DNA from: Natronosalvus amylolyticus
Lineage (GTDB): Archaea > Halobacteriota > Halobacteria > Halobacteriales > Natrialbaceae
Direction of reading: 5' to 3'
DNA: 64,000 nucleotides
Assembly (NCBI RefSeq): GCF_024298845.1
Contig: NZ_CP101156.1
Location: forward strand, 2,294,001-2,358,000
The position numbers and the translations under genes are program-made. The notes beneath the pieces were generated by a model. It made no database searches and had not been told where the DNA came from. It worked only from the letters and a program-made list of their open reading frames with translations. Shown here piece by piece: positions 1 to 64,000 of the stretch. Positions within the stretch are counted from its first letter, which is position 1. Each line of letters starts with the position of its first letter.

Positions 1-216
1 CTCGGGAGCATCATGAGCGTCACTTTCGTCGTCAGCACTGCCCCCATCGTCAGTGTCGCTTTCGCCAGTACTCTCCTCCCCATCACCGTCATTCGAGTCA
101 GCCGCAACGTCGATCGAGACACTGGTGACGGAGCGATCGTTACCAGTCTCGAGGTGATAAAAGATGGGAGATTTACACGTGCTGGGTAATAGTGCCAGAG
201 AGTGAGGTTTGTTCAC
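1..216 (-). CDS. possible acidic secreted protein, 5' part only (runs off left edge)
   Basis: The minus-strand frame is open from about position 216 to the window edge and encodes a Ser/Asp/Glu/Gly-rich stretch typical of haloarchaeal exported proteins. There is no ATG in frame; the only candidate start I see is a GTG at 216 whose last bases overlap the stop of the upstream 1661-aa gene (GTGA). The first ~20 codons look less like coding sequence than the acidic part, so the start is uncertain. It could be the beginning of another acidic surface protein, or a non-coding shadow. No domain is recognisable. Confidence 0.28.
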   Translation of the reverse strand, partial: MNKPHSLALLPSTCKSPIFYHLETGNDRSVTSVSIDVAADSNDGDGEESTGESDTDDGGSADDESDAHDAPE

Positions 217-3200
217 GCCCTTTTACGGAGGCCTAACATACCAGCTGCCAGAAGGGCGAGTACTGCGGTGATGAAACCGAACCCGGGCAAGCTGTCGGAG
301 CTTCCACCATCGTCGTCATCGCTGGTAGCCATTTCGTCGTCTTCGTCGCTCTCGCCCTCAACGGCGTCATCGTCATCTCCGTCATCATCATCTGCGTCGT
401 CTTCGTCGCTGCCGTTCTCATCGACGTCATCCTCGTCGCTCTCGACTTCATCTGCGTCGTCTCCGTCACTGTCGTCCTCATCGGCATCACCCTCGTCGAC
501 ATCATCTTCGTCGCTGTCATCTTCATCTGCGTCGCCTTCGTCACTGTCGTCCTCATCGGCATCACCTTCGTCACTGTCGTCTTCATCTGCGTCGTCTTCG
601 TCACTGTCGTCCTCGTCACTGTCGTCCTCGTCACTGTCATCTTCATCTGCGTCGTCTTCGTCACTGTCGTCCTCGTCGTCCCCGGACTCGTCATCACCCG
701 GCCCTGGCGATGACGAAGGCTCGAGGGCATCCGCCGACTCGCTCACCGCGTCTAGTCCCGCAGCCAGCGCTTCGGGTGACGACTGCGATTCCACAAGGTC
801 GTGCAACTCTGTTACCGCCTCGTCGTAGTCGGCCAGACTCGAGTCTGTCACCTGGCCGTCGATCTCGTCGGATACCTCCTCCAGAAGTGACGTGACGTTG
901 TCGATAAAGAGGGCGAAATCTCCGTTGTCGTCGTAGATTTCACCCTCGAGGGCCTGGTCGAATTCTTCCACGATCGTCCCTGCTGCAGGGCTGTCGAACT
1001 CCTCGGAAACCCCTTCGAAGCTGGTGCTTGCGTTCTCCAGGGCCGTCTTCGCTACCGGATCGAGTGTTTCTTCCTGCTCTTCGATGGCGACGAACGTCAC
1101 GTCGGTGTCGTCCGGACTCTGGACGACAACTTCGATCGACGGCGCGTCGGCTTGTGTCGTCTCGTACGTGAACTCGCCCTCGAGGGACGTCGAGGCGTCT
1201 ACCGTGTGCGTCTCCGTAGCAACGGTCGATCCGTTCACGAGGAGGTCGACTTGCTGCGTTCCCGATTCGATCCCCGTATTCGTCACTTCGTAGGGGAGCG
1301 TTAGTGTCTCCCCGACAACAACCTCCGTATCGACTGCCTGGAGTTCGACCGCGAAGTACCAGCCCTCGAGTTCCGCTGCCGCGTCGTTCAGCGCATCCAG
1401 TTCGAGAGCGAGGGTCTCTGCGTCGGCATCCTCCTCGAGGGCCGTTTCCAGCGATGAGACGGCGTCGCCGTACGCGCCGAAGCTCGCCGTTGATACGTGG
1501 CCCTCGAGGTCGTCGATAACCGCTTCGGTGTGGGGGTAGACATCCTCGAGCAGCGAGGCATACTCGGACTCGTCCTCGTATGCACCCTCGTCGAGGCCCG
1601 CATCTACCTCGGCGACGAGTGCCTCAGCCGCGGTACTATCGTAGGCGTCGGCCAGTTCATCGAACGCATCGCGCGCGTTCTCCAGCGCTGTTCGCTCGAT
1701 CGGGACGACCTCGCCCTGGACGTCAACGGGGATGGTCTGGAATCCCTGGAAACCACTTTCATCGACGATCACCAAGGTCACGGGGTGCATACCGGGTTCC
1801 TCGAATGTCCAAGTGGTCTCGACGTTTGCAGTCGTTGTGTCAATCGTCCCGTCTCCAGTGAAGTCCCAGCGGTACTCCTCGACGTCACCATGTCGCGGGT
1901 TTGACTCGCCAGCGTCGAAGGTGATCGACTGCCCGGCGACGGGCTCTGCTGGCGCGAACTCGAATGTCGCCAGCGGGTTGCGCTGCCCGGTGTAGGGAAC
2001 GTACATCGACGTGGTTCGCACGTGGTCTCTGAGACCAGAGTTCTCGACGACAACATACGCAGAGTTGTCACCGAACCATGCGTCGAACTCGTAGTTCAGC
2101 GTCTGCGTTTCACCGGGCTGGAGTTCAAAGTCGTCGGTCACGTCGTCAACGGGTTCCCCCCAGTCCAGTTCGAGCGCCACGTTGACGACGACGTCGGCTG
2201 GATTGTGGACAGTAACGTCGACCTCGATCGTGTCACCCTGTCGTACCTCGGTCTTCGATAGCGACAGATCCACCACTTCGGGGGCGCGAGACTCCCGAAG
2301 CGCGGAGACACCTCCGGTATCTGTAATGAGAACGGTCCCGTTCGAAACAGTGGTGTGGTACCGCCCCGCCAGACTCGATTCGGCTACCGGTTCGCCCGTC
2401 GCTAGGTCGAGCGTGCTGGTATACGGCGACAAACCGGTGTGGGGGGCATAGAGCACTCCATCGCCTGCGGTGAGATCGCGCTTCTCTCTCCCCGGAGAGT
2501 CGTAGCGTTGCTCCCACATGAGTTCGCCTGTTTCCAGATCGAATGCATAGTGGACTGTCAAAGGATCCGGATAGTACGCCGCACTGACGAGCGTCTCGTC
2601 TGTCACGACGAGATCATAGTGACGATCGTACTCGCCGATCTCGGTGTAGATGGTGTCCGGCGCCGCGTGCCAACGCTCATCCGATAGGTTCGCTGGATTC
2701 AGCGCGTAGATGTCGCCCACGTCGCGAAGCTCACTCGGCGTGGGGTTGTCTCCGCCGTGGTAGTATCGAGTGGCGACGAAGACGTCCTCGCCGTTCGAGG
2801 CGAGTTCGGCTGTGTACGTGTTCAGCGACCGACTGCTCACGTCGTTCAGCGAATCACGCTCCAGTGAGTACAACGTTCGATTCGCCTCAAAGACGATGTG
2901 GTCGTCGGTGGAGACGCCGTGCTGGATCGGCGCGTCTAGTGTCGGGGTGGACTCGTGGAGGTTGCCGGTATCGCGATCAATCGAGAGCAACGTGTCACCG
3001 TCGATCATGGGGACGTCGGGACTCTCCCTGAAGTATTCGCGGAGCTCCAGGAGCACTCCTTCCTCGTCGACAAGGAGGAAGTTTCCATTGAGTCGGTAAT
3101 TTTCGGGGAACGTACTATAATCGTTCTCCCAGACGGCCGTTCCTGTCTCGACGTCGAGTGCGTATAGTCGCACGTGATACGTCTCGTCCCCCAACGCGAG

Positions 3201-5198
3201 ATCACCGGTGTAGTGCTCGGTCGTGAAGTAGACGACCCCGTCGACGACAACATGCCGCTCGATACTCAACTGATCCTGGCCGTCCTCGTCTGCGACCTCT
3301 GGCGCGTACTCCCACTTGACCTCGCCCGTCTCGAGATCGATTGACTGAATCGCCGTCTCGTTGTGAACGATGACGAAACCATCGCCGACCAGCGGTGGAT
3401 TCATACCGCCGTCGAACTCGAGAGTCCAGACCTCCTGGAGCGGCCCGCCGGGTGCGTTCGTGTACGGGTTGTTGTTCGCTCCCGCCGCGTCGAAATGCTC
3501 GTGGCCCCAGTCGTGGTTCGGATCTGGGTGACTCACCGAGACGACCGCCGACTCGGGGCGGGGATCTGGCAGGAGCTCGCCCGTTCCGGCTTCCAGCGTA
3601 GTGATCTCGTACTCACCCGTCGACGTTACCTCGAATGAAATGTCGATCGTCCGATCCTCACCAGGATCGAGCGTCACGTTACTCACGTGCTCTTCAGGCT
3701 GTATCGGGGATAGCGGCCCGTACACCTCGAAGACGATAGACGACGTATCCGTTACATCCCCGACGTTCGTCACGGTCGCTTCGGCCGTGATGATGTCACC
3801 AGGTTCGGCCTCCACTGTCGAGACCTCGACAGCGGAGACGGCAATCGATGTCGGTTCAGTTGTGTACATCACGTAGTCGGCGTTCGTATTACCGAGCTCC
3901 CAGTGCGTTCGCGCCACTACAAACGTAGTCTCACCCACGGGTGCGACGGCATCCGCCCAGCCCACATCCGACATGTCACCCGTGTCGGGTGGAACGTCGA
4001 GTGTCCAGTTCACTGAGAAGTCAGTGTCGAGCGAGCGGAGTAACCCGTCGGCGGTCGGGACGATGAGCTCGTCGCCGTCGACGGCGATATCCTTGATTTC
4101 CTCACTAGCGAGGGACTGGGCGAGCACTACGCCCGTGTCAGGATCGATCGCGTAGAGGGATTGATCGTTCGCGACGAACGCAGTCCCATCGACGAAGACC
4201 GGTTCGAGGTCGCTATCACCCTCGAACTGAGTTCGCCAGTGCAGGGTTCCATCTTCGACATCGATAGCGAGGAGCGACGGGGGATTGTTGATGCCGTCGA
4301 CCCACCCGCTCTCGACCGACACGTACAGGAGGCTGTCTTGGACGGTCGGTCCAGCGACGACGTCCCCGGTGAGGACATCGTCGATCTCCCACTCGAGGTC
4401 GCCCGTGGAACCATTCAGCGCACCGACGACATCGTCGGTGACGTAGTATACCGTCTCGTCGTCCGCGTCAAACGTGAACAGGTCATCTGAGACACCCTCA
4501 CTCCAGATGAGCGATCCGTCCTCGGGATCGAAGGCGTGGAGCGTCCGCGGTGACGTGAACTCATAGACGTACACGTGCTCCCCAACGACGGCTGGAGTCC
4601 CGCTACTGAGACTGACGCCCGCGTCCGATGTGCTCCACAGTTCGGTTCCGTCCACCGCATCGTAGGCGACGAGTTCACCCGCGGCGAATTCACTTACTGT
4701 CACGTAGACACGCCCGTCAGCGACTGTTGGAGGGGACGTGGAAGATCCCGGGAGGTCCGCAACCCACTGCGTCTCACCGGAGGGATCGACCGCTACGAGC
4801 CGATCCGATCCCTCCATGACGTAGGCGGTGTCTCCCGATGTCGCGACCCCATCACTTCCGAAATTATCGTTTTCCCCTCGGACAGTATTGTTGATACGAA
4901 CTGCTGGGGTCGATTCATCGTCTTGGGTATCATTCTTCGCCAACGACTGGAGGTTCGTCGCGTGTTCGTTGCTGATTGCGGGTGACTCCGAAAGACTTGC
5001 AACAGCTGTATCGTCAATTTCCCCGGTCGCAGCGTGCACGACACCGCTGGACACGACGAGGAGAATAAGTACAAGTCCTGCCACGAGTAAATACCGTCGA
5101 GACGACTCGACGCCGAAACGTTCACCCGTCACACGCCACCTCTCCCACGTTCTGCTCAACCGACGCGATCGATTGAATCGCGTTCCTACTACATTCAA
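213..5198 (-). CDS. giant PQQ beta-propeller surface protein with CARDB and PKD domains and PGF-CTERM anchor
   Basis: A 1661-aa exported protein, presumably displayed on the cell surface. A basic N-terminus and one hydrophobic segment (about 36-56) form a signal peptide. In order follow a PQQ-type beta-propeller (about 105-450, repeated AxDxxxGxxxW blades), a CARDB-like domain (about 451-553), a second propeller (about 562-968), another CARDB (about 970-1066), a PKD domain (about 1073-1163, with the YRWDFTGDGT core), an alpha-helical segment, a third CARDB (about 1281-1370), a second helical segment, and a DEDDS-type acidic tract (about 1500-1622). The C-terminus is LPGFGF, a hydrophobic helix and RKRA, the tripartite PGF-CTERM signal processed by archaeosortase A with lipid anchoring (family knowledge). 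No catalytic residues are evident; adhesion or wall-structure roles are inferred. Its tail is near-identical at DNA level to that of the 1743-aa protein at 19762-24993. Confidence 0.88.
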   Translation of the reverse strand: MNVVGTRFNRSRRLSRTWERWRVTGERFGVESSRRYLLVAGLVLILLVVSSGVVHAATGEIDDTAVASLSESPAISNEHATNLQSLAKNDTQDDESTPAVRINNTVRGENDNFGSDGVATSGDTAYVMEGSDRLVAVDPSGETQWVADLPGSSTSPPTVADGRVYVTVSEFAAGELVAYDAVDGTELWSTSDAGVSLSSGTPAVVGEHVYVYEFTSPRTLHAFDPEDGSLIWSEGVSDDLFTFDADDETVYYVTDDVVGALNGSTGDLEWEIDDVLTGDVVAGPTVQDSLLYVSVESGWVDGINNPPSLLAIDVEDGTLHWRTQFEGDSDLEPVFVDGTAFVANDQSLYAIDPDTGVVLAQSLASEEIKDIAVDGDELIVPTADGLLRSLDTDFSVNWTLDVPPDTGDMSDVGWADAVAPVGETTFVVARTHWELGNTNADYVMYTTEPTSIAVSAVEVSTVEAEPGDIITAEATVTNVGDVTDTSSIVFEVYGPLSPIQPEEHVSNVTLDPGEDRTIDISFEVTSTGEYEITTLEAGTGELLPDPRPESAVVSVSHPDPNHDWGHEHFDAAGANNNPYTNAPGGPLQEVWTLEFDGGMNPPLVGDGFVIVHNETAIQSIDLETGEVKWEYAPEVADEDGQDQLSIERHVVVDGVVYFTTEHYTGDLALGDETYHVRLYALDVETGTAVWENDYSTFPENYRLNGNFLLVDEEGVLLELREYFRESPDVPMIDGDTLLSIDRDTGNLHESTPTLDAPIQHGVSTDDHIVFEANRTLYSLERDSLNDVSSRSLNTYTAELASNGEDVFVATRYYHGGDNPTPSELRDVGDIYALNPANLSDERWHAAPDTIYTEIGEYDRHYDLVVTDETLVSAAYYPDPLTVHYAFDLETGELMWEQRYDSPGREKRDLTAGDGVLYAPHTGLSPYTSTLDLATGEPVAESSLAGRYHTTVSNGTVLITDTGGVSALRESRAPEVVDLSLSKTEVRQGDTIEVDVTVHNPADVVVNVALELDWGEPVDDVTDDFELQPGETQTLNYEFDAWFGDNSAYVVVENSGLRDHVRTTSMYVPYTGQRNPLATFEFAPAEPVAGQSITFDAGESNPRHGDVEEYRWDFTGDGTIDTTTANVETTWTFEEPGMHPVTLVIVDESGFQGFQTIPVDVQGEVVPIERTALENARDAFDELADAYDSTAAEALVAEVDAGLDEGAYEDESEYASLLEDVYPHTEAVIDDLEGHVSTASFGAYGDAVSSLETALEEDADAETLALELDALNDAAAELEGWYFAVELQAVDTEVVVGETLTLPYEVTNTGIESGTQQVDLLVNGSTVATETHTVDASTSLEGEFTYETTQADAPSIEVVVQSPDDTDVTFVAIEEQEETLDPVAKTALENASTSFEGVSEEFDSPAAGTIVEEFDQALEGEIYDDNGDFALFIDNVTSLLEEVSDEIDGQVTDSSLADYDEAVTELHDLVESQSSPEALAAGLDAVSESADALEPSSSPGPGDDESGDDEDDSDEDDADEDDSDEDDSDEDDSDEDDADEDDSDEGDADEDDSDEGDADEDDSDEDDVDEGDADEDDSDGDDADEVESDEDDVDENGSDEDDADDDDGDDDDAVEGESDEDDEMATSDDDDGGSSDSLPGFGFITAVLALLAAGMLGLRKRA
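241..372. repeat. 132-bp exact duplicate of 19790-19921
   Basis: These 132 bases, coding on the minus strand for the end of the acidic linker and the PGF-CTERM helix, are identical base for base to 19790-19921, including all third codon positions, while the flanks diverge at once. Compared by eye along the full length. Confidence 0.9.
376..690. repeat. acidic low-complexity repeat tract (15-bp DEDDS/DEDDA units)
   Basis: Imperfect 15-bp units encoding Asp-Glu-Asp-Asp followed by Ser or Ala in the minus-strand gene. It is the linker between the ectodomain and the PGF-CTERM helix. The + strand reads as a serine-rich shadow frame. Confidence 0.75.
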
Positions 5199-5331
5199 CC
5201 CACGTCCCTCGAGGTCGCCCTAACGACGGCCTCCCGTCGTCGGCTTGCCTCGCGAGCCCACCGCTTGTCACGTCCATACGTGCAAACGATTTTTCCCGAA
5301 TATGAGCGTTATCTGACTTCGACAGTATCTC

Positions 5332-5355
5332 GTAGGTTAGCTCGAGCTAACCTAC
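5332..5355. promoter_or_regulatory. 24-bp perfect palindrome between divergent genes
   Basis: GTAGGTTAGCTC followed directly by its reverse complement: a gapless 12+12 palindrome centred on CTCGAG. It lies in the 285-bp spacer between the divergent 1661-aa surface gene (start 5198) and the histidine kinase gene (start 5484). Such symmetry fits the operator of a dimeric DNA-binding regulator; a cruciform or chance XhoI-like core is the alternative. The rest of the spacer holds an AT-rich TATA candidate near 5439-5448, about 40 bases before the kinase start. Confidence 0.5.
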
Positions 5356-5483
5356 ATCGATGTTGGATCCGAATCGGCTCGTTTGAGATAGCGTCTACAG
5401 TCACCAATGTTGGTCCTCTCTATCGGGCGAAATATCGGTAATTATATCAGAATGTGTGACTTTCAACGCATAGCAATCCGACC

Positions 5484-7268
5484 ATGGTTCTTGAGGAGGT
5501 CCACTTCCGAGTCGCATACCTCGTTGCAGCGGTCGGTGTCTTGTTCTTGCTCCGACGGCCGTTGCGCTACCCCAATCGGCCCGGAAGCAAGTGGTTCGCG
5601 GTGACAATCGTCGCGACCTCGCTCTGGCTCGGCTGTGTAGGACTCTACTACTTTGTTCACAGTTTGACTGGCTCGTTGATCCTGTACACTACCGTCCAGT
5701 TTGTGATTACAATTTGTTTCATCAGCTGGTTTCTCGTCGCCGTCGAGTTCGCGACGGGTCGACGCCCGGCCAAGTCGCTCGTCCTCTTTCTTGCGGCACT
5801 CGCCATCGTCCATTTCATCGTGCTCTGGACCAACTTCTTCTGGGTACACGACCTTGCCTACCGGTCTAATGCGTGGGTTGACGACACTGGTGGCATCCGA
5901 ATCGCTGGCGGGCCGCTATATTGGGTTCATATCGTCTCTATGTACGTTCTGGTGTTCCTCTCGACGACGCTCTACGTCTCACAATGGGCGAGTTCCAGTG
6001 GCCTCCGTCGCCGACAGGCAGCCATTCTGGCAATGACTCCTGCCGTTGGAGTAGGCGCAAACTTGCTGTTGCTGCTCGACGTCGGCCTCCTCGGGTTTGA
6101 TCCGACGCCGATCGGCGTCATCGTCGGCGTTGTGCTCATGGGTTGGGCACTGTACCGAGCGGAGTTCCTCGACGTCACTCCGATTGCCAGGCAAACCGTC
6201 GTCGAGCGAATGGCCGACGCCGTGATTATCATCGACGATCGGAACCGAGTCGTCGACTGGAATCGTGCTGCACTCGAGCTTTTCGACGTCGGTGGCCCAG
6301 TTGCTGGGATGGCAACTGAGGCGTTTTTCCACCCTGTGTCATCTGAAACGCTCGAGGTGCTCGTAGAGACGGAGCGAGCCGAAGCAGAGATTACCTTCGA
6401 GCGGGACGGACGACGACGATACGCGTTGGTGTCGATCGATCCCGTCGAAGGCGATGCGTTCGAACCCCTTGGCCGAGTGATCGTCGCACGCGATGTCACG
6501 GGGATCAAGCGACGCGAACAACAGCTCATCAAGCAAAACGAGTATCTCGACGAGTTCGCTGGCATCGTCTCACACGATATGCAGGGACCGTTGATGCAAA
6601 TTCGCCTGAACACGGATCTCGCACGAAGAACGAACGACGTCTCGAGTCTGGACTCCGTGCTCGATGCAACTGACCGAATGCGTCGACTTGTCGACGACCT
6701 GCTCGACCTTGCACGGACGGGCCACCAACTAGACGACCTCGAGCCGGTCGAGTTCGCTGATCTGGCCAATACCGCCTGGGGCTGCGTGTGGACTCCCGAG
6801 GCCGAGCTCGTCGTCGAGAACGACCAGACCGTACTCGCAGATCCCGATCGGTTACAGCAGTTACTGGAGAACATCTTTCGAAACAGCGTCGAACATGCCT
6901 CTGTGGACGATCGGCCACAGATAGGGGATCGACCACTGGCAGTGGATCACTCCAACGCAGCCAACGGTCAAACGATGACGGGAGCGGACGAGTCAAAGGA
7001 AGTCGGTGACGCCACGGCCAATGGGGTGCGTGTCCGCATCGGATCGCTCGTCGACGGCTTCTTCATCGAGGACAATGGCACAGGAATCCCAGTGGAACTA
7101 CGCGAGCGCGTCTTCGAACGCGGGTATTCCACCTCCGAGGACGGAACGGGACTTGGCCTCAGCATTGTTAGCCACATCGCTGGCGCACACGGATGGTCGG
7201 TCTGTGCCACAGAAAGCGCACAGGGTGGAGCTCGCTTCGAGATCACTGGCGTCGACACTGTCGAGTAA
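5484..7268 (+). CDS. membrane sensor histidine kinase (7TM-PAS-HisKA-HATPase)
   Basis: A 594-aa sensor kinase. Seven hydrophobic helices (about 3-225) match the histidine-kinase N-terminal 7TM sensor region; a PAS domain follows (about 235-340), then HisKA with the H-box VSHDMQGPL (His near 362) and an HATPase_c domain with N-box (ENIFRNSVEHA, about 458-468), G1 (DNGTGIP, about 529) and G2 (GTGLGLSIV, about 554). All catalytic boxes are intact. A hydrophilic insert of roughly 45 residues lies between N-box and G1 and looks like a linker. The ATG at 5484 is immediately followed by the first helix. Signal and partner are not visible from sequence; the nearest receiver-bearing genes are the next two. 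The gene is convergent with the HxlR-type gene downstream. Confidence 0.93.
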   Translation: MVLEEVHFRVAYLVAAVGVLFLLRRPLRYPNRPGSKWFAVTIVATSLWLGCVGLYYFVHSLTGSLILYTTVQFVITICFISWFLVAVEFATGRRPAKSLVLFLAALAIVHFIVLWTNFFWVHDLAYRSNAWVDDTGGIRIAGGPLYWVHIVSMYVLVFLSTTLYVSQWASSSGLRRRQAAILAMTPAVGVGANLLLLLDVGLLGFDPTPIGVIVGVVLMGWALYRAEFLDVTPIARQTVVERMADAVIIIDDRNRVVDWNRAALELFDVGGPVAGMATEAFFHPVSSETLEVLVETERAEAEITFERDGRRRYALVSIDPVEGDAFEPLGRVIVARDVTGIKRREQQLIKQNEYLDEFAGIVSHDMQGPLMQIRLNTDLARRTNDVSSLDSVLDATDRMRRLVDDLLDLARTGHQLDDLEPVEFADLANTAWGCVWTPEAELVVENDQTVLADPDRLQQLLENIFRNSVEHASVDDRPQIGDRPLAVDHSNAANGQTMTGADESKEVGDATANGVRVRIGSLVDGFFIEDNGTGIPVELRERVFERGYSTSEDGTGLGLSIVSHIAGAHGWSVCATESAQGGARFEITGVDTVE

Positions 7269-7295
7269 GCAACGCCAAGAGTCAGTCTCGAGGGA

Positions 7296-8111
7296 TCAGT
7301 GAGATTCTTCGAGTGCGTCGATGCGTTCGCACAACTCGAGGTACCGCTCGTCGGCCTCAAGGTGGTCGGGCGAGAAACATGATTCGAGGATCGACCGTTT
7401 CGCTGTCAGGGCTGCTCGTTCGCGTTCCACCGCGTCCTCGTCCAGTCGACGAAGCTGGGATTCAATGGCTTCGGTCGCGGTCGATTGCATGATCGGCTTC
7501 CGTCGAATGTCGTCGGCGTCTACCCTGTACAGGTCGACTCCAGGCCGGTCGTCCACAAAGACAATGGTTCGACAAGAATCACCGACGATACTGGTGAGAT
7601 CGGTTGGATCGACACCTGGAACCCCCTCGTCTACCAGCACGACATCAGCGCCAGCGTCGACGAGGGACTCGAGTTCGTCGACGTTGTGTGCTCCCACCGT
7701 ACGGTAACGGTCGTTCAGCCACTGCCGATACATGTCCGTCACTCGACGGTCACCATCTGCGAAGAGGATCGTCGGCGTCGATGGCTCGAGGTGGCTCATT
7801 GACCATGTCACGGCCGCCTCGAAGATCGTCTCCATATCGGCCCCTGCGGTGGTGAGGTCGTATTCGACCCGAAGGGGTGACTCGCTCACGATTCGTCGTT
7901 CGACGAGGTTCACCTCACAGAGTTCGTCAAGTGTCTTTGAGAGCACGTTCCCCGAAATATTCGGTAGCGCTTTGAGGAGTTCATTGAATCCGAGGGGGCC
8001 GTCCTCCATGAGCGTAAGAAGGACAACCGGTTGCCACTTCTTCGAGAGCAGTGAAAGAACTTCGAGGATCGCGGCTTGCTCGCGTGATACGCCGTCCTCG
8101 GAATGATCCAT
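7296..8111 (-). CDS. HxlR-type winged-helix regulator fused to receiver and HalX domains
   Basis: About 271 aa from the ATG at 8111; an upstream start at 8195 is possible but would run into the divergent gene's leader and adds no domain. Residues about 8-105 match the HxlR winged helix (LLSKKWQPVVLLTLMEDGPL, then FNELLKALPNISGNVLSKTL and LVERR). Residues about 115-210 look like a response-regulator receiver: acidic pocket ADGDR, candidate phospho-acceptor Asp in VVLVDEGVPG and a conserved-type Lys in RRKP, although the usual Thr/Ser strand reads IVFVDD. The C-terminal helical segment (about 215-271) resembles HalX. HalX normally follows a receiver in haloarchaeal regulators; an HxlR domain in front makes this a DNA-binding response regulator, possibly driven by the neighbouring kinase (inference). 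Confidence 0.82.
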   Translation of the reverse strand: MDHSEDGVSREQAAILEVLSLLSKKWQPVVLLTLMEDGPLGFNELLKALPNISGNVLSKTLDELCEVNLVERRIVSESPLRVEYDLTTAGADMETIFEAAVTWSMSHLEPSTPTILFADGDRRVTDMYRQWLNDRYRTVGAHNVDELESLVDAGADVVLVDEGVPGVDPTDLTSIVGDSCRTIVFVDDRPGVDLYRVDADDIRRKPIMQSTATEAIESQLRRLDEDAVERERAALTAKRSILESCFSPDHLEADERYLELCERIDALEESH

Positions 8112-8238
8112 GCAGTTCGGTGTGGCCGAGATAGCAAAGTTCTTCGGTATCAATTCATTATCGAGGGCGTCTGTACGCGAGCCGACGTGTTTCAACAGGT
8201 ACCGAAACAGATACTATTGGCTGAAAGAAACCAGAGAC

Positions 8239-9357
8239 ATGAACGTGGCGGGTCCCGTCGATCTTCTCCTGGTCGAAGACGATCTCGAAGACGCCCGCAC
8301 TGTCCAACGATTGTTCACGCGGTCCCAGGGGCTCGATCGTGGAGCCACCGGTAGTGGACGTAACGGTGACGTGAGGGTCGAACACGCGGATCGGCTGGCG
8401 GACGCGCTGGAGGCACTCGAAGAAAGATCCCCAGACGCCGTGCTTCTCGATCTCATGCTTCCGGACAGTGCCGGAATCGATACCGTAGACGCCGTGGTTG
8501 AGCGTGCACCGACAGTTCCGATCGTCGTCCTGACCGGACAGAGCGACGTCGATATCGGTGTCGAGGCGATCCGACGAGGTGCACAGGATTATCTCGTCAA
8601 AGGAACGCTCACTGCGGAGTTGCTCGTTCGAACACTCAGGTACGCCATCGAACGTGCCCACACCCAGCACGAGCTCAGAGAACAGAATCACCACCTCGCA
8701 CTCTTACACCAATTCGTCAGAACGGACGTTCGAACCGACGCAAACATGATAATGGGGTGGAGCGACCATCTGGAAGACCGCGTCGACCGCGCTGATCAAC
8801 CCGTCATCGAACGACTGCTCGATACGAGCCGACACTTGCTCGACCGAACCGACGCCGCAGCGGATTTCCTGGACGTACTCGAGACACGCGAACACGATCT
8901 CGAGCCGACCAACCTTTCGTCGATGTTGGAAGGAGAGATAGAACGCGTGAGCCACGAGACCGACGCCGATATCACCCTTAAGCGATCGAGCCCGAATCCA
9001 GAGGACGAACCGGTTTTCGTCGAAGCTACCTCGATGCTCGAGATCGCCTTCAAACACCTCTTCGAGAACGCGGTGATCCACACCGATCGCGAGACGCCAC
9101 AAATCACCGTGACTACTACAGTTGGCGATGATCGAGTCCGAGTGGCCATCGCTGATGACGGGGTCGGAATTCCGGATGTGCAAAAAGAGCGGCTCACCGA
9201 CCCGATGGCTAGATTCGATAATCTCTCCGGCATGGGCCTGGGCCTCTACATCGTGACCACACTCCTCGAAGAGTTCGGCGCTGACCTCGAGATCGAAGAT
9301 AACGATCCCCGAGGAACAATCGTCACGACGACGTTCGATCGCTCGAATCCAGCCTAA
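8239..9357 (+). CDS. receiver domain fused to histidine-kinase-like ATPase with degenerate H-box
   Basis: About 372 aa from ATG 8239, which directly precedes the first receiver strand (VDLLLVEDD); the in-frame ATG at 8110 would add 43 residues of unconserved look. The receiver (about 5-125) has the acidic pair, phospho-acceptor Asp in LLDLMLP, VVLTG and the Lys in DYLVKG. After a short coil comes a dimerisation-like segment where haloarchaeal kinases usually read RHDxRND; here it reads RTDVRTD, with Thr in place of the phosphorylated His. An HATPase_c domain follows with N-box (HLFENAVIHT), G1 (DDGVGIPD) and G2 (GMGLGLYIV). It should bind ATP but cannot autophosphorylate on the usual His; phosphatase or ATP-gated receiver roles are possible. 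It is divergent from the HxlR-receiver gene, 127 bp away. Confidence 0.87.
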   Translation: MNVAGPVDLLLVEDDLEDARTVQRLFTRSQGLDRGATGSGRNGDVRVEHADRLADALEALEERSPDAVLLDLMLPDSAGIDTVDAVVERAPTVPIVVLTGQSDVDIGVEAIRRGAQDYLVKGTLTAELLVRTLRYAIERAHTQHELREQNHHLALLHQFVRTDVRTDANMIMGWSDHLEDRVDRADQPVIERLLDTSRHLLDRTDAAADFLDVLETREHDLEPTNLSSMLEGEIERVSHETDADITLKRSSPNPEDEPVFVEATSMLEIAFKHLFENAVIHTDRETPQITVTTTVGDDRVRVAIADDGVGIPDVQKERLTDPMARFDNLSGMGLGLYIVTTLLEEFGADLEIEDNDPRGTIVTTTFDRSNPA

Positions 9358-9368
9358 CTCCACCCGCG

Positions 9369-9374
9369 TTTTTT
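9369..9374 (+). terminator. T6 tract after the receiver-ATPase gene
   Basis: Six T's begin 11 bases after the stop codon of the upstream gene, as expected for archaeal oligo-T transcription termination. The remaining 265 bases to the convergent giant gene show nothing else I can support. Confidence 0.45.
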
Positions 9375-9639
9375 CGGCGGCGATCCGTGCCTCACCTGAC
9401 GTCCCGGTCGACAAGTGGATTGTCGAAGGTGAAGATTGATGTCTGAGTCGATAGGTGAACGCAGCCAGTGAGCACTCTCGAGCGTCGTCTATGGGGACAA
9501 ACGGCGTCAATCCCCGTTATGACCTCTCCGTTCAAGCGCTCATCTTGGATGGACCGGCCGAACTCGAGGTGTTAGAAAATCGAACAACCATTTTCAAAGT
9601 AGACGGTCAGAACGCCATAGTCGACGGCGGGGCTGTCAA

Positions 9640-12600
9640 TCAGACGTCTCTTCGCACTCCCCGGAATCGGGTCGACAGTGCGAAGAGGAGGACAGCGAGG
9701 ACGGCGGCAAGCACGCCGAAACCTGGGATACTGTCGTCGTCGGATCCCTCGGTGTCGACTGCGTCTGCAGGACCATCGTCGTCAACGGAACCGTCATCGA
9801 CCTGCGTGTCGTCGTCCTGCGAATCATCCGTGTCGTCTTCATCGCTGTCATCCGCGTCGGTGTCATCTTCGTCGCTATCGTCTTCATCAGCATCGTCTGT
9901 GTCGTCCTCATCGGCATCATCTTCGTCGCTATCGTCTTCATCAGCGTCATCGGCATCGTCTTCGTCGCTATCGTTATCAGTTGCGTCCGAGTCGTCGGCA
10001 TCATCGTCGTCCGCGTCATCCTGCGAATCATCTTCGCCGTCCGAGTCGTCCGCGTCGTCTGAGCCACCCGAGCCATACCCACCATCGGCGTCATCCTCGT
10101 CGCTATCGTCATCGTCAGCATCGTCCTCATCCGAATCGGCAACCGAGAACGTCAGCGTCTCAGTTGCTTCGTTACCGGCTTCGTCGGCGACGTGGAATGT
10201 CACGTCGTAGCTTCCGCCGTCGGCAACCTGGTGTGTGTGAGTCGTTCCACTCGAGTCGATCGACGTCTGCTCGGAATCGGTCTGTGACTCGCCGTCGACG
10301 ACCAACTCGATCGAGCTCACGTCGATGCCCGAGAGATCGTCTTCGTAGGTGAACTCGAGGGTCACGGTCTCGGTTCCCGCGTCGAACTCGTGGCCGTCAG
10401 CGGGTCCGATCGAATCGATTGTCGGAGCGGTCGTGTCGGTGATTACGGCCCCGTACGTCGAGAAGCCCGACACGCTGCCGACGAGATACGGATCATCGCC
10501 GATTCCGTAATCCACTGAGGTGTCCTCGATCGCCGTCCACTCACCGGTTGTCGAGTCGTAGTGAGCCAGGTCCACGTCGGTCGCATCGAAACCGGCCGGG
10601 AGTTCATCCTCGTCGATCGCCATTGCGATCTCGGCTCCCTCGAGGTGGGTGTCGAGCAGTCCGGGGAGTTCGGTCTGCAAGAAGCCGACGCCGTGAGCGC
10701 CGTCCTCGAGGTTCGCGTTGGTTTCACTCTCGGCGAGTGCTAGCGCCAGGTTCTCAGCCTGGACGGCCGCATTGACGTCATCGACCACATCGAGGATGAT
10801 CTGTACGTCGAGTCCTTCGATCTCGATGACGTCATCCTCGAGCGTGAACGGGTAGTGGACCACGGACGAGGAGGCGTTGCCCTCGTTACCGGCGCGGTCG
10901 ATTCCGGTCACGTCGACGGTGTGCTCGCCCGACTCATTGCCGAATTTGAGCGCTCCCGTGAAGGTCGTGTTGTCAGCGTTGCTCGAGTCGATCGTCACCG
11001 ACGGATCGTCGTCCATCGTGGACGCGCTCGTGGAGATGTCCTCGACGGTCACTTCGATCTCGGGTTCGTCAACGAGCGGTTCGTCACTCTCGACGATGAT
11101 GGTGGCGTCGTCGCCCGTGACATCCTCGAGGCTGACCGACAGCGTTGGATCCTCGCGGTCGATCACGAGCGTCTCGTCGGCGTCGACCGTTCCTGCGTGA
11201 TCGAGTTCGTCAACCGCGATGACCGACAGCGCGTACTCGCCGTCGTCAGGGAGGTTCTGGAACGGAACGTCGGCAATCCAGGTGTCCCCGGCGTCGTGGG
11301 TCGCGTCCGCGGGGACGACGTACGTCGTCTCGAGCGAGTCGATCAACAGCGTCACCCTCTCGAGGTCGAGATCGGCCTCGACGTCGATCGTCACGCTGGC
11401 GTCGTCGTTCGCGTACACCACGTCGTTTCCAGTTGCGGGGTCGGTCTCTGTCGAGTAGCCGTCGACATCGACGATAGTCGGTTCGACCACTGGATCGGAA
11501 ACGTCGATCCACCCGGCGTTCATGCCACCGAGTTGGAGGTCGTAGTGACCAGGCTCGTCCGGGGTGAACGTGATGTTGATCGCTCCCAGGTGGTAGAACC
11601 CGGGCGAAAGCGTCACGTTCTGGGTTCCCACCACTTCGGTCTCACCCGTCTCGTCGTGTGTCGCCGTCAGTTCGATCTCTTCGGTCCCTTCGATATTGCC
11701 CGCCTGGTAGATAGACCCGACCACGTGCGTCTCCTGGCCGTAGGCAATCTCGCTCTCGGTGGCAGCTGCCGCAATCACCTGGATATCGGATTCGGCAGGT
11801 TCGACGTCCACCGAGCCGGCGTTCCTGCCATCGAGTTCGAGATCGTAGTGACCCGGTTCGTCCGGTGTGAAGGAGATATTCAGTGCACCCAGGTGATAGT
11901 ATCCCGGCTCGAGCGTCACATTTTGTGTGCCGATAACCGCCGTCTCGCCTGTTTCGTTGTGCGTCGCCGTCAGTTCGATTTCTTCGGTTCCTTCGATATT
12001 GCCCGCCTGATAGATTGACCCGATTACGTACGTCTCCTCGCCCTCGATCAGTTCGACGTCAGCGGTGGACGCCGCAATCACCCGGATATCGGACTCGGCA
12101 GGTTCGACATCCACCGAGCCGGCGTTCCGGCCATCGAGTTCGAGGTCGTAGTGGCCCGGTTCGTCCGGGGTGAAGGTGATGTTGAGCGCACCCAGGTGGT
12201 AGTATCCCGGCTCGAGCGTCACATTTTGTGTGCCGACGACCTCCGTCTCGCCCGTCTCGTTGTGCGTCGCCGTCAGTTCGATCTCTTCAGTTCCCCCCAC
12301 GTTCCCTGCCTGGTAGATCGACCCGATCACGTACGTCTCCTCGCCCTCGATCAGTTCGACGTCAGCAGTCGACGCTGCAATCACCTGAATATCCGAGACG
12401 GCTGGTTCTACCTCCACCCAGCCGGCGTTCCGACCATCGAGTTCGAGGTCGTAGTGACCCGGTTCGTCTGGGGTGAAGGTGATGTTGATCGCTCCCAGGT
12501 GGTAGTATCCCGGCTCGAGCGTGACTTGCTGGGTTCCAACCACTTCGGTCTCGCCCGTCTCGTTGTGCGTCGCCGTCAGTTCGATTTCTTCGGTCCCTTC

Positions 12601-15600
12601 GATATTGCCCGCTTGGTAAATGCTGCCGATTACGTACGTCTCCTCGCCTTCGATCAGTTCGACGTCAGCAGTCGAGGCCGCGATTACCTGAATATCCGAG
12701 ACCGCTGGTTCTACCTCCACCCAGCCGGCGTTCCGACCACCTAACTCGAGGTCGTACGTCCCTGGCTCGTCCGGCGTGAAGGTGATATTTATCGCACTCA
12801 GGTAGTATGTACCCGGTTCCGCCGTCACCTCCTGGCTTCCAACGACGTGCGTCTCGTTCGTCTCCTGATTGGTCGCGGTCAGCTCGATCTCCTCGGTCGC
12901 CGTGTCGCTCCCGTTCTGGTAGATGCTGCCGATCACGTGCGTCTCCTCGCCCTCGATCAGTTCGACGTCAGCAGTAGATGCCGCGATGACCTGGATATCG
13001 GTGACGACCTCCTCGACGTAGACCGTCCCCGCGTACGTGCCACCGAGTTCGAGGGTGTAGTTGCCGGTCTGCTCGGGCTCGAACGTCACGTTCAATGCGC
13101 CCAGGTGATAGTATCCCGGCTCGAGTGTCACGTCCTGGGTTCCCACGACCGTCTCCGTTCCGTCCTCGTGGGTCGCCGTCAGCTCGATCTCTTCGGTCCC
13201 TTCGATATTGCCAGCCTGGTAGACCGACCCGATCACATAGGTCTCCTCGTTCTCGGAAATCTCGACGTCAGCAGTCGACGCCGCGATCACCTGAATGTCG
13301 GTGACGGCTTCCTCAACGTCCACCGAGCCGGCGTTCCGGCCATCGAGTTCGAGGTCGTAGTGGCCTGGATCGTCCGGTGTGAAGGTGATGTTAATCGCTC
13401 CCAAGTGGTAGTATCCCGGCTCGAGCGTCACGTTCTGGGTGCCGACGACCTCCGTCTCGCCCGTCTCGTTGTGCGTCGCCGTCAGTTCGATCTCTTCAGT
13501 TCCCTCCACGTTCCCTGCCTGGTAGATCGACCCGATCACGTACGTCTCCTCACCCTCGATCAGTTCAACGTCAGCAGTAGATGCCGCGATCACCTGAATG
13601 TCCGTTACGGCAGGTTCGACGTCCACCGAGCCGGCGTTCCGGCCATCGAGTTCGAGGTCGTAGTGGCCCGGTTCGTCTGGGGTGAACGTGACGTTCAGTG
13701 CACCCAGGTGATAGTATCCCGGCTCGAGCGTCACATTCTGCGTGCCGACGACCTTTGTCTCGCCCGTCACGTTGTGCGTCGCCGTGAGTTCGATTTCTTG
13801 GGTTCCTCCCACGTTCCCTGCCTGGTAGATCGAGCCGATTACGTAGGTCTCCTCGCCCTCGATCAGTTCGATGTCAGCGGTGGACGCCGCAATTACCTGG
13901 ATATCGGACTCGGCAGGTTCGACGTCCACCGAGCCGGCGTTCCGATCACCCAGTTGCAGGTCGTAGTGGCCCGGCTCGTCTGGGGTGAAGGTGATGTTGA
14001 TCGCTCCCAGGTGGTAGTATCCCGGCTCGAGTGTGACCTCCTGGGTGCCGACGACCTTTGTCTCGCCCGTCACGTTGTGCGTCGCCGTGAGTTCGATTTC
14101 TTGGGTTCCTCCCACGTTCCCTGCCTGGTAGATCGAGCCGATTACGTACGTCTCCTCGCCCTCAATCAGTTCGATGTCAGCGGTGGACGCCGCAATCACC
14201 TGGATATCGGACTCGGCAGGTTCGACGTCCACCCAGCCGGCATTCCGGCCATCGAGTTCGAGATCATAGTGACCGGGTTCGTCCGGCGTGAAGGTGATGT
14301 TGATCGCCCCGAGGTGGTAGTATCCCGGCTCGAGCGTCACGTTCTGGGTTCCCACCACTTTGGTCTCGCCCGTCACGTTGTGCGTCGCCGTGAGTTCGAT
14401 TTCTTGGGTTCCTCCCACGTTCCCCGCCTGGTAGATCGACCCGATCACGTACGTCTCCTCACCCTCGATCAGTTCGGTGTCAGCGGTGGACGCTGCAATC
14501 ACCTGAATATCGGACTCCGCGGGTTCGACGTCAACCGAGCCGGCGTTCCGGCCATCGAGTTCGAGGTCGTAGTGACCCGGTTCGTCCGGTGTGAACGTGA
14601 TGTTGATCGCCCCGAGGTGGTAGAAGCCTGGCTCGAGCGTGACTTCCTGGCTGCCGATAACCTCCGTCTCGCCCGTCTCGTTGTGCGTTGCCGTCAGTTC
14701 GATCTCTTCAGTTCCCCCCACGTTCCCTGCCTGGTAGATCGACCCGATCACGTACGTCTCCTCACCCTCGATTAGTTCGGTGTCAGCAGTCGACGCCGCG
14801 ATTACCTGGATGTCCGAGTACTGGTCCACGACCGTCACCGAGCCGACGAAGAAGCCGTCGAGTCCCAGGTCGAACTCGGCGCTATCTTCGCCCGATGGCA
14901 GATCCGAAGCCGTCGGTGTCCACTCGAGTTCTACGAGACCGGGGTTGGCACCCGGATCGACGGTGACGGTCGCCCCGTCGACGACGCCGCCGTCGGCGGT
15001 CAGGTTGACCGTGTAGTCCTCGTCCGGTACGTCGCCGCCGTTGTACAGGTCGGCGGTAACGGTGAGGGTGTCTCCGAGCGTCACAGACGTCTCGTCCGCG
15101 TCCGCTCCGTAGATAAACACGTCGGCGCTCGCGAGGACGGTGACGGTTCCCACCGCCACGCCGTCGATGGACACGTCGAACTCACCCGGTTCGTCAAGCT
15201 CGTGCGTGATCGAGACCGTTTCGGACTCGTTGACGTCGAGCGTGACCGTCTCGTTCGCCACGGCCTCGCCGTTCACCTCGAGCGGGATCGTGAGCTCCCC
15301 GTCGGCAAGCCCGACGTTCGTCACCTGTGCGGTGACCGTGACCGACTCGCCCTGCACGACCTCGTCGGTCGACAGCGACGGGTGGGTGATCGACGCCTGG
15401 GGCGAGGTGTCCGCGAAGACGCCGAACGCCGAGAACTCGGTGACGTTCGTCGCGTAGACGAACCGCCCGTCCGTATCGACGCCGACATCGTAGGACGCCT
15501 CACTCGGCGACTCCCAGGTGCCGCTTTCGTCATATCGCCAGAGCTCGAGTGTGGCCTCATCGAGACCGTCTACAGCCCCTTCGTCGTAGTGGAACCCGAG

Positions 15601-18600
15601 TTCTGTCAAGAGAGGCGAGTCGCCGTTCGCCGTCACGTTCACGTACGCGTCGATCGGATAGCCCGTATCCGGCATCGTCTCCGGAGCCGACGTTCCGTCG
15701 ATAGTGACGTCCTGGGCGTCAAACGAGAGCGTCGATCCCTCGAGGTGGATTCGCTCGAAGGAGGTGTCCGTCGTGGGCCCGACCGAAACGTCGGTGGCGC
15801 TGTTAGTTACCGTCACGTTCGACACGTGGTTATCGACCCCGTAGACGAAGAGACCAGTTCCGGCATCCGTGATGGAGACGTTGGATACCTCGTTGTTCGT
15901 CGGTGTCCCTACCATTCCCACGCCCGTCGATACGTTGCTGACCGTGACCTCAGAAACGACGCTGTCGGCGGCTGAGCCGGAGACGCTGAGGGCCGTTCCG
16001 GGTACGTCTTCGACGGTCAGGTTCGTGACGGTCGTACGGTCGGCCCATATTGCGAGCCCGTTCTGGCTACCAGAGACGCTGACGTCGACGAACTCGTTGT
16101 CGTCGTTGTTATCGTACTGACCTGGATCGAGGTAGAGAGCGTTAGATTCGCCACCGTATATTGAAAGACCGGTGAACGTGTTGTGATTCGCTTCACTTCC
16201 CATGTCGACAGCGTTACCAGTGCTGTTGATGATGGTGACGTCGGTGAACTCAGTTCCCACGGCGTTGCTGAGTCCGATTCCGTTTCCGTCCGTGTCTTCG
16301 ACGGTCACCGACTCAAGTTCATTATAACTGGCGGCGGTGAGGTAGATCGCGGTTCCGTCATTTTCCGTCGCCGTCACGTTGGACAACGAGTTCCAGTCGC
16401 CGTTGATTCGAATTCCATGCCAGCCGTTGCCAGAGACCTCGACGCCGTCGAAGATGTCGCCGTTCGACGATTCAAGACTCAGTCCATATCGGTCGTTGTC
16501 GTGAGCTTCGATGTCCACGAGTGTGTTCGATGACGAACCGCTGGCCGTGCGGATACCGGCGCTGTTCTTGGAGGCGTTCACTCCGACGAACTCGTTGTTG
16601 CTCGCCGCCCATCTGAGATTGATCGCGCCCGGATTGAACCCACCGCCACCCCGCTCGGTGTCGTACGCGGTGACGTTCGTGAACGTGTTACCGCTGGCCG
16701 GGGCGTGTGTGGATCCACCCACGGTGAGCGCGCGGTTCTCGGTGTACCTGACCGTAAGGTTCGTCACCTCGTTGTCGTATGCGTTACCGAACGTGGCTCC
16801 GGTGCCTCCGTTCTCGACGAGTACGTCCGTAACCACACCGTCACTCCCGGCGAAACGCAGGCCGGTGTCCCAGCCGTCGATCGTCACGTCACTGATTGTG
16901 ACGTTGTCCGCATCGTTGACGTGGATCCCGTACTGGGTCCCGTCGTCGTCCACGTCGATGCCCTCGATGGTGTGGCCCATCCCGTCGAGCACCACATCGT
17001 CTGCGGCGATCTCGATACATGTCTGGTTCCCGATGAGGTCACCCGCAAGCGTGTAGGTGCCCGGGAAGTGAATCACCGCACACTCCTCGAGTTCGGTAGC
17101 GTCACCCGATTGGATTGCGACTGGTGCGCTGTCGACGTCATCGTCGCTTCTCACGGTTACGTCGCCAAGACCCACGTCGCTCTCATCGGTCGACCACGAC
17201 AGCTGTGTTGTCGTCTGTTCTCCGCTGTCGAGGGTGATGTCAGTGGCCGTGTCGACGACCGTTCCGTCGGTGTCCTCGAGTTCGATGGTCTGGGTTCCCT
17301 CGGTTCCCTCGTTACGCACGGTCACGTCGACCGTAATCGTCTCGCCGACCTCAACCGGCGCGTTCGTCGAGTCGATGGTTACCGCAAAGAACGGTTCGGC
17401 GTTGGGATCGACCGTCGTCCACGGATCGAATCGGACGTTCGAGCTCACGCTGTCGCCGTCACCGTTCGCCGTCGTTCCAGTCACTGGGTCGCTGACGAAT
17501 CCGCTCGGTCCGTTCTCGTCACCCCACCAGTTCCAGCGGGCATCGACCTCGTCACCGTTGCTTCTCACACCGGTAGGGTTGCCGACGATGCTGTTGTTCC
17601 GGAGCGTGACATCTTCTGCGTCAACGTACACACCTCGGTCGCCGTTGTTCGAGATCGTGTTCTCCACGACGCTCGCGTTCACTGAGCCCCACCGGACGTG
17701 GATCCCGTCTCGATCGTTGTTCTCGACCGTGTTTGCCTCGATGTGCGTGTTCTCTACACCGTAACGGACGTGGATACCGTCTTCTTCCACACCTGTGATG
17801 GTGTTCTCACGAACGAGATGATTCTGGCCGTCTCGTTCTACTAACACCCCCATCATCATCTCACTGCCACCGGCAGTCATGGTGTTACTCACGTCGTTGT
17901 TGCTGACAGTTGACCCGGTGCCGCCGACGATCTGGATACCGTATCGAACGTTCTGTAACTCGTTGTCGTCGACTAATCCTCCTGTAGATTCTGTAATTAC
18001 GATTCCACCATTGCCGCCTTCCAACCCATACGTAACCGTGTTATCAGTCACTTCTGCACCGTCGCTGTATGCAATGTGTATTCCTACCGGCACCCCACTG
18101 AGGTCGAACCCAGAGATGTCCGCGTTCGTGGAATTTACGACGAATATTTGACCAGCGTCCGGGTTGATACTCGGGTTATCCTCGTTTGTGACGTACACGA
18201 TCGGGTTGCCGTCTACAGTATTCCCATCGACATCGTGGAGGAAGTACACAGGCTCCGGATCGGTACCACCCGTCACTAGTAGGCCAGTTTCAAATGTGTT
18301 GTCGTGTACCGTCGCGTCGACCGTCGAAGCAAGTCTGAGATCCGCTCGTGCGCTCGAGACCGTGTTATTCTCGATGAGCGGGGTATCGAGGCCCGAGGCG
18401 TAGATACCATAGTGGTTACCGTCAAGTCGATTGTCGACGATGTCGATCGAACTCGAGTCGCGCATCCAGATTCCGGTCCCCGTCATCCCTTCAATGTCGT
18501 TGTCACGAATCGTGCCTGACCAAACCTCGCCGAAGTGAACACCTCGAGAGGCGTTTGTGATCCTATTCCGTTCGGCTACGGCGTTCGATGATTCGCGGAA

Positions 18601-19551
18601 GTCGATCGCATGCCCGTCGTGCTGGACGTCGTTGTCGACGACGGTTATGTCACTCGAACCCCTGAAATGGATCGCCGGTGACCCACTCCCGAGCGTCTCC
18701 GGGTCACTGTTACCGATATTGTTCGCAATGGTGTTGCTCGATACCAGCGTTCCGCTCGACGAACCCGATGAGCGGTCAGTGGTCGCCCGAATCCCGTGAT
18801 ACTCGTTGTGGGTGATCGTATTGTTCGTAATCTCGACATTCTCCTGGGATGAGAACCTGTGGAAGACGATTCCGTTCTCGTTGTTCGCGGTAATCGTGTT
18901 CCCGTCGATTACCGTCCCGGTGACTTCGCTGAGATGAACACCGATGTCGTTCGCCGTCAAATGGTTGTCCCGGATTTCGACGTTGCTCGTCTCGGACGCC
19001 ACGTGCACCCCTCGAGTGAAATCCCGAATCTCGAAGCCCTCGAGCGTGACGGCACTGGAATTAACGAAGACACCGGTCCACGTCTCATCGTCGGGAACCA
19101 GCGTCACGTCCCCGTTTGCGACCAGCGTCAGCCCGCCGGTATCGATCCACAGATCCTCCTCGTAGGTTCCGGACTCGACACAAACTGTCTCACTCCAGGT
19201 GGCGTTGGCGATCGCCGACTGAATAGACTCTCCGGATTCGACGGTCACGTCACACGACGCATCGCTGGCTGTTATTGTCGACCCCCCTGTGGACTCACTC
19301 GAGTCAGTGTCCGACGAACTCGAGTCGTCCCCTCCCTCACTATCCGTGGAACTCGAGTCGTCATCCGTGCTCGCCTGCGTTATCGACGTGTCCGTCAGCG
19401 AGCCCAACGCAGATTCCGTTGGCGCTGGCTCGTCCACCCCGACGCCGCTCGCTGCTGCGGCCGGTGCGATGACCGACGTGATCATCAGCACCGAAAAAAG
19501 GACTGCAAGAACGCGAATATGTACCGACCTTTGTGACTGTCGCGACTTCAT
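9640..19551 (-). CDS. giant 3303-aa surface protein: NosD-type beta-helices, eleven 101-aa tandem domains, PGF-CTERM
   Basis: Exported giant. The N-terminus is a signal peptide ending near AAAAS (about 35), then a Ser/Asp linker. Residues about 94-710 and 827-1287 are right-handed parallel beta-helix repeats of the NosD/PbH1 type (recurrent xxNxIxxNxxGI patterns), separated by a CARDB domain (about 717-820). Two further CARDB-like domains (about 1384-1573) precede eleven tandem domains of about 101 aa (about 1579-2688), each starting DIQVIAAS and ending NAGxVDVEP. Ig-like calcium-linker-type domains, a helical segment and a DEDD-rich tract follow, then IPGFG, a hydrophobic helix and Arg-rich tail (PGF-CTERM). 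Likely anchored at the S-layer and involved in adhesion or a stalk-like structure (inference). No catalytic motif recognised. Downstream it converges on the receiver-ATPase gene. Confidence 0.9.
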   Translation of the reverse strand: MKSRQSQRSVHIRVLAVLFSVLMITSVIAPAAAASGVGVDEPAPTESALGSLTDTSITQASTDDDSSSTDSEGGDDSSSSDTDSSESTGGSTITASDASCDVTVESGESIQSAIANATWSETVCVESGTYEEDLWIDTGGLTLVANGDVTLVPDDETWTGVFVNSSAVTLEGFEIRDFTRGVHVASETSNVEIRDNHLTANDIGVHLSEVTGTVIDGNTITANNENGIVFHRFSSQENVEITNNTITHNEYHGIRATTDRSSGSSSGTLVSSNTIANNIGNSDPETLGSGSPAIHFRGSSDITVVDNDVQHDGHAIDFRESSNAVAERNRITNASRGVHFGEVWSGTIRDNDIEGMTGTGIWMRDSSSIDIVDNRLDGNHYGIYASGLDTPLIENNTVSSARADLRLASTVDATVHDNTFETGLLVTGGTDPEPVYFLHDVDGNTVDGNPIVYVTNEDNPSINPDAGQIFVVNSTNADISGFDLSGVPVGIHIAYSDGAEVTDNTVTYGLEGGNGGIVITESTGGLVDDNELQNVRYGIQIVGGTGSTVSNNDVSNTMTAGGSEMMMGVLVERDGQNHLVRENTITGVEEDGIHVRYGVENTHIEANTVENNDRDGIHVRWGSVNASVVENTISNNGDRGVYVDAEDVTLRNNSIVGNPTGVRSNGDEVDARWNWWGDENGPSGFVSDPVTGTTANGDGDSVSSNVRFDPWTTVDPNAEPFFAVTIDSTNAPVEVGETITVDVTVRNEGTEGTQTIELEDTDGTVVDTATDITLDSGEQTTTQLSWSTDESDVGLGDVTVRSDDDVDSAPVAIQSGDATELEECAVIHFPGTYTLAGDLIGNQTCIEIAADDVVLDGMGHTIEGIDVDDDGTQYGIHVNDADNVTISDVTIDGWDTGLRFAGSDGVVTDVLVENGGTGATFGNAYDNEVTNLTVRYTENRALTVGGSTHAPASGNTFTNVTAYDTERGGGGFNPGAINLRWAASNNEFVGVNASKNSAGIRTASGSSSNTLVDIEAHDNDRYGLSLESSNGDIFDGVEVSGNGWHGIRINGDWNSLSNVTATENDGTAIYLTAASYNELESVTVEDTDGNGIGLSNAVGTEFTDVTIINSTGNAVDMGSEANHNTFTGLSIYGGESNALYLDPGQYDNNDDNEFVDVSVSGSQNGLAIWADRTTVTNLTVEDVPGTALSVSGSAADSVVSEVTVSNVSTGVGMVGTPTNNEVSNVSITDAGTGLFVYGVDNHVSNVTVTNSATDVSVGPTTDTSFERIHLEGSTLSFDAQDVTIDGTSAPETMPDTGYPIDAYVNVTANGDSPLLTELGFHYDEGAVDGLDEATLELWRYDESGTWESPSEASYDVGVDTDGRFVYATNVTEFSAFGVFADTSPQASITHPSLSTDEVVQGESVTVTAQVTNVGLADGELTIPLEVNGEAVANETVTLDVNESETVSITHELDEPGEFDVSIDGVAVGTVTVLASADVFIYGADADETSVTLGDTLTVTADLYNGGDVPDEDYTVNLTADGGVVDGATVTVDPGANPGLVELEWTPTASDLPSGEDSAEFDLGLDGFFVGSVTVVDQYSDIQVIAASTADTELIEGEETYVIGSIYQAGNVGGTEEIELTATHNETGETEVIGSQEVTLEPGFYHLGAINITFTPDEPGHYDLELDGRNAGSVDVEPAESDIQVIAASTADTELIEGEETYVIGSIYQAGNVGGTQEIELTATHNVTGETKVVGTQNVTLEPGYYHLGAINITFTPDEPGHYDLELDGRNAGWVDVEPAESDIQVIAASTADIELIEGEETYVIGSIYQAGNVGGTQEIELTATHNVTGETKVVGTQEVTLEPGYYHLGAINITFTPDEPGHYDLQLGDRNAGSVDVEPAESDIQVIAASTADIELIEGEETYVIGSIYQAGNVGGTQEIELTATHNVTGETKVVGTQNVTLEPGYYHLGALNVTFTPDEPGHYDLELDGRNAGSVDVEPAVTDIQVIAASTADVELIEGEETYVIGSIYQAGNVEGTEEIELTATHNETGETEVVGTQNVTLEPGYYHLGAINITFTPDDPGHYDLELDGRNAGSVDVEEAVTDIQVIAASTADVEISENEETYVIGSVYQAGNIEGTEEIELTATHEDGTETVVGTQDVTLEPGYYHLGALNVTFEPEQTGNYTLELGGTYAGTVYVEEVVTDIQVIAASTADVELIEGEETHVIGSIYQNGSDTATEEIELTATNQETNETHVVGSQEVTAEPGTYYLSAINITFTPDEPGTYDLELGGRNAGWVEVEPAVSDIQVIAASTADVELIEGEETYVIGSIYQAGNIEGTEEIELTATHNETGETEVVGTQQVTLEPGYYHLGAINITFTPDEPGHYDLELDGRNAGWVEVEPAVSDIQVIAASTADVELIEGEETYVIGSIYQAGNVGGTEEIELTATHNETGETEVVGTQNVTLEPGYYHLGALNITFTPDEPGHYDLELDGRNAGSVDVEPAESDIRVIAASTADVELIEGEETYVIGSIYQAGNIEGTEEIELTATHNETGETAVIGTQNVTLEPGYYHLGALNISFTPDEPGHYDLELDGRNAGSVDVEPAESDIQVIAAAATESEIAYGQETHVVGSIYQAGNIEGTEEIELTATHDETGETEVVGTQNVTLSPGFYHLGAINITFTPDEPGHYDLQLGGMNAGWIDVSDPVVEPTIVDVDGYSTETDPATGNDVVYANDDASVTIDVEADLDLERVTLLIDSLETTYVVPADATHDAGDTWIADVPFQNLPDDGEYALSVIAVDELDHAGTVDADETLVIDREDPTLSVSLEDVTGDDATIIVESDEPLVDEPEIEVTVEDISTSASTMDDDPSVTIDSSNADNTTFTGALKFGNESGEHTVDVTGIDRAGNEGNASSSVVHYPFTLEDDVIEIEGLDVQIILDVVDDVNAAVQAENLALALAESETNANLEDGAHGVGFLQTELPGLLDTHLEGAEIAMAIDEDELPAGFDATDVDLAHYDSTTGEWTAIEDTSVDYGIGDDPYLVGSVSGFSTYGAVITDTTAPTIDSIGPADGHEFDAGTETVTLEFTYEDDLSGIDVSSIELVVDGESQTDSEQTSIDSSGTTHTHQVADGGSYDVTFHVADEAGNEATETLTFSVADSDEDDADDDDSDEDDADGGYGSGGSDDADDSDGEDDSQDDADDDDADDSDATDNDSDEDDADDADEDDSDEDDADEDDTDDADEDDSDEDDTDADDSDEDDTDDSQDDDTQVDDGSVDDDGPADAVDTEGSDDDSIPGFGVLAAVLAVLLFALSTRFRGVRRDV
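11488..14817. repeat. eleven tandem ~303-bp coding repeats
   Basis: The array of 3330 bp encodes eleven copies of an about 101-aa domain in the minus-strand giant gene. Copies differ by scattered substitutions; copies 6, 7 and 11 (nearer the C-terminus end or middle) are the most divergent, while copies 1-5 and 8-10 are near-identical in protein. The spacing is constant at 99-101 codons, so this is domain duplication, not a CRISPR or satellite. Confidence 0.93.
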
Positions 19552-19560
19552 GAGATATAT

Positions 19561-19575
19561 GTCCGTTGGCCGGAC
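19561..19575. promoter_or_regulatory. dyad GTCCG-N5-CGGAC just upstream of the 3303-aa gene
   Basis: A 5-bp inverted repeat with a 5-base spacer lies 10-24 bases before the start codon (19551, minus strand), where an operator or 5' leader hairpin could act. The rest of the 210-bp spacer up to 19761 is AT-richer than the flanks and presumably carries the promoter; no unambiguous TATA box can be singled out. Confidence 0.3.
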
Positions 19576-19761
19576 AAATATCCGCGCTTACCGAGGGGTT
19601 ATCGCATAGGTTACCCACTGGTGAGTTACATTGATGTGAGGAGCTTCGTTAATGGCCCTCGATTTAAATAACGGTTCTACCGCTTTTTTATTCACGCGTG
19701 AACGAGTGCTTTCGTTTTCACCATTCAAGAAGCGGTAACAGTGCCTGTTAGTGAGATTTGC

Positions 19762-22700
19762 TCACTCCCTTTTACGGAGACCTAACATGCCAGCTGCCAG
19801 AAGGGCGAGTACTGCGGTGATGAAACCGAACCCGGGCAAGCTGTCGGAGCTTCCACCATCGTCGTCATCGCTGGTAGCCATTTCGTCGTCTTCGTCGCTC
19901 TCGCCCTCAACGGCGTCATCGCCATCTCCGTCATCATCATCATCTGCGTCGTCCTCATCGCTGTCGTCCTCGTCGCTGTCGTCCTCGTCGCTGTCGTCCT
20001 CGTCATCTGCGTCGTCCTCATCGCTGTCATCTTCATCCGCGTCGTCCTCATCGCTATCGTCCTCATCGCTATCATCTTCGTCGCTGTCGTCCTCGTCGCT
20101 GTCGTCCTCGTCGCTGTCGTCCTCATCGCTGTCATCCTCGTCGCTGTCGTCCTCATCGCTGTCATCCTCGTCGCTGTCGTCCTCATCGCTGTCATCCTCG
20201 TCGCTGTCGTCCTCATCGCTGTCATCCTCGTCGCTGTCGTCCTCATCGCTGTCATCCTCGTCGCTGTCGTCCTCATCGCTGTCATCCTCGTCGCTGTCGT
20301 CCTCATCGCCGTCACCCACCGCCGATTGCCACTCGAGTTCGGGATACGATTCAGTTAGCAGCCACGTCGTCTCGAAATCGAGCGCAGACATGTTTTCCCC
20401 AGCGGCGTCACCGATCATTTCGGTCGTCTCGAGGCCGGTAACTCCGTCGTAATCACCGTCGCTACTCGCGGTCGATTGTCCAGTGGCGTCGATATCCCAG
20501 TACGACCCGGTCACCGAACCGATCTGATAGGCAACGAGTCCCCCGTTGTCGCTCGAGCCGTCGACGGTCCCGGTCGCGTAGGAATTGATTACGTCACCGC
20601 CGTTCTGGCCCACGAGGCCGCCGAGCCCTTGTGAGCCCCAGGCGCCGGTAACGTCACCCGTCGCGTACGACTGGCTGATGGTACCGTCGTTTTGCCCGGC
20701 GAGTCCGCCACCGTTGAAGACGTTAGATTGGAGGAAGACGTCGGCACTCGAGAACGATTGGGTTACGTTCCCCTGATTGCTCCCGACCAATCCTCCTGCA
20801 CGGTTGGTCGTCCCGGTAACGTCTCCACTCGAAGACGCTCGGTGTATCTCACCGGTGTCCGTGTTCCGACCCGCAAGTGCGCCCGTCGGAGTCGATCCGG
20901 TGATGTCGACGTCCTCGAGGTGGACGTTCTCGATCATCCCGCCGTTCTGGGAGAACAGGCCGACGTCCATCGAGCCGTCGATTGTGAGCCCGTTGATCGT
21001 ATGGCCAGCCCCGTCGAAGTGACCGGTGAAGCCGTCGAAGGAATCGCCGACCGGTTCGAATCCGTCGCCATCGTTCCACTGCCCGGTGAGACTGGCACCG
21101 ATGTCGCTCCCCAGGACATAGTGGGCGTCGGGATCGGCGTTCATCGCTTGCAAGTCGTGATCGTCCTTGATGACGTAGGGGTCTTCGGGAGTCCCGTCGC
21201 CATCCATAGCATCGAGAACCGCATCCACGTCATCCGGGGCTTCGGGGCTTGGATCGCTGAACGTCGAGGCAACTGACACCATGCCGGTCGAGCTGTCGTT
21301 CCCGGCAATGACTTCATAGAGGTACTGTTCGCCGTGCTCGAGATCGTCGGTCTCGAGCGTCACGGCCACGTCGTAGGTTTCCCCTGGGCCGAGGGTGACT
21401 TCTTGGCTCTCGAGAACGGTGCCGTCAAAGTGAATCTCGACCGTTCTAGTGCTCGATTCGCTGGCGACGTTCTCGACGGTTGCTGAAATGCTGACCTCGT
21501 CGCCCGGTTCGTCGATCTCGATTGACGTTGACAGGCCGCTCACTTCGAACGCGACGGGGTCGTCCTCGTGTTCCACCGCGATGTGTCCAAGGGTGCCGAG
21601 TTGGACCCGTGAATCCACGCTGGAACCACTCACGCCTGCTTTCAGAGCGTACAGGTTCCCATCATCACTGCCGATATAGACGGTCCCATCAGCGACCGTC
21701 GGTGACGAGTAGATCGAGGAGTCCGTTGTGTAGTTCCAGATGTCGGAACCGTCAGCGGCGTCCAGGGCGTAGACAGTTCCATCCCCGCCGCCGACATAGA
21801 GGGTGTCATCGGCGACCGTCGCTGACGAGTAGAACCAGGAATCCGTCGTATAGTCCCACACGTCGGATCCATCGTCGGCATCGAGTGCGTAGACGGTGCC
21901 GTCGTAACTCCCGACGTAGACGGTGCCCTCGGCAACCGTCGGGGTCGAATAGACCGAGCCATCCGTCATCACGTCCCATAGTTCCCTCCCGTCGTCGGCG
22001 TCGAGCGCGTACACGGAACCGTCGTAACTCCCGACGTAGACGGTGCCATCCGCAACCGTTGCCGACCCCTCCGAGTACCAGCCAAGTCCGTCGAAATCCT
22101 GGTGCCACTGTTCGACGCCGGTCTCGAGATCGATGGCATACCAGTTCTCGGTCGCCTCACCAGCGTTGTGGTCGTATCCATGGGCACCGGCGTAGATCGT
22201 CCCGTCGTCGATCGTCGGCGACGGACTGATCAGGTCGCCATCGGTCTGGAAGCGCCACAGTTCGGTTCCCGTCTCGGCATCGAGCGCATACAGGTTGCCA
22301 TCGTTACTTCCGGCAACGACGATCCCGTCTGCGACCGACGGTGACGTAAACACGACGCCATCCGTCTCAAAGCGCCACGCTTCCGTCCCGTTAGTGGCGT
22401 TTAGCGCGTAGATGTTCCCGTCGAAACTCCCGATATAGACCGTCCCATCCACGACGGCCGGCGACGATTGAACCGATTCGTTGGTCTCGAAGCTCCATAG
22501 TTCCGTTTCGGTGTCCGTATCGATCGCATAGATGGTGTCGTCATCGCTGCCCACGTAGGCAACGCCATCGACCACCGTCGGTGAAGAGAACACGCGCTCG
22601 TCCGTCGTGAACTGCCACATATCTGTCTGCAACGCAACCGACTGGGTGGTCTCTTGCCCATCAACGCCGATTTCCACATCAGTCTCCGTCACCGCCCCGT

Positions 22701-24993
22701 ACCCGTCCGCATTCGCACGCAGGTGATACACTCCTGCTCGAGCCTCGAGGTGATAGGTTCCATCCGCGTCGGTTTCGGTTGTGGCGACGAGCTCATCGCC
22801 CTCGAGGAGCTGGACGGTTGCGCCGTCGAGCGCGAGTTCACCGCTCGGGTCGGTTACCGTCCCAGTGATCGTCCCGTTCTCGTGGATGGCGATCGGTCTC
22901 GTTGTCTGAGCAGTGTGTCCGCTCTCGTCTTCGACCTTCAGCGTCACGTCGTAGTTGCCCCGCTCGTCGAACGAGTGGCTTGCCTTGGGATCGGTCGTCG
23001 TTTCGTCGACGGTGCCGTCACCGGTGAAATCCCAGCGATACTCGACAATGTCGTCGGTTGCCGTCGAGTAGCCCCCATCGACGGTGAACGGCTCGCCCGG
23101 TCTCGGAGGCATCGGTTCGATAGCGAAGGAGGGGACCACCGTGTCGTATTCGTGGTGACCCAACGCCTGCTGTAAGACACGTGAATCGGTACTCGAGCCC
23201 GCCGGTGCGGCGTACAGTGCGTACAGGTGATCGTCGTTACTTCCGACGTATACGACGCCATCGACGACCGTCGGTGCGGAGCGAACCTCGTGGTCGGGTT
23301 CGAACGTCCACGCGATGGTTCCGTCGTCGGCGGAAATTCCGTGGACTGCGCCGGTGTTTGCGTTTCCGTCGTAGCTCCCGACATACACCATCTCGCCCAT
23401 CACCGTTGGCGAGGTGACAGAGCCGTGTGTCGTCGTACTCCATTTTTCTTCACCAGTTTCTGGATCGATCGCGTACAGGGTATCGTCGTAGCCACCGAGG
23501 AAGACCGTTCCATTGGCCACCGTCGGCGATGAACTGATCAGGCCCCCCGTCTTGAATCGCCACTCTCGCTCTCCAGTGCTGGCGTTCAGGGCATACAGAT
23601 GGTCGTCCCAGCTTGCAACGTAGACGGTTTCATCGACGACGGTCGGAACCGACGTGACAAGACTCCCCGTCGTGTAATTCCACTGCTCGGTGCCCGTCTC
23701 CGCCTCGAGTGCAAAGATCTTCCCGTCGTAGTTGCCGATGTAGACCGTGCCATCTACCACGGCCGGCGCGGTGTTTCTGAACTCTCTATCCGTGGAGACG
23801 TTCCACTTCTCCGTCCCATTGTCCGCATAGACCGCGTAAATGTGCTCATCGCGACTAGCAGCGTAGACGACTCCATCTTCGACCGTCGGCGAGGTGACTG
23901 AGCCGTCAGTCGTATAGTTCCACTGCTCGGTTCCATCGGCCGCATCGACAGCGTACAGGTTGTCGTCGTCGCTGCCAAAGTAGACCGTGCCGTCGACGAC
24001 CGTCGGTGCATCGCCTACTGGGCCGCCGATGTCGGTGAAGCGCCACAGCTCCGATCCGTCGGTAGTGTCCACCGCGTACACGTATCCTTCGCTGGTGTGG
24101 GCTCCATAGCTCCCGATGTAGGCAACCCCATCGACGACCGTGGGTGCGGCAACGACCGATCCATCGGCGGAGAAGTTCCACAACTCAGCGCCCGGCTCCG
24201 TTGGCAGGGGTTCGTACACGTACGGGAATTCGACATCGATTGTCTGGGTCGTCGTATCGGTTGTGCCATCCGGCTCGATGACCGTCAGCGTCACGTCGTA
24301 CTCGCCAGCCGCATCGAAGACATGGGCGAGTTCGGGGTCGGTCGTCGTTGTATTGATCGACGGATCACCCGTCGAGTTCCACTGATAGGTGACGTCCGCG
24401 GGTGTCGATGCACTCGCATCCAGCGTTACCGGCTCGCCTTCAACTGGAGCTGTGGGGGTGACATCGAACGACGCGTGCAATGGCTCGGAATTGAGTTCGA
24501 CGGCGTCTGTCAGTCCTTCGCCCTCGTAACTGGCCCCATCTTCGTCACCGATCGACTGAACCGTCACCTCGAGGTTCGAGAGCCCTTCGTCAGTGACCTC
24601 GAGCGTGCCGGTCGCGATGACGATTTCGTCCTCAGTCGCCGTGAGCACGTCATCACCGTACACGATATCCAGGGTACCGGTTCCGTCGTCTATCACCGGC
24701 TCCTCGGTTTCGTACAACGGTTCGCCGGCCGGTTCGACCTCGAGGAGCGCTGTGGTCTCGGTGTTCGAGAGGTCGATCTCCAGCGCGTACGCCCCGACAC
24801 TATCAGCATTTTCCACGACTATTTCGTAGTCGACGGTCTCTCCGACGTCGACACGCGTCTCGTCGACCGAGACGTTCACGGCGATTTCGTCCTCGGAAGC
24901 GGCGAACGCCCCGCTCGCCAGCAGGGCTGTACACCCGATCACCACGAGAAGAATGAGCGTCAGACTCGCCAGGTAATGTCGTGACTGGCTCAT
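19762..24993 (-). CDS. surface protein with cohesin-like domain, PKD, two PQQ propellers, GLUG repeats and PGF-CTERM
   Basis: A 1743-aa exported protein. After a signal peptide (1-31) comes a cohesin-like domain (about 33-175; recognised from VDVGETVDYEIVVENADSVG, AYALEIDLS and the ATGTLEV strand), then PKD (about 175-261), a PQQ beta-propeller (about 263-608), a second PKD (about 618-704), a carboxypeptidase-regulatory-like domain (about 706-789, GTVTDPSG core), a second propeller (about 791-1114), a CARDB domain (about 1148-1248), a region of GLUG motifs (about 1251-1531, GGLVGxNxG units), a long DEDDS tract and a PGF-CTERM signal. The start codon overlaps the stop of the dockerin gene (ATGA), indicating translational coupling. 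The cohesin could dock the partner's dockerin outside the cell (inference). The tail duplicates that of the 1661-aa gene. Confidence 0.88.
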   Translation of the reverse strand: MSQSRHYLASLTLILLVVIGCTALLASGAFAASEDEIAVNVSVDETRVDVGETVDYEIVVENADSVGAYALEIDLSNTETTALLEVEPAGEPLYETEEPVIDDGTGTLDIVYGDDVLTATEDEIVIATGTLEVTDEGLSNLEVTVQSIGDEDGASYEGEGLTDAVELNSEPLHASFDVTPTAPVEGEPVTLDASASTPADVTYQWNSTGDPSINTTTTDPELAHVFDAAGEYDVTLTVIEPDGTTDTTTQTIDVEFPYVYEPLPTEPGAELWNFSADGSVVAAPTVVDGVAYIGSYGAHTSEGYVYAVDTTDGSELWRFTDIGGPVGDAPTVVDGTVYFGSDDDNLYAVDAADGTEQWNYTTDGSVTSPTVEDGVVYAASRDEHIYAVYADNGTEKWNVSTDREFRNTAPAVVDGTVYIGNYDGKIFALEAETGTEQWNYTTGSLVTSVPTVVDETVYVASWDDHLYALNASTGEREWRFKTGGLISSSPTVANGTVFLGGYDDTLYAIDPETGEEKWSTTTHGSVTSPTVMGEMVYVGSYDGNANTGAVHGISADDGTIAWTFEPDHEVRSAPTVVDGVVYVGSNDDHLYALYAAPAGSSTDSRVLQQALGHHEYDTVVPSFAIEPMPPRPGEPFTVDGGYSTATDDIVEYRWDFTGDGTVDETTTDPKASHSFDERGNYDVTLKVEDESGHTAQTTRPIAIHENGTITGTVTDPSGELALDGATVQLLEGDELVATTETDADGTYHLEARAGVYHLRANADGYGAVTETDVEIGVDGQETTQSVALQTDMWQFTTDERVFSSPTVVDGVAYVGSDDDTIYAIDTDTETELWSFETNESVQSSPAVVDGTVYIGSFDGNIYALNATNGTEAWRFETDGVVFTSPSVADGIVVAGSNDGNLYALDAETGTELWRFQTDGDLISPSPTIDDGTIYAGAHGYDHNAGEATENWYAIDLETGVEQWHQDFDGLGWYSEGSATVADGTVYVGSYDGSVYALDADDGRELWDVMTDGSVYSTPTVAEGTVYVGSYDGTVYALDADDGSDVWDYTTDSWFYSSATVADDTLYVGGGDGTVYALDAADGSDIWNYTTDSSIYSSPTVADGTVYIGSDDGNLYALKAGVSGSSVDSRVQLGTLGHIAVEHEDDPVAFEVSGLSTSIEIDEPGDEVSISATVENVASESSTRTVEIHFDGTVLESQEVTLGPGETYDVAVTLETDDLEHGEQYLYEVIAGNDSSTGMVSVASTFSDPSPEAPDDVDAVLDAMDGDGTPEDPYVIKDDHDLQAMNADPDAHYVLGSDIGASLTGQWNDGDGFEPVGDSFDGFTGHFDGAGHTINGLTIDGSMDVGLFSQNGGMIENVHLEDVDITGSTPTGALAGRNTDTGEIHRASSSGDVTGTTNRAGGLVGSNQGNVTQSFSSADVFLQSNVFNGGGLAGQNDGTISQSYATGDVTGAWGSQGLGGLVGQNGGDVINSYATGTVDGSSDNGGLVAYQIGSVTGSYWDIDATGQSTASSDGDYDGVTGLETTEMIGDAAGENMSALDFETTWLLTESYPELEWQSAVGDGDEDDSDEDDSDEDDSDEDDSDEDDSDEDDSDEDDSDEDDSDEDDSDEDDSDEDDSDEDDSDEDDSDEDDSDEDDSDEDDSDEDDSDEDDADEDDSDEDDADDEDDSDEDDSDEDDSDEDDADDDDDGDGDDAVEGESDEDDEMATSDDDDGGSSDSLPGFGFITAVLALLAAGMLGLRKRE
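19790..19921. repeat. 132-bp exact duplicate of 241-372
   Basis: Second copy of the identical PGF-CTERM-encoding stretch; the first mismatches are at 19789 and 19922. See the copy at 241-372. Confidence 0.9.
20101..20310. repeat. 30-bp higher-order tandem repeat in acidic tract (7 copies)
   Basis: Seven consecutive 30-bp units; the five from 20131 to 20280 are exact, the first differs by one base and the last by its final base. Each unit holds two synonymous but different codings of the same five residues (DEDDS), so the unit of amplification was 30 bp rather than the 15-bp protein unit. Less regular 15-bp units continue to about 19960. Confidence 0.92.
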
Positions 24994-26525
24994 TTTACTC
25001 GCCCCCCCGTGACCAGAGCGTACAGCGCTTCGACGTCCGCCTGCGTTACGTCGTCGGGATCTCCACCCGAGAAATTGAACTTCTCGGAGTGTGCGGTGAA
25101 CACCTCGTCGTCGAGATGTTGGTGCATCGCCTGCACGTCGACGACGGTTGCCCGTCCGTCCCCGTTAATGTCCTCGAAAAGGCCATCCCCGTTCAGATCG
25201 TTAGGTGGCTTTTCAAACGGCCCGATCGGATCGGGCCGGGTGTCGAAGACTTGCAAGATTGGATAATCGCCGTCGGGTGCGAGCACCGTGGCCCACGTCT
25301 CCGTGAAATCTAGTTCTACCATCTCGAACTCCGCTGAGGCGCCTTGCATATCCGGCTGGTCGACACCGTACACCGTGCTCGAGCCACCGTCTTCGTCACC
25401 GATGCCCTGGTCGTTGCTCCAAGCGTTGTAGTACACGTTGACGATACTCGAGGTATTGAGCCCGGCAACCCCGCCACCGTCGAACGGGAAGTCGTCTGCC
25501 TGGCCCGCAGAATACGCCTGTTTGATCTCAGCGTCCCCCGTGTTTTCGCCCACCAGCGCCCCAACGTAGACATCGTCGTTGTTGGTGTTGCGAAATGCAG
25601 GTGAGAGCGCGAAGGATTTCTCGATCAGGCCCAAATCCGTATTGACGCCGACTAGCCCACCGAAACCGGATGCCCAATCCCTGGTGTTTGCTCTGTCACC
25701 CGTACTGTAGACATCGCTGTAGGCGTACGTGATCTCGCCAGTGTTGGTTCCTACCAGGCCACCGATGGACGAACCACCGCCCGAGACGGAGAAGCCATCG
25801 GCATACGATCTCGTGATCGTCCCAGTGTTTCGGCCGACCAGCCCACCCACGTGGTGTCCGCAGTTGACGCTCATCGACGAGTATGAATCCGAAATCGTCC
25901 CGTCGTTTTGACCGACGAGTCCACCGACACGTTCGGAATCGAACTGGCGCGAATCCGCCGTATCGATCTCGATCGTCCCACTCGCATAGCAGTTCACGAT
26001 ATCGCCACTCGAGCGACCAACGAGCGCTCCCACGTCAACCGTCGCGTCAATGTCGGCATCAGTGACACCGAGATTTTTGATCTCGCCGTCGGCAGAGCCG
26101 AACACGCCGATATCGAACTCGTTACCCGCGTCGGTTCGTTCGATGACCATATCTGCGATCTCGTGTCCGCTTCCATCGAGCGTCCCACTGAAATCACTGA
26201 TCGGATCCCACCCTTCCCCGTCGTTCGCCGTCTCGGATGCGTACTCGTCGTAGTCCACCGTATCCGAATCCAACGTTGTCGTCAGTACGAACGCACTGTC
26301 CGGATCCGACCGAACGCTATCGAGATCTGCCCACGTCTCGATCTCGTACGGATTGTCTTCACTTCCATCGCCGCCACTGGTGTCCGCTCGAGTGAGCCGG
26401 CTCACACCCACGAACAGACCCGTCAGTCCAACCCCAATCGTCGAGAGGGTCGCCCGCCTCGAGAAGTGTCGATTTCGTGTTTCTCGAGGAGACGAATCCG
26501 TGTCGTTCCCCTTTGGTAGAGACAT
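24990..26525 (-). CDS. Tat-exported GLUG-repeat protein with C-terminal dockerin-like domain
   Basis: 511 aa. The N-terminus has SRRATLSTIGVGLTGLF, a twin-arginine signal. Residues about 55-120 are a domain found before GLUG repeats, and about 130-400 carry at least six GLUG motifs (for example VGGLVGQNDGTISDSYSS). The C-terminus (about 440-505) is dockerin-like: a first calcium-loop segment DINGDGRATVVDVQAM with the Dx[DN]xDG pattern, and a second, weaker loop around NFSGGDPDDVTQADVEAL. There is no membrane anchor, so retention at the surface could rely on docking to the cohesin of the next gene, whose ATG overlaps this stop codon. A TATA box lies about 23-30 bases before the start, suggesting a leaderless mRNA for the two-gene operon. 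GLUG motif function is not known to me beyond occurrence in surface proteins. Confidence 0.88.
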   Translation of the reverse strand: MSLPKGNDTDSSPRETRNRHFSRRATLSTIGVGLTGLFVGVSRLTRADTSGGDGSEDNPYEIETWADLDSVRSDPDSAFVLTTTLDSDTVDYDEYASETANDGEGWDPISDFSGTLDGSGHEIADMVIERTDAGNEFDIGVFGSADGEIKNLGVTDADIDATVDVGALVGRSSGDIVNCYASGTIEIDTADSRQFDSERVGGLVGQNDGTISDSYSSMSVNCGHHVGGLVGRNTGTITRSYADGFSVSGGGSSIGGLVGTNTGEITYAYSDVYSTGDRANTRDWASGFGGLVGVNTDLGLIEKSFALSPAFRNTNNDDVYVGALVGENTGDAEIKQAYSAGQADDFPFDGGGVAGLNTSSIVNVYYNAWSNDQGIGDEDGGSSTVYGVDQPDMQGASAEFEMVELDFTETWATVLAPDGDYPILQVFDTRPDPIGPFEKPPNDLNGDGLFEDINGDGRATVVDVQAMHQHLDDEVFTAHSEKFNFSGGDPDDVTQADVEALYALVTGGRVK

Positions 26526-26547
26526 GTGAATGTCATTGAAGATATCA

Positions 26548-26555
26548 TATTTATA
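26548..26555 (-). promoter_or_regulatory. TATA box of the dockerin-cohesin operon
   Basis: Read on the minus strand, TATAAATA is centred about 26 bases before the ATG at 26525. With archaeal spacing the transcript would start at or next to the start codon, i.e. leaderless. Confidence 0.6.
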
Positions 26556-26574
26556 CTGAAAGGTGAGTAGAAAG

Positions 26575-26814
26575 TCAGTGCGTAGTTACCTCTGGGTAAT
26601 GTAGTAGCAGGGCAGCTTTCGTGGGTGGTTTGGTCTCGAGGATTCGTCGGCTATCGATGACAGGGGTGGACATCGCGTCGAATGCTTCGACCATGAAGGC
26701 GAACTCGTCGCAGTTGGTGACGACGAGTGTGCTTTCGCTTGCCTCGAGGACGGGCAGATCGGTTTCCATCCGGGTTCGAGGGTAGTCGACTATCGATTCG
26801 ACCGTTTGTATCAT
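26575..26814 (-). pseudogene. C-terminal remnant of a UDP-glucose 6-dehydrogenase
   Basis: 79 codons whose core (LEASESTLVVTNCDEF, then AFDAMSTPVIDSRRI) aligns with the C-terminal substrate-domain end of the UDP-glucose dehydrogenase encoded at 32983-34266 ([31 protein letters not shown]). The NAD-binding domain, catalytic Cys region and most of the protein are missing, and residues flanking the core are unrelated. It lies between two surface-protein genes, so it is a relic of an earlier duplicate or rearrangement rather than a functional gene. Confidence 0.7.
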
Positions 26815-26835
26815 TCATTGTGATGGGGAAGGAGG

Positions 26836-29022
26836 TCACTCGCTATTGTTTTCTTCCGTCTCATCCCCGTTTCCAGCGTCTGCAGATGACTCTTCACCAC
26901 CTTCTGGGCCGGGATCCGATTCTTCGTCGGGATCATCCGAATCGTCTGCGCTATCCGACGACTCGTCTGTATCTTCTTGTTCATCCGATCCGTTCGGATC
27001 CGTGGGTTCCTCTGTGTCGTCCGAATCATCTTGCCCGTTCGAATCCGAAGGGTCTTCTGTGTCTCCCTCATCTTGATCCCCAGGCTCGTCGGGTTCATCA
27101 TTCGGGTCGGTATCTTCGTCCTCAGGCTCGAGTTCATCATCTCCGTTGTCATCCGTGGCAAACACCGAAACCGTCGTTGAGGCGCTGTCATCGCTCGTTC
27201 TGACCGTAACCTCGAACGACACATCTTGTTCAACGGGATAGGTTGTATATCCCAGTTCGACGAGTTGCGTTGCCTCTCCAGCGACCGTCACCGACTGAGA
27301 ATCGACCACCTCACCGCCGACAACCAGTTCGAGGGTGTCCGTCTGCTCCGTCGTCGCGTTGTTGGCTAGATTCGCCACTACCAGCAGCTGTTCACCAGCC
27401 TCGACCGGGGCGTTCGTCTGATCGATGACGACCGTGAGTTCGCCATCGGGAGATCCGTTGTTGGCCTCGTCGTTCTCGTTTCCGTTTTCGGCCTCACTTC
27501 CGTTCTCGGTCGCTGCAGCGATCGATGACTCGAGCTGAAGGGTTCCCGCCGAATCGAACACGAAGACAGTATCACCCTCTTCGTTCCACACCTGTCGCTG
27601 GTATCCCCAGTACAGGGTGTCGGCCGTATTGGTACCCTGGCCCGTGACAATTGTCACGTCCGCCCCTGGCTCGAGGGTGAATCCGCTCGGAAAGTCGAAC
27701 GGAGATATATTGCTGGCAGGGATCCCATGCTCGTCTTCGATCCGCCAGCCGGTGAGGTCGAGTGGTTGTTCACCAGTGTTGCGTAGCGTGATGTATTCCT
27801 CCTGTGGGTCATCACCGAGAAGGGAATAATCGACGAGCTCGAGTGAGACGGGCGTTTCCGTTTCCGGATCTTCCGTGGCTGCGTCTCCATTCGTGGCTTC
27901 TGCTGTCGCCTCAGGGTCGCGATAAGCTGCGAGCAAACTCCGTTCTGCCTCGAGGTCGGTCACGATGGTACTCCAGGTGCTGCCATCGCTGGCGAGTGCC
28001 CCCCAACCGGGGCCGACGTCTTGTGATTCGGTCCAGATGATTTCCCCGTCGTCGATAACCGCAAACTCACTGTCAGAGCGATTGGCAACGAAAACCCGCA
28101 TCCCATCATACGAGACGCTGAGATCCGCTGCAGCCCACATGCCGATATCAGTCTCCCAGCGCACTTCGCCCGTCATCGACTCGAGCGCGGACAGTGTTCC
28201 ATCGGCACCCGAAGTGACGATCGTCTCCCCATCTCTGGACAGTTCGACCCACCCGCCGTAGTCGTCCGTCTCCCAGATGGGGTTTCCCTCGAGATCGAGG
28301 ACGATCGTCCGGCCGTCGTCCGTGCCCGCAACCACGATTTCGTGCTCGAGGGAGATGTCTACCGAAAGGACGTCTTCATCGTAGTCGTAACGCCACAGTT
28401 CGGCCCCACTGTCGTCGAACAGTCGGACACCTGGTTGGCCCGTGGGTTCGGTTCCTTCTTCCCAGTAGTGGGCTGTGGCGACCGCGACGTATTCCTCAGC
28501 GATTGCAACCGCATACCCGACTGCATCCTCGAGCACCGACGACCACAGTACGGTTCCCTCGTCGTCCGCAACGCCGACACTGCCGACGGTGTCGTGGGGA
28601 TATGTGACCGACGCCATCGCGGTCCCATCGGACGTCGCATCGATATCCCAGAGGCCGGGATGTTCGATGAGCGGGCCATCGCCAGTCTCGAGATCCAGCG
28701 GACCGAACACGTCGGCATCCATCCAGGCGACGATGACGGTTTCGGGCTCGCGAACGAGCAGATGACTGATGGAGCGATCGACGATGAGCGGGATTAGCTG
28801 GCCGTCGCGCTCGTCATCGTAGACCATCACGTTTCCGTCGTCGAATCCGTACACCACGATATCCCCTAATGTCGAGACTCCGGTGGTGAGCCCCGGTTCG
28901 TCGTGCGTGTCTTCAAGGATCTGTTCGACACCGTCCTGGGAAGCAACTGCGTGACGCCCTCGTGCCGTGACACCCACAGCCAACAGGCTCGCCCCCGCTT
29001 CCATGAGGTCTCTCCGACGCAT
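26836..29022 (-). CDS. Tat-exported beta-propeller protein with lamin-tail (LTD) and CARDB domains
   Basis: About 728 aa from ATG 29022; a GTG at 29037 is an alternative, but the ATG begins a classic Tat signal (MRRRDLMEAGASLLAVG). Residues about 30-370 form a PQQ/WD-like propeller (recurrent GxxWxxD blades, GADGTLSALESMTGEVRWET). Residues about 390-500 match a lamin-tail domain (EEYITLRNTGEQPLDLTGW, LEPGADVTIVTG), about 545-635 a CARDB domain, and the rest is a long D/E/S/N/P-rich tail with no PGF-CTERM or membrane helix, so it is probably secreted or held non-covalently. LTD domains in prokaryotes occur in secreted nucleases and adhesins (family knowledge). No catalytic motif seen. Divergent from the hydrolase gene at 29333 with a 295-bp spacer lacking any gene I can support. 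Confidence 0.85.
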   Translation of the reverse strand: MRRRDLMEAGASLLAVGVTARGRHAVASQDGVEQILEDTHDEPGLTTGVSTLGDIVVYGFDDGNVMVYDDERDGQLIPLIVDRSISHLLVREPETVIVAWMDADVFGPLDLETGDGPLIEHPGLWDIDATSDGTAMASVTYPHDTVGSVGVADDEGTVLWSSVLEDAVGYAVAIAEEYVAVATAHYWEEGTEPTGQPGVRLFDDSGAELWRYDYDEDVLSVDISLEHEIVVAGTDDGRTIVLDLEGNPIWETDDYGGWVELSRDGETIVTSGADGTLSALESMTGEVRWETDIGMWAAADLSVSYDGMRVFVANRSDSEFAVIDDGEIIWTESQDVGPGWGALASDGSTWSTIVTDLEAERSLLAAYRDPEATAEATNGDAATEDPETETPVSLELVDYSLLGDDPQEEYITLRNTGEQPLDLTGWRIEDEHGIPASNISPFDFPSGFTLEPGADVTIVTGQGTNTADTLYWGYQRQVWNEEGDTVFVFDSAGTLQLESSIAAATENGSEAENGNENDEANNGSPDGELTVVIDQTNAPVEAGEQLLVVANLANNATTEQTDTLELVVGGEVVDSQSVTVAGEATQLVELGYTTYPVEQDVSFEVTVRTSDDSASTTVSVFATDDNGDDELEPEDEDTDPNDEPDEPGDQDEGDTEDPSDSNGQDDSDDTEEPTDPNGSDEQEDTDESSDSADDSDDPDEESDPGPEGGEESSADAGNGDETEENNSE

Positions 29023-29332
29023 ACTCGAGGCTACCACAGATGCCGTGAAAATAACGTATTCACACTGGGCCTGACGGTTTGCTGAATTGGCCTTAGCGAA
29101 GACTGGTTTTTAGGTCTCGAGACAGGTATGGTTGATGTTTTGGCTCGAGTTCGCCATCCAGAGCCAATCGATTGGGAAAATACTAGCAGACCACCACAAT
29201 TAAGTGACGGCGAGCGAACCGTTGTTCAATGGTTAGTAATTTGTCTATTTCTGGCGAGGCTCTCACAGAGGCGCATAATGCGAGAGGACCCGACGGTGAA
29301 TACGTACTCGAGCGAAACACTCGGAGGGGTCG

Positions 29333-32300
29333 ATGATTGGGGTCGATCTCAGCCGTCGAGACGTGTTACGATCAGGTCTTCTGGGGACCGTCGGCGCGGC
29401 CAGCGGTGTGATCGGAACGGCTACCGGCACCGAATCGGCTGGTAGCACGGGGATGGATGTCACCTTGATCCCGGCTGATGGCGATTTTGGATTCAACTAT
29501 CCGTACTATCTGTACGCGCCTGCCGTGGAAGACGCGTTCGACCGACCGATTCTCGTCGAGCCGAACAACACCGGGAGATCCACGAACAACTTCGACGCAC
29601 ACCGTGAGTCTGCTGAGCGATTGATCGAACACGGGACCCCCAGGCGGATCGGTGACGAACTTCGTGTGCCGGTTCTCGTTCCGGTCTTTCCGCGCCCGTC
29701 CTCGAGTCCGGTCGATTGGCAACACTACGTCCATGCGCTCGATGCCGAGACGATGCAGATCGATTCCGGCGATCTCGAGCGCGTAGACGAACAGCTCTTG
29801 CGCATGGTCGAGCACGCGCGAGAACGCCTTTCAGAACGGTCCTATCCCGTCGGCGAAGACATGATCATGAACGGCTTTTCGGCGTCGGGGACCTTCGTCA
29901 ATCGCTTCACCGCCCTCCATCCCGATCGCGTCCGGTCGGTGACTGCCGGCGGTATCAACGGCACCGCAACCTTGCCCCTCGAGGAGGCTGCGGGACGGAC
30001 GGTAGATTTCCCAATCGGTATCGCCGACCTCGAGTCACTCACCGGCGAGGCGTTCGACCGTGACCAGTGGCAGGCCGTCGACCAACTGGTCTACATGGGT
30101 GGGGACGACGAGAACGATACGATCCCCTACGACGATGCCTGGAATTCGGGCCAACGCGAGATCGCCCTCGAGGTGTACGGCGAGCACATGCAAAACGACC
30201 GGATGCCCTACTGCAAGTCGGTCTACGAAGAGGCTGGTGCGACCGGTCGGGTCGAGGTCTACCCCAATATTGGGCACCGCCCCGTCACCGAGGAACTCAT
30301 CGCGTTCCACCGGAAACACGTCGTCCCCCAGTTCGTCGGGTTCGCCGAGCCGCCGGCGATCGGCGAGGAGACGGTAACCGTTCTCGCACGAGCCCAGGAT
30401 ACCCAGGCGTACGAACTGCGCGTTTTCAGTGACGAACGCGGCGAACTCACAGATGCTGTGCGGGAATTCGACCCTGCTGTGGACGACCACGTGCAAGTCC
30501 AGTTGGCGACGCCGCTCGCTGACGGCGAAGACGTGACCGTCGGCCTGTTCGAGCCCGGGAGTGCCAATCAGGGGGCAGCGCTAGCGTCGGAGACCGCCAC
30601 CGTCCACGGGAAGGTAGCGTTCGTCGAGACGCCGGTCGCCGGAGACGAGACGGTGACGATAGCGTACGATCTCTCGACGGTGTATCCGGTTCGAGAGCAG
30701 GCAACGCTCCGTCTCGACACCGAACAGGGCGGAGCAAGCGAGCTGACAGCACTCGAGCCAGGTACCAACGAGACGGTCACCCTCCCTCTCGAGGCAGACG
30801 AACACGGGGTCCCGCTCGAGCAAGGACGGGAGGTGACTGCAACAATCGTCGATGCCGACCCACAGGGTCTCGATCCGGTGGCGACCGACACGAGAACGAT
30901 CGGGGCACCAGCCGAGCCAGCGCTGTCGATCGATGTTGACGTCGAGCGGGCCGTGCTGGCTGGTGAGGCTGTTACTGTCGAGATCGCTGTTCGGGTGATC
31001 GGGGGCGATTCGGACGACCTGACTGATCTTCCGATCGAGTGTGCGGTTGAGGGCGATGTCGTCGACACGGTGACGGTCTCACCATCGGTCGGGGAGACGG
31101 AAACGATCGCTCTCAGCGTTCCCACCGATGGATACGACCGAGACGAACTGACGGTCAGCGCCACCTGGGGAGAAACGACCGACGAGGAGACGGTTATCCT
31201 CGCCACTCAGCCCGCAAATGGGGACGGAAGCGCTGGTGATCCATACCGGATCACCGACGGAACCGAACTCGCGTACGTTGACTTCGATCTTTCCGCCCAC
31301 TTCGAACTCGCCGAAGATATCGACCTCTCCGGATTCGAGCGGTTCGTTCGGATCGGGAGTCTTCGAGAGCCGTTTTCCGGAACCTTCGATGGCCGACAAC
31401 ACGAGATCACCGGAGTCCATATCGAGGAATCCGTCGATCAGTTCGAAGGGATCGGGCTGTTCGGCAACCTCATTGGGGGCTCGATCGAAAACGTCCACCT
31501 CGTAGACGTACACGTGACCGGTGACGATTTCGTCGGCGGCGCCGTCGGGATGGCCCAGGCACCCGCAGAGATTTCCCGCGTCACCGTCTCCGGAACCGTC
31601 GTCGGCGGGGACAACGTCGGCGGGATCATCGGCGGGACCTCCACCGGCGAGGACGGCGAAGACGTCGTCATCTCCGAGACCGCTTCGGACGCGAGTGTGC
31701 AGGGAGAACGAAAGGTTGGGGGCATCATGGGTCAATCCTCCGGTGACCGCATCACGAACTCCTATGCGAGTGGTTCGGTCAGTGGACATCGCGACGTCGC
31801 CGGCGTGCTCGGACTCAACGTCTTCGGCGGGGTTGTCAGCACGTCTTACGCCAGCGCCACACTCGAGGGTGATGGCGGGGGACTCGTCGCGAATAATCCG
31901 GAGGGCAGCGTCACCGACTCCTACTGGGACGTCGACGCGACAGGAATATCGATCTCTGATGGCGGTGCCACGGGGTTGCGCACTGAGGAGATGACCGGTG
32001 ACGATGTCGTGACTACGCTGTCGGGCTTTGACTTCGAAGAAACGTGGGCGGTGACCGACGAGTATCCCGTACTTGCATGGGAGCATGCCTTCTCAATCCA
32101 ACAACTTTCGGAGTTGGATACACACGTCGTCGGCGAACCAGTTGAGGTGACGGTCACCGTGGCCAACACCGGGCCAACGGCGATTGAAGAAACCCTCGAG
32201 TTCCGGTTCGCTGGCGAGGTCGTCGAGCGCCGACCGATCTCGTTGGATGCAGACGAGTCGACTACCCTCGAGTTCGAAGCCGATACCGACGGCCTCGAGA

Positions 32301-32881
32301 GAGGCGTACACGAGTACGGCGTGGCCCACCGCACGGCCAGCGTCACCCTCATCGACGCGGATAGCCCAGTGTTCGAACTCACCGACGTTGCCTTCCTCGA
32401 ATCCGTCGAGAAAGATACCGAGCCATCCCTCTCAGTGACGATTCGGAACCTGGGGGTAGCTGATGAGCAAGCAGTCGTCGTCAGGGTGACCGACGACTCG
32501 GGAGACACCGTACTGAGCGACAGGCTGATTGAAGCCTCACTCGAGAGTGGCGAGTACCTCGAGCGGACGTTCTTCCTCGACACGGCAGAACTCTCAATTG
32601 GGGAGTACGAACTCACCGTCGAAACGGACGATGACGACTATACACGCACGTTTGAGGTTCAAGACACCAGTGACGACGATGCGGAGACGTCGTACGATGA
32701 CAGTGTGACCAGGCCAGACGACAGCGTGACCCAGGATGATGACAGCGGTTCTCGGGATGTTTCCGAGGCAGACGACCAGACCGGATTTGGATTCGGAAGT
32801 GCCCTCGCAGGGATCGCTGGAGTTGGCTATCTGCTCAAACGACGAATGAGTTCTGCTACCGATCAGGAGAACGAGTCGTGA
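29333..32881 (+). CDS. Tat-exported alpha/beta-hydrolase fused to CARDB-like domains and GLUG repeats
   Basis: 1182 aa. The Tat signal (LSRRDVLRSGLLGTVG) starts at residue 6. An alpha/beta-hydrolase domain (about 40-335) shows the nucleophile elbow GFSASG (Ser about 183) and a late His in NIGHRPV (about 315), consistent with an esterase or feruloyl-esterase-like PHB depolymerase relative; the acidic triad member is not certain. Beta-sandwich domains of CARDB type follow (about 340-620), then a GLUG region (about 624-917) paralogous to those in the 511-aa and 1743-aa proteins, two more CARDB domains, a D/S-rich linker and a C-terminal helix preceded by TGFGFG and followed by LLKRRM. The latter resembles PGF-CTERM with Thr instead of Pro. 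A surface-anchored esterase acting on polymer or glycan is inferred; the substrate is unknown. Confidence 0.85.
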   Translation: MIGVDLSRRDVLRSGLLGTVGAASGVIGTATGTESAGSTGMDVTLIPADGDFGFNYPYYLYAPAVEDAFDRPILVEPNNTGRSTNNFDAHRESAERLIEHGTPRRIGDELRVPVLVPVFPRPSSSPVDWQHYVHALDAETMQIDSGDLERVDEQLLRMVEHARERLSERSYPVGEDMIMNGFSASGTFVNRFTALHPDRVRSVTAGGINGTATLPLEEAAGRTVDFPIGIADLESLTGEAFDRDQWQAVDQLVYMGGDDENDTIPYDDAWNSGQREIALEVYGEHMQNDRMPYCKSVYEEAGATGRVEVYPNIGHRPVTEELIAFHRKHVVPQFVGFAEPPAIGEETVTVLARAQDTQAYELRVFSDERGELTDAVREFDPAVDDHVQVQLATPLADGEDVTVGLFEPGSANQGAALASETATVHGKVAFVETPVAGDETVTIAYDLSTVYPVREQATLRLDTEQGGASELTALEPGTNETVTLPLEADEHGVPLEQGREVTATIVDADPQGLDPVATDTRTIGAPAEPALSIDVDVERAVLAGEAVTVEIAVRVIGGDSDDLTDLPIECAVEGDVVDTVTVSPSVGETETIALSVPTDGYDRDELTVSATWGETTDEETVILATQPANGDGSAGDPYRITDGTELAYVDFDLSAHFELAEDIDLSGFERFVRIGSLREPFSGTFDGRQHEITGVHIEESVDQFEGIGLFGNLIGGSIENVHLVDVHVTGDDFVGGAVGMAQAPAEISRVTVSGTVVGGDNVGGIIGGTSTGEDGEDVVISETASDASVQGERKVGGIMGQSSGDRITNSYASGSVSGHRDVAGVLGLNVFGGVVSTSYASATLEGDGGGLVANNPEGSVTDSYWDVDATGISISDGGATGLRTEEMTGDDVVTTLSGFDFEETWAVTDEYPVLAWEHAFSIQQLSELDTHVVGEPVEVTVTVANTGPTAIEETLEFRFAGEVVERRPISLDADESTTLEFEADTDGLERGVHEYGVAHRTASVTLIDADSPVFELTDVAFLESVEKDTEPSLSVTIRNLGVADEQAVVVRVTDDSGDTVLSDRLIEASLESGEYLERTFFLDTAELSIGEYELTVETDDDDYTRTFEVQDTSDDDAETSYDDSVTRPDDSVTQDDDSGSRDVSEADDQTGFGFGSALAGIAGVGYLLKRRMSSATDQENES

Positions 32882-32893
32882 TCGGTACACGTG

Positions 32894-32899
32894 TTTTTT
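32894..32899 (+). terminator. T6 tract after the hydrolase/GLUG gene
   Basis: Oligo-T run 13 bases after the stop codon, suited to archaeal termination. Confidence 0.45.
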
Positions 32900-32982
32900 G
32901 ATGCACCAGCGGTTGTATGGCCCTTCGCAGTGGTTTAGATAGTTTTGTTGGGAAGGGTGCTCGAGACACCGCCCTATGGTCG

Positions 32983-34266
32983 TTACCAGGTCAACCCTTC
33001 GTAGATAATTCCGTCTCGAGGCTCGACGATTCGTCGCCCATCGACGATGATCGGGGTGGCCATCGCGTCGAATTCGTTGTCCAGAGTGGAGAACTCGTCC
33101 CAATCCGTGACGACGAGTGCGCCTTCGCTACCCTCGAGGGCGGCTTCGGCGGAGTTAGTGTATTCTACGTCCGGAAAGCGCTCACGCATCGGCTCGGTAG
33201 CGACCGGGTCGTAGGCGACGACGTCTGCACCTGCTTTCTGGAGGGATTCGAGGATCGGGATTGCTCGCGAGTTCCTGATATCGTCTGTCCGTGGTTTGAA
33301 CGCCAGTCCAAGGACTGCGATTCGCGCACCTTCGAGGTCGACGTGGCTCTCGAGGAGATTGAGCAAGCGTTCGGGTTGGCGCTCGTTGATCTCGACAGCG
33401 GCCTCGAGCAGGGCTGGGTCGTACCCGTGCTGGGTGGCAGCGGCGATGATGGCCGCGACATCTTTCGGGAAACAGGAACCGCCCCAGCCGACGCCGCTCC
33501 GCAGGAACTGTTCTGAGATGCGATCATCGAGACCGATGGCGTCCATCACCTCGTAGGCGTCGAGACCAAACTCCTTACAGATGTTCCCGAGGTCGTTGAC
33601 CAGGCTGATCTTCGAGGCAAGAAAGGCGTTGTTGGCGTACTTGATCATCGAGGCAGTCGCTGGATCGGTCTCGACTATTGGTATCGATTGTTCCTCGAGC
33701 AGGGGCTCGAAGACCAACTGGAGTTGTTCGGTTGCCCACTCAGAGTTCGTCCCAAAGACCAGTTTGTCCGGATTCTGGAAGTCTGCGACGGCGCTTCCCT
33801 CCCGGAGGAACTCGGGGTTCATGCCCATTTCAACCTGGTCGTTGTTTGCACCGCGTTGGAGCGCTGGCTCGAGTGTATCTTCGATGCTCATCGGCGTCAC
33901 CGTACTCTTGATGATCACGAGATGCCGGTTGGCTTTGTCGGAGAGGGCTTAGCCCGTTGCTTCGGCGGCCGCCTCGAATGCGCTCAAATCGATGCTCCCA
34001 TCGGAGTTCGAGGGTGTGCCGATGGCGAGAAACGTCACGTCAGAGTCCGGGATCGGGTCATAGGACGTTGTGGCCTCGAGTGCGTGTTGGGTGTGAATCT
34101 CGAGGAGGGTGTCTAATCCAGGTTCGTCGATGGGGGCGGTGCCGTTATTGATCGACTCGACGATGGTCTCGTCGATATCGATGGCCGTGACTTCGTGGCC
34201 GAGATCAGCAAAACAGGCCGCCATTGTCGTCCCAACATAGCCGCTTCCTATGACCGTAATGTGCAT
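32983..34266 (-). pseudogene. aglM: UDP-glucose 6-dehydrogenase interrupted by an in-frame TAA
   Basis: Read through, this is a full-length (about 427-codon) UDP-glucose/UDP-sugar 6-dehydrogenase oxidising UDP-glucose to UDP-glucuronate for surface glycans; the haloarchaeal representative is AglM. The first 105 codons hold the NAD-binding motif GSGYVG; a TAA at 33949-33951 then stops translation where the family has Glu or similar, and the same frame continues with the middle and C-terminal domains, including [10 protein letters not shown] and the catalytic-Cys motif GGSCFPKD. There is no frameshift. A GTG at 33918 might allow reinitiation of a 311-aa piece lacking the Rossmann N-terminus. 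A one-base change (GAA to TAA) or a sequencing error explains it. It is divergent from the nucleotidyltransferase gene at 34376. Confidence 0.88.
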
Positions 34267-34375
34267 TGGGTGCGTCGTGTTGCTGTGGTGCGATGAACGT
34301 TTTGGTATTCATACAGGTGATGATACATTGATAAGCCAGAAAGTTATTGTATGGTGAGTTAACAGATATTATCTG

Positions 34376-35122
34376 ATGAAAGCAGTCGTACTCGCCGGGG
34401 GGAAAGGAACACGACTTCGACCACTCACTGACGACAAACCAAAAGGGATGGTCGAGGTCGACGACGAGCCTATTTTGACCCACTGTTTCGACCAGTTACT
34501 CGAGTTGGGAGCCGATGAATTAGTCGTGGTCGTGGGCTATCTCAAAGAGCGGATTATTGACCACTACGGGGACGAGTATGAGGGCGTCCCGATCCAGTAC
34601 TGCCACCAGCGCGAACAGAAGGGGCTGGCACACGCGCTGTTGACCGTCGAAGAACACATCGACGACGACTTCATGTTGATCCTGGGGGACAACATCTTCG
34701 ACGCGAATCTGGGCGATGTGGTTCGTCGACAACGTGAAGAGCGTGCAGATGCAGCGTTTTTGGTCGAGGAGGTACCCTGGGAAGACGCTTCGCGGTATGG
34801 AGTCTGTGATACGAACAAATACGGTGAGATCACCGACGTGGTCGAGAAACCAGAAGAGCCCCCATCGAATCTCGTGATGACCGGCTTCTATACGTTCTCG
34901 CCCGCGATCTTCCACGCCTGTCATCTGGTGCAGCCCAGCAATCGCGGTGAGTATGAGATCAGCGAGGCCATCGACCTGTTGATTCAGAGTGGGCGCACCA
35001 TCGATGCAATCGGCATCGACGGCTGGCGGATCGACGTTGGCTATCCCGAGGATCGGGATGAGGCTGAAAAGCGGTTGCAGGAGGGGGTTGAAGGCGAAGT
35101 TGCCCTCGCTTCGGACGACTAG
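34376..35122 (+). CDS. sugar-1-phosphate nucleotidyltransferase (AglF/RmlA-like)
   Basis: 248 aa. The signature AGGKGTRLRPLT binds the nucleotide and K/D positions PKGM and GDNIF fit the nucleotidyltransferase fold that joins a sugar-1-phosphate with UTP or dTTP. The length matches short, C-terminally minimal archaeal members such as AglF, which makes UDP-glucose for N-glycosylation. The 3' end continues directly into a second, paralogous gene 45 bases on. Its place beside UDP-glucose dehydrogenase suggests a UDP-glucose to UDP-glucuronate branch. Substrate specificity cannot be read from sequence alone. Confidence 0.88.
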   Translation: MKAVVLAGGKGTRLRPLTDDKPKGMVEVDDEPILTHCFDQLLELGADELVVVVGYLKERIIDHYGDEYEGVPIQYCHQREQKGLAHALLTVEEHIDDDFMLILGDNIFDANLGDVVRRQREERADAAFLVEEVPWEDASRYGVCDTNKYGEITDVVEKPEEPPSNLVMTGFYTFSPAIFHACHLVQPSNRGEYEISEAIDLLIQSGRTIDAIGIDGWRIDVGYPEDRDEAEKRLQEGVEGEVALASDD

Positions 35123-35166
35123 AACTGTACAAGCGGTTTTTACGACTCGAGGTGAACCCCTCGAGT

Positions 35167-35877
35167 ATGCAGGGTGTTGTGCCAGCAGCCGGTGAAGGGA
35201 CCAGGCTTCGGCCGATGACTGAGCAACGACCGAAGGGACTCGTTCCGGTGAACGGTCAGCCGCTGCTCACTCATGTCTTCGAGACGTTGCTCGAGGCAGG
35301 TGTCGACGAGTTAGTTGTCGTCGTTGGGCATCTCGCCGATCAGATCATCGAGTACTACGGTGATGGCTTTCGAGAGGTGCCGATCACGTACGTCCACCAA
35401 CGCGAACAACGGGGCCTCGGCCATGCCGTGTCCCTGACTGAGCCCCACGTCTCGGGACCGTTCGTGGTGTTGAACGGAGACAACGTCTTCGTGGACGGGA
35501 TTGAGCACGTTCTTGAGCGAATGTCTGAGCCCGACGTGGATGCCGTGTTGGCCGTCGAGTCACTCGACCGAGAACAGGCAAGAGACACTGGGGTGCTCGA
35601 GGTTTCTGCAGGGCGCGTTACCGGTATCGTCGAGAAGCCCGAAAAGCCGCCGTCGACGCTGGTGACCACTGGCTGTTACGTGCTCCCCGAAGCAATATTC
35701 GATGCGCTTGCGCTGGCACAGCCATCTGATCGTGGGGAGTACGAACTCAGCGAGGCAGTTGGCCTTTTAGTTTCCGCTGGGTCAGTTGTGGAGCCCGTTG
35801 AGATAGCTGGTCCCCGAGTGAACGTTAACACGGAAGAAGATCTCGAGCGGGCAGGTCGTTTGCTCGAGGAGCGTTAG
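35167..35877 (+). CDS. second sugar nucleotidyltransferase, tandem paralogue
   Basis: About 236 aa from ATG 35167, which places the first strand (QGVVPAAGEGTRLRPMT) at the N-terminus; a GTG 15 bases upstream is possible. It shares with the preceding gene the GTRLRP loop, the HQREQ(K/R)GL(A/G)HA segment, the GDN(I/V)F metal-site motif, VEKPE(E/K)PPS and the RGEYE(I/L)SEA motif, so the pair arose by tandem duplication. The nucleotide loop differs (PAAGEG instead of LAGGKG), which may mean a different sugar or base. Likely co-transcribed with the upstream gene. Confidence 0.87.
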   Translation: MQGVVPAAGEGTRLRPMTEQRPKGLVPVNGQPLLTHVFETLLEAGVDELVVVVGHLADQIIEYYGDGFREVPITYVHQREQRGLGHAVSLTEPHVSGPFVVLNGDNVFVDGIEHVLERMSEPDVDAVLAVESLDREQARDTGVLEVSAGRVTGIVEKPEKPPSTLVTTGCYVLPEAIFDALALAQPSDRGEYELSEAVGLLVSAGSVVEPVEIAGPRVNVNTEEDLERAGRLLEER

Positions 35878-35927
35878 GTGAGTCGGTTGTTCGAGGAGTG
35901 TTAGACAAGTGGTTTTCTCAAAGAGCG

Positions 35928-36914
35928 TTAGGAGTTTCTGACCAGTGGATCGTACCAGTCTTCGTTCTCTCGATACCAGTCGATGAATTTTGCAACGCCT
36001 TCGCGGATATCCGTGGTAGGCTCGTAATCGAGCAACTCGTTGGCCTTCTCGATATTCGCGTGGGTGTGTTCGGCGTCGCCTTCTCTCGCGTCATCGAATT
36101 CAATCTCGAGGCTCGGATCGATTTCGTCGCGGATGACTTCCGCAAGAGTGAGGATATCGATGTTGTCGGTAGAGCCGACGTTCATGATCTCACCGTCGGC
36201 CCGGTCGTCCTCGAGGAGGTGTTTGTTGACGGTGAGAATATCATCGATATAGGTGAAATCACGGGTTTGCTCACCATCGCCATAAATTACTGGGGGTTCG
36301 CCATGGAGACAGCGCGAGACGAAGTTCGTCATGGCCATGTTTGGGCGCATACGCGGGCCGTAGACGGTGAAGTATCGCAAGGCGACCGTCGGAAGACCGT
36401 AGATTTCGTTGTAGACGCGTGTGTACTGTTCGGTGGCGAGTTTGGAAACGCCATACGGTGAGACTGGCGTCGTGAGATGATCCTCGTCGTAGGGGAGGTA
36501 CTCCGGCTTGCCGTACACCGAGGACGAAGAGGCGACGACTACTCGGTCGACGTCGTGCGTGCGGGAAGCCTCGAGGACGTTGATCGTCCCATCAACGTTG
36601 TAGGCGTTGACCTTCTTCGGTTCCTCGACGCTCTTTCGGACGCCTGCCTGAGCTGCCTGATGGTAGACGACATCGGTGTTGGCGACGAGGTCGTCGACAA
36701 GTTGTTCGTCGGTTATTGAACCCTCGACGAACTCGTAGGTCGTGTTGGCTTTCGTGGCGGCTTTTTTCGCCGCGTCGATATTGTGTTCCTTTATTCCGAG
36801 GTCATAGTACGGCTCGAGGTTGTCGAGAACGGTTACGTCGTGGCCGGCTCTGGTGAGATCTTCGGCGATGTGCCCGCCGATGAATCCCCCACCGCCAGTG
36901 ACGAGAATCTGCAT
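35928..36914 (-). CDS. NAD-dependent nucleotide-sugar epimerase/dehydratase
   Basis: 328 aa, extended short-chain dehydrogenase of the GalE/UDP-glucuronate-epimerase group. It starts with the cofactor loop GGGGFIG (residues about 7-13), has the Ser-containing SSSSVYG and the catalytic YGVSK (Tyr/Lys), and the family's ALRYFTVYGPRMRP and TRDFTYIDD segments. It would interconvert UDP-sugars supplied by the neighbouring nucleotidyltransferases and dehydrogenase. The UDP-glucuronate 4-epimerase subgroup is suggested by length and the RMRPNMA segment, but this is inference. It is convergent with the nucleotidyltransferase pair, 50 bp apart. Confidence 0.9.
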   Translation of the reverse strand: MQILVTGGGGFIGGHIAEDLTRAGHDVTVLDNLEPYYDLGIKEHNIDAAKKAATKANTTYEFVEGSITDEQLVDDLVANTDVVYHQAAQAGVRKSVEEPKKVNAYNVDGTINVLEASRTHDVDRVVVASSSSVYGKPEYLPYDEDHLTTPVSPYGVSKLATEQYTRVYNEIYGLPTVALRYFTVYGPRMRPNMAMTNFVSRCLHGEPPVIYGDGEQTRDFTYIDDILTVNKHLLEDDRADGEIMNVGSTDNIDILTLAEVIRDEIDPSLEIEFDDAREGDAEHTHANIEKANELLDYEPTTDIREGVAKFIDWYRENEDWYDPLVRNS

Positions 36915-37330
36915 GGACAGATACTGGTCTAGTCAGTCACAAAAACGATTGGGTTTCCACTGGTTACTGATTGGGGGTGTTTGAGTCACGTCGATGGTCA
37001 GATTTGAATGAGGGGGTTTGTAGAGTGTGTAAGCAGGTCTCGAGTAAAGTGCCACAGTTCCATTATTATTTATCGTGAGAGAAGGCCCGGTTATGTCGGT
37101 AGCCTGCTCGAGTGTCATGATATCGACATTCACTGTAAAGCCGTTAGATATATGGTTACGCTGTCAAAAAAGATGTCTGATTAGTATTGGTGAGGGTTTC
37201 GAGAGGGGGTGGCATTTGGAGTGAATCTGCTACAATAGTAAAACGGGATTGTTCATCCAGTCCTTCAAATTCCCGTTCCATTGTGTTACCAGCTTTCGGA
37301 AGAGCCACACGGAGAGAATAGATAGATTCA
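36915..37330. other. intergenic region without a supported gene
   Basis: About 416 bases upstream of the epimerase gene. Short frames exist on both strands but have no coding character or homology that I recognise. The stretch is AT-richer than its flanks and contains candidate A/T-rich promoter elements (for example around 37061-37071 on the minus strand). It may be the scar of an old element. Confidence 0.4.
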
Positions 37331-37465
37331 ATGAACAACCATAGACGTCGGGTATGCCCGAAAAAACAGTATTTCCGACAATACAAAGCCGGGGGGATGT
37401 CGGTAGAAGGCATAACCGAAGCGTCCGGTCTAGAGGTTCGAACGATGAGGTATCTAGATGAGTAA
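37331..37465 (+). CDS. possible 44-aa helix-turn-helix-like small protein or remnant
   Basis: Short frame with ATG 37331 and stop at 37463-37465. Residues about 12-44 (KQYFRQYKAGGMSVEGITEA, then SGLEVRTMRYLDE) have the spacing of a helix-turn-helix as seen in small regulators and at the N-terminus of some transposases. Its stop overlaps the ATG of the downstream glycosyltransferase by 8 bases (ATGAGTAA), which argues for translation coupling, yet the frame could be just a decayed end of a mobile gene. Confidence 0.35.
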   Translation: MNNHRRRVCPKKQYFRQYKAGGMSVEGITEASGLEVRTMRYLDE

Positions 37466-38750
37466 AGTCCAGGAATTTCAGTACACAGAAATTACTGCAC
37501 AGGATGTTCCATTCGCTCTGGGCATTCTTGGGGGTGAAGAGACATCCGAAGGTGGTCCCGATATCGGAACTCGAGCAGTAAAGGCAGGGTTTCAGGTCCT
37601 TTTGACAGAGGATCTGGGTGAAACACTTGCGACGGATATTCGGCACCATCCGAATGTAACCGTGGTAGATCCAGATACCCCGGATAAAGGATCTCGAGAC
37701 CAGTTGATTTCAGCGGCCAAAGAACGAGACCTCGAGGGGATCGTGTTTTGGAACGGGGGTTCTACACTCGATTTCGACGTCGCCAAACGCGTCCTCAAGA
37801 TATCAGGTCCGTTTGCGATTTCGACTGATTCCCTGGCCAGTCCATCGAGCTCAGGTCGGTTGATCGGGATTCCCGCCTACAATGAATCAGTCGGAATTGG
37901 GAGCGTGATTTTGCGTGCCCAACAGTACGCCGAGGAAGTCGTTATTATTGATGACGGGAGTTCCGATGACACGGTTGCAATCGCCAAACAGACAGGGGCA
38001 ACGGTTATCGAACACGGAACCAACCAGGGGAAGGGGCGGGCATTACAGACGTTTTTCGCATACGCCCGTGAGACTGAGCACGACTCGTTCGTCGTCCTCG
38101 ATGGCGATGGTCAGCATTTGCCCGAAGACATTCCAGCAGTGATCGAACCTGTTGAGAACGGCAAGTCCGATCTCGTTGTCGGCAGTCGCTATCTCGAGGA
38201 CGGAACCGGCGAAGAGACACCATTTCATCGGCGAGTCGGTCAGCAGGTATTAGATTACCTGACGTTTGGCTCGAGCGGGACCAAACTCACGGACACCCAG
38301 AGTGGCTTCCGTGCGTTTTCGCCGGATGCGGTTGATAAGTTGTCTATCCGAACTGATGGGATGGGTGTCGAAAGCGAGATGATTTCGACGGCTCAGGACG
38401 CAGATCTCGAGATGGAAGAAGTTCCCATCGATGTCCGCTATGAGGGAATCGATGGACAGACGCTGAATCCGTTACACCACGGACTGGGTGTCGCGACCTT
38501 CCTTTTGAAACTAATCCGGGATCGCCACCCCTTGATGTTCTTCGGATTACCCGGCGTGTTGATCGCAGGTGTGGGAATCGTCCTCGGGATCGATGCGGTG
38601 TTGCTCTTTAACAGCCAGGGCACATTTGCGCCAGGTCAGACGATGGTCAGTCTGTTGCTCACGGTGATCGGCAGCCTCGGCGTGTTCTGTGGGCTGGTGC
38701 TTAATCGAATGTCGAATATGATTCGAGAGTTGAAAAAGGAAACAGTATAA
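37458..38750 (+). CDS. GT2 glycosyltransferase with N-terminal extra domain and C-terminal membrane helices
   Basis: 430 aa. Residues about 15-130 form an uncharacterised, Rossmann-like N-terminal domain. The GT2 domain (about 133-330) has the start strand GIPAYNES, IDDGSSDDT, and the metal-binding LDGDGQH, with GSRYL and a QSGFRAF acceptor-site motif as in dolichyl-phosphate hexosyltransferases (Dpm1, haloarchaeal AglJ/AglD relatives). Two hydrophobic helices (about 357-382 and 393-415) anchor it in the membrane. It probably transfers the first sugar from a nucleotide-sugar to dolichyl phosphate on the cytoplasmic face; specificity is not deducible. It opens a run of + strand glycan genes. 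Confidence 0.88.
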   Translation: MSKVQEFQYTEITAQDVPFALGILGGEETSEGGPDIGTRAVKAGFQVLLTEDLGETLATDIRHHPNVTVVDPDTPDKGSRDQLISAAKERDLEGIVFWNGGSTLDFDVAKRVLKISGPFAISTDSLASPSSSGRLIGIPAYNESVGIGSVILRAQQYAEEVVIIDDGSSDDTVAIAKQTGATVIEHGTNQGKGRALQTFFAYARETEHDSFVVLDGDGQHLPEDIPAVIEPVENGKSDLVVGSRYLEDGTGEETPFHRRVGQQVLDYLTFGSSGTKLTDTQSGFRAFSPDAVDKLSIRTDGMGVESEMISTAQDADLEMEEVPIDVRYEGIDGQTLNPLHHGLGVATFLLKLIRDRHPLMFFGLPGVLIAGVGIVLGIDAVLLFNSQGTFAPGQTMVSLLLTVIGSLGVFCGLVLNRMSNMIRELKKETV

Positions 38751-38804
38751 ATAGGATTTTTAAAATGGCTACTATCACGGAAACCCCCTCAATAACTAGG
38801 ATTT

Positions 38805-40058
38805 ATGTCTGAAAGTCAACAAACCAAACACTCTATCGATGATCAAGAGGACTCTTTTAGTTCAAAAGAGGCCCCACTGGAATCCAAAACTGAGACCGAA
38901 TCTCATATCGACACATCAAAGCTAGAAGAGGATCCGGCGAACAAAGCAGCCTCTCTAAAGATACTTCGAGTCGCAAGTGATGTTTATCCGGATGTAATGG
39001 GGGGCCTTAGCCTCCACGTCCACGAAATGTCACGGTTGCAGGCAGAATGGGGTCATGACGTGACCGTGTTGACGTCCGATCATGGTGATCGAAATCTTCC
39101 CTCAAAAGAGGAGCGATCGGGGTACGAACTAATTCGTCACCGAGAGATTGCCAGTCCCTTGGATAATACCATTATTCCTGGAATCGTCCAGACGATACGG
39201 AGGATGGCTGATGACTATGATGTCATTCACGCTCACTCGCACCTGTTCTTCTCAACAAACGCTACCGCCGCGTTGAGTCGAACGCTCGACACACCGTTGG
39301 TCATTACGAATCATGGGTTAATATCGCAGACAGCTCCGAGATGGCTACAGAAGGCCTTCATCCCAACGGTCGCAAAGTTCACCTTGAATGCTGCTGACGA
39401 GGTTTTATGTTATACTGAAACGGACAAATGTCGACTTCGGGAGCGAGGAATCGATAGTTCAATTTCGATAATCAATAATGGAATCGACTGCGACCGGTTT
39501 TCGCCTGAACAAAGTGATGAATCAAAAAAGCAGATTTTGTTTGTCGGGCGGCTTAAGCCCGGGAAGGGGGTCCAAACCCTTCTTACTGCATTTGAGCAGC
39601 TTACCGCCGATTTTCCGGAATACAGTCTGAAAATTGTCGGTAACGGACCTCTACTAGACGACTTAGTTGAGATGGCCCATGAGTGTAATATTTCAACCCA
39701 CATCGAATTTGCAGGTCAGATTGAAAATAATGAAATTGGTGAAGTTTACGCTGAAAGTGAGGTGTTTGTGCTTCCGAGTTTAAATGAAGGGGTTCCGAGA
39801 ACAGTCTTAGAAGCAATGGCATGTGAAGTTCCAGTTGTCACGTCTGATCTCGACCAATTAATTCCGATTGTTAATAATGCCGGCTTTACCGTTCCGAGTG
39901 AAAGCCCAGACAAATTTCAGGCCGCTATCAAGAAGTTATTAAATGATGCAGAGCTACAAAATGAAATGGGGCGTGTAGGGCGGTCGCGTGTCAAGAACCA
40001 TTATTCTTGGAATAACACCGTGAGTGAGACTCTTGGGATCTACAAGAGTTTATTATAA
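38805..40058 (+). CDS. GT4-family glycosyltransferase
   Basis: 417 aa, GT-B fold. An unconserved, charged N-terminal 50 residues precede the first Rossmann domain (PDVMGGLSLHVHEMSR, then VIHAHSHLF and ITNHG). The C-terminal donor domain begins at ILFVGRLKPGKGVQTL and has the E-x7-E type motif in LNEGVPRTVLEAMACEVPVV. It is a retaining transferase using a nucleotide-sugar, acting in the cytoplasm on a lipid-linked glycan. It lies 54 bp after the GT2 gene. Codon and base usage drift to lower GC toward its 3' half, marking the border of the AT-rich segment. Confidence 0.9.
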   Translation: MSESQQTKHSIDDQEDSFSSKEAPLESKTETESHIDTSKLEEDPANKAASLKILRVASDVYPDVMGGLSLHVHEMSRLQAEWGHDVTVLTSDHGDRNLPSKEERSGYELIRHREIASPLDNTIIPGIVQTIRRMADDYDVIHAHSHLFFSTNATAALSRTLDTPLVITNHGLISQTAPRWLQKAFIPTVAKFTLNAADEVLCYTETDKCRLRERGIDSSISIINNGIDCDRFSPEQSDESKKQILFVGRLKPGKGVQTLLTAFEQLTADFPEYSLKIVGNGPLLDDLVEMAHECNISTHIEFAGQIENNEIGEVYAESEVFVLPSLNEGVPRTVLEAMACEVPVVTSDLDQLIPIVNNAGFTVPSESPDKFQAAIKKLLNDAELQNEMGRVGRSRVKNHYSWNNTVSETLGIYKSLL

Positions 40059-40136
40059 TGGAGTTGGTATACAGAGTTATGTTCAGTGGTATTGGTATGG
40101 ACATAGCTAATGTGGAATCAACTACTCGTGTAACCT

Positions 40137-40144
40137 TATTAAAA
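40137..40144 (+). promoter_or_regulatory. TATA-like box before the AT-rich glycan genes
   Basis: TATTAAAA centred about 31 bases before the ATG at 40172, giving a predicted leader of about six bases. The local sequence is AT-rich, so chance matches are possible. Confidence 0.4.
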
Positions 40145-40171
40145 GAGCGGAATGGCACTGTAACATAAAAT

Positions 40172-41086
40172 ATGAGCGAGAAAGTCAGTATTATCATACC
40201 AACATATAACCGGGCAAAAAGATTAGGGAATGCGATAATTAGTGTATTATCACAAACACATACAAATTATGAACTCATAATTATTGATGATGGATCAACA
40301 GATAATACGGAAGAATTGGTCGGTTCTTTTTCGGATAGGAAGATAGTATATGAGAAACATTCAAAAAATAAGGGTGTTGCAGAAGCTAGAAATACTGGGC
40401 TTGATATTGCGTCTGGAGAATACATTTGTTTCCTTGACTCTGATGACGAGTGGAAAAGTAATAAATTAGAAGTACAATTAAAATATACTAAAAGTTGCAA
40501 CGAAGATTGCATCGGCTCATACACCGACGTAAATATCGTAAGAGAATCGGCTTTAAAAGAGATAGCTAGCTCCCTACTTTTAGACCCGAAACAGCCAGAT
40601 AATCAGAATGCGCTAATAGTTCAACAACTTAAATTAAATGGTTTTATTCATGCAGGGTCCACATTACTGCTGAAGAAATCTGTTTGTGACAAGGTAGGTG
40701 GATTTAATACAGATTTAAATAGACTCGAGGAGGTAGAATTTGTTATTAGATGCTTGGACTACGGTAAACTCAGGTTCTTAGATAGAAAGCTAGTAACTCT
40801 ACATGATACCGGGGCTGCCGATCCAGAAGTGGAAATTAACTCAGTATACAAATTCCAGATTGCTCTTTCCGACATTATTAACCAATATGAAAAACAAGGC
40901 TATAATATACGTAGTTCACAGAATGTGTTTTTGCTGTCACAATATCTTGCATTGAGAGACTACAATAGTGCTGTGAAACATTTGCAAAATGGTAAAATAA
41001 CAAATACAACGCATATTGCCACGATACTTTATGGAGCGTATCTAGGGGTCTCCGATTTAGATTTTAAAGTATTTGATGAGATTTGA
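40172..41086 (+). CDS. GT2-family glycosyltransferase (AT-rich)
   Basis: 304 aa with a canonical GT-A N-terminus: VSIIIPTYNRAKRLGNAI, IDDGSTDNTEEL, GVAEARNTGLD and the metal-binding FLDSDDEW (DxD, about 88-95). The C-terminal third is typical of acceptor-specific variation. It is a soluble inverting transferase, probably for a variable unit of the surface polysaccharide. The coding sequence is clearly AT-rich with many Lys/Asn codons, unlike the preceding genes, which suggests acquisition from a lower-GC source. Its stop codon sits three bases before the next start, so the two are likely one operon. Confidence 0.88.
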   Translation: MSEKVSIIIPTYNRAKRLGNAIISVLSQTHTNYELIIIDDGSTDNTEELVGSFSDRKIVYEKHSKNKGVAEARNTGLDIASGEYICFLDSDDEWKSNKLEVQLKYTKSCNEDCIGSYTDVNIVRESALKEIASSLLLDPKQPDNQNALIVQQLKLNGFIHAGSTLLLKKSVCDKVGGFNTDLNRLEEVEFVIRCLDYGKLRFLDRKLVTLHDTGAADPEVEINSVYKFQIALSDIINQYEKQGYNIRSSQNVFLLSQYLALRDYNSAVKHLQNGKITNTTHIATILYGAYLGVSDLDFKVFDEI

Positions 41087-41088
41087 AT

Positions 41089-42738
41089 ATGAATAAAACA
41101 GAGAAATTCGTACTAATAATTTATTGCGGAATTATTTCGATACTAGTCGCCACCCAGTATGTGGAGAGGTCAATATATCCCTACTTTCCTATCTCTTCCG
41201 TTTTCGTTTTCTTATTACTCATATATGCTAAAAACGTCAGGGTCAAAATTTCTCTTATAATAATTTGTACATACGGTGCTCTGTATCCATTATTGATCCA
41301 TGTAATAACACCTAGCCTATTAGGTAACGATCCTGATCGGTTCGCCATCTGGGTACAGCAGGTAATCAATATAGGCGAACGGGAAGCCATTGGATCCGCT
41401 TTCTATTCCGATGCGCCTTTCATGTTATTGCATTCCGCAATGACTTCCACGGTATCTGGGATATTTTCTTACCAATCCCTATATTTATTCTCCATCATAA
41501 TCGGAATTTGCCTTCCGATTCTGGCCAAATCAATGTTTGACATCCTACCTACACATATCCCTGAAAAACATTATATTCCAATATTAGTTCTATTACCCCT
41601 ATCAGCGAGTGTGGTCACTTACTCAACCAACCCAATTGGCCAAACTGCCTCTTTCATATATTTCATATTTATTGTATTTATCATCTTTAAATACATGTCG
41701 GGTTGGGATATTCGATATTTTATACTTTTAATGGTTATTAGTCACGCTATAATGTTTAGTCACAAAGTCACCCTATTTATAATCTTCTCAATTTTTCTAC
41801 TCGTGGCTCTTCATTGGATATTGATTATTGATTCAGGTTCGCCTTCAAAGATCCCCATTGTATCTATGATTATAGCTGCATTATTCTTTTTACAATGGTT
41901 CCAGGTCACAGGCTATGCTAGTCGAGGTCTAAATCGAATTCTCGCTGGATTGTTTTTTTCCTCATCTGATGTACAATCATACACTCCGGTAATGGCAATC
42001 AGTAACGAGTCACTTTTATTCACTCAAGCTTTGTATGGCGGACATATAATCATCTTATTAGCTATTGGTGGGTTTGCCTGGGCCATTGTTTTAATGTCTA
42101 TTCTATTTGAACCTGTTGAAAATAACACCCATACTTATTTTTTATTATACTCTAGTGCAGTAACTGTTGCTTTCACAATATTTTCTTATCTTTCCTCAAC
42201 AATCAACCCACATAGACTCCTTTATATGGCTGAACCTCTAGTAATTATCCTCATTGGAATAGCGTTGTATGAATTTCCATCATATAAAAGACTTACACAT
42301 ATGCTTATTCTCTTCCTATTATTATCACAGGTATTTGCAGGTTCGGCCCTCCCCGATATTGATCGACAGAATACCGACTATCTCACAGAAAAAGATAAGC
42401 AGGTAATTCAGTTTCACAATAATCATATCAATGGTAGCACATATGCTGACCACGGATTGATTGCTCAAAGCCCTCATTCAGAGATAGTTACTAGTGAAGG
42501 ACCAGATAGGCAAAACCGATTTATATCGTATCCCAATTCAATATTGAACGGTAGTATATCTCTATCTAATCATTCTGCGATCTACCGAGAGGATAGGTAT
42601 GTTTATCGGGCATCTACTGGATCAACATGGCGGTTACAATGGGAGATAGTTATAGAGTTGGAAAAAAATAATAAAATATATTCAAGTGACACCAACCATA
42701 TTTATAGAGGGCATGTTGTGGCTGGAGTGAATAATTAG
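41089..42738 (+). CDS. polytopic membrane protein, GT-C-like glycosyltransferase or polymerase
   Basis: About 549 aa from ATG 41089 (a TTG two codons earlier is possible). At least ten hydrophobic helices fill residues 1-430; the first long extracytoplasmic loop contains an acidic motif, LLGNDPDRF, as expected for lipid-phospho-sugar-dependent GT-C enzymes. A soluble C-terminal domain (about 440-549) follows. It could be a glycosyltransferase using dolichol-linked sugars or an oligosaccharide polymerase (Wzy-like); sequence alone does not decide. The gene is AT-rich, coupled to the upstream GT2 gene, and ends at the flank of a decayed ISH3-family element. Confidence 0.72.
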   Translation: MNKTEKFVLIIYCGIISILVATQYVERSIYPYFPISSVFVFLLLIYAKNVRVKISLIIICTYGALYPLLIHVITPSLLGNDPDRFAIWVQQVINIGEREAIGSAFYSDAPFMLLHSAMTSTVSGIFSYQSLYLFSIIIGICLPILAKSMFDILPTHIPEKHYIPILVLLPLSASVVTYSTNPIGQTASFIYFIFIVFIIFKYMSGWDIRYFILLMVISHAIMFSHKVTLFIIFSIFLLVALHWILIIDSGSPSKIPIVSMIIAALFFLQWFQVTGYASRGLNRILAGLFFSSSDVQSYTPVMAISNESLLFTQALYGGHIIILLAIGGFAWAIVLMSILFEPVENNTHTYFLLYSSAVTVAFTIFSYLSSTINPHRLLYMAEPLVIILIGIALYEFPSYKRLTHMLILFLLLSQVFAGSALPDIDRQNTDYLTEKDKQVIQFHNNHINGSTYADHGLIAQSPHSEIVTSEGPDRQNRFISYPNSILNGSISLSNHSAIYREDRYVYRASTGSTWRLQWEIVIELEKNNKIYSSDTNHIYRGHVVAGVNN

Positions 42739-42854
42739 TGATGCTCGGTATTAGGTAACTCTGCCTCATCGAAGGCACCGTAGATCCACTTGCCTTCTAA
42801 TTGAAGGACGTGACCGTTCCATTCCAATCTAATGTTGCCACCAACCTTATTATT
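42735..42854 (-). pseudogene. 3' remnant of an unidentified gene
   Basis: On the minus strand 39 codons are open, ending at a TAA that overlaps the stop of the convergent membrane-protein gene, with a protein-like composition (for example NIRLEWNGHVLQLEGKWIYG). There is no start codon and the 5' end is cut by a stop at 42855-42857. It may be the tail of a gene removed when the adjacent insertion sequence arrived. The family is not recognised. Confidence 0.3.
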
Positions 42855-42912
42855 TTAGATTAACTTATGAAATAGGCACCATTCTCGTCGATCCACGTAT
42901 ATCACCGATTTT

Positions 42913-42931
42913 TTAATAAGCTAATCAAGAT
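42913..42931. repeat. 19-bp direct repeat, left flank of ISH3-like element
   Basis: TTAATAAGCTAATCAAGAT, identical to 44324-44342 on the other side of the element. It may be an unusually long target-site duplication or part of recombined ends. Confidence 0.8.
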
Positions 42932-44323
42932 TCAGTACTTTACAAAGCCGTTAGTTGAGAAGTCCGCTTGCTGAATTGTGTCCAACAATCAGCAACAAGC
43001 GGACAGTGAAATCCACGAAGACCAGGTCCTTAACTTTCTCGTCAACGTTATCACCCGCGCGTTCACGCTAGACTTGGTGAAAACGCAGAAATCGGCCCAG
43101 AGGATATCTTAGAGGTCCTCGTCGGCGCGACCGCTGACGGGATCTCTATCTCTTCACTCTGCGAGAAGAGTGAAAGCGCACCCTCTGGCAACGACATTCT
43201 CTATCACTTGCGCACCAAGTTCGACCTCGAAACCGTCGAATTAACCGGCAATACGCTTCTCCAGCAAGATGTCCTCGAAACGCTCCCAGAACAGGTGGAG
43301 GTCTGCAACGACCTCCACCTGCGGCCCTACTACGGTGACGAAGATGAGACAGACGGCCTCTACTACAACGAGGCCAAAACAGGAACGACTGCGTTCCACG
43401 CCTACGCTACGCTCTACCCGCGCGTGAACAACAAGCGATACACCTTGTCTCACCGGCAGCGACACCGCCAGCGACATCCTCGTCGAGTTCCTTGGACTCC
43501 TCAACAACTTCAATCTCGACGTTAAAGCGGTCTTTCTCGAGAGCGGCTTCTACGACTGCAAGTATCTCACGTTCCTCCAGGCGCACAATTTCGCGTACAT
43601 CGTTCGGTCATCAAGTGGGGCAACAAGATCAAGACTGAACTCGGCCAAGGGTGGAGTCGTGAGATCTCACATGATCTCACGACATCCTAAGGCAGTCACG
43701 AGTGGATCGTCGAATTCCCGGTAATGATCGACTGTTCCTACAAGAATGGCCGATACGATGAGCATGGAGTGGCGCGTCACGGCTACACCGTCGACGCGCC
43801 GTTCATCGATGAACCACGACAGGCTCGATCCCACTACAGCAAACGCTTCGGGATCGAAGCGAGCTACCGCCTCTCTGAATCAACGATAATCTCGACGACG
43901 ACACAAGATCCGGTGAGACGGCTGTTGTTCGTCGTGCTCAGCCTACTGATTCAGAACGTTTGGCGGTACTTGCGCTGGGAGTATGTGGCGACGCCACGCC
44001 GAGGCGGGCGTCGCCTCTGGTGGTGGCCCTTCGAGGAGTTCATTGGCATGGTGACTCGGACAGCGGGGACGGCCCTTTCGGTGGGTCGGGCCGTCCCCGC
44101 AAATCGGCCACCGGATGATCGCTTCCACCGGTAACCAGTGACCGAGGATGCCCTATTGACCAGTGGCAACACGGTCACGTCGGCGGCAGTCAGCCGCCGA
44201 CTCGAAACTACTCACCAGTCGTCGTTTGTTTGGGACGGCACTCACCATCACTCTTCACGATCAGCGGCGGTCGCTTGCAGTTGTGGTTGCGGTTTCAGTA
44301 CCGAACTTTGTGAGGTATTGAGA
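42932..44323 (+). mobile_element. degenerate ISH3-family insertion sequence (~1.39 kb)
   Basis: The element has imperfect terminal inverted repeats (left end TCAGTACTTTACAAAG; right end, reversed, TCAATACCTCACAAAG, offset two bases from the flank) and a length of about 1.39 kb, which is the usual size for ISH3. It is flanked by 19-bp identical direct repeats. Its transposase is inactivated at several places. Confidence 0.8.
42978..44134 (+). pseudogene. ISH3-family transposase, multiply frameshifted
   Basis: From a GTG at 42978 the sequence can be followed through the family's conserved stretches (SEIHEDQ, LYHLRTKFDLETVE, VCNDLHLRPYYGDEDETDG, FHAYATLY, GVARHGYTVDAPFID, HYSKRFGIEASYRLSE, VWRYLRWEYVATPRRGGRR, ending PANRPPDDRFHR). 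Frame changes occur near 43070, near 43450 (missing bases where AVRR is expected) and near 43600, and an in-frame TAA lies at about 43687. No active enzyme can be made. Confidence 0.87.
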
Positions 44324-44342
44324 TTAATAAGCTAATCAAGAT
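44324..44342. repeat. 19-bp direct repeat, right flank of ISH3-like element
   Basis: Second copy of the repeat at 42913-42931. The 130 bases from here to the next gene are AT-rich and hold no other feature I can support. Confidence 0.8.
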
Positions 44343-44558
44343 GAACAGCCTGTCATTCCTGCCATCGCCATGTATCAATCAACAATAAAAACGTTATAAC
44401 AATTAGTTTGTGATCACTTACAGAAATTTATCTCAGAAATGCCTTGTGGCATTGAGTGAGTAGAGTTTCTATCCATGCTGTTCTCTTGTGGGCTTGGAAC
44501 ATCTCCAAAAGAGGTTCAGACAGAAATTTATGTAAGGTTACCTGTTGATTGTATAAAT

Positions 44559-45344
44559 ATGGCCTTATCGAGGGAAGTTCAAAGAACGATACAGGATATC
44601 CGAAAAAGGGGGCTTAAGAGTGTTGCTCGAAAAGTGTATATATATGGAAAATATGGGACTCCGATGTCCAACTTATGTGAATTGTTTGATGGTAAAATCC
44701 ACAGTATAAAATATCGTAATGTATCGCCCCCTATTGATTACATCTCAATTCAGGAGATATCACCAGACAGGATTCAACAAATAAGTCCTTTCGACTATTA
44801 TTGGGGGGATGTGGGGGAAATAAGAAGATGGAATGATGGCAATTATCAAAGTTTTACAGATACTGAGATATACCAGTGCTTTAAAAACCATTTTGAACAG
44901 GGAATTGTTTGGGAGAACACAAAATATGTTTCTCAAGCGATTGAAGATATCGATAACGGAATTGTCAGAGAAGGTTGTAGAACAAAATCCGAACTGTTGG
45001 AACGGTACGATCGACTAGACCAGCTGTATGATAGAGTCGATAAGAACGGATACAAGAGATCAGTAGAAGTATCAGAAAGGGATGACCCCATGGCCAATAG
45101 TAGACGAAAAAACTATCTTAATAAACAATATGACGAAGTGAAAGTTGATATTGCAGCAAACGGAGAGTATTTATTTAGGGATGGATATCACCGTTTATGT
45201 ATTGCTAAATTATTAGATGTTGATTATATCCCAGTTGTAATTTTACTCAGACACATGGAATGGATTGCCCGAAGAGAAAAAAAGTATAAAAATGAGACAG
45301 ATAGTGAAAAGATCAACCAATCACATCCAGATATTCCTATTTAA
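44559..45344 (+). CDS. conserved-type protein with ParB/sulfiredoxin-fold segment in glycan locus
   Basis: About 261 aa from ATG 44559; an upstream in-frame ATG at 44475 would add 28 residues of uncertain value. The C-terminal third contains GEYLFRDGYHRLCIAKLLDV followed by DYIPVVILLRH, the strand-turn-helix signature (x-D-G-x-H-R, then I-P-V) of ParB/Srx-fold domains, which in other families bind or hydrolyse nucleotides. The N-terminal part is helical, charged and unrecognised. Proteins of this shape occur in prokaryotic polysaccharide loci (family knowledge, weak); a role as kinase or nucleotide-dependent sugar modification enzyme is possible but unproven. The gene is AT-rich like its neighbours. 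Confidence 0.6.
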   Translation: MALSREVQRTIQDIRKRGLKSVARKVYIYGKYGTPMSNLCELFDGKIHSIKYRNVSPPIDYISIQEISPDRIQQISPFDYYWGDVGEIRRWNDGNYQSFTDTEIYQCFKNHFEQGIVWENTKYVSQAIEDIDNGIVREGCRTKSELLERYDRLDQLYDRVDKNGYKRSVEVSERDDPMANSRRKNYLNKQYDEVKVDIAANGEYLFRDGYHRLCIAKLLDVDYIPVVILLRHMEWIARREKKYKNETDSEKINQSHPDIPI

Positions 45345-45488
45345 TACGCTGGAACCGAATAGATATGCCAAAGACCAGATTGTTGGATATTGGAAAGTAG
45401 GCTTTTGTAACACGTTTTGTTTGATTCCGGACAATATAGAGTCAGTTTATCCCGTCAGATATATAATCCCATAAACTGACTCTCAAGT

Positions 45489-46388
45489 GTGAATTTACCC
45501 GACCCAATCAGAATCGTTTACACTCCTGATGGGGAATATTGGCGTCATGCTTTTGTTTCAATAATGTCAATTTTAAACAATAATAAAGATTTGAATATCC
45601 ATGTGTACATTGTTTCTGACGAGAAGAGTGAGAAGTTTTACAAACATATGAATGATTTTGAGTTAGAAGAAGCGGGTTTTTCTATTAATCATTTAAATTT
45701 TGAGAAGAAAAATTTCCCAGAGTTCAATACTCCTAAGCATTTTTCTGATGCTACATATTACCGGCTTTTTCTCGATGATATCTTACCTAGCGAAGTTAAA
45801 AAGGCCCTATATATAGATTGCGACACTATCATCAGAAGAGATATTTCCACGATTCGCGACGTGGACTTGGACGGAAATATAATTGCTGGTGTGCCACATG
45901 TGAAAAGAGAGGGTTACAAGTATGATCTCCCAATTACGGCAGACTATATTAACACAGGTGTATTACTTATAGATATTGATGCGTGGAGGGAAGAAGAGAT
46001 TGGTAAAGAGTGTTTGACCTATATTAAAGAGAATCAAACAGGTTTCAGGCTTCCCATCCAAAATACAATTAATACAGTTCTACAAAACAATATTCAACTT
46101 ATTGATCCAGAGTATAATTATACCTATGATTGGTCCAAACAACTACTATCTGGAGGGGGGCAGATAGATCCACGGATAGTTCATTTCACAACACATAGGA
46201 AACCTTGGAAATACCATCATTCACCAGAGTATGGAGATGAGTATATCCGATACTTAGACCGCAGCCCTTTCAAAGCAGAATATAATGATAAAAAGAATTA
46301 TAAATATCCAGTAAAGAAGTTTAGAGAGAGCAGCGCATCTGATATCACCTATAGAATGTGCGACCTCATTCAAACAATTATTTATTGA
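45489..46388 (+). CDS. GT8-family glycosyltransferase
   Basis: 299 aa from a GTG start. GT-A fold of the glycogenin/LgtC group: IVYTPDGEYWRHAFVSIMSI at the N-terminus, the metal-binding ALYIDCDTIIRRD (DxD about 101-103), NTGVLLIDIDAWR and the late HFTTHRKPWK metal/phosphate-ligand motif. It is predicted to be a retaining galactosyl- or glucosyltransferase adding an outer sugar to a surface glycan. The gene is AT-rich. It is followed within 23 bases by the left end of a truncated IS6-family element. Confidence 0.9.
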   Translation: MNLPDPIRIVYTPDGEYWRHAFVSIMSILNNNKDLNIHVYIVSDEKSEKFYKHMNDFELEEAGFSINHLNFEKKNFPEFNTPKHFSDATYYRLFLDDILPSEVKKALYIDCDTIIRRDISTIRDVDLDGNIIAGVPHVKREGYKYDLPITADYINTGVLLIDIDAWREEEIGKECLTYIKENQTGFRLPIQNTINTVLQNNIQLIDPEYNYTYDWSKQLLSGGGQIDPRIVHFTTHRKPWKYHHSPEYGDEYIRYLDRSPFKAEYNDKKNYKYPVKKFRESSASDITYRMCDLIQTIIY

Positions 46389-46410
46389 GTTATGACTTGA
46401 TTGACTAATA

Positions 46411-47004
46411 GGCACCGTCTAGTTAGCGTGGTTTGAGAAGTGAGCAGGTCGTAGAGTTGGTTTGAACATGCAGCTCGCAGACCTGCTCAGCGTGTCATAC
46501 GCGGTGGAATTTGATGAACTTGGGAGTGTGAGCGGACGGCGAACCCTTGCGGGTGTTGCCGTCCGCCTCCATGCGACTGGATGTTCGCTTTGTGAGGCAA
46601 CAACTATCCTCGCTGAATTAGGCGTTGAACGCTCTCATGGTGCAGTTTGGAATTGGGTACATCGGCTGGCTGACAGCGTTCCCGACCCGCCGAGGGCGAA
46701 GCCCTCGCGGGTCGTGGTTGACGAGACCGCTGTCAAAATAAACGGCGAATGGTCTTGGTTGTACGCTGCAATAAACCTCGATACAAAGTTGACTCTTGAT
46801 GCTCAGTTGTTCGGCCGCCACGGCACCGATCCGGCGGCTGTATTCCTGCATGAACTCCGCGAGAAACATGATCTCTTCGAGGCGGTGTTTCTCGTCGATC
46901 AATTTGACTATCGGACTGCCCTGCTCGGTTAGATTGAGCGGTCGGGTTGACTATATCGACCGAAACCTCATCGAAAACTGTCCTATTTCGACTTGATAAG
47001 ACTA
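46411..47004 (+). mobile_element. truncated IS6-family element
   Basis: The left end is taken at GGCACCGTCTAGTTAGCG (46411), similar to known haloarchaeal IS6-type terminal repeats. The right end is missing: the coding sequence stops resembling the family near 46975, and what follows to 47090 is unassigned. Confidence 0.65.
46462..47004 (+). pseudogene. IS6-family transposase, frameshifted and 3'-truncated
   Basis: The first 156 codons hold the helix-turn-helix and DDE-domain start (VVVDETAVKING, then AVFLVDQFDYRTALLG). A stop then interrupts, and another frame continues with SGRVDYIDRNLIEN, the segment holding the family's last conserved region before the catalytic Glu (normally ...RNLIEKWF). 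The rest of the DDE domain is gone. Non-functional. Confidence 0.82.
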
Positions 47005-47143
47005 CCGAGTGAGAAACCACAGGGAAGTAGCAATCCATCAGATCGCGAGCTGATCGACGGCGTGAAAATCAGAAGAAGACGTACTCGACCAGTTGGGTGT
47101 GCTCAAACACAGGTTTAATGGTATATTCTCCCTCCCAGGGAAG

Positions 47144-47169
47144 AGTGCCGCCGCTCCTGCGGCGGCGCT
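47144..47169 (-). terminator. GC-rich hairpin downstream of IS4 transposase
   Basis: GCCGCCGC-TCCT-GCGGCGGC with three further outer pairs (one G-T wobble), an 11-bp stem lying 22 bases past the stop of the transposase. It may end transcription or shield the IS from read-through. Confidence 0.5.
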
Positions 47170-47190
47170 CTCCTCGTGTCTTCGAGTCCC

Positions 47191-48393
47191 TCATCCGTAG
47201 GCCCGACGCGACTGATTCCACCGTGTTCGGATCAGACGGATCGCTTCCGGCACGCCACCCCGAAGTGGGTGGCAGTGCCGGAACCAGTTGACCAACACAT
47301 AGCCAATCAACGTACAAAATAACTCGAACAAGACACCGTTCACCGATTGTGAATGGAAGCTCTCGATGTTCGTATACTGCTTCAACTCCCGAAATAGGAT
47401 CTCGATGAGTGTCCGAAGTGTGTAGATGTTCATCACGTCCACAGGATCATAATCCACAGGAGAAAGCGTCGTCAGATACGCGATCTTCTCTCCGTCCACG
47501 TCCTCGAACACGATTCGTCGAAACGTTTCACCGGTCTCGGCGAGTTCAATCACGTCGTCACGTACGTGGCGCGTTCCTGCTTCGTCAGTGATGTCGATGT
47601 CCTGGATTTGCTCCAGGACATCGACCCGAGAATCCGCCTGTAACAAACACACGAAGTCCTCTTCGCGCTCTTTCAACGTACAGAAGCGGTCATAGTCGAG
47701 ATAGCCACGATCGAACACGCGAATTGGAGAGTCGAGGTCTGCGAAGACATCGACATCGCCCTGGAGATCGTCAAACTGTGTTGGTTCGCGTGTCTCGCCT
47801 GCTGTGACGGACACGCCAACAGGTTGCTTGGCGTGTCCGTCCACGCGTGCGGCCAGGTTGAATTTGAGACCACGGTCACCTGGTTTGATCTCGTCAACGG
47901 TCTCACCATCATACAATTCGCTCAGGACAGCGACTGACCTGGTGAGTGCGAGATTTGTTTTGTCGAGAGCAACGACTGCTCGATCGAGCCATTCGAGGCG
48001 CTTTCGCTGAACACTGCGTTGATGATACAGTTGGGGTGAATGGAGCAGTTCGAAGAAGACACGAACGACCGCGCGGTAGTCGCGGTCGTTCGTATGCCGG
48101 GAGAAAGTCGAGGCAGCCATCTCCTCCATCTGTGCATGCGTTCCGGTCTTTGCAGCGAGTTCAGCGAGTGAGTCAGACGGGTTTATGCCCACGAAAATAC
48201 CGACTCTGAGATGGTTTGCGAAATCGTGCGTGTTGGTGTAGGTGCCAATTCCGAACTGATCGGCGATGAACTCGCTGTCGACTGCGTCGAGCAGCGAGTA
48301 AAAGTCGCTCGCAATCGTGGGTGACTGGCTCCAGTCTCGGCTAAGATCTTGTTCCGGAAATGACTGTGTCTGGTGTTGAATTGTTTTCGCCAT
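47191..48393 (-). CDS. IS4-family transposase (ISH8-like), apparently intact
   Basis: 400 aa DDE transposase. The N-terminal domain (about 1-130) precedes the catalytic RNase H fold with DKTNLALTR, FADLDSPIRVFDRGYLDYD and the IS4 hallmark Y-2-R-3-E-6-K in YTLRTLIEILFRELKQY near the C-terminus. No frameshift or premature stop, so it may be active. GC content is normal for the chromosome, contrasting with the AT-rich genes on either side. Confidence 0.87.
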   Translation of the reverse strand: MAKTIQHQTQSFPEQDLSRDWSQSPTIASDFYSLLDAVDSEFIADQFGIGTYTNTHDFANHLRVGIFVGINPSDSLAELAAKTGTHAQMEEMAASTFSRHTNDRDYRAVVRVFFELLHSPQLYHQRSVQRKRLEWLDRAVVALDKTNLALTRSVAVLSELYDGETVDEIKPGDRGLKFNLAARVDGHAKQPVGVSVTAGETREPTQFDDLQGDVDVFADLDSPIRVFDRGYLDYDRFCTLKEREEDFVCLLQADSRVDVLEQIQDIDITDEAGTRHVRDDVIELAETGETFRRIVFEDVDGEKIAYLTTLSPVDYDPVDVMNIYTLRTLIEILFRELKQYTNIESFHSQSVNGVLFELFCTLIGYVLVNWFRHCHPLRGGVPEAIRLIRTRWNQSRRAYG

Positions 48394-48514
48394 CTCGATG
48401 GATTTGTCGAGGCGAGGGCGGATTTAAGTACCTGGAATGGCACACCGCGTGCCGTAAATTTCTCGTGAAACCTGGCGAGCATCTCTGCAAATATCATTCA
48501 AAGTCTCCTAATAA

Positions 48515-48568
48515 TTGACTGTTCCTCAAATTGACTGTATGTTGACTGTTCCTCAAATTGACTGTATG
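48515..48568. repeat. 27-bp perfect tandem duplication
   Basis: TTGACTGTTCCTCAAATTGA plus CTGTATG, present twice head to tail with no mismatch. It lies just past the 3' end of the minus-strand glycosyltransferase gene, next to the IS4 element. An apparent frame starting inside it is a shadow. Confidence 0.9.
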
Positions 48569-48584
48569 GATCTTGCACAGAAAT

Positions 48585-49748
48585 TTAGTAGTTACACCCG
48601 GTTACTCGATGGTAAATTCGATCAAATTTGGAGTTCCAATCTGCGTGTTTTGCTATTTCCTTTCTATCTTTCACTCCTTCTTCCCATGATAATACCTCAG
48701 AACACGCTTTCGAAAAATCTCTTATACTATTATTTGTATGTTGGTATACTCCCTTTTGGACGTATTTTCTTGTGGAGGGGAGCCCACAACCAACAACAGG
48801 CAAACCAGAAGCTAAGTACTCATTAAATTTCAGTGGAAATACAGATTTATTATATTTAATATCTTTATAAGGCATTAAACCAATATCTAGACTATTCATC
48901 AACAACGGAACTTCTTCTGGATTAACTGGTTCAAACCAGTAAACGTTTGGGTTGTTGAATATATATTCAACATTTTCATTTCTTTTAGGACCCACAAGGA
49001 TAATATTCCATGATTTGTTCTTTTTCGCCACCCCATTTAATAGATCCATATCCACCTTTTTCTTTAATTTACCTATAAATCCGAGACGTGGTTCCCCTAT
49101 TTTATCTAATATTGGTGAACTTCCGTCTTTTTCAAATTTGTCAAAGTCGACTCCAGTCTCCTCTAAATATGTTGTTGTACTGTATTTTTTTCCTATCTTA
49201 TTGTGAAGATGTTCAGACGATACAAAATTCAAATCTGTTCTCTCTAATAGCTGGTTTTCACTTCGAGTTTTCAGCTTTGCTCCAATAGATTTCCTAGTAT
49301 ATTCCGTTTTGCTTAACTCTTCTTTTTGTTCCCAACCGATCGTTGTGTGATCATCGCTACAATCGTAAATAATTTTATCCCATAAACCATTGATCTGAGA
49401 AAGGGATGTTAGGTGTGGCGAGTAATACCATAAAATTGATTTTGTAGATTTAAACGGTCCAAATTTACTGCAAATCATGTTTTTTACTTGATGGTTAAAT
49501 GGAAACACATCTAAAAGTGGTTCGGGAACAGTGAATGATAGGTACTGTGTCGGTACTTTGACCTCTCTTATTCCGTTGTCTTTTACATTTTCACACAATT
49601 TGGATACAGTATCTGGATAAACCCAATATACTTTTTCTGTTTCCTGCTTGTGAACTAGATAGTTTGCCAATCGCTGTTCTCTATGAGGGATATTATAATC
49701 ATATTCATGTCTTCCGACAATAACATGAGTGGCTGCGTTCTTATACAT
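48585..49748 (-). CDS. GT4-like glycosyltransferase (GT-B fold)
   Basis: 387 aa, AT-rich. The N-terminal half carries acceptor-domain features (WYYSPHLTSL, IYDCSDDHT) often seen in family members acting on polysaccharides. The C-terminal donor domain starts with RLGFIGKLKKKVDMDLL and has VPLLMNSLDIGLMPYK and PLKFNEYLASGLPVVGCG, where the conserved Glu contacts the nucleotide-sugar. It is transcribed toward the IS4 element and is probably one of a minus-strand glycan set (48585-54234) that has been cut up by insertion sequences. Confidence 0.85.
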   Translation of the reverse strand: MYKNAATHVIVGRHEYDYNIPHREQRLANYLVHKQETEKVYWVYPDTVSKLCENVKDNGIREVKVPTQYLSFTVPEPLLDVFPFNHQVKNMICSKFGPFKSTKSILWYYSPHLTSLSQINGLWDKIIYDCSDDHTTIGWEQKEELSKTEYTRKSIGAKLKTRSENQLLERTDLNFVSSEHLHNKIGKKYSTTTYLEETGVDFDKFEKDGSSPILDKIGEPRLGFIGKLKKKVDMDLLNGVAKKNKSWNIILVGPKRNENVEYIFNNPNVYWFEPVNPEEVPLLMNSLDIGLMPYKDIKYNKSVFPLKFNEYLASGLPVVGCGLPSTRKYVQKGVYQHTNNSIRDFSKACSEVLSWEEGVKDRKEIAKHADWNSKFDRIYHRVTGCNY

Positions 49749-50010
49749 ATCTTTATCGAGATAGATATTGCAGTTGAGCGACCTGTAGGCAATGCCAATT
49801 TTGATAAGGCCAGTTCATTTCGAAAAACTACGTAGGTCTTCCTTATTAGGGTGTTGTTGGGACTGTTTAACTATCATTTGTTGGGTCAAAGGCAACGCAC
49901 GACCTCAGCGGCATCTGATATCTAATCACGCATAAATATTTGAAGCAATATCAGCAAAAATTAACATCTTCAGACGGATTGGTAGCATGCCACCGTTACT
50001 TACCTGCACC

Positions 50011-51081
50011 CAGAGGGTGTCATACAATTCATCTCATACCACGAGCTTGGTTCGGCCCAGATTTTCGCCCTGTTCGTGGTTCGTGATGGCGACGATCACT
50101 CGGAGACACAGTCCAAGATACGCTGTGTACTCGCGCATGGACGCGCCTCGGGCGCGCAGCGTCCCGAGGCCGCAGTCTGAACACGCTCCAAACGTTCGCT
50201 CAACTTGCGTTCGTCGCTTGTATGTATCAGCGAGGATCGAACGCTTGAGCGTCACATCCTCGGTGAATTCGCTGATTCGGTTTTCGACACGGTATTCGAT
50301 ATCGAGCGGTTCGCTGGTGTTTCGTGGGTTGTACGGGGCGATCGGCACGACTCCTGCTTCCAGCAGGAAGTCGTGCCAATCGAGGATGTCGTAGCCACTG
50401 TCTCCAAGCATCCAGATCGGCTGTTTGACGGCGAGCGCGTCACGTGTGACGCGCATCGCCGTCTCCTTCGAGGCCTGTTTCGCCTGCGTAAACTCCGCTG
50501 CAATCGGAATCTTTGGCCCTGCCGAAACAATCGTGAGACCGAACCCGTAGTAGTAGGCTTCGGCCGTTGGATCGTATTCCACGACGCGTCATCGTTCCAC
50601 GCAGGGGCTTCGAGATCGGTTGAATCGATGGGAAGGTAGAGTCGAGCAGGCCGCGGATAGCGGCCTGCTCGACGAGGCGGCGGAATACGTTGTCAACGAC
50701 CAGTCCGAGGTCAGTGAGGAAGCGATCGACCGCGTCTCTCGACGGCGGTCGATCGAAGCTACAGCTGGTCCAGACGGCCGTGTTCTGGAGTTCTCGGGTG
50801 ACAGGACGAGGCCCGTAGATTCCCTTGTAGAAGCAGTGAAGAAAGCCTTTGAACAGTTCTGGCGGGTGATGATCTCGTGTTCGCCCCCGGCGAGCGGGGG
50901 CGAACACGTCATACTCGCTGAGAAAGTCAAAGTCGAGGTACTCGAAGAGCGGAAGTGTCTCGACAGCCACGAGATTAAAGAACTCGTCTATCCAAGGCTC
51001 ATCGTGCAGGGTTTAAGTGCTGCTGGACACGGCTTCTCAACCCTGCCCTTTCGTGTGCGACGTATTCTATGATACCCTCTG
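50011..51081 (-). mobile_element. decayed IS5-like element (~1.07 kb)
   Basis: Inverted terminal repeats CAGAGGGTGTCATACAAT at the left and, reversed, CAGAGGGTATCATAGAAT at the right match in 16 of 18 positions. No clear target duplication. The transposase inside is broken. The 262 bases between the element and the glycosyltransferase at 48585-49748 hold no supported gene. Confidence 0.72.
50034..50970 (-). pseudogene. IS5-like transposase, frameshifted
   Basis: The N-terminal part (start 50970) has LFEYLDFDFLSEYDVFAP and a helix-rich DNA-binding region up to about 50600; the second part (50582-50034) continues in another frame with DPTAEAYYYGFGLTIVS, GDSGYDILDWHDFLL and the late Arg/Glu-containing KRRTQVERTFGACSDC and NHEQGEN. 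The first catalytic Asp segment around 50590-50620 is disturbed by small indels. Family assignment rests on the general DDE pattern I recognise in haloarchaeal IS5-group enzymes. Confidence 0.75.
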
Positions 51082-51208
51082 CACTCATGTACTTCTTTGA
51101 TAAGTTCCCATTGTATCATAAAAACAAAAGATTCAGTCTTTATTATTTCCAAATATAGATCTAATATTGTTATTGGTGTTGGTGAACCTATGAACGCACA
51201 GTTCTCAG

Positions 51209-52063
51209 CTATTTACGATTGGAAACTTGGTTAATAAATTCAGATTTTAATCTTTTTACAGTGTATCTAATACCATGTACCCGTATCATATTCATCACCT
51301 TTTCATGCACTGGTGCATCACTATCAAGACTATTATACAGAATGGTGACTCCATTTTCACTATTTGGAACGTATAACCGATGTCCGGAACAACTATTGAG
51401 ATTATTTATCGCCTCCATAACCTCGACCGATTTAGTAGCACCAGGTGTCTGAATATCTAATAGCCTGGAATGGGCGATTTTAACCCTATTTCGGACGTGT
51501 CCAGGATATCGCACCATGCAATTATATTCCGGAGTAAGAGTAGCAATCCGAAGGTCAGACTCATATAATGTTTTACGGAACGAGGGCTGGTTTTGAGTAC
51601 CATTTTCATTTATTAGGCCAGCGTAGTTTTCTCCCCATGTTTTCGTAAACTGCCTGAATTTGTCATCATTTCTGTAAGCGACGACCCCCGTATTGTACTC
51701 CGGGAAGCTATCAGGCACTCCAGGTGGATCGTATACCTCTCTATTATGGTTGTGTGCAACGCCAATAGCAAATTGATTTAATAGTTCAAATAATTCATTC
51801 ACACAATCATTCACATATATATCTGTATCGAGATGTAGGGTTTTGTCAAACGGGGAGCGATGTAGGTTTTCTATTTGATCTACAAAACCATGTTTTGGAT
51901 TGGGTATGTCAATCACATAATCAAATTTGAACCTGGGTTCAACATCCGTTGCAATTGCAATTGGTATGTCAGGCATGACATTACGGACAGATCGTGCTGA
52001 AACTTCTGCCTCATCAACAAATTGTTCTCCGGTTGCAATATAAAATACTCCAGCATCATCCAT
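51209..52063 (-). CDS. putative nucleotide-diphospho-sugar transferase
   Basis: 284 aa, AT-rich. N-terminal GVFYIATGEQFVDEAEVSAR and a DxD motif in TLHLDTDIYVND (about 95-97) point to a GT-A fold related to GT8-type or nucleotide-diphospho-sugar transferase proteins. YNTGVVAY and PEYNCMVRY are further family-like strands. It is likely cytoplasmic, acting in glycan assembly with neighbours; donor and acceptor unknown. It is first downstream of the IS5-like remnant and separated by 159 bp from the pyruvyl transferase gene. Confidence 0.7.
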   Translation of the reverse strand: MDDAGVFYIATGEQFVDEAEVSARSVRNVMPDIPIAIATDVEPRFKFDYVIDIPNPKHGFVDQIENLHRSPFDKTLHLDTDIYVNDCVNELFELLNQFAIGVAHNHNREVYDPPGVPDSFPEYNTGVVAYRNDDKFRQFTKTWGENYAGLINENGTQNQPSFRKTLYESDLRIATLTPEYNCMVRYPGHVRNRVKIAHSRLLDIQTPGATKSVEVMEAINNLNSCSGHRLYVPNSENGVTILYNSLDSDAPVHEKVMNMIRVHGIRYTVKRLKSEFINQVSNRK

Positions 52064-52222
52064 ATTGCGACTCTGTATCTACAGTTATATGATTATACCT
52101 TTATCAGTGTCTAATCATACTGAAATAGCCCATTAGATATAAATACAGCCTTATAATCAATTCTATAATAACCACCCACTCCATAAAATTCAACCAGAAA
52201 TAATATCAGGCGAGTTGATGGG

Positions 52223-53263
52223 TCATACATCCTGCAATAAATCGAAATTATCTTTTGCTTTCTTTTTTAGCTCATTCACATTCTCCGGAGATTCGAATGT
52301 AATCGGAAATTCTTCCTTGTCCGGCTCGTAAGATTGGATACCAATTCTCTCAGCTAAAAATGATACTTTTGGTTGATATGCTATAGCCAGAACAGGTGTG
52401 TCGGTAATGGCACTAAACAGTAATGAATGGTACCGCATTGAAACCATCTTATTTACACCACTGATTCGCTCTAAAGTTGTTTGAACTGAAAATTTGTAGG
52501 GTAATATTTTCACATCTAAGTATTTTTTCGCAAACTCTTCATCTTCTTTGGCAAAAGGAATAAATACTGGATTTTCAATCTCGCCACAAATTCTTTGTGC
52601 ATTTTTGATATAGATTTGTCTTGATTTGGGTATATCCATCCCTTCATCAAAATCAAAGTGATACGACATTACATCCGGTTGATAATTTGGCCAAGGCCGA
52701 AAATTCACTCCAGTAGCATCTGTTGATGGACTCTTTGGGTCATTCAATAGGAAGGCTGGGCATGCTGTGGTATGTATTTCTCCATCAAAGTAATCTCTGA
52801 GTTTATTCTGTGACCATTTATCTCGCACAGTAATCAAATCAACATTTGCTAATCGGGTTTCTATGAGTTCCTGCGCTTCAGTTGTCTTAAACCCGGGAAC
52901 TCCTACTCCCAAGATTGCACTTTTTTTCGAACTTGTAACCCAATCCAATCGGCGCTTCAAAATTTCTGGGTCGCTTTCGTTCATTGCTGCACGGCAATCT
53001 CGTAGCACACCACCTCCACCCAAAATATGCACATTGGATCTAGTCGCTCCAATATTTTTAGGGAATAGTTCTACACCCTTCCCTTCTTTTGATAAATGAT
53101 TTTTAATACTATGGGCTATTGCTCGATCTCCAACATTGCCTGTCCAGTAGGCCCCATTGACAGCATAGTGATATTTCCAATGACTTTTTAACTTCCATAT
53201 TATTTCTTGTTTAATAGACCCTGGGTTATTAATACCTTTTTGGATTTGTTTATATGAATACAT
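52223..53263 (-). CDS. polysaccharide pyruvyl transferase family protein
   Basis: 346 aa. Recognised from the CsaB/WcaK-type pattern: AYWTGNVGDRAIAHSIKNHL, the glycine-rich HILGGGGVLRD, a VGVPGF strand, and C-terminal MVSMRYHSLLFSAITDTPVL with SFLAERIG. Members transfer pyruvate from PEP to a hydroxyl of a polysaccharide sugar, making acidic ketals (family knowledge). In a halophile surface glycan this would add negative charge (inference). AT-rich; starts two bases after the stop of the upstream gene, so clearly one operon with it. Confidence 0.85.
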   Translation of the reverse strand: MYSYKQIQKGINNPGSIKQEIIWKLKSHWKYHYAVNGAYWTGNVGDRAIAHSIKNHLSKEGKGVELFPKNIGATRSNVHILGGGGVLRDCRAAMNESDPEILKRRLDWVTSSKKSAILGVGVPGFKTTEAQELIETRLANVDLITVRDKWSQNKLRDYFDGEIHTTACPAFLLNDPKSPSTDATGVNFRPWPNYQPDVMSYHFDFDEGMDIPKSRQIYIKNAQRICGEIENPVFIPFAKEDEEFAKKYLDVKILPYKFSVQTTLERISGVNKMVSMRYHSLLFSAITDTPVLAIAYQPKVSFLAERIGIQSYEPDKEEFPITFESPENVNELKKKAKDNFDLLQDV

Positions 53264-53265
53264 TT

Positions 53266-54234
53266 CTAATATAGGTATTTCATTATTTTGTATAATGTGG
53301 TGGATAAACCATCATCATAAAGAGATCGCAACCCTTGACGGAGAAGTGATTCGTAGTGCGACTCCGCAATCATATACGTAAAAGCCTCTTTTTCAAATTG
53401 GTCGAACCGGCCCCTGCATGCATTTTCTAGCACAATTAACATGTTCTTAACATTCATATCTAATGTAAAATACAGTTCTTGAAACTCTTTGCTCATTAAA
53501 CTCTGTAAAAAAGCTTCTCGATAGTGCGAAACTTCCAGACCACTCCATGCCGTATTTTGGTTCCCATTTGCTATCTCATCAAAAGAGGATTTTGGCCTAT
53601 ATTTTCCCCTTTCCCCAAATGGGTAATTATTAGTTCGAATGTGGATTCCATGCTCTGGTCTGAATTTCATATTTTCAGGAACTAGTTCGTCCTTTTCTTT
53701 CATAATTTGATATAATACATGTTCATCAGCGCCCCTGATTGTATTGTGGATAGAATAATTGATATTGGATAAGTCGGGTAGGGGGTATTGTACATCTGTG
53801 GGAGCAAAATGTAGCCCTGATAGTCTGTAATTATCACCCTCAGTATGAGCCGGTCCTCTGATAATATTGGAATATGAGACATTATGTCTTCGCATATTCT
53901 TTAGGTGCTGCTCCTTAATATCATCATCAAATAACAGTATGTCAATATCCCCGATATACACGTAGTCACAATTCCTTGCTAATGTGGGTTTTGTAATAAA
54001 ACGAACTGCACCTGGCAAAATGCCATTAAAATTGACTGATGTGAATTTGAATCTATCTCCAAATAGACGCCTTAGTATGTCGATTTGTTCCTTGTTATTT
54101 GACCGATATGAATTAGCATCTTCGACACCTATTTCAATGTATGAATTGGGGTTGTTGTTCAGTGCAAAATATATGTATATCGGGGCGAATGCTTCATATT
54201 CCTTATTAGCTGCTGTGTAGAATAACAAACTCAT
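53266..54234 (-). CDS. putative glycosyltransferase-like protein with DxD motif
   Basis: 322 aa, AT-rich. Near residue 93 it has YVYIGDIDILLFDDD, a DxD-type metal site after an N-terminal Rossmann-like strand LFYTAANKEYEAFAPIYIYF, and an EHGIHIRTN strand later. These features fit a GT-A-like transferase but no named family is certain. It is the first gene of the minus-strand pair with the pyruvyl transferase. Upstream lies the end of an IS6-family element. The protein ends in a helical, Tyr/Leu-rich tail. Confidence 0.62.
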   Translation of the reverse strand: MSLLFYTAANKEYEAFAPIYIYFALNNNPNSYIEIGVEDANSYRSNNKEQIDILRRLFGDRFKFTSVNFNGILPGAVRFITKPTLARNCDYVYIGDIDILLFDDDIKEQHLKNMRRHNVSYSNIIRGPAHTEGDNYRLSGLHFAPTDVQYPLPDLSNINYSIHNTIRGADEHVLYQIMKEKDELVPENMKFRPEHGIHIRTNNYPFGERGKYRPKSSFDEIANGNQNTAWSGLEVSHYREAFLQSLMSKEFQELYFTLDMNVKNMLIVLENACRGRFDQFEKEAFTYMIAESHYESLLRQGLRSLYDDGLSTTLYKIMKYLY

Positions 54235-54411
54235 TATTCATGGAGTTGATGTGTTGCGGTCAAATAAGACAAGGCTGGATTTAAACAACCCCTATACTGT
54301 TGCATTTCAGATGGAATCTACCCACAGCGTACTAATTAATTCTTCGCTCTTGTGTTTTGGTCGTGTTTAGTTAAGGCTGAAGGATGAGGCAGAGTGATTT
54401 TCAGCTGATTC

Positions 54412-55134
54412 ATGGCGAAAATCGCCCGCCTCAACGGTTGTAGCGACTGGATCGACTTGGATTTTGTGGAGCGAGAGCGGACACCCCGCCAGCTGATGGA
54501 GCTCGGTATTCGACTGCATCTTGCTGGACTATCGCTTTCGAATACCGTTCGAGAATTAGAGAAGTTCGGTGTCGAACGCTCGCGGAAAGCCGTCCACGAC
54601 TGGGTTCATAAGGCCGGGCTACAGCCCGCCAACAACGCGAATCCGGATCACGTTGCGCTTGACGAGACGGCGATCCGAATCAACGGTAAACAGTTCTGGC
54701 TGTACGCCGCTGTCGATCCCAAGACAAACGAATTCTTGCACTTGCGGCTGTATACGACGACTACAACCGCATTAACGCAACGATTCTTGCAAGAACTTCG
54801 CGAGAAACATGACGTCGAAAAAGCTGTGTTTCTCGTCGATCACGCCCAGCATCTAGCGGCTGCACTCCAGCGAACCGGGCTCCGATTTCGACCCGAACAA
54901 CATGGAAATCGGAACGCCGTCGAACGTGTCTTTCGCGAGGTAAAACGACGTACTTCATCGTTTAGTAATAGCTTCAGCCACGTCGATCCAACAACCGCCG
55001 AAACGTGGCTACAAGCCTTCGCCGTCTGGTGGAACTCGCGTAACTACTTGACTTCGCACCTTATGCTGGTAGAACGCGTAGAACTAGCATTGAACGCCAA
55101 TGCTCCCTGTTACGTCGTTTCTGTCATGTACTGA
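54412..55134 (+). CDS. IS6-family transposase with 3' end replaced by IS701 sequence
   Basis: 240 aa as it stands. The DDE domain is complete: VALDETAIRINGKQFWLYAA, AVFLVDHAQHL and NRNAVERVFREVKRR hold the three acids. The original protein would end WWNSRN followed by TAA at the restored junction; because IS701 entered exactly there, the frame now runs 29 codons into it. The catalytic core is untouched, so activity cannot be ruled out, but the element's right end is now 1.2 kb away. Confidence 0.85.
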   Translation: MAKIARLNGCSDWIDLDFVERERTPRQLMELGIRLHLAGLSLSNTVRELEKFGVERSRKAVHDWVHKAGLQPANNANPDHVALDETAIRINGKQFWLYAAVDPKTNEFLHLRLYTTTTTALTQRFLQELREKHDVEKAVFLVDHAQHLAAALQRTGLRFRPEQHGNRNAVERVFREVKRRTSSFSNSFSHVDPTTAETWLQAFAVWWNSRNYLTSHLMLVERVELALNANAPCYVVSVMY

Positions 55135-56286
55135 GCCAATCGACCAGTTGGAGTGTTTCTCGACGAGGCAGAAACACCACGCCAAGACGTACGTCACAGG
55201 TCTTGTTGCGGCCAGCAACAAGACCGTCCAAGGCATCTCGAACCACGTTCTACCGGCCAAAAGTGAGCGCGCCCTGAACAAGTTCCTCACCGAGTACAAC
55301 TGGGACGAAGACCAGCTCAACAAAGAACGTCTCGCGCTTCTCCAACAGACGAACGACACGAAGTGGAGCAGTGACGGTGTCGTCATCATTGACGACACCT
55401 TCACGCACAAAACCGGCGAGAACATCCCGAACGCCGGAAAATTCTACGACCACACGATTCGCGGCTATATCTGGGGCCAGAATCTGGTTTACGCACTCTA
55501 CGCCGACGAGAAAACCACCTACCCACTCGGCTTTCGTCTCTACGAAAAAGACGCACAGCGGCGGGTTGAGTTGGCTATTGAACTCGTCGACGAACTCATC
55601 GAGATAGGTGTCCCGGCGGACACCTATCTCTTCGACATGAGCTACTGTTCCCAAGAGTTCGTCAGCCACCTCGAAACCTACGGCAAAGAGTGGGTTTCAG
55701 CCGTCAAAAGCGACGCACGTGTCTTGTACGGTGGTGAACGAATCCGCGTCGATGCGCTGGCCGAGCGCATCGACACTGTTCCACGTACGATCGACGGCGA
55801 AACCTACCACATCTGGACGCAAAAACGCGACGTGAGCCGTCTCGGAGAGGTGAAACTCCTGATTACGACGAAAGAATCTAGCGACGAGGATGACGAACTG
55901 AGCGTGAAGTACATCGTGTCGAACAAAATCGATGCGCCAGCGAGCCATCTCATCGCGTTGTACGCGATGCGATGGCGCGTAGAGACGTTCTTCAGGGACA
56001 CCAAGCAGGATCTTGGTTTTGGAGATTGCGAGCTCCGGCATGCCGCAGGTGCCAGTCGCCACTGGCACCTGCTGATGCTGGCCTACAGCCTCCTCAAGCT
56101 CGGTGCTGCACACAGCGCCCTTGGAACAATCCTCGAACGAGCAACCTCGCTGCGCAACGAAATTAAGCGATCCTTCCGCGAAAGCGTTGAAAACCTCCTG
56201 TCCTGGGCGCTCAACAGCCCAAACCGTAGCACCGACGAGCTAATGCACCAGATCGAAGGCATGTTCGTCTAACGTGCGAAGTCAAG
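55047..56286 (+). mobile_element. IS701-family element, intact, 6-bp target duplication
   Basis: 1240 bp with perfect 13-bp terminal inverted repeats CTTGACTTCGCAC / GTGCGAAGTCAAG. TAACTA occurs directly on both sides (55041-55046 and 56287-56292). The known IS701 duplication is usually four bases, so part of the six may be chance. Confidence 0.87.
55100..56272 (+). CDS. IS701-family transposase, intact
   Basis: 390 aa. Family features: start MLPVTSFLSC, first catalytic Asp in VVIIDDTFTHKTG, second in TYLFDMSYCS, and a Y-2-R-3-E-6-K-type signature in YAMRWRVETFFRDTKQ. HLLMLAYSLLKL and LLSWALN close the domain. No interruption, with normal GC content, consistent with a recent arrival. It lies inside the IS6-family element. 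Confidence 0.9.
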   Translation: MLPVTSFLSCTEPIDQLECFSTRQKHHAKTYVTGLVAASNKTVQGISNHVLPAKSERALNKFLTEYNWDEDQLNKERLALLQQTNDTKWSSDGVVIIDDTFTHKTGENIPNAGKFYDHTIRGYIWGQNLVYALYADEKTTYPLGFRLYEKDAQRRVELAIELVDELIEIGVPADTYLFDMSYCSQEFVSHLETYGKEWVSAVKSDARVLYGGERIRVDALAERIDTVPRTIDGETYHIWTQKRDVSRLGEVKLLITTKESSDEDDELSVKYIVSNKIDAPASHLIALYAMRWRVETFFRDTKQDLGFGDCELRHAAGASRHWHLLMLAYSLLKLGAAHSALGTILERATSLRNEIKRSFRESVENLLSWALNSPNRSTDELMHQIEGMFV

Positions 56287-56326
56287 TAACTAAACACGAT
56301 GAATTCACCAAAGCAATACTTGTTAT

Positions 56327-58132
56327 TCACCCTCGAGACTGAATCGCATACAGATTCGCGTACTGCCCACCGTTGTCGATCAGGTCGCCGTGTGCACCTG
56401 TCTCCACGATCTTCCCAGCATCAACCGTATAGATCCGATCGGCGTTTTCAACGGTCGACAGACGGTGCGCAATCGCGATCATGGCATAGTCCCGGTCCAT
56501 CTCCTCGATAGCAGCCTGAACTTCTTGCTCGAGATTCGAATCTAGGTCACTGGTCGCTTCGTCCAACACCAGGAGGTCGGCATCCTGCAACAGCGCTCGA
56601 GCCAGCGCAACCCGCTGTTTTTGCCCGCCAGATAACCGAACCCCGTCGTCGCCGAGCATCGTGTCGTACCCGTTTGGCAACTCTCCAAAGAACTCGTCTA
56701 CTTTCGAGATTTCACAGGCGCGATCAAGTTCCCCACGAGTGACGTCCCGATTCCCGATGGTGAGATTGTACTCGAGAGTATCGTTGAAGATGAACGGGTC
56801 CTGGCGAACGACGGCGATCCGATCACGCCACTCGCCAATATCCATCTCGTCGACTGGAATGCCGTTAGCCCGGATTTCACCACGATCCAGTTCGTACAGG
56901 CGAGCCAACACGGAGACGATGGTCGATTTCCCCGCCCCGGATTGGCCGACGAAGGCGATGAACTCGCCTTTCTCGACCGAGAAATCGATGCCCCGAAGGA
57001 CCTGCTCCTCATCGTCGTACGAGAAGTGTACGTCGTCGAACTCGACCTCGTCAACGACATCAGGGACTTCTCGAGTCGCCTCGTTTGGCTCTTTTCGGGA
57101 CTCGAGTTCCTCGATGAACTGCTGTGTTCGAACCAGATGCGGCAGGTCGTTTTCGACCTGATAGAACAACCGATTGACCTGGCTCACTTTCGGTCCGAGC
57201 TGGAACATCGCAAAGAGGAAGACACCGAGTGCACCCACCGACAAGTCAGCGAATGTCAGTGCAAGATAGATCAGAACGAATACCGAAACCGCAACGCCCA
57301 GGTTGTAGAAATTGTTGATCGCCGCTTCATTCCGCCGAAGGGTGATACGAGCGGTCGTAAACTGGTCGATTGCGTCACTGAAATCCTGTCGCAACTCCTG
57401 AGCAAGCCCGAACAGTCGCACGTCACGAATGCCCTGGGTACCGGCCTGGGCAGCTTCCTGTCGACGCTCGTTCGCATCGGCCACTCTGTCACCGATCGTA
57501 TACCCTGGCTCGACCACGCGCCGAAGAAAGACAGTCAGGAAGCCAAGCACGCCTGCAGCGAACAGCGTCAGTAGTGGCGATATGATCAGCGCGATGATGA
57601 GATACGCCAGCGAGAGAAAGACCATCTCGAGCAACCGGACAACGCGCTGAATAACCCGTCCAGCATAGTTCGTCTGGGTCACAATCGCGTTCAGGATATC
57701 GTCCGACCCTTCCTCGTCGAAATAAGAGACTCGAGCATCCAGTGCGTTATCGTAGGCCCGAAGCTGCAGATCCCGAATGTAGTACGTCCGCAGCATTTCT
57801 CGAAACCAGGCGACGACGAAACTTATGGTGTACCGAACGATCATCACCGTTGCCACGCCCACGACGACCCAGCCAAGCGTGAACGGAATCCCAACGGCCT
57901 CGTAGGCAGTCACGAACACCGCCATCAGTCCATCTGCCTCTGTAGTCGGATCGTCTAGTTGGACGAGTTCGATGATCGGCAGGATAAAACTCAGGCCGAC
58001 CCCCTCGAGGACGGCCGCTACGAGCCCGAGCACAACGATCACGCCGGCAAACTTGGGATTGTAGTGAGCGACGTCGAGGAGCGCCTCGAGTTTTGCACCT
58101 CGTGAAACGCCTTCGGAGTCAGAAGATGACAT
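56327..58132 (-). CDS. ABC exporter (fused membrane and ATPase domains), MsbA/PglK-like
   Basis: 601 aa half-transporter. Residues about 30-330 contain six membrane helices; the nucleotide-binding domain (about 365-595) has Walker A GQSGAGKST (about 396), signature LSGGQKQRVALARALL (about 500), Walker B LLVLDEATSDLD and the switch His in AIAHRLST. It works as a dimer. Its position between the glycosyltransferase cassette and an epimerase gene suggests a lipid-linked oligosaccharide flippase, as PglK in Campylobacter (inference); a lipid or drug exporter is the alternative. Divergent from the epimerase gene with a 167-bp spacer. Confidence 0.88.
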   Translation of the reverse strand: MSSSDSEGVSRGAKLEALLDVAHYNPKFAGVIVVLGLVAAVLEGVGLSFILPIIELVQLDDPTTEADGLMAVFVTAYEAVGIPFTLGWVVVGVATVMIVRYTISFVVAWFREMLRTYYIRDLQLRAYDNALDARVSYFDEEGSDDILNAIVTQTNYAGRVIQRVVRLLEMVFLSLAYLIIALIISPLLTLFAAGVLGFLTVFLRRVVEPGYTIGDRVADANERRQEAAQAGTQGIRDVRLFGLAQELRQDFSDAIDQFTTARITLRRNEAAINNFYNLGVAVSVFVLIYLALTFADLSVGALGVFLFAMFQLGPKVSQVNRLFYQVENDLPHLVRTQQFIEELESRKEPNEATREVPDVVDEVEFDDVHFSYDDEEQVLRGIDFSVEKGEFIAFVGQSGAGKSTIVSVLARLYELDRGEIRANGIPVDEMDIGEWRDRIAVVRQDPFIFNDTLEYNLTIGNRDVTRGELDRACEISKVDEFFGELPNGYDTMLGDDGVRLSGGQKQRVALARALLQDADLLVLDEATSDLDSNLEQEVQAAIEEMDRDYAMIAIAHRLSTVENADRIYTVDAGKIVETGAHGDLIDNGGQYANLYAIQSRG

Positions 58133-58299
58133 ATTGGTATGTAATTGTACAGTGTTCGTCCATAGTCGGTTATAACCTCGTCGGAATACAGTTCCAAGCG
58201 TTCGTTGTTGGCTACCAAACCCAGAGCCTTGGTTTTCGCCAGTTGTAATGGTGGAGAAAGACCAGCAGACTCATACAGACACGACAGACATGCTATGAT

Positions 58300-59238
58300 A
58301 TGACCACTGGGTGGCCATGTGACCGGACGGTGCTGATCACGGGTGGTGCGGGATTCATCGGCAGTCACCTCTCGAGCACGTTGCTCGAGGACAACGACGT
58401 TCGAATATATGATGCGTTGACGACCGGCAGCGAGTCGAACGTGCCGCCAGATGCCACGTTCTTCGAGGCAGATATCCGCCAGAAAGCGGAACTCGCTAAA
58501 GCAATCGCCGAAGTTGACCTGATCTTCCACGAGGCCGCCCTCGTGAGCGTGGCCCGCTCGGTCGAGGAGCCACAGACGAGCCACGAGATCAACACAGCAG
58601 CGACCCTTTCGTTACTCGAGGCTGCCCGACAGGAAGACGCCCGGGTCGTCCTCGCCTCGAGTGCAGCGATCTACGGCCACCCTGAATCAGTCCCCGTCAC
58701 GGAGACCGACCCCAAAGAGCCGACCTCTCCGTACGGGCTCAACAAGCTCACGATCGACCACTACGCTCGACTATACAACGACCTCTACGGCCTCGAGGCC
58801 GTCGCCCTTCGGTATTTCAACGTCTACGGGCCGGGACAGGTTGCGGGTGACTACAGCGGCGTGATAAGCGTCTTCATCGATCAGGCGCTCTCGGGTGATG
58901 ACATCACCGTCCACGGGGAAGGGAACCAGACCCGCGATTTCGTCTACGTCGACGACGTCGTCCAGGCTAACTGCAAGGCGGCGACCACCGATGCAGTCGG
59001 CGAAGCCTACAACATCGGCACTGGCCAGTCGATCACGATCCGCGAGTTAGCCGAACTCATTCAGGACATCACCGATACGAACTCGGATATCGTCCACACG
59101 GACGGCCGTTCGGGTGACATCGAACACTCCGAGGCAGATATCTCGAAAGCCGAAAATCAACTCGAGTACGAGCCGACCGTCTCGCTCCGAGACGGACTCG
59201 AGCAAACCATCGAGTGGTATCGAAACGAGCACAACTGA
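58300..59238 (+). CDS. NAD-dependent UDP-sugar epimerase (GalE-like)
   Basis: 312 aa. Cofactor loop TGGAGFIGSH (about 14-23), catalytic Ser in LASSAAIYG, YGLNK with Tyr/Lys, ALRYFNVYGPGQV and TRDFVYVDD. This is the UDP-glucose/UDP-GlcNAc 4-epimerase group of archaeal extended SDRs. It likely supplies UDP-galactose-type donors to the transferases of this locus. The C-terminus (SGDIEHSEADISKAENQL, then YEPTVSLRDGLEQTIEWYR) is also found as a decayed fragment at 61052-61260. It is convergent with the ROK kinase gene, 13 bp apart. Confidence 0.9.
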   Translation: MTTGWPCDRTVLITGGAGFIGSHLSSTLLEDNDVRIYDALTTGSESNVPPDATFFEADIRQKAELAKAIAEVDLIFHEAALVSVARSVEEPQTSHEINTAATLSLLEAARQEDARVVLASSAAIYGHPESVPVTETDPKEPTSPYGLNKLTIDHYARLYNDLYGLEAVALRYFNVYGPGQVAGDYSGVISVFIDQALSGDDITVHGEGNQTRDFVYVDDVVQANCKAATTDAVGEAYNIGTGQSITIRELAELIQDITDTNSDIVHTDGRSGDIEHSEADISKAENQLEYEPTVSLRDGLEQTIEWYRNEHN

Positions 59239-59251
59239 CCGGCAGGTTCGC

Positions 59252-60274
59252 TTAGTCCGTCGTACTCGAGGCCGACTGCGGAACCTCCACACCCGGCTGC
59301 CTCCCGGTTCGATCACGATACGTTCCCAACGCCCCGTACAACCCAATGTTCTCACCAAGCGGCGACAGGGCAAGCGTCGGCTGATCGACGAAACAGAACT
59401 CCTCGAGGTGGCGCTCGAGCCCCTCGAGTAGCCACTCCTCATTGTTCAACGCCACACCACCACCGAGAGTCACAAGCCCCGGGTTGAACGCGTTACAGAG
59501 CGTGCCGACGCCGGCAGCGTTGTAGCGACTGATCTGGGCTAAACACGATTGAGCGAACGCATCGCCCGACTTGGCGTCCTCGAAAACGACAGGCGCACTG
59601 AGCTCCGCATCCTCCGCCACCCTCCGCGTGAACACACTCTCATCTGCAGACCACTCGTCATCGGTCTCGAGTCGGTGAGCCACGTACTCTGGAATCCCCC
59701 GGCCCGAACAGAACGCCTCCCAGGCACCGGTGACGCCGGTACTCGAGAGCTCGCTCTCTGGAGCCACCGACAGCAACCCGAACTCCCCGGCCTGGGCTGA
59801 CTCGCCCCGAAGGGGATGACCGCGATCGACGACGCCACCGCCGATTCCCGTCCCGAAGGTGAGGTGAATCAGCGAGTCGTGATCCTCCCGTCGTCCGAAG
59901 TACCACTCGCCGAGTGCAGAGGCCGTACAGTCGTTCTCGAGGTACACCGGCAAATCAAAGCGAGATTCGATCGGCGTCCGCAGATCAATGTGTTCGATTA
60001 GGTCACCCGCGGGCGTATCGAACTTTCGGATGTGACCTGCCTCAGCATCCACCAGCCCCGGGGCAGAGATGGCAACCGCATCGAGCGATCTGAGAGACTG
60101 CATTTCCTCGAGTCGCTCGAGCAATTGGGTCTCGAGTCGGTGGGGCTGGGTCGGTTCGCTCGAGACGTCAGAGACAAAATCGCCGTTCGGCGTGCCGATA
60201 GTAGCGTGAAAATTGGTGCTGCCAATGCCGAAGAGAGCGACGAAAGCCATACGAGATACATCCAAATCAGCCAT
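59252..60274 (-). CDS. ROK-family sugar kinase
   Basis: 340 aa from ATG 60274 (an in-frame ATG at 60250 is closer to the first strand). ROK features: a N-terminal phosphate loop variant (LFGIGSTNFHATI), LENDCTASALGEWYFG with the catalytic Asp, HLTFGTGIGGGVV, and GEFGLLSV. The usual zinc-binding Cys cluster is not seen. It probably phosphorylates glucose or an N-acyl hexosamine with ATP, feeding sugar phosphates into the nucleotidyltransferases; the substrate is not decided by sequence. The 3' end abuts the convergent epimerase gene. Confidence 0.82.
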   Translation of the reverse strand: MADLDVSRMAFVALFGIGSTNFHATIGTPNGDFVSDVSSEPTQPHRLETQLLERLEEMQSLRSLDAVAISAPGLVDAEAGHIRKFDTPAGDLIEHIDLRTPIESRFDLPVYLENDCTASALGEWYFGRREDHDSLIHLTFGTGIGGGVVDRGHPLRGESAQAGEFGLLSVAPESELSSTGVTGAWEAFCSGRGIPEYVAHRLETDDEWSADESVFTRRVAEDAELSAPVVFEDAKSGDAFAQSCLAQISRYNAAGVGTLCNAFNPGLVTLGGGVALNNEEWLLEGLERHLEEFCFVDQPTLALSPLGENIGLYGALGTYRDRTGRQPGVEVPQSASSTTD

Positions 60275-60295
60275 ATAGTTATTTTGGGTGATATG

Positions 60296-60314
60296 GGTTG
60301 TACGGCGTGCAACC
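60296..60314. promoter_or_regulatory. 8-bp stem hairpin upstream of the ROK kinase
   Basis: GGTTGTAC-GGC-GTGCAACC, one G-T wobble, 22 bases before the kinase start codon. It could be an operator for a dimeric regulator or a leader hairpin. The remaining spacer to 60483 holds no supported gene. Confidence 0.35.
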
Positions 60315-60483
60315 GTTGGTAGCGAGAAGACACCGTCTTTTGGCCTTGTTCAGACCCTAAGTGAACGTTAGAAGTTGGTAGCTAAGTGTAGAGCATGAAT
60401 TCAGCGTTCCCCCTTGTAGGTTCTATGTCCAAACCTCCACAGATTAGAAAATAGATGTGAGCAGTGTTAAGTCAAATATAGAA

Positions 60484-60909
60484 CTATTCGACAGGCCGAA
60501 TGTTTACACGCCACATACGCTCATCCTGACGGTTATCTACGGGCTCCCCCTGATAATAAAGATCCCCGTGACCACACTCTCTAATATTGTGTAATTCGAC
60601 CTCCCCTGGCTCCAAATCCGTTCCAGAGAAGATTGTGAAGGGGCCAGTTTCGTATCCCGGGTAACGCTGGGTATTACCCTGGTCATTACAGTCGGGGGTG
60701 CGTTCGACTGACCACTCGTTTGTCCCACTGATGGTGTGCACTCCTTCGCTTCCACGTGATGTTATGAATCCAACGCCCCCGCTTTGTGCTGATGCACTCC
60801 CGCTCGCTACCGTCCCCGCAACGACGAGTGCGCCTGTTGCTGCTCCTCCTTTTCGCAATACGGAGCGTCGTGATACACTGTCGGCTATCGGAACGTTATT
60901 TTCTGTCAT
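60484..60909 (-). CDS. small Tat-exported protein of unknown function
   Basis: About 141 aa from ATG 60909, chosen because it starts 13 residues before the twin-arginine motif SRRSVLRKGG; the frame extends upstream to 60984 without signal-like sequence. After the cleavage region (ASGSASA) the mature part of about 95 residues is Gly/Glu-rich with two Cys (PDCND, RECGHG), which could form a disulfide. No domain recognised. No anchor, so presumably released or loosely bound outside the cell. Confidence 0.68.
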   Translation of the reverse strand: MTENNVPIADSVSRRSVLRKGGAATGALVVAGTVASGSASAQSGGVGFITSRGSEGVHTISGTNEWSVERTPDCNDQGNTQRYPGYETGPFTIFSGTDLEPGEVELHNIRECGHGDLYYQGEPVDNRQDERMWRVNIRPVE

Positions 60910-61051
60910 AGGTTCTACCCTCACCCTTGTGAGGTCAAACGCTCGTACACCAGTGGCCCTCTTGGTATAGACAGTCCGTTTCAATCAGATCATACAATTG
61001 TTTCAATGGCAACGTCAGACTCCGAGTTAAAAGCCGACTCATAATAGGCGA

Positions 61052-61260
61052 TTGATTTTGATTGGTTACTTGAGAGACATTATACCTCCCTTGCTCGAGC
61101 TACCCGAACCGAACATTACCTACCTCGACAAACGCGTCGGTTATCCCCATATTAGCGAAGCCAGCATCACCAGACTCAAAGCTGATCTCGGCTACCAACC
61201 GTCTCCCGTCGTGAAGGACTCGAGCAAACCGTGAGTGGTTCGAGAGCGAACGAATCCCAA
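61052..61260 (+). pseudogene. C-terminal remnant of a nucleotide-sugar epimerase
   Basis: The fragment reads HISEASITRLKADLGYQPS and then, in a shifted frame, REGLEQTV, matching the closing segment of GalE-type epimerases (compare the intact gene at 58300-59238: HSEADISKAENQLEYEP, RDGLEQTI). Nothing of the Rossmann domain remains. It is probably a relic of a second epimerase deleted by rearrangement. Confidence 0.6.
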
Positions 61261-61311
61261 GTAATCACGGATTCAGAAACCCTATACCTCGCCATAACCA
61301 GCCTCTGAGAG

Positions 61312-61947
61312 ATGGCTGCAAGTGAACCGTTCGGACAACATGGACGACTGTTGGCCGGAGTGCTGCTATTCACCCTATTGATCGGAATGCTGTTCGTTGC
61401 CGGAACTACAGCAAACGATCCACTCGAGCACCAGTACCCCACCGATGTCGAAGTCACCCCAACCCCAGAAACGTACGTCGGTGAGCAGGTCGTCCTCGGT
61501 GGTCGTATCGTCGATACAGACCCGGTGACAATCGCAACACGCGCCAGCGGCTACGGTCGGTTCACCCTCGTCGACGCGAATACCGAGGTACGAAATCTCG
61601 AGGGCTCGCTCCAAACGGGCGACCACGTGACCATCTTTGGAACGCTCGAGGACGAGAACACCCTCGTCGTCGAGCACGGGTTAACCCAGAGTCCGGACGA
61701 CAGGAGCTACATGTTCCTCGTCTCATTCCTCGGCGGGCTCTGGGTCGCCGGCCGGTTTCTCACGGGGTGGCGATTCGACCGGGAGACACTCGCATTCGTC
61801 CCTCGAGCGCACTCGAAACCTCAAGGCGACAACGACTCGCCAGACACGAACACAGAGTCACTCTCCTTCGACGAAACCGACCTCGAGGGGGCGCACGAAT
61901 CCAACACAACAGAAGCAGATCGGACCACAAAACGAGGTGATCGCTAA
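61312..61947 (+). CDS. membrane protein with OB-fold-like ectodomain
   Basis: 211 aa. An N-terminal helix (about 13-32) and a second (about 129-148) flank a beta-rich domain (about 45-122: YVGEQVVLGGRIVDTDPV, FTLVDANTEV, GDHVTIFGTLEDENTLVVE) with the strand pattern of an OB fold as in NirD/tRNA-anti-like domains. The acidic tail (about 160-211) is cytoplasmic if both helices cross. It is coupled by TAATG to the next gene, and the pair is recognisable as a haloarchaeal conserved arrangement (weak recollection). Function unknown; nucleic-acid or small-ligand binding outside the membrane is speculative. Confidence 0.78.
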   Translation: MAASEPFGQHGRLLAGVLLFTLLIGMLFVAGTTANDPLEHQYPTDVEVTPTPETYVGEQVVLGGRIVDTDPVTIATRASGYGRFTLVDANTEVRNLEGSLQTGDHVTIFGTLEDENTLVVEHGLTQSPDDRSYMFLVSFLGGLWVAGRFLTGWRFDRETLAFVPRAHSKPQGDNDSPDTNTESLSFDETDLEGAHESNTTEADRTTKRGDR

Positions 61948-62456
61948 TGGCTGACGTCCTCACACACGTCCTGGTAGGCTACATCGTCGGCGTCAGCCTC
62001 AGTTTCCGGTATGACTGGATCAAAACGGAACAGGTGACGCTGGTAATGCTCGGTGCGCTCGCTCCCGACTTCGTGAAGATCGGGCTCTTCGTTCCAGACT
62101 GGCGCGTCGCCCACCTGCTCGGAGTGCCGTTCTCGTGGTCGCCATTGCACACCCTCTTCGGCACCGTGATCGTCATCCTCCTCATATCACTTCTGCTGGC
62201 CCCCAGATATCGGAAACAGGCGATCATCCTGCTGGCTATCGGCGTTGTCACTCACCTCGTCCTCGACATCGCCCTCTTGACACCCACGGGTGAGGCTTAC
62301 GCCGTATTCTGGCCGCTCTCGAGCTACCGGCCGCCCTCGAGTGGGCTCTATCTCAGCAGCGATCGGTGGCCCGCCCTGGTGGCCGGCACCATCGCCGTGG
62401 CTCTCTGGGCTGGACGACGGTATTGGAGTGAGTCAGAAGCCTCGAGTGGTCTGTAA
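61947..62456 (+). CDS. membrane-bound metal-dependent hydrolase-like protein (YdjM/DUF457 type)
   Basis: 169 aa with about four membrane helices. The family pattern is present: an early His in DVLTHVLVGYIVG, an Asp pair region LGALAPDFVKIG, SPLHTLFGTV and THLVLDIALL, whose His/Asp residues would ligate metal near the membrane. Members are annotated as metal-dependent hydrolases or LexA-binding membrane proteins, but their reaction is poorly known. Its ATG overlaps the preceding stop (TAATG), so the two proteins are made together. Confidence 0.82.
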   Translation: MADVLTHVLVGYIVGVSLSFRYDWIKTEQVTLVMLGALAPDFVKIGLFVPDWRVAHLLGVPFSWSPLHTLFGTVIVILLISLLLAPRYRKQAIILLAIGVVTHLVLDIALLTPTGEAYAVFWPLSSYRPPSSGLYLSSDRWPALVAGTIAVALWAGRRYWSESEASSGL

Positions 62457-62495
62457 CCCTCACTCAATCAATTTGTAAAAAGCAATTATAGCGGC

Positions 62496-62750
62496 TCAGT
62501 TGGTACTATCTTCGTGTTCGCGCGGATCTTCAACGAGTTCGAATAAACGCGTTCCCTCATGGACACACTCGACGTAGCCAGCTGCTTCGAGTACCTCGAG
62601 GCGATTGTAAATGGTGTTTCTCGAGTAACTGGTCCAGTCGACGAGCGCCCCCTTCGTCGCCCGACCATGCTGTAACTCATCAAGAATCTCCTGATCAGCT
62701 GGCCGAAGGTCGTCAGCATCCATCGATACGTGCTGTTGTGCAACCGCCAT
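62496..62750 (-). CDS. small winged-helix transcription regulator
   Basis: About 84 aa from ATG 62750; ATGs at 62756 and 62723 are alternatives. The core RPADQEILDELQHGRATKG, SRNTIYNRLEVLEAAGYVE and a wing VHEGTRLFEL match haloarchaeal winged helix-turn-helix repressors of the MarR/ArsR-like type. It is convergent with the membrane-protein pair and divergent from the four-gene cassette on its other side, which it could control (inference). Confidence 0.83.
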   Translation of the reverse strand: MAVAQQHVSMDADDLRPADQEILDELQHGRATKGALVDWTSYSRNTIYNRLEVLEAAGYVECVHEGTRLFELVEDPREHEDSTN

Positions 62751-62883
62751 ATGCATATATCCCAATCGTACGCACTTAGACTTGTCTTATCAAACAGTTA
62801 ATAAGCATGTGCAGACTGCACAAGTTTTAATACCTCATCTCGTTTCTCTACAGATAGCACAGGACGCCACCAAAATCTGTGGC

Positions 62884-62902
62884 CTGGTGCTAGAGACACC
62901 AG
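62884..62902. promoter_or_regulatory. hairpin in leader of the four-gene cassette
   Basis: CTGGTG-CTAGAGA-CACCAG, a perfect 6-bp stem with 7-base loop, 22 bases before the ATG at 62925. A possible TATA box (TTTTAATA near 62824) lies farther upstream, so the hairpin would be in the mRNA leader, or act as an operator. Confidence 0.3.
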
Positions 62903-62924
62903 ACCTGTGCCTTGGATTAAGGCA

Positions 62925-63281
62925 ATGACAACTACTACGACCACGCACGAAACCATTTCGGCTGAACCACGAACGAACATCCCACTCGAGCTACCAGGCT
63001 CCCAGTACACCTACCTCGGAGAGGACACTGAAGGCGGGCACCATCACCTCGAGGAACGATCCTCGACGATCTACGTGACCGACCAGCCACCGGAACGGTA
63101 CCTCCCCTCCAACGCCCCAATCTACTGGTTCCGCGTTCAGGGAGTCCTCGAGCACGTCGAATCACTTCCTCCACGAGCAGTCCGTGACTGGGTTGCCTAT
63201 GTCGACCAGAAACGCGGGTGGACGAAGCCACCACTGCTGATCGACGCCTCGATCGCCCACCCCAGCGAGGTGAGCCGATGA
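62925..63281 (+). CDS. uncharacterised haloarchaeal protein, first of four-gene cassette
   Basis: 118 aa from ATG 62925; an earlier ATG at 62907 is in frame but adds only a few residues. The sequence has a Thr-rich start, then YTYLGEDTEGGHHHLEE, IYVTDQPPERYLPS and VRDWVAYVDQKRGWTK. The His cluster GGHHHLEE might bind metal, but no known family is certain. No signal peptide or membrane helix, so cytoplasmic. The stop overlaps the next ATG (ATGA), implying translational coupling. Confidence 0.75.
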   Translation: MTTTTTTHETISAEPRTNIPLELPGSQYTYLGEDTEGGHHHLEERSSTIYVTDQPPERYLPSNAPIYWFRVQGVLEHVESLPPRAVRDWVAYVDQKRGWTKPPLLIDASIAHPSEVSR

Positions 63282-63388
63282 AGTCCTCGAGGCGAGTCAC
63301 CCGGATCACCCTCGAGTTCGAGCATCCCGTTACCCCCGGCGACCTCGAGCAGGCGTACTGCAGGCTCCTCGAGGAGGTGGGACAGTGA
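63278..63388 (+). CDS. 36-aa coupled small protein
   Basis: A 37-codon frame including stop, with ATGA overlap to the gene before and GTGA overlap to the gene after. The peptide (RRVTRITLEFEHPVTPGDLE, then QAYCRLLEEVGQ) looks coding: strand-helix pattern and the local Glu/Leu-rich codon use with CTCGAG. No family recognised. Confidence 0.62.
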   Translation: MKSSRRVTRITLEFEHPVTPGDLEQAYCRLLEEVGQ

Positions 63389-63642
63389 CCGACCTGGTCC
63401 TCGAGTGGACGCCACACGGTGGCCGCTCACGAAAACTCGTGTTCGAACACCAGCCCAACGCAGACTGCCCGTGGGCACGAGTCGAATACGAACGTCGGGA
63501 TGGCACCTGGCGCGCCGTTGGCTGTGAGTGTCTCGAGTCAGTCACCCTCTCGAGTGCGGATGGAGAGGGGCTCCCAGTCACACCCACCGATAACCAACCC
63601 GCTTCGCGTCCAGCGACAACGGAGGTCGAAGACGATGACTGA
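63385..63642 (+). CDS. uncharacterised 85-aa protein of the cassette
   Basis: GTG start overlapping the preceding stop. The first 60 residues are beta-rich (LVLEWTPHGGRSRKLVFEHQ, then WARVEYERRDGTWRAVGCEC), followed by a Pro/Thr-rich, acidic tail. Domain unknown. The stop overlaps the next start codon by 8 bases (ATGACTGA). Two Cys in GCECLE could pair or bind metal. Confidence 0.7.
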   Translation: MTDLVLEWTPHGGRSRKLVFEHQPNADCPWARVEYERRDGTWRAVGCECLESVTLSSADGEGLPVTPTDNQPASRPATTEVEDDD

Positions 63643-64000
63643 GGGTCTCGAGGCGCTTCGCGAGCGACTCACTGCACTCGAGGCGGATAACCGCCGACTA
63701 TCGGATGGGGTCGAAACCCTCGAAACGGACCTCCAGGAGACGGAGCGGAAACTCGAGCGAACAGAGACGAAACTCGAACAGACGGAGACGAAACTCGAGC
63801 GAACAGCAAACACACTCGAGCAGACACGGACGGCCCTCGAGCCAAAACAGATGGCTGCACTCGAGTCAGAACGGATTATGGAGATAGAGGCCGAAAACGA
63901 GCGATTGCGAGACCGCCTCGAGGCGTGTGAGGCAGAAACCACGGGGACGAAAGCCCTCGCCGAGGCCACAGCCAAACGGACGGGCTCGAACAAGCGCCGT
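63635..64000 (+). CDS. coiled-coil protein, 5' part (continues past right edge)
   Basis: The frame is open from ATG 63635 to the last base of the window, 122 codons. Almost the whole visible part is a heptad-patterned coiled coil (LEALRERLTALEADNRRLSD, then repeated TE(R/T)KLE(R/Q) units), so a rod-shaped or oligomerising protein. Its start overlaps the previous gene's stop. Function is unknown; the remainder lies outside the window. Confidence 0.75.
   Translation, partial: MTEGLEALRERLTALEADNRRLSDGVETLETDLQETERKLERTETKLEQTETKLERTANTLEQTRTALEPKQMAALESERIMEIEAENERLRDRLEACEAETTGTKALAEATAKRTGSNKRR

Follow-up and report, generated by a model that had tools for sequence, protein, structure and literature searches.

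The window analyzed here, a stretch of 64,000 nucleotides, carries two overlapping genes on its minus strand, and the question that they raise is whether their products are a cognate pair, in which a surface-anchored cohesin protein retains a soluble GLUG protein at the cell surface through a calcium-dependent dockerin. In the absence of binding data, we think it very likely that they are. A sequence-only reading of the locus had described the first product as a Tat-exported GLUG protein with a C-terminal pair of calcium loops. The protein and its Tat-like leader (SRR) stand, but only one of the loops is good and the other is degenerate. Both loops, the Sec-type signal peptide of the second protein and, with no signal-peptide predictor, the Tat-like signal were assigned from sequence alone. 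The first gene and its two boundaries have the following features.

24990..26525, minus strand: dockerin gene, 511 aa, with a Tat-type leader, a GLUG beta-repeat body and a C-terminal dockerin
26382..26468, minus strand: Tat-like signal SRRATLSTIGVGLTGLFVG, residues about 20-48
25236..26378, minus strand: GLUG repeat region, residues 50-430 (Pfam Glug, 73.9 bits)
25011..25235, minus strand: dockerin module, residues 431-505 (Dockerin_1 below cut-off, and kinship with haloarchaeal dockerins)
25137..25172, minus strand: calcium loop 1 DINGDGRATVVD, canonical
25035..25076, minus strand: calcium loop 2 NFSGGDPDDVTQAD, degenerate, with a two-residue insertion
24990..24993, minus strand: ATGA overlap of the dockerin and cohesin genes; the junction reads ...AAAATGAGCC
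26548..26555, minus strand: TATAAATA box, about 22 nt ahead of the ATG of the GLUG-dockerin gene

Both ORFs are present and the junction is as the earlier reading described it, and we infer that translation of the two genes may be coupled through the ATGA. The location of the TATAAATA box so close to the first ATG suggests one leaderless transcript spanning both genes, which is likewise an inference. The two predicted partners each have a strongly acidic composition (net -39 and -14), a point that counts against the proposed binding.

The dockerin of the window scores 14.2 bits against Dockerin_1 (PF00404; cut-off, 22.9), and only its first loop is matched. Haloarchaeal dockerins related to it pass Pfam (L040, 35.1 bits; L037, 24.5 bits; L157, 40.5 bits), and its identity to other haloarchaeal dockerins reaches about 65-70%. 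Despite its own score below the cut-off, the module is identified as a dockerin by its kinship with these Pfam-passing relatives. Within its tandem calcium loop-helix motifs, the degenerate loop 2 lacks the canonical spacing. When the window's genome was searched with a dockerin profile, this dockerin was the single match. The GLUG proteins most closely related to that of the window (L036:11048-14387 and L144:9295-10266, in G027) have a duplicated tail, TDGLRDAIDNWRGGEIDTDLLRDVIDAWRSGDPV, instead of a dockerin. A tail of this type, which also occurs on a cohesin-like protein, is possibly another docking module.

The second gene had been read as one whose product starts its mature part with a cohesin-like domain and ends in PGF-CTERM. 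Its features are the following.

19762..24993, minus strand: anchored cohesin gene, 1743 aa
24898..24993, minus strand: Sec-type signal peptide, residues 1-32
24469..24897, minus strand: cohesin domain, residues 33-175 (Pfam Cohesin, AF2, and Foldseek)
21180..24468, minus strand: two PQQ-type beta-propellers, PKD domains, and a carboxypeptidase-regulatory-like domain
20340..21186, minus strand: GLUG region of the cohesin protein, residues about 1270-1551
19948..20307, minus strand: acidic DSDEDD repeat, probably a wall-spanning spacer
19768..19851, minus strand: PGF-CTERM sorting signal, residues 1715-1742 (TIGR04126)

Against Pfam Cohesin (PF00963) the domain scores 24.0 bits (E 4.9e-5; cut-off, 24.1), and in the genome-wide search it scores 21.5 bits, also under the cut-off. 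No cohesin was retrieved when the cohesin profile was run against the sequences of the PDB, and a comparison of folds was therefore needed. For structure prediction the domain was first aligned with 33 relatives, mostly haloarchaeal. The best 45 PDB fold matches of the resulting AlphaFold (AF2) model (pLDDT 88.5, pTM 0.83) are all cohesins (Foldseek, E 6.4e-8 to about 2e-5), and the cohesin 2xdh of Archaeoglobus fulgidus is among the fold matches (E 1.1e-5). The model and its matches meet the criterion of a cohesin beta-sandwich (jelly-roll) fold, and it is this predicted fold that secures the identification of residues 33-175 as a cohesin. At the other end of the 1743-aa protein, TIGR04126 scores 25.6 bits (cut-off, 24.5). 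The window's genome also encodes archaeosortase A (ArtA, 321.7 bits), so both criteria for a substrate of this enzyme, a C-terminal PGF-CTERM and ArtA in the genome, are met. The description of this protein is thus borne out at both ends. The sequence-only reading had also called for HMM searches with PF00963 and PF00404, and had named as grounds for refutation the lack of any cohesin or dockerin match or fold. The searches leave both window modules under their cut-offs, but refutation does not follow, given the cohesin fold matches and the dockerin homologs that pass Pfam.

To place the pair in a wider setting, 146 Halobacteriales genomes, at least 90% complete, were searched with cohesin and dockerin profiles. 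Matches to the cohesin profile occur in 58 of these genomes and matches to the dockerin profile in 65; 55 have both, 3 only cohesin, 10 only dockerin, and 78 neither (P = 6e-26 for co-occurrence). This P value overstates independence because related genomes are counted separately. A dockerin gene is directly followed by a cohesin gene in 43 of the 146 genomes, where the median gap between the two domains is 169 bp and the cohesin lies in the next reading frame; the expectation for this order under random placement is about 0.0002 per dockerin. The adjacency was tested on loci fetched by dockerin sequence alone, leaving out those that had trained the cohesin profile. In this held-out set, 11 of the 32 genes lying next to a dockerin gene on its 3′ side are cohesin genes, compared to 6 of 401 elsewhere (P = 5e-10).

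Distances among dockerins and among cohesins are also correlated across 39 gene pairs (Mantel r = 0.73, P = 1e-4), although shared ancestry inflates this result as well as the symmetry values given below. The nearest relatives of the window dockerin and of the window cohesin are found in the same two loci, one from Natrarchaeobius chitinivorans (L055) and one from Halorubrum vacuolatum (L056). The likeness of L055 extends to both members of the pair, with 36% identity in the GLUG-dockerin protein and about 39% in a propeller-bearing cohesin protein. The dockerin of L056 is 70% identical to that of the window, yet its protein carries propellers and lacks GLUG, while in the window the propellers are on the cohesin protein. 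Conservation thus lies in the pair of modules, whereas the cargo is exchanged. The proposal that the anchored cohesin holds the neighboring GLUG protein is therefore supported, in the absence of binding data, by what we observed: two genes that are the sole profile-detected dockerin and cohesin in their genome, the predicted cohesin fold, the dockerin homology, the anchor signal together with ArtA, the recurrent gene order, the co-occurrence, the correlated distances, and a close relative of the whole pair in Natrarchaeobius.

The absence of a visible enzyme, which the sequence-only reading had noted, holds for the window pair but not for many sister cassettes. The enzymes encoded by cohesin-adjacent dockerin genes include PhoX phosphatase (L147, L154), subtilases (L041, L049, L039), and GH5 cellulase (L087/L141), and the remaining cargo includes propellers (L056, L152), a 5′-nucleotidase-like protein (L149), GLUG (window, L055), and others. 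In the two loci scanned for it, PhoX with a cohesin-dockerin tail is followed by an anchored cohesin of roughly 250 aa. The frame lengths and spacing of this cassette are repeated in many other surveyed genomes. This is a hint, though no proof, that no other cassette is as common. Longer chains occur in Haloarcula and Halomicroarcula (L072, L083), where a dockerin is followed by two proteins, each combining a dockerin with two cohesins, and then by a three-cohesin protein.

Among 116 non-redundant dockerins, covariation between the halves is seen at the loop-helix positions 9, 10, 11, 14, 17, and 18 (z 4.7 to 9.8) and is absent at 8, 15, and 16. The internal symmetry of the family is strong, with z of 8.5 at position 10 and 9.8 at position 11. 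In bacterial type I dockerins, recognition positions lie around 10-11 and 17-18, and the covariation is the pattern that would be expected of dockerins able to bind via either half. The dockerins of the window, L055, and L056 are asymmetric, and the halves of the window dockerin differ at positions 10 and 11 (VV versus QA). From the asymmetric halves and the degenerate loop 2, and without binding data, we infer that this subgroup probably binds in a single mode, not in the classical dual mode.

The cohesin fold of the neighbor, the recurrent adjacency with unrelated cargo, the co-occurrence, the correlated distances, and the covariation of the dockerin halves at exposed positions all argue against a tail that is merely a calcium-stabilized cap or a carbohydrate-binding tail, lying beside an unrelated adhesion domain in the neighboring beta-sandwich. 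We regard this explanation as unlikely, even though type I dockerin has been taken as substrate binding in haloarchaeal papers (PMC10963439, PMC13260240) and the window dockerin is a weak Pfam match with one degenerate loop.

It also seems quite improbable to us that the two modules bind other partners, be it another cohesin for the dockerin or, in cell-cell contact, the dockerin of another cell for the cohesin. The GLUG and propeller bodies do look adhesive, and elsewhere in the window's genome there is an orphan 284-aa cohesin-like protein of another subgroup with a PGF-CTERM-like end (L002:1282-2136). It has no dockerin gene in the fetched locus and is one of several single-domain cohesin-like proteins whose presence does not follow that of dockerins. 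However, the one match of the dockerin-linked cohesin profile in this genome is the window cohesin and not the orphan. As a group, the Pfam-visible cohesin-like proteins, which served as a control, are not associated across genomes with dockerins of the window's kind (20/37 versus 45/109 genomes, P = 0.19), and the dockerin and cohesin genes of the window overlap in translation. Two further genome matches to Pfam Cohesin, L003 and L004, were set aside as weak (16.5 and 12.7 bits). A decayed pair, with binding abolished by the degenerate second loop and the proteins held by other means, can hardly be credited: the spacing of loop 2 is not canonical, but both reading frames are intact, and loop-2 insertions or asymmetric halves are likewise found in the adjacent pairs L039, L055, and L056.

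Because the two genes of the window lie in different frames, a joint model of the two modules was sought in a sister locus, L041 of Natronoglomus mannanivorans, where both genes share one frame and the TGA between them was read through. Both modules are modeled confidently (pLDDT mostly above 90), the linker is low, and the pTM is 0.66; the cohesin part matches cohesin structures, several of them from cohesin-dockerin complexes. The model comes without an inter-domain error and therefore does not prove docking, with which it is compatible.

We propose that the GLUG-dockerin protein would be exported folded through Tat, whereas the cohesin protein would leave through Sec, have its PGF-CTERM processed by archaeosortase A, and receive a lipid anchor, from which the long acidic repeat would act as a spacer. 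Outside the cell, the dockerin with calcium would bind the cohesin and so keep the soluble GLUG protein on the surface, where it would decorate the cell next to the propellers in a structural or adhesive role. Coupled translation may supply the two proteins in matched amounts. Of these steps, the binding, its calcium dependence, the retention, and the adhesive role are inferred.

Non-cellulosomal cohesin and dockerin modules of archaea are reportedly known from Peer et al. (2009). In Archaeoglobus fulgidus the cohesin and dockerin genes are neighbors, and the window resembles this archaeal, non-cellulosomal system also in the fold match of its cohesin to 2xdh. It differs in the Tat-type GLUG-dockerin protein, in the propellers and PGF-CTERM of the cohesin protein, in the gene overlap, and in a divergent cohesin subfamily that is almost invisible to Pfam. 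The proposed retention of a secreted dockerin protein by a surface-anchored cohesin has its counterpart in the clostridial cellulosome, and the covariation pattern of the haloarchaeal dockerin family recalls the two-faced dockerins found there. The window pair differs in its single cohesin, its lack of an enzyme, its predicted anchoring by archaeosortase, and the strong acidity of both partners. The window locus was ruled out as a cellulosome by its single cohesin and lack of a catalytic domain, as the criterion of a multi-cohesin scaffoldin with dockerin-bearing enzymes is not met. ANME archaea also have surface proteins with cohesin and dockerin domains, of which some combine a dockerin with as many as five cohesins, and the role proposed for them is the attachment of proteins to the cell surface (PMC9012536, PMC5244752). 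These archaea, however, are methane oxidizers with other cargo, and a recurrent dockerin-cohesin gene pairing is not described in the parts of these sources available to us. In the open-access literature, to which our claim of novelty is limited, no paper was found that deals with a cohesin domain in haloarchaea.

Only the Natronoglomus and Natronobiforma loci, whose polysaccharide clusters (PMC10963439) have the same dockerin family in the same organism class, approach a cellulosome. In the cellulase cluster of N. mannanivorans (L139:6075-12434, L140), one ORF combines a GH5 domain with eight tandem cohesins, the next gene encodes a cohesin protein of 258 aa whose end resembles PGF-CTERM (15.9 bits, under the cut-off), and about 11 dockerin proteins are encoded around these genes within 34 kb. 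We consider this locus a candidate archaeal cellulosome. In length, the ORFs agree with genes 2716-2722 of the species paper, in which gene 2718 is GH5/CBM6, gene 2719 is an S-layer glycoprotein, dockerin is substrate binding, and the cohesins of the cluster are unmentioned (PMC10963439). The eight-cohesin protein corresponds to gene 2718, and the anchored cohesin to the listed S-layer glycoprotein, 2719. In Natronobiforma cellulositropha, a GH5 protein that is truncated where its contig ends contains at least five cohesins, and a further cohesin protein, of 209 aa, has a membrane segment at its C terminus. Pfam reports none of the cohesins in these two GH5 loci, which is a likely reason why they were overlooked.

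How secreted enzymes are retained near haloarchaeal cells in saturated brine is poorly known. We think it likely that a widespread and overlooked cohesin-dockerin surface display exists in haloarchaea, in which cohesins missed by Pfam hold Tat-secreted phosphatases, proteases, glycanases, and beta-structured proteins, and which in polysaccharide degraders extends to catalytic scaffoldins, that is, archaeal cellulosomes such as the GH5 protein with eight cohesins; the window pair would be its two-protein, enzyme-free version. If the dockerin tails so far read as substrate binding are plugs for anchored cohesins, they would provide a common and testable mechanism of surface retention for phosphatases, proteases, and cellulases in this class, and archaea would own cellulosome-like complexes. 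As the partners are strongly acidic, such modules could yield salt-tolerant binding pairs of practical use.

A second haloarchaeal network, in L160 and L161 (G017:C1, 466-496 kb), has Pfam-visible cohesins and canonical dockerins (GDVDGDGxVTSxDA...), with several dockerin-ended proteins and PGF-CTERM-like multi-cohesin proteins. Three contigs labeled uncultured bacterium or Bipolaricaulota (L079, L091, L092) encode single dockerin-cohesin-dockerin proteins with haloarchaeal-type dockerins, suggesting, on this resemblance, a transfer between domains of life.

Elsewhere in the window, a divergently transcribed gene (29333-32881) encodes a 1182-aa PGF-CTERM-type protein with GLUG and CARDB domains, whose N-terminal region, judged by eye, resembles a hydrolase. 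At 34376-49748, glycosyltransferase and nucleotidyltransferase genes and a transposase adjoin giant surface-protein genes, and this region looks like a surface-glycan island.

Follow-up and report, generated by a model that had tools for sequence, protein, structure and literature searches.

A probable young nonsense pseudogene, aglM2, beside an intact aglM1 in Natronosalvus amylolyticus

The window, i.e., the whole stretch of 64,000 nucleotides analysed in this study, harbors a gene for an AglM-type UDP-glucose 6-dehydrogenase, here named aglM2, that is interrupted by a premature TAA at codon 106. This aglM2 is a second AglM-type gene and probably a young nonsense pseudogene, a recurrently lost copy whose loss is tolerated through an intact aglM1. 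A recent single-base substitution would have changed a Glu codon to TAA at codon 106, and translation would break off midway through the N-terminal dehydrogenase domain, presumably yielding no active enzyme. Since the intact aglM1, located elsewhere on the chromosome with aglF1 nearby, can supply UDP-glucuronate as predicted from its reading frame, the cell would tolerate the loss. The stop is present in this assembly (genome G000, 4.2 Mb in five contigs, 99.94% complete), and we favor it being real in the organism over a sequencing error.

The aglM2 frame and its neighborhood

Starting from the ATG at 34266, 105 open codons are followed by the TAA at 33951–33949, after which the frame remains open until a TAA at codon 428 (Table 1). 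Residues 1–105 corresponded to positions 1–105 of the AglM model NF041297 (158 bits alone) and the open reading frame 3' of the stop to positions 118–429 (544.3 bits alone), while the complete frame, read with X in place of the stop, resulted in a full-length match of 733.9 bits, above the cut-off of 670. All motifs were found intact, with GSGYVG before the stop and two stretches of 26 and 11 residues after it. GxGYVG and GGSCFPKD, which we take to be the NAD-binding and the catalytic-Cys motif, respectively, are both present as in other AglM-type enzymes, and the single uninterrupted frame of such enzymes is broken by the TAA at codon 106. The sequence-only reading of an in-frame TAA in an otherwise complete UDP-glucose dehydrogenase with preserved catalytic motifs was thus borne out.

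Alignment with the orthologue from another genome of the genus (G007) passes through codon 106 in one piece. Based on this, the family match, and the intact motifs, the two halves far exceed a chance pair of open reading frames. Codon 106 was compared in a codon alignment of 25 rows, consisting of the window copy, G007, and 23 further members of the AglM2 clade. It encodes Glu in 22, Asp in one, and Asn in one, with TAA in the window copy, which differs from G007 by one base at this codon. An original codon such as GAA, as had been guessed, agrees with the Glu of these relatives, including the nearest one. By sequence, the structures nearest to the G007 orthologue were 4a7p and 3vtf, both UDP-glucose dehydrogenases with near full-length alignments.

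The gene sits in a surface-glycan cluster together with aglF2, another nucleotidyltransferase, and an epimerase. Elsewhere in the window, two overlapping frames of 182 and 176 aa (50034–50970, minus strand) resemble by eye one frameshifted transposase, and a 1743-aa open reading frame (19762–24993, minus strand) resembles a surface protein with a long SDEDD repeat tail near its C-terminus. With regard to a suppressor tRNA, no tRNA genes were found within the 64 kb.

Table 1. Positions in the window of aglM2, its parts, and associated genes.
Feature	Position	Strand	Description
aglM2 frame	32983..34266	-	AglM-type UDP-glucose 6-dehydrogenase; 427 codons + TAA stop; interrupted at codon 106
Premature TAA, codon 106	33949..33951	-	TAA in this row of the 25-row codon alignment
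N-terminal piece, 105 aa	33949..34266	-	Carries the GSGYVG nucleotide-binding motif
C-terminal open frame from GTG codon 117, 311 aa	32983..33918	-	Catalytic-Cys motif GGSCFPKD
aglF2, UTP-glucose-1-phosphate uridylyltransferase AglF	34376..35122	+	Intact; divergent partner of aglM2; NF041313 439 bits, cut-off 400
Second AglF-like sugar nucleotidyltransferase	35152..35877	+	Intact; NF041313 317 bits, under the cut-off of 400
NAD-dependent sugar epimerase/dehydratase	35928..36914	-	Intact; near aglM2 in G007 too
Short relic of a further AglM2 C-terminus	26629..26748	-	Residues 377–417, 56–58% identity, 40 residues; adjoins the gene at 26836–29037

The second copy, AglM1

A search of the genome for a second intact copy, as suggested by the sequence-only reading, identified AglM1 (C1:684464–685789), an uninterrupted frame of 441 codons with a terminal stop only and 57% identity to AglM2. 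It narrowly passed the cut-off of NF041297 (671.5 versus 670 bits) and possessed the motifs GSGYVG, KST, KYANNAF, and GGSCFPKD, as well as the variants NPEFLRMG and LGLSFKPGTDD of two others. An intact AglF-like reading frame, aglF1, lies within about 3 kb. Orthologues of AglM1, each with a terminal stop only, were detected in six of the eight genomes of the genus (G000, G001, G002, G003, G004, and G007), and the two genomes in which it was not detected come from assemblies of lower completeness (91% and 66%).

Since aglM1 is intact and has an intact aglF nearby, UDP-glucuronate synthesis need not depend on the aglM2 locus; AglM1 is observed to be intact and predicted to be active. The earlier suggestion that synthesis would proceed via another gene therefore has a candidate in the same genome. 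Other dehydrogenases were considered as substitutes and rejected. Two genes with about 30% identity (L011 and L012) reached only 188 and 179 bits where the AglM model requires 670 and matched models for UDP-N-acetyl-sugar dehydrogenases better, yet under those cut-offs as well. A further dehydrogenase (C1:560033–561322) matched only a general nucleotide sugar dehydrogenase model in a partial scan. As these three score poorly or generically, AglM1 was counted as the sole replacement.

The AglM2 clade and its repeated damage

A family survey of 125 genomes (E <= 1e-130, a threshold outside which badly broken copies of either kind fall) revealed 129 rows in 112 genomes. The AglM2 clade, defined by at least 72% identity to the window copy, comprised 27 rows from 25 genomes, while the remaining 102 rows were lower. 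By a hand count of the survey rows, a lower-identity AglM accompanies AglM2 in 12 of the 25 genomes and is missing from 13. In a tree of 38 rows picked among the sequences fetched, the window copy pairs with G007 (100/99) within the AglM2 rows (98/93 for 19 rows), and the second copy of the source genome pairs with that of G003 (100/99) in the AglM1 clade of the genus. Among the eight genomes of the genus, G007 harbors the only full-length AglM2 orthologue besides the window copy. It is 92% identical to the latter and open throughout with no internal stop, so that an in-frame stop stands here against an uninterrupted orthologue, as in a nonsense pseudogene. Between G000 and G007, dS amounted to 0.62 for aglM2 versus 1.29 for aglM1 (window 32983–36914 versus L099). 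The aglM2 cluster has possibly been passed from one lineage to another.

Most copies of the clade are intact, and damage was found in several others. Natribaculum luteum (G057, NZ_CP095398.1) harbors an otherwise complete AglM2 frame with a single premature stop, like the window copy, and differs in three respects: its stop is a TAG at codon 298, a position at which the remaining 24 rows carry Gln (L051 1501–2787; L112 3001–4284), the gene lies on a large plasmid, and a search of the genome revealed no further AglM-like gene above about 30% identity. Loss of AglM2 is therefore not always backed by an AglM1-like gene, which counts against simple redundancy. The PLSDB gene table, itself incomplete, lists no CDS at this locus. 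In Natronorubrum thiooxidans (G116), about 1.1 kb of inserted DNA (L091 ~8985–10110) interrupts aglM2 near codon 327 and contains a 294-codon open stretch that looks transposase-like by eye, as judged without a family search. In the sister species G003, most of the region equivalent to window 33158–34376 is missing between flanks of 90% and 91% DNA identity to the window, and about the last 58 codons are left, frameshifted (L103 14434–14666). G001 and G004 carry fragments with a better match to AglM2 than to AglM1, the window itself the relic at 26629–26748 (Table 1), G112 an extra AglM2 copy without about the first 29 residues, which could alternatively be a shorter gene, and a more distant plasmid copy from Salinibaculum litoreum shows a change of frame between residues 94 and 113. 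Internal stops occur in two of the 27 rows at or above 72% identity and in none of the 102 lower rows, a post hoc comparison in which the window copy is one of the two. Judged from these sequences, aglM2 appears to be an accessory copy, and related haloarchaea have disrupted it or lost most of it on several occasions.

In view of this recurrent damage, a true lesion in a copy that the cell can do without is favored over a sequencing or assembly error, which would imply a sense codon at position 106 and an intact aglM2. Such an error is rather unlikely, though it would agree with several observations: the stop rests on one base in one assembly and is one base away from the nearest relative, aglM2 reveals no clear coding decay elsewhere, and the upstream region is kept, the 109-base intergenic stretch between aglM2 and aglF2 aligning to G007 without gaps. 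On the other hand, aglF2, the second nucleotidyltransferase, the epimerase, and the gene at 29333–32881 align to their relatives in one piece over all or nearly all of their length, so that errors do not seem frequent in the local sequence.

Age of the stop and meaning of the loss

Comparison of aglM2 between G000 and G007 resulted in a dS of 0.621 and a dN of 0.0425 (dN/dS 0.068). When the gene is divided at the stop, the first part has a dN/dS of 0.069 and the second part one of 0.068. The intact neighbors revealed 0.046 (aglF2, with 0.055 to G003), 0.111 (second nucleotidyltransferase), and 0.086 (epimerase). Since dN/dS is about 0.07 on both sides, like that of the intact neighbors, the stop appears young, which together with the kept motifs fits the initial view of a young lesion or a sequencing error. 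Changes were polarised against the other 23 rows of the codon alignment, giving 23 replacement to 44 silent changes plus the nonsense change in the G000 lineage and 7 to 30 in the G007 lineage (Fisher p = 0.12), and the branch lengths of the protein tree (0.062 for the window copy, 0.028 for G007) are in line with these counts. At columns conserved to at least 90%, four replacements were found in G000, the stop apart, and four in G007. The larger number of replacements in G000 is compatible with slight relaxation or none, and the lesion is probably too young to show neutral evolution. According to a simple mixture estimate, a share of 0.03–0.10 of the G000 branch would be neutral, with upper 95% limits of 0.14–0.21 depending on the baseline. 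By this estimate, which is rough as silent sites are rather saturated, the stop occupies at most about a fifth of the history of the lineage.

The low dN/dS on either side of the stop would also be expected if aglM2 were functional despite it, either as a two-piece enzyme with reinitiation at the in-frame GTG codon 117, 11 codons past the stop, or by readthrough of the TAA. It is equally expected of a young lesion, and we regard a functional aglM2 as very improbable. The stop lies within the N-terminal dehydrogenase domain, neither piece alone has all motifs, and the intact AglM1 makes a rescue unnecessary. No SD-like site was found in the stretch preceding GTG codon 117. Starts of this kind are common among haloarchaeal genes, so the absence of the site is only weak evidence against reinitiation. 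As the product from this GTG would also have no NAD-binding motif, reinitiation, the other route proposed by the sequence-only reading, was not supported. A working split UDP-glucose dehydrogenase assembled from the 105-aa and 311-aa frames would, if true, explain the uniformly low dN/dS, but seems still less credible. Reassignment of the stop codon was rejected, since the terminal stop of aglM2 is itself TAA and relatives end at the same place, which speaks against readthrough by this means as well.

Hardly any weight is left for an old pseudogene inherited from a common ancestor with G003, the sister of G000 in the AglM1 tree that now is without most of aglM2 at the same place: given a dS between G000 and G003 of 0.45 (aglM1, aglF2) versus 0.62 for aglM2 between G000 and G007, a lesion of that age would imply a neutral share of about 70% of the branch, against the 0.03–0.10 estimated above. 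The substitution counts thus clearly argue against an old lesion, and one common to G003 was rejected.

In Haloferax volcanii, AglM is described as oxidising UDP-glucose to UDP-glucuronic acid for N-glycosylation (PMC5041007). Like this enzyme, aglM2 revealed a full-length match to the family NF041297 with the same motifs; unlike it, aglM2 is interrupted at codon 106 and is a second copy besides an intact AglM1. Disrupted haloarchaeal genes described in section 3.6 of PMC4500146 include point mutations to an in-frame stop. Compared with the pseudogenes of that section, aglM2 is likewise an otherwise complete gene with a single nonsense mutation, in which annotation could mistake an internal GTG or Met for the start, and it differs in the gene concerned, not in kind. 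Altogether, aglM2 is a case of ordinary pseudogene biology. With aglM2 as a probable young pseudogene, annotation should mark it as disrupted and attribute the UDP-glucuronate synthesis of this organism to the intact AglM1. On a small scale, AglM2 would illustrate how a spare sugar-nucleotide gene is disrupted time and again among haloarchaea.
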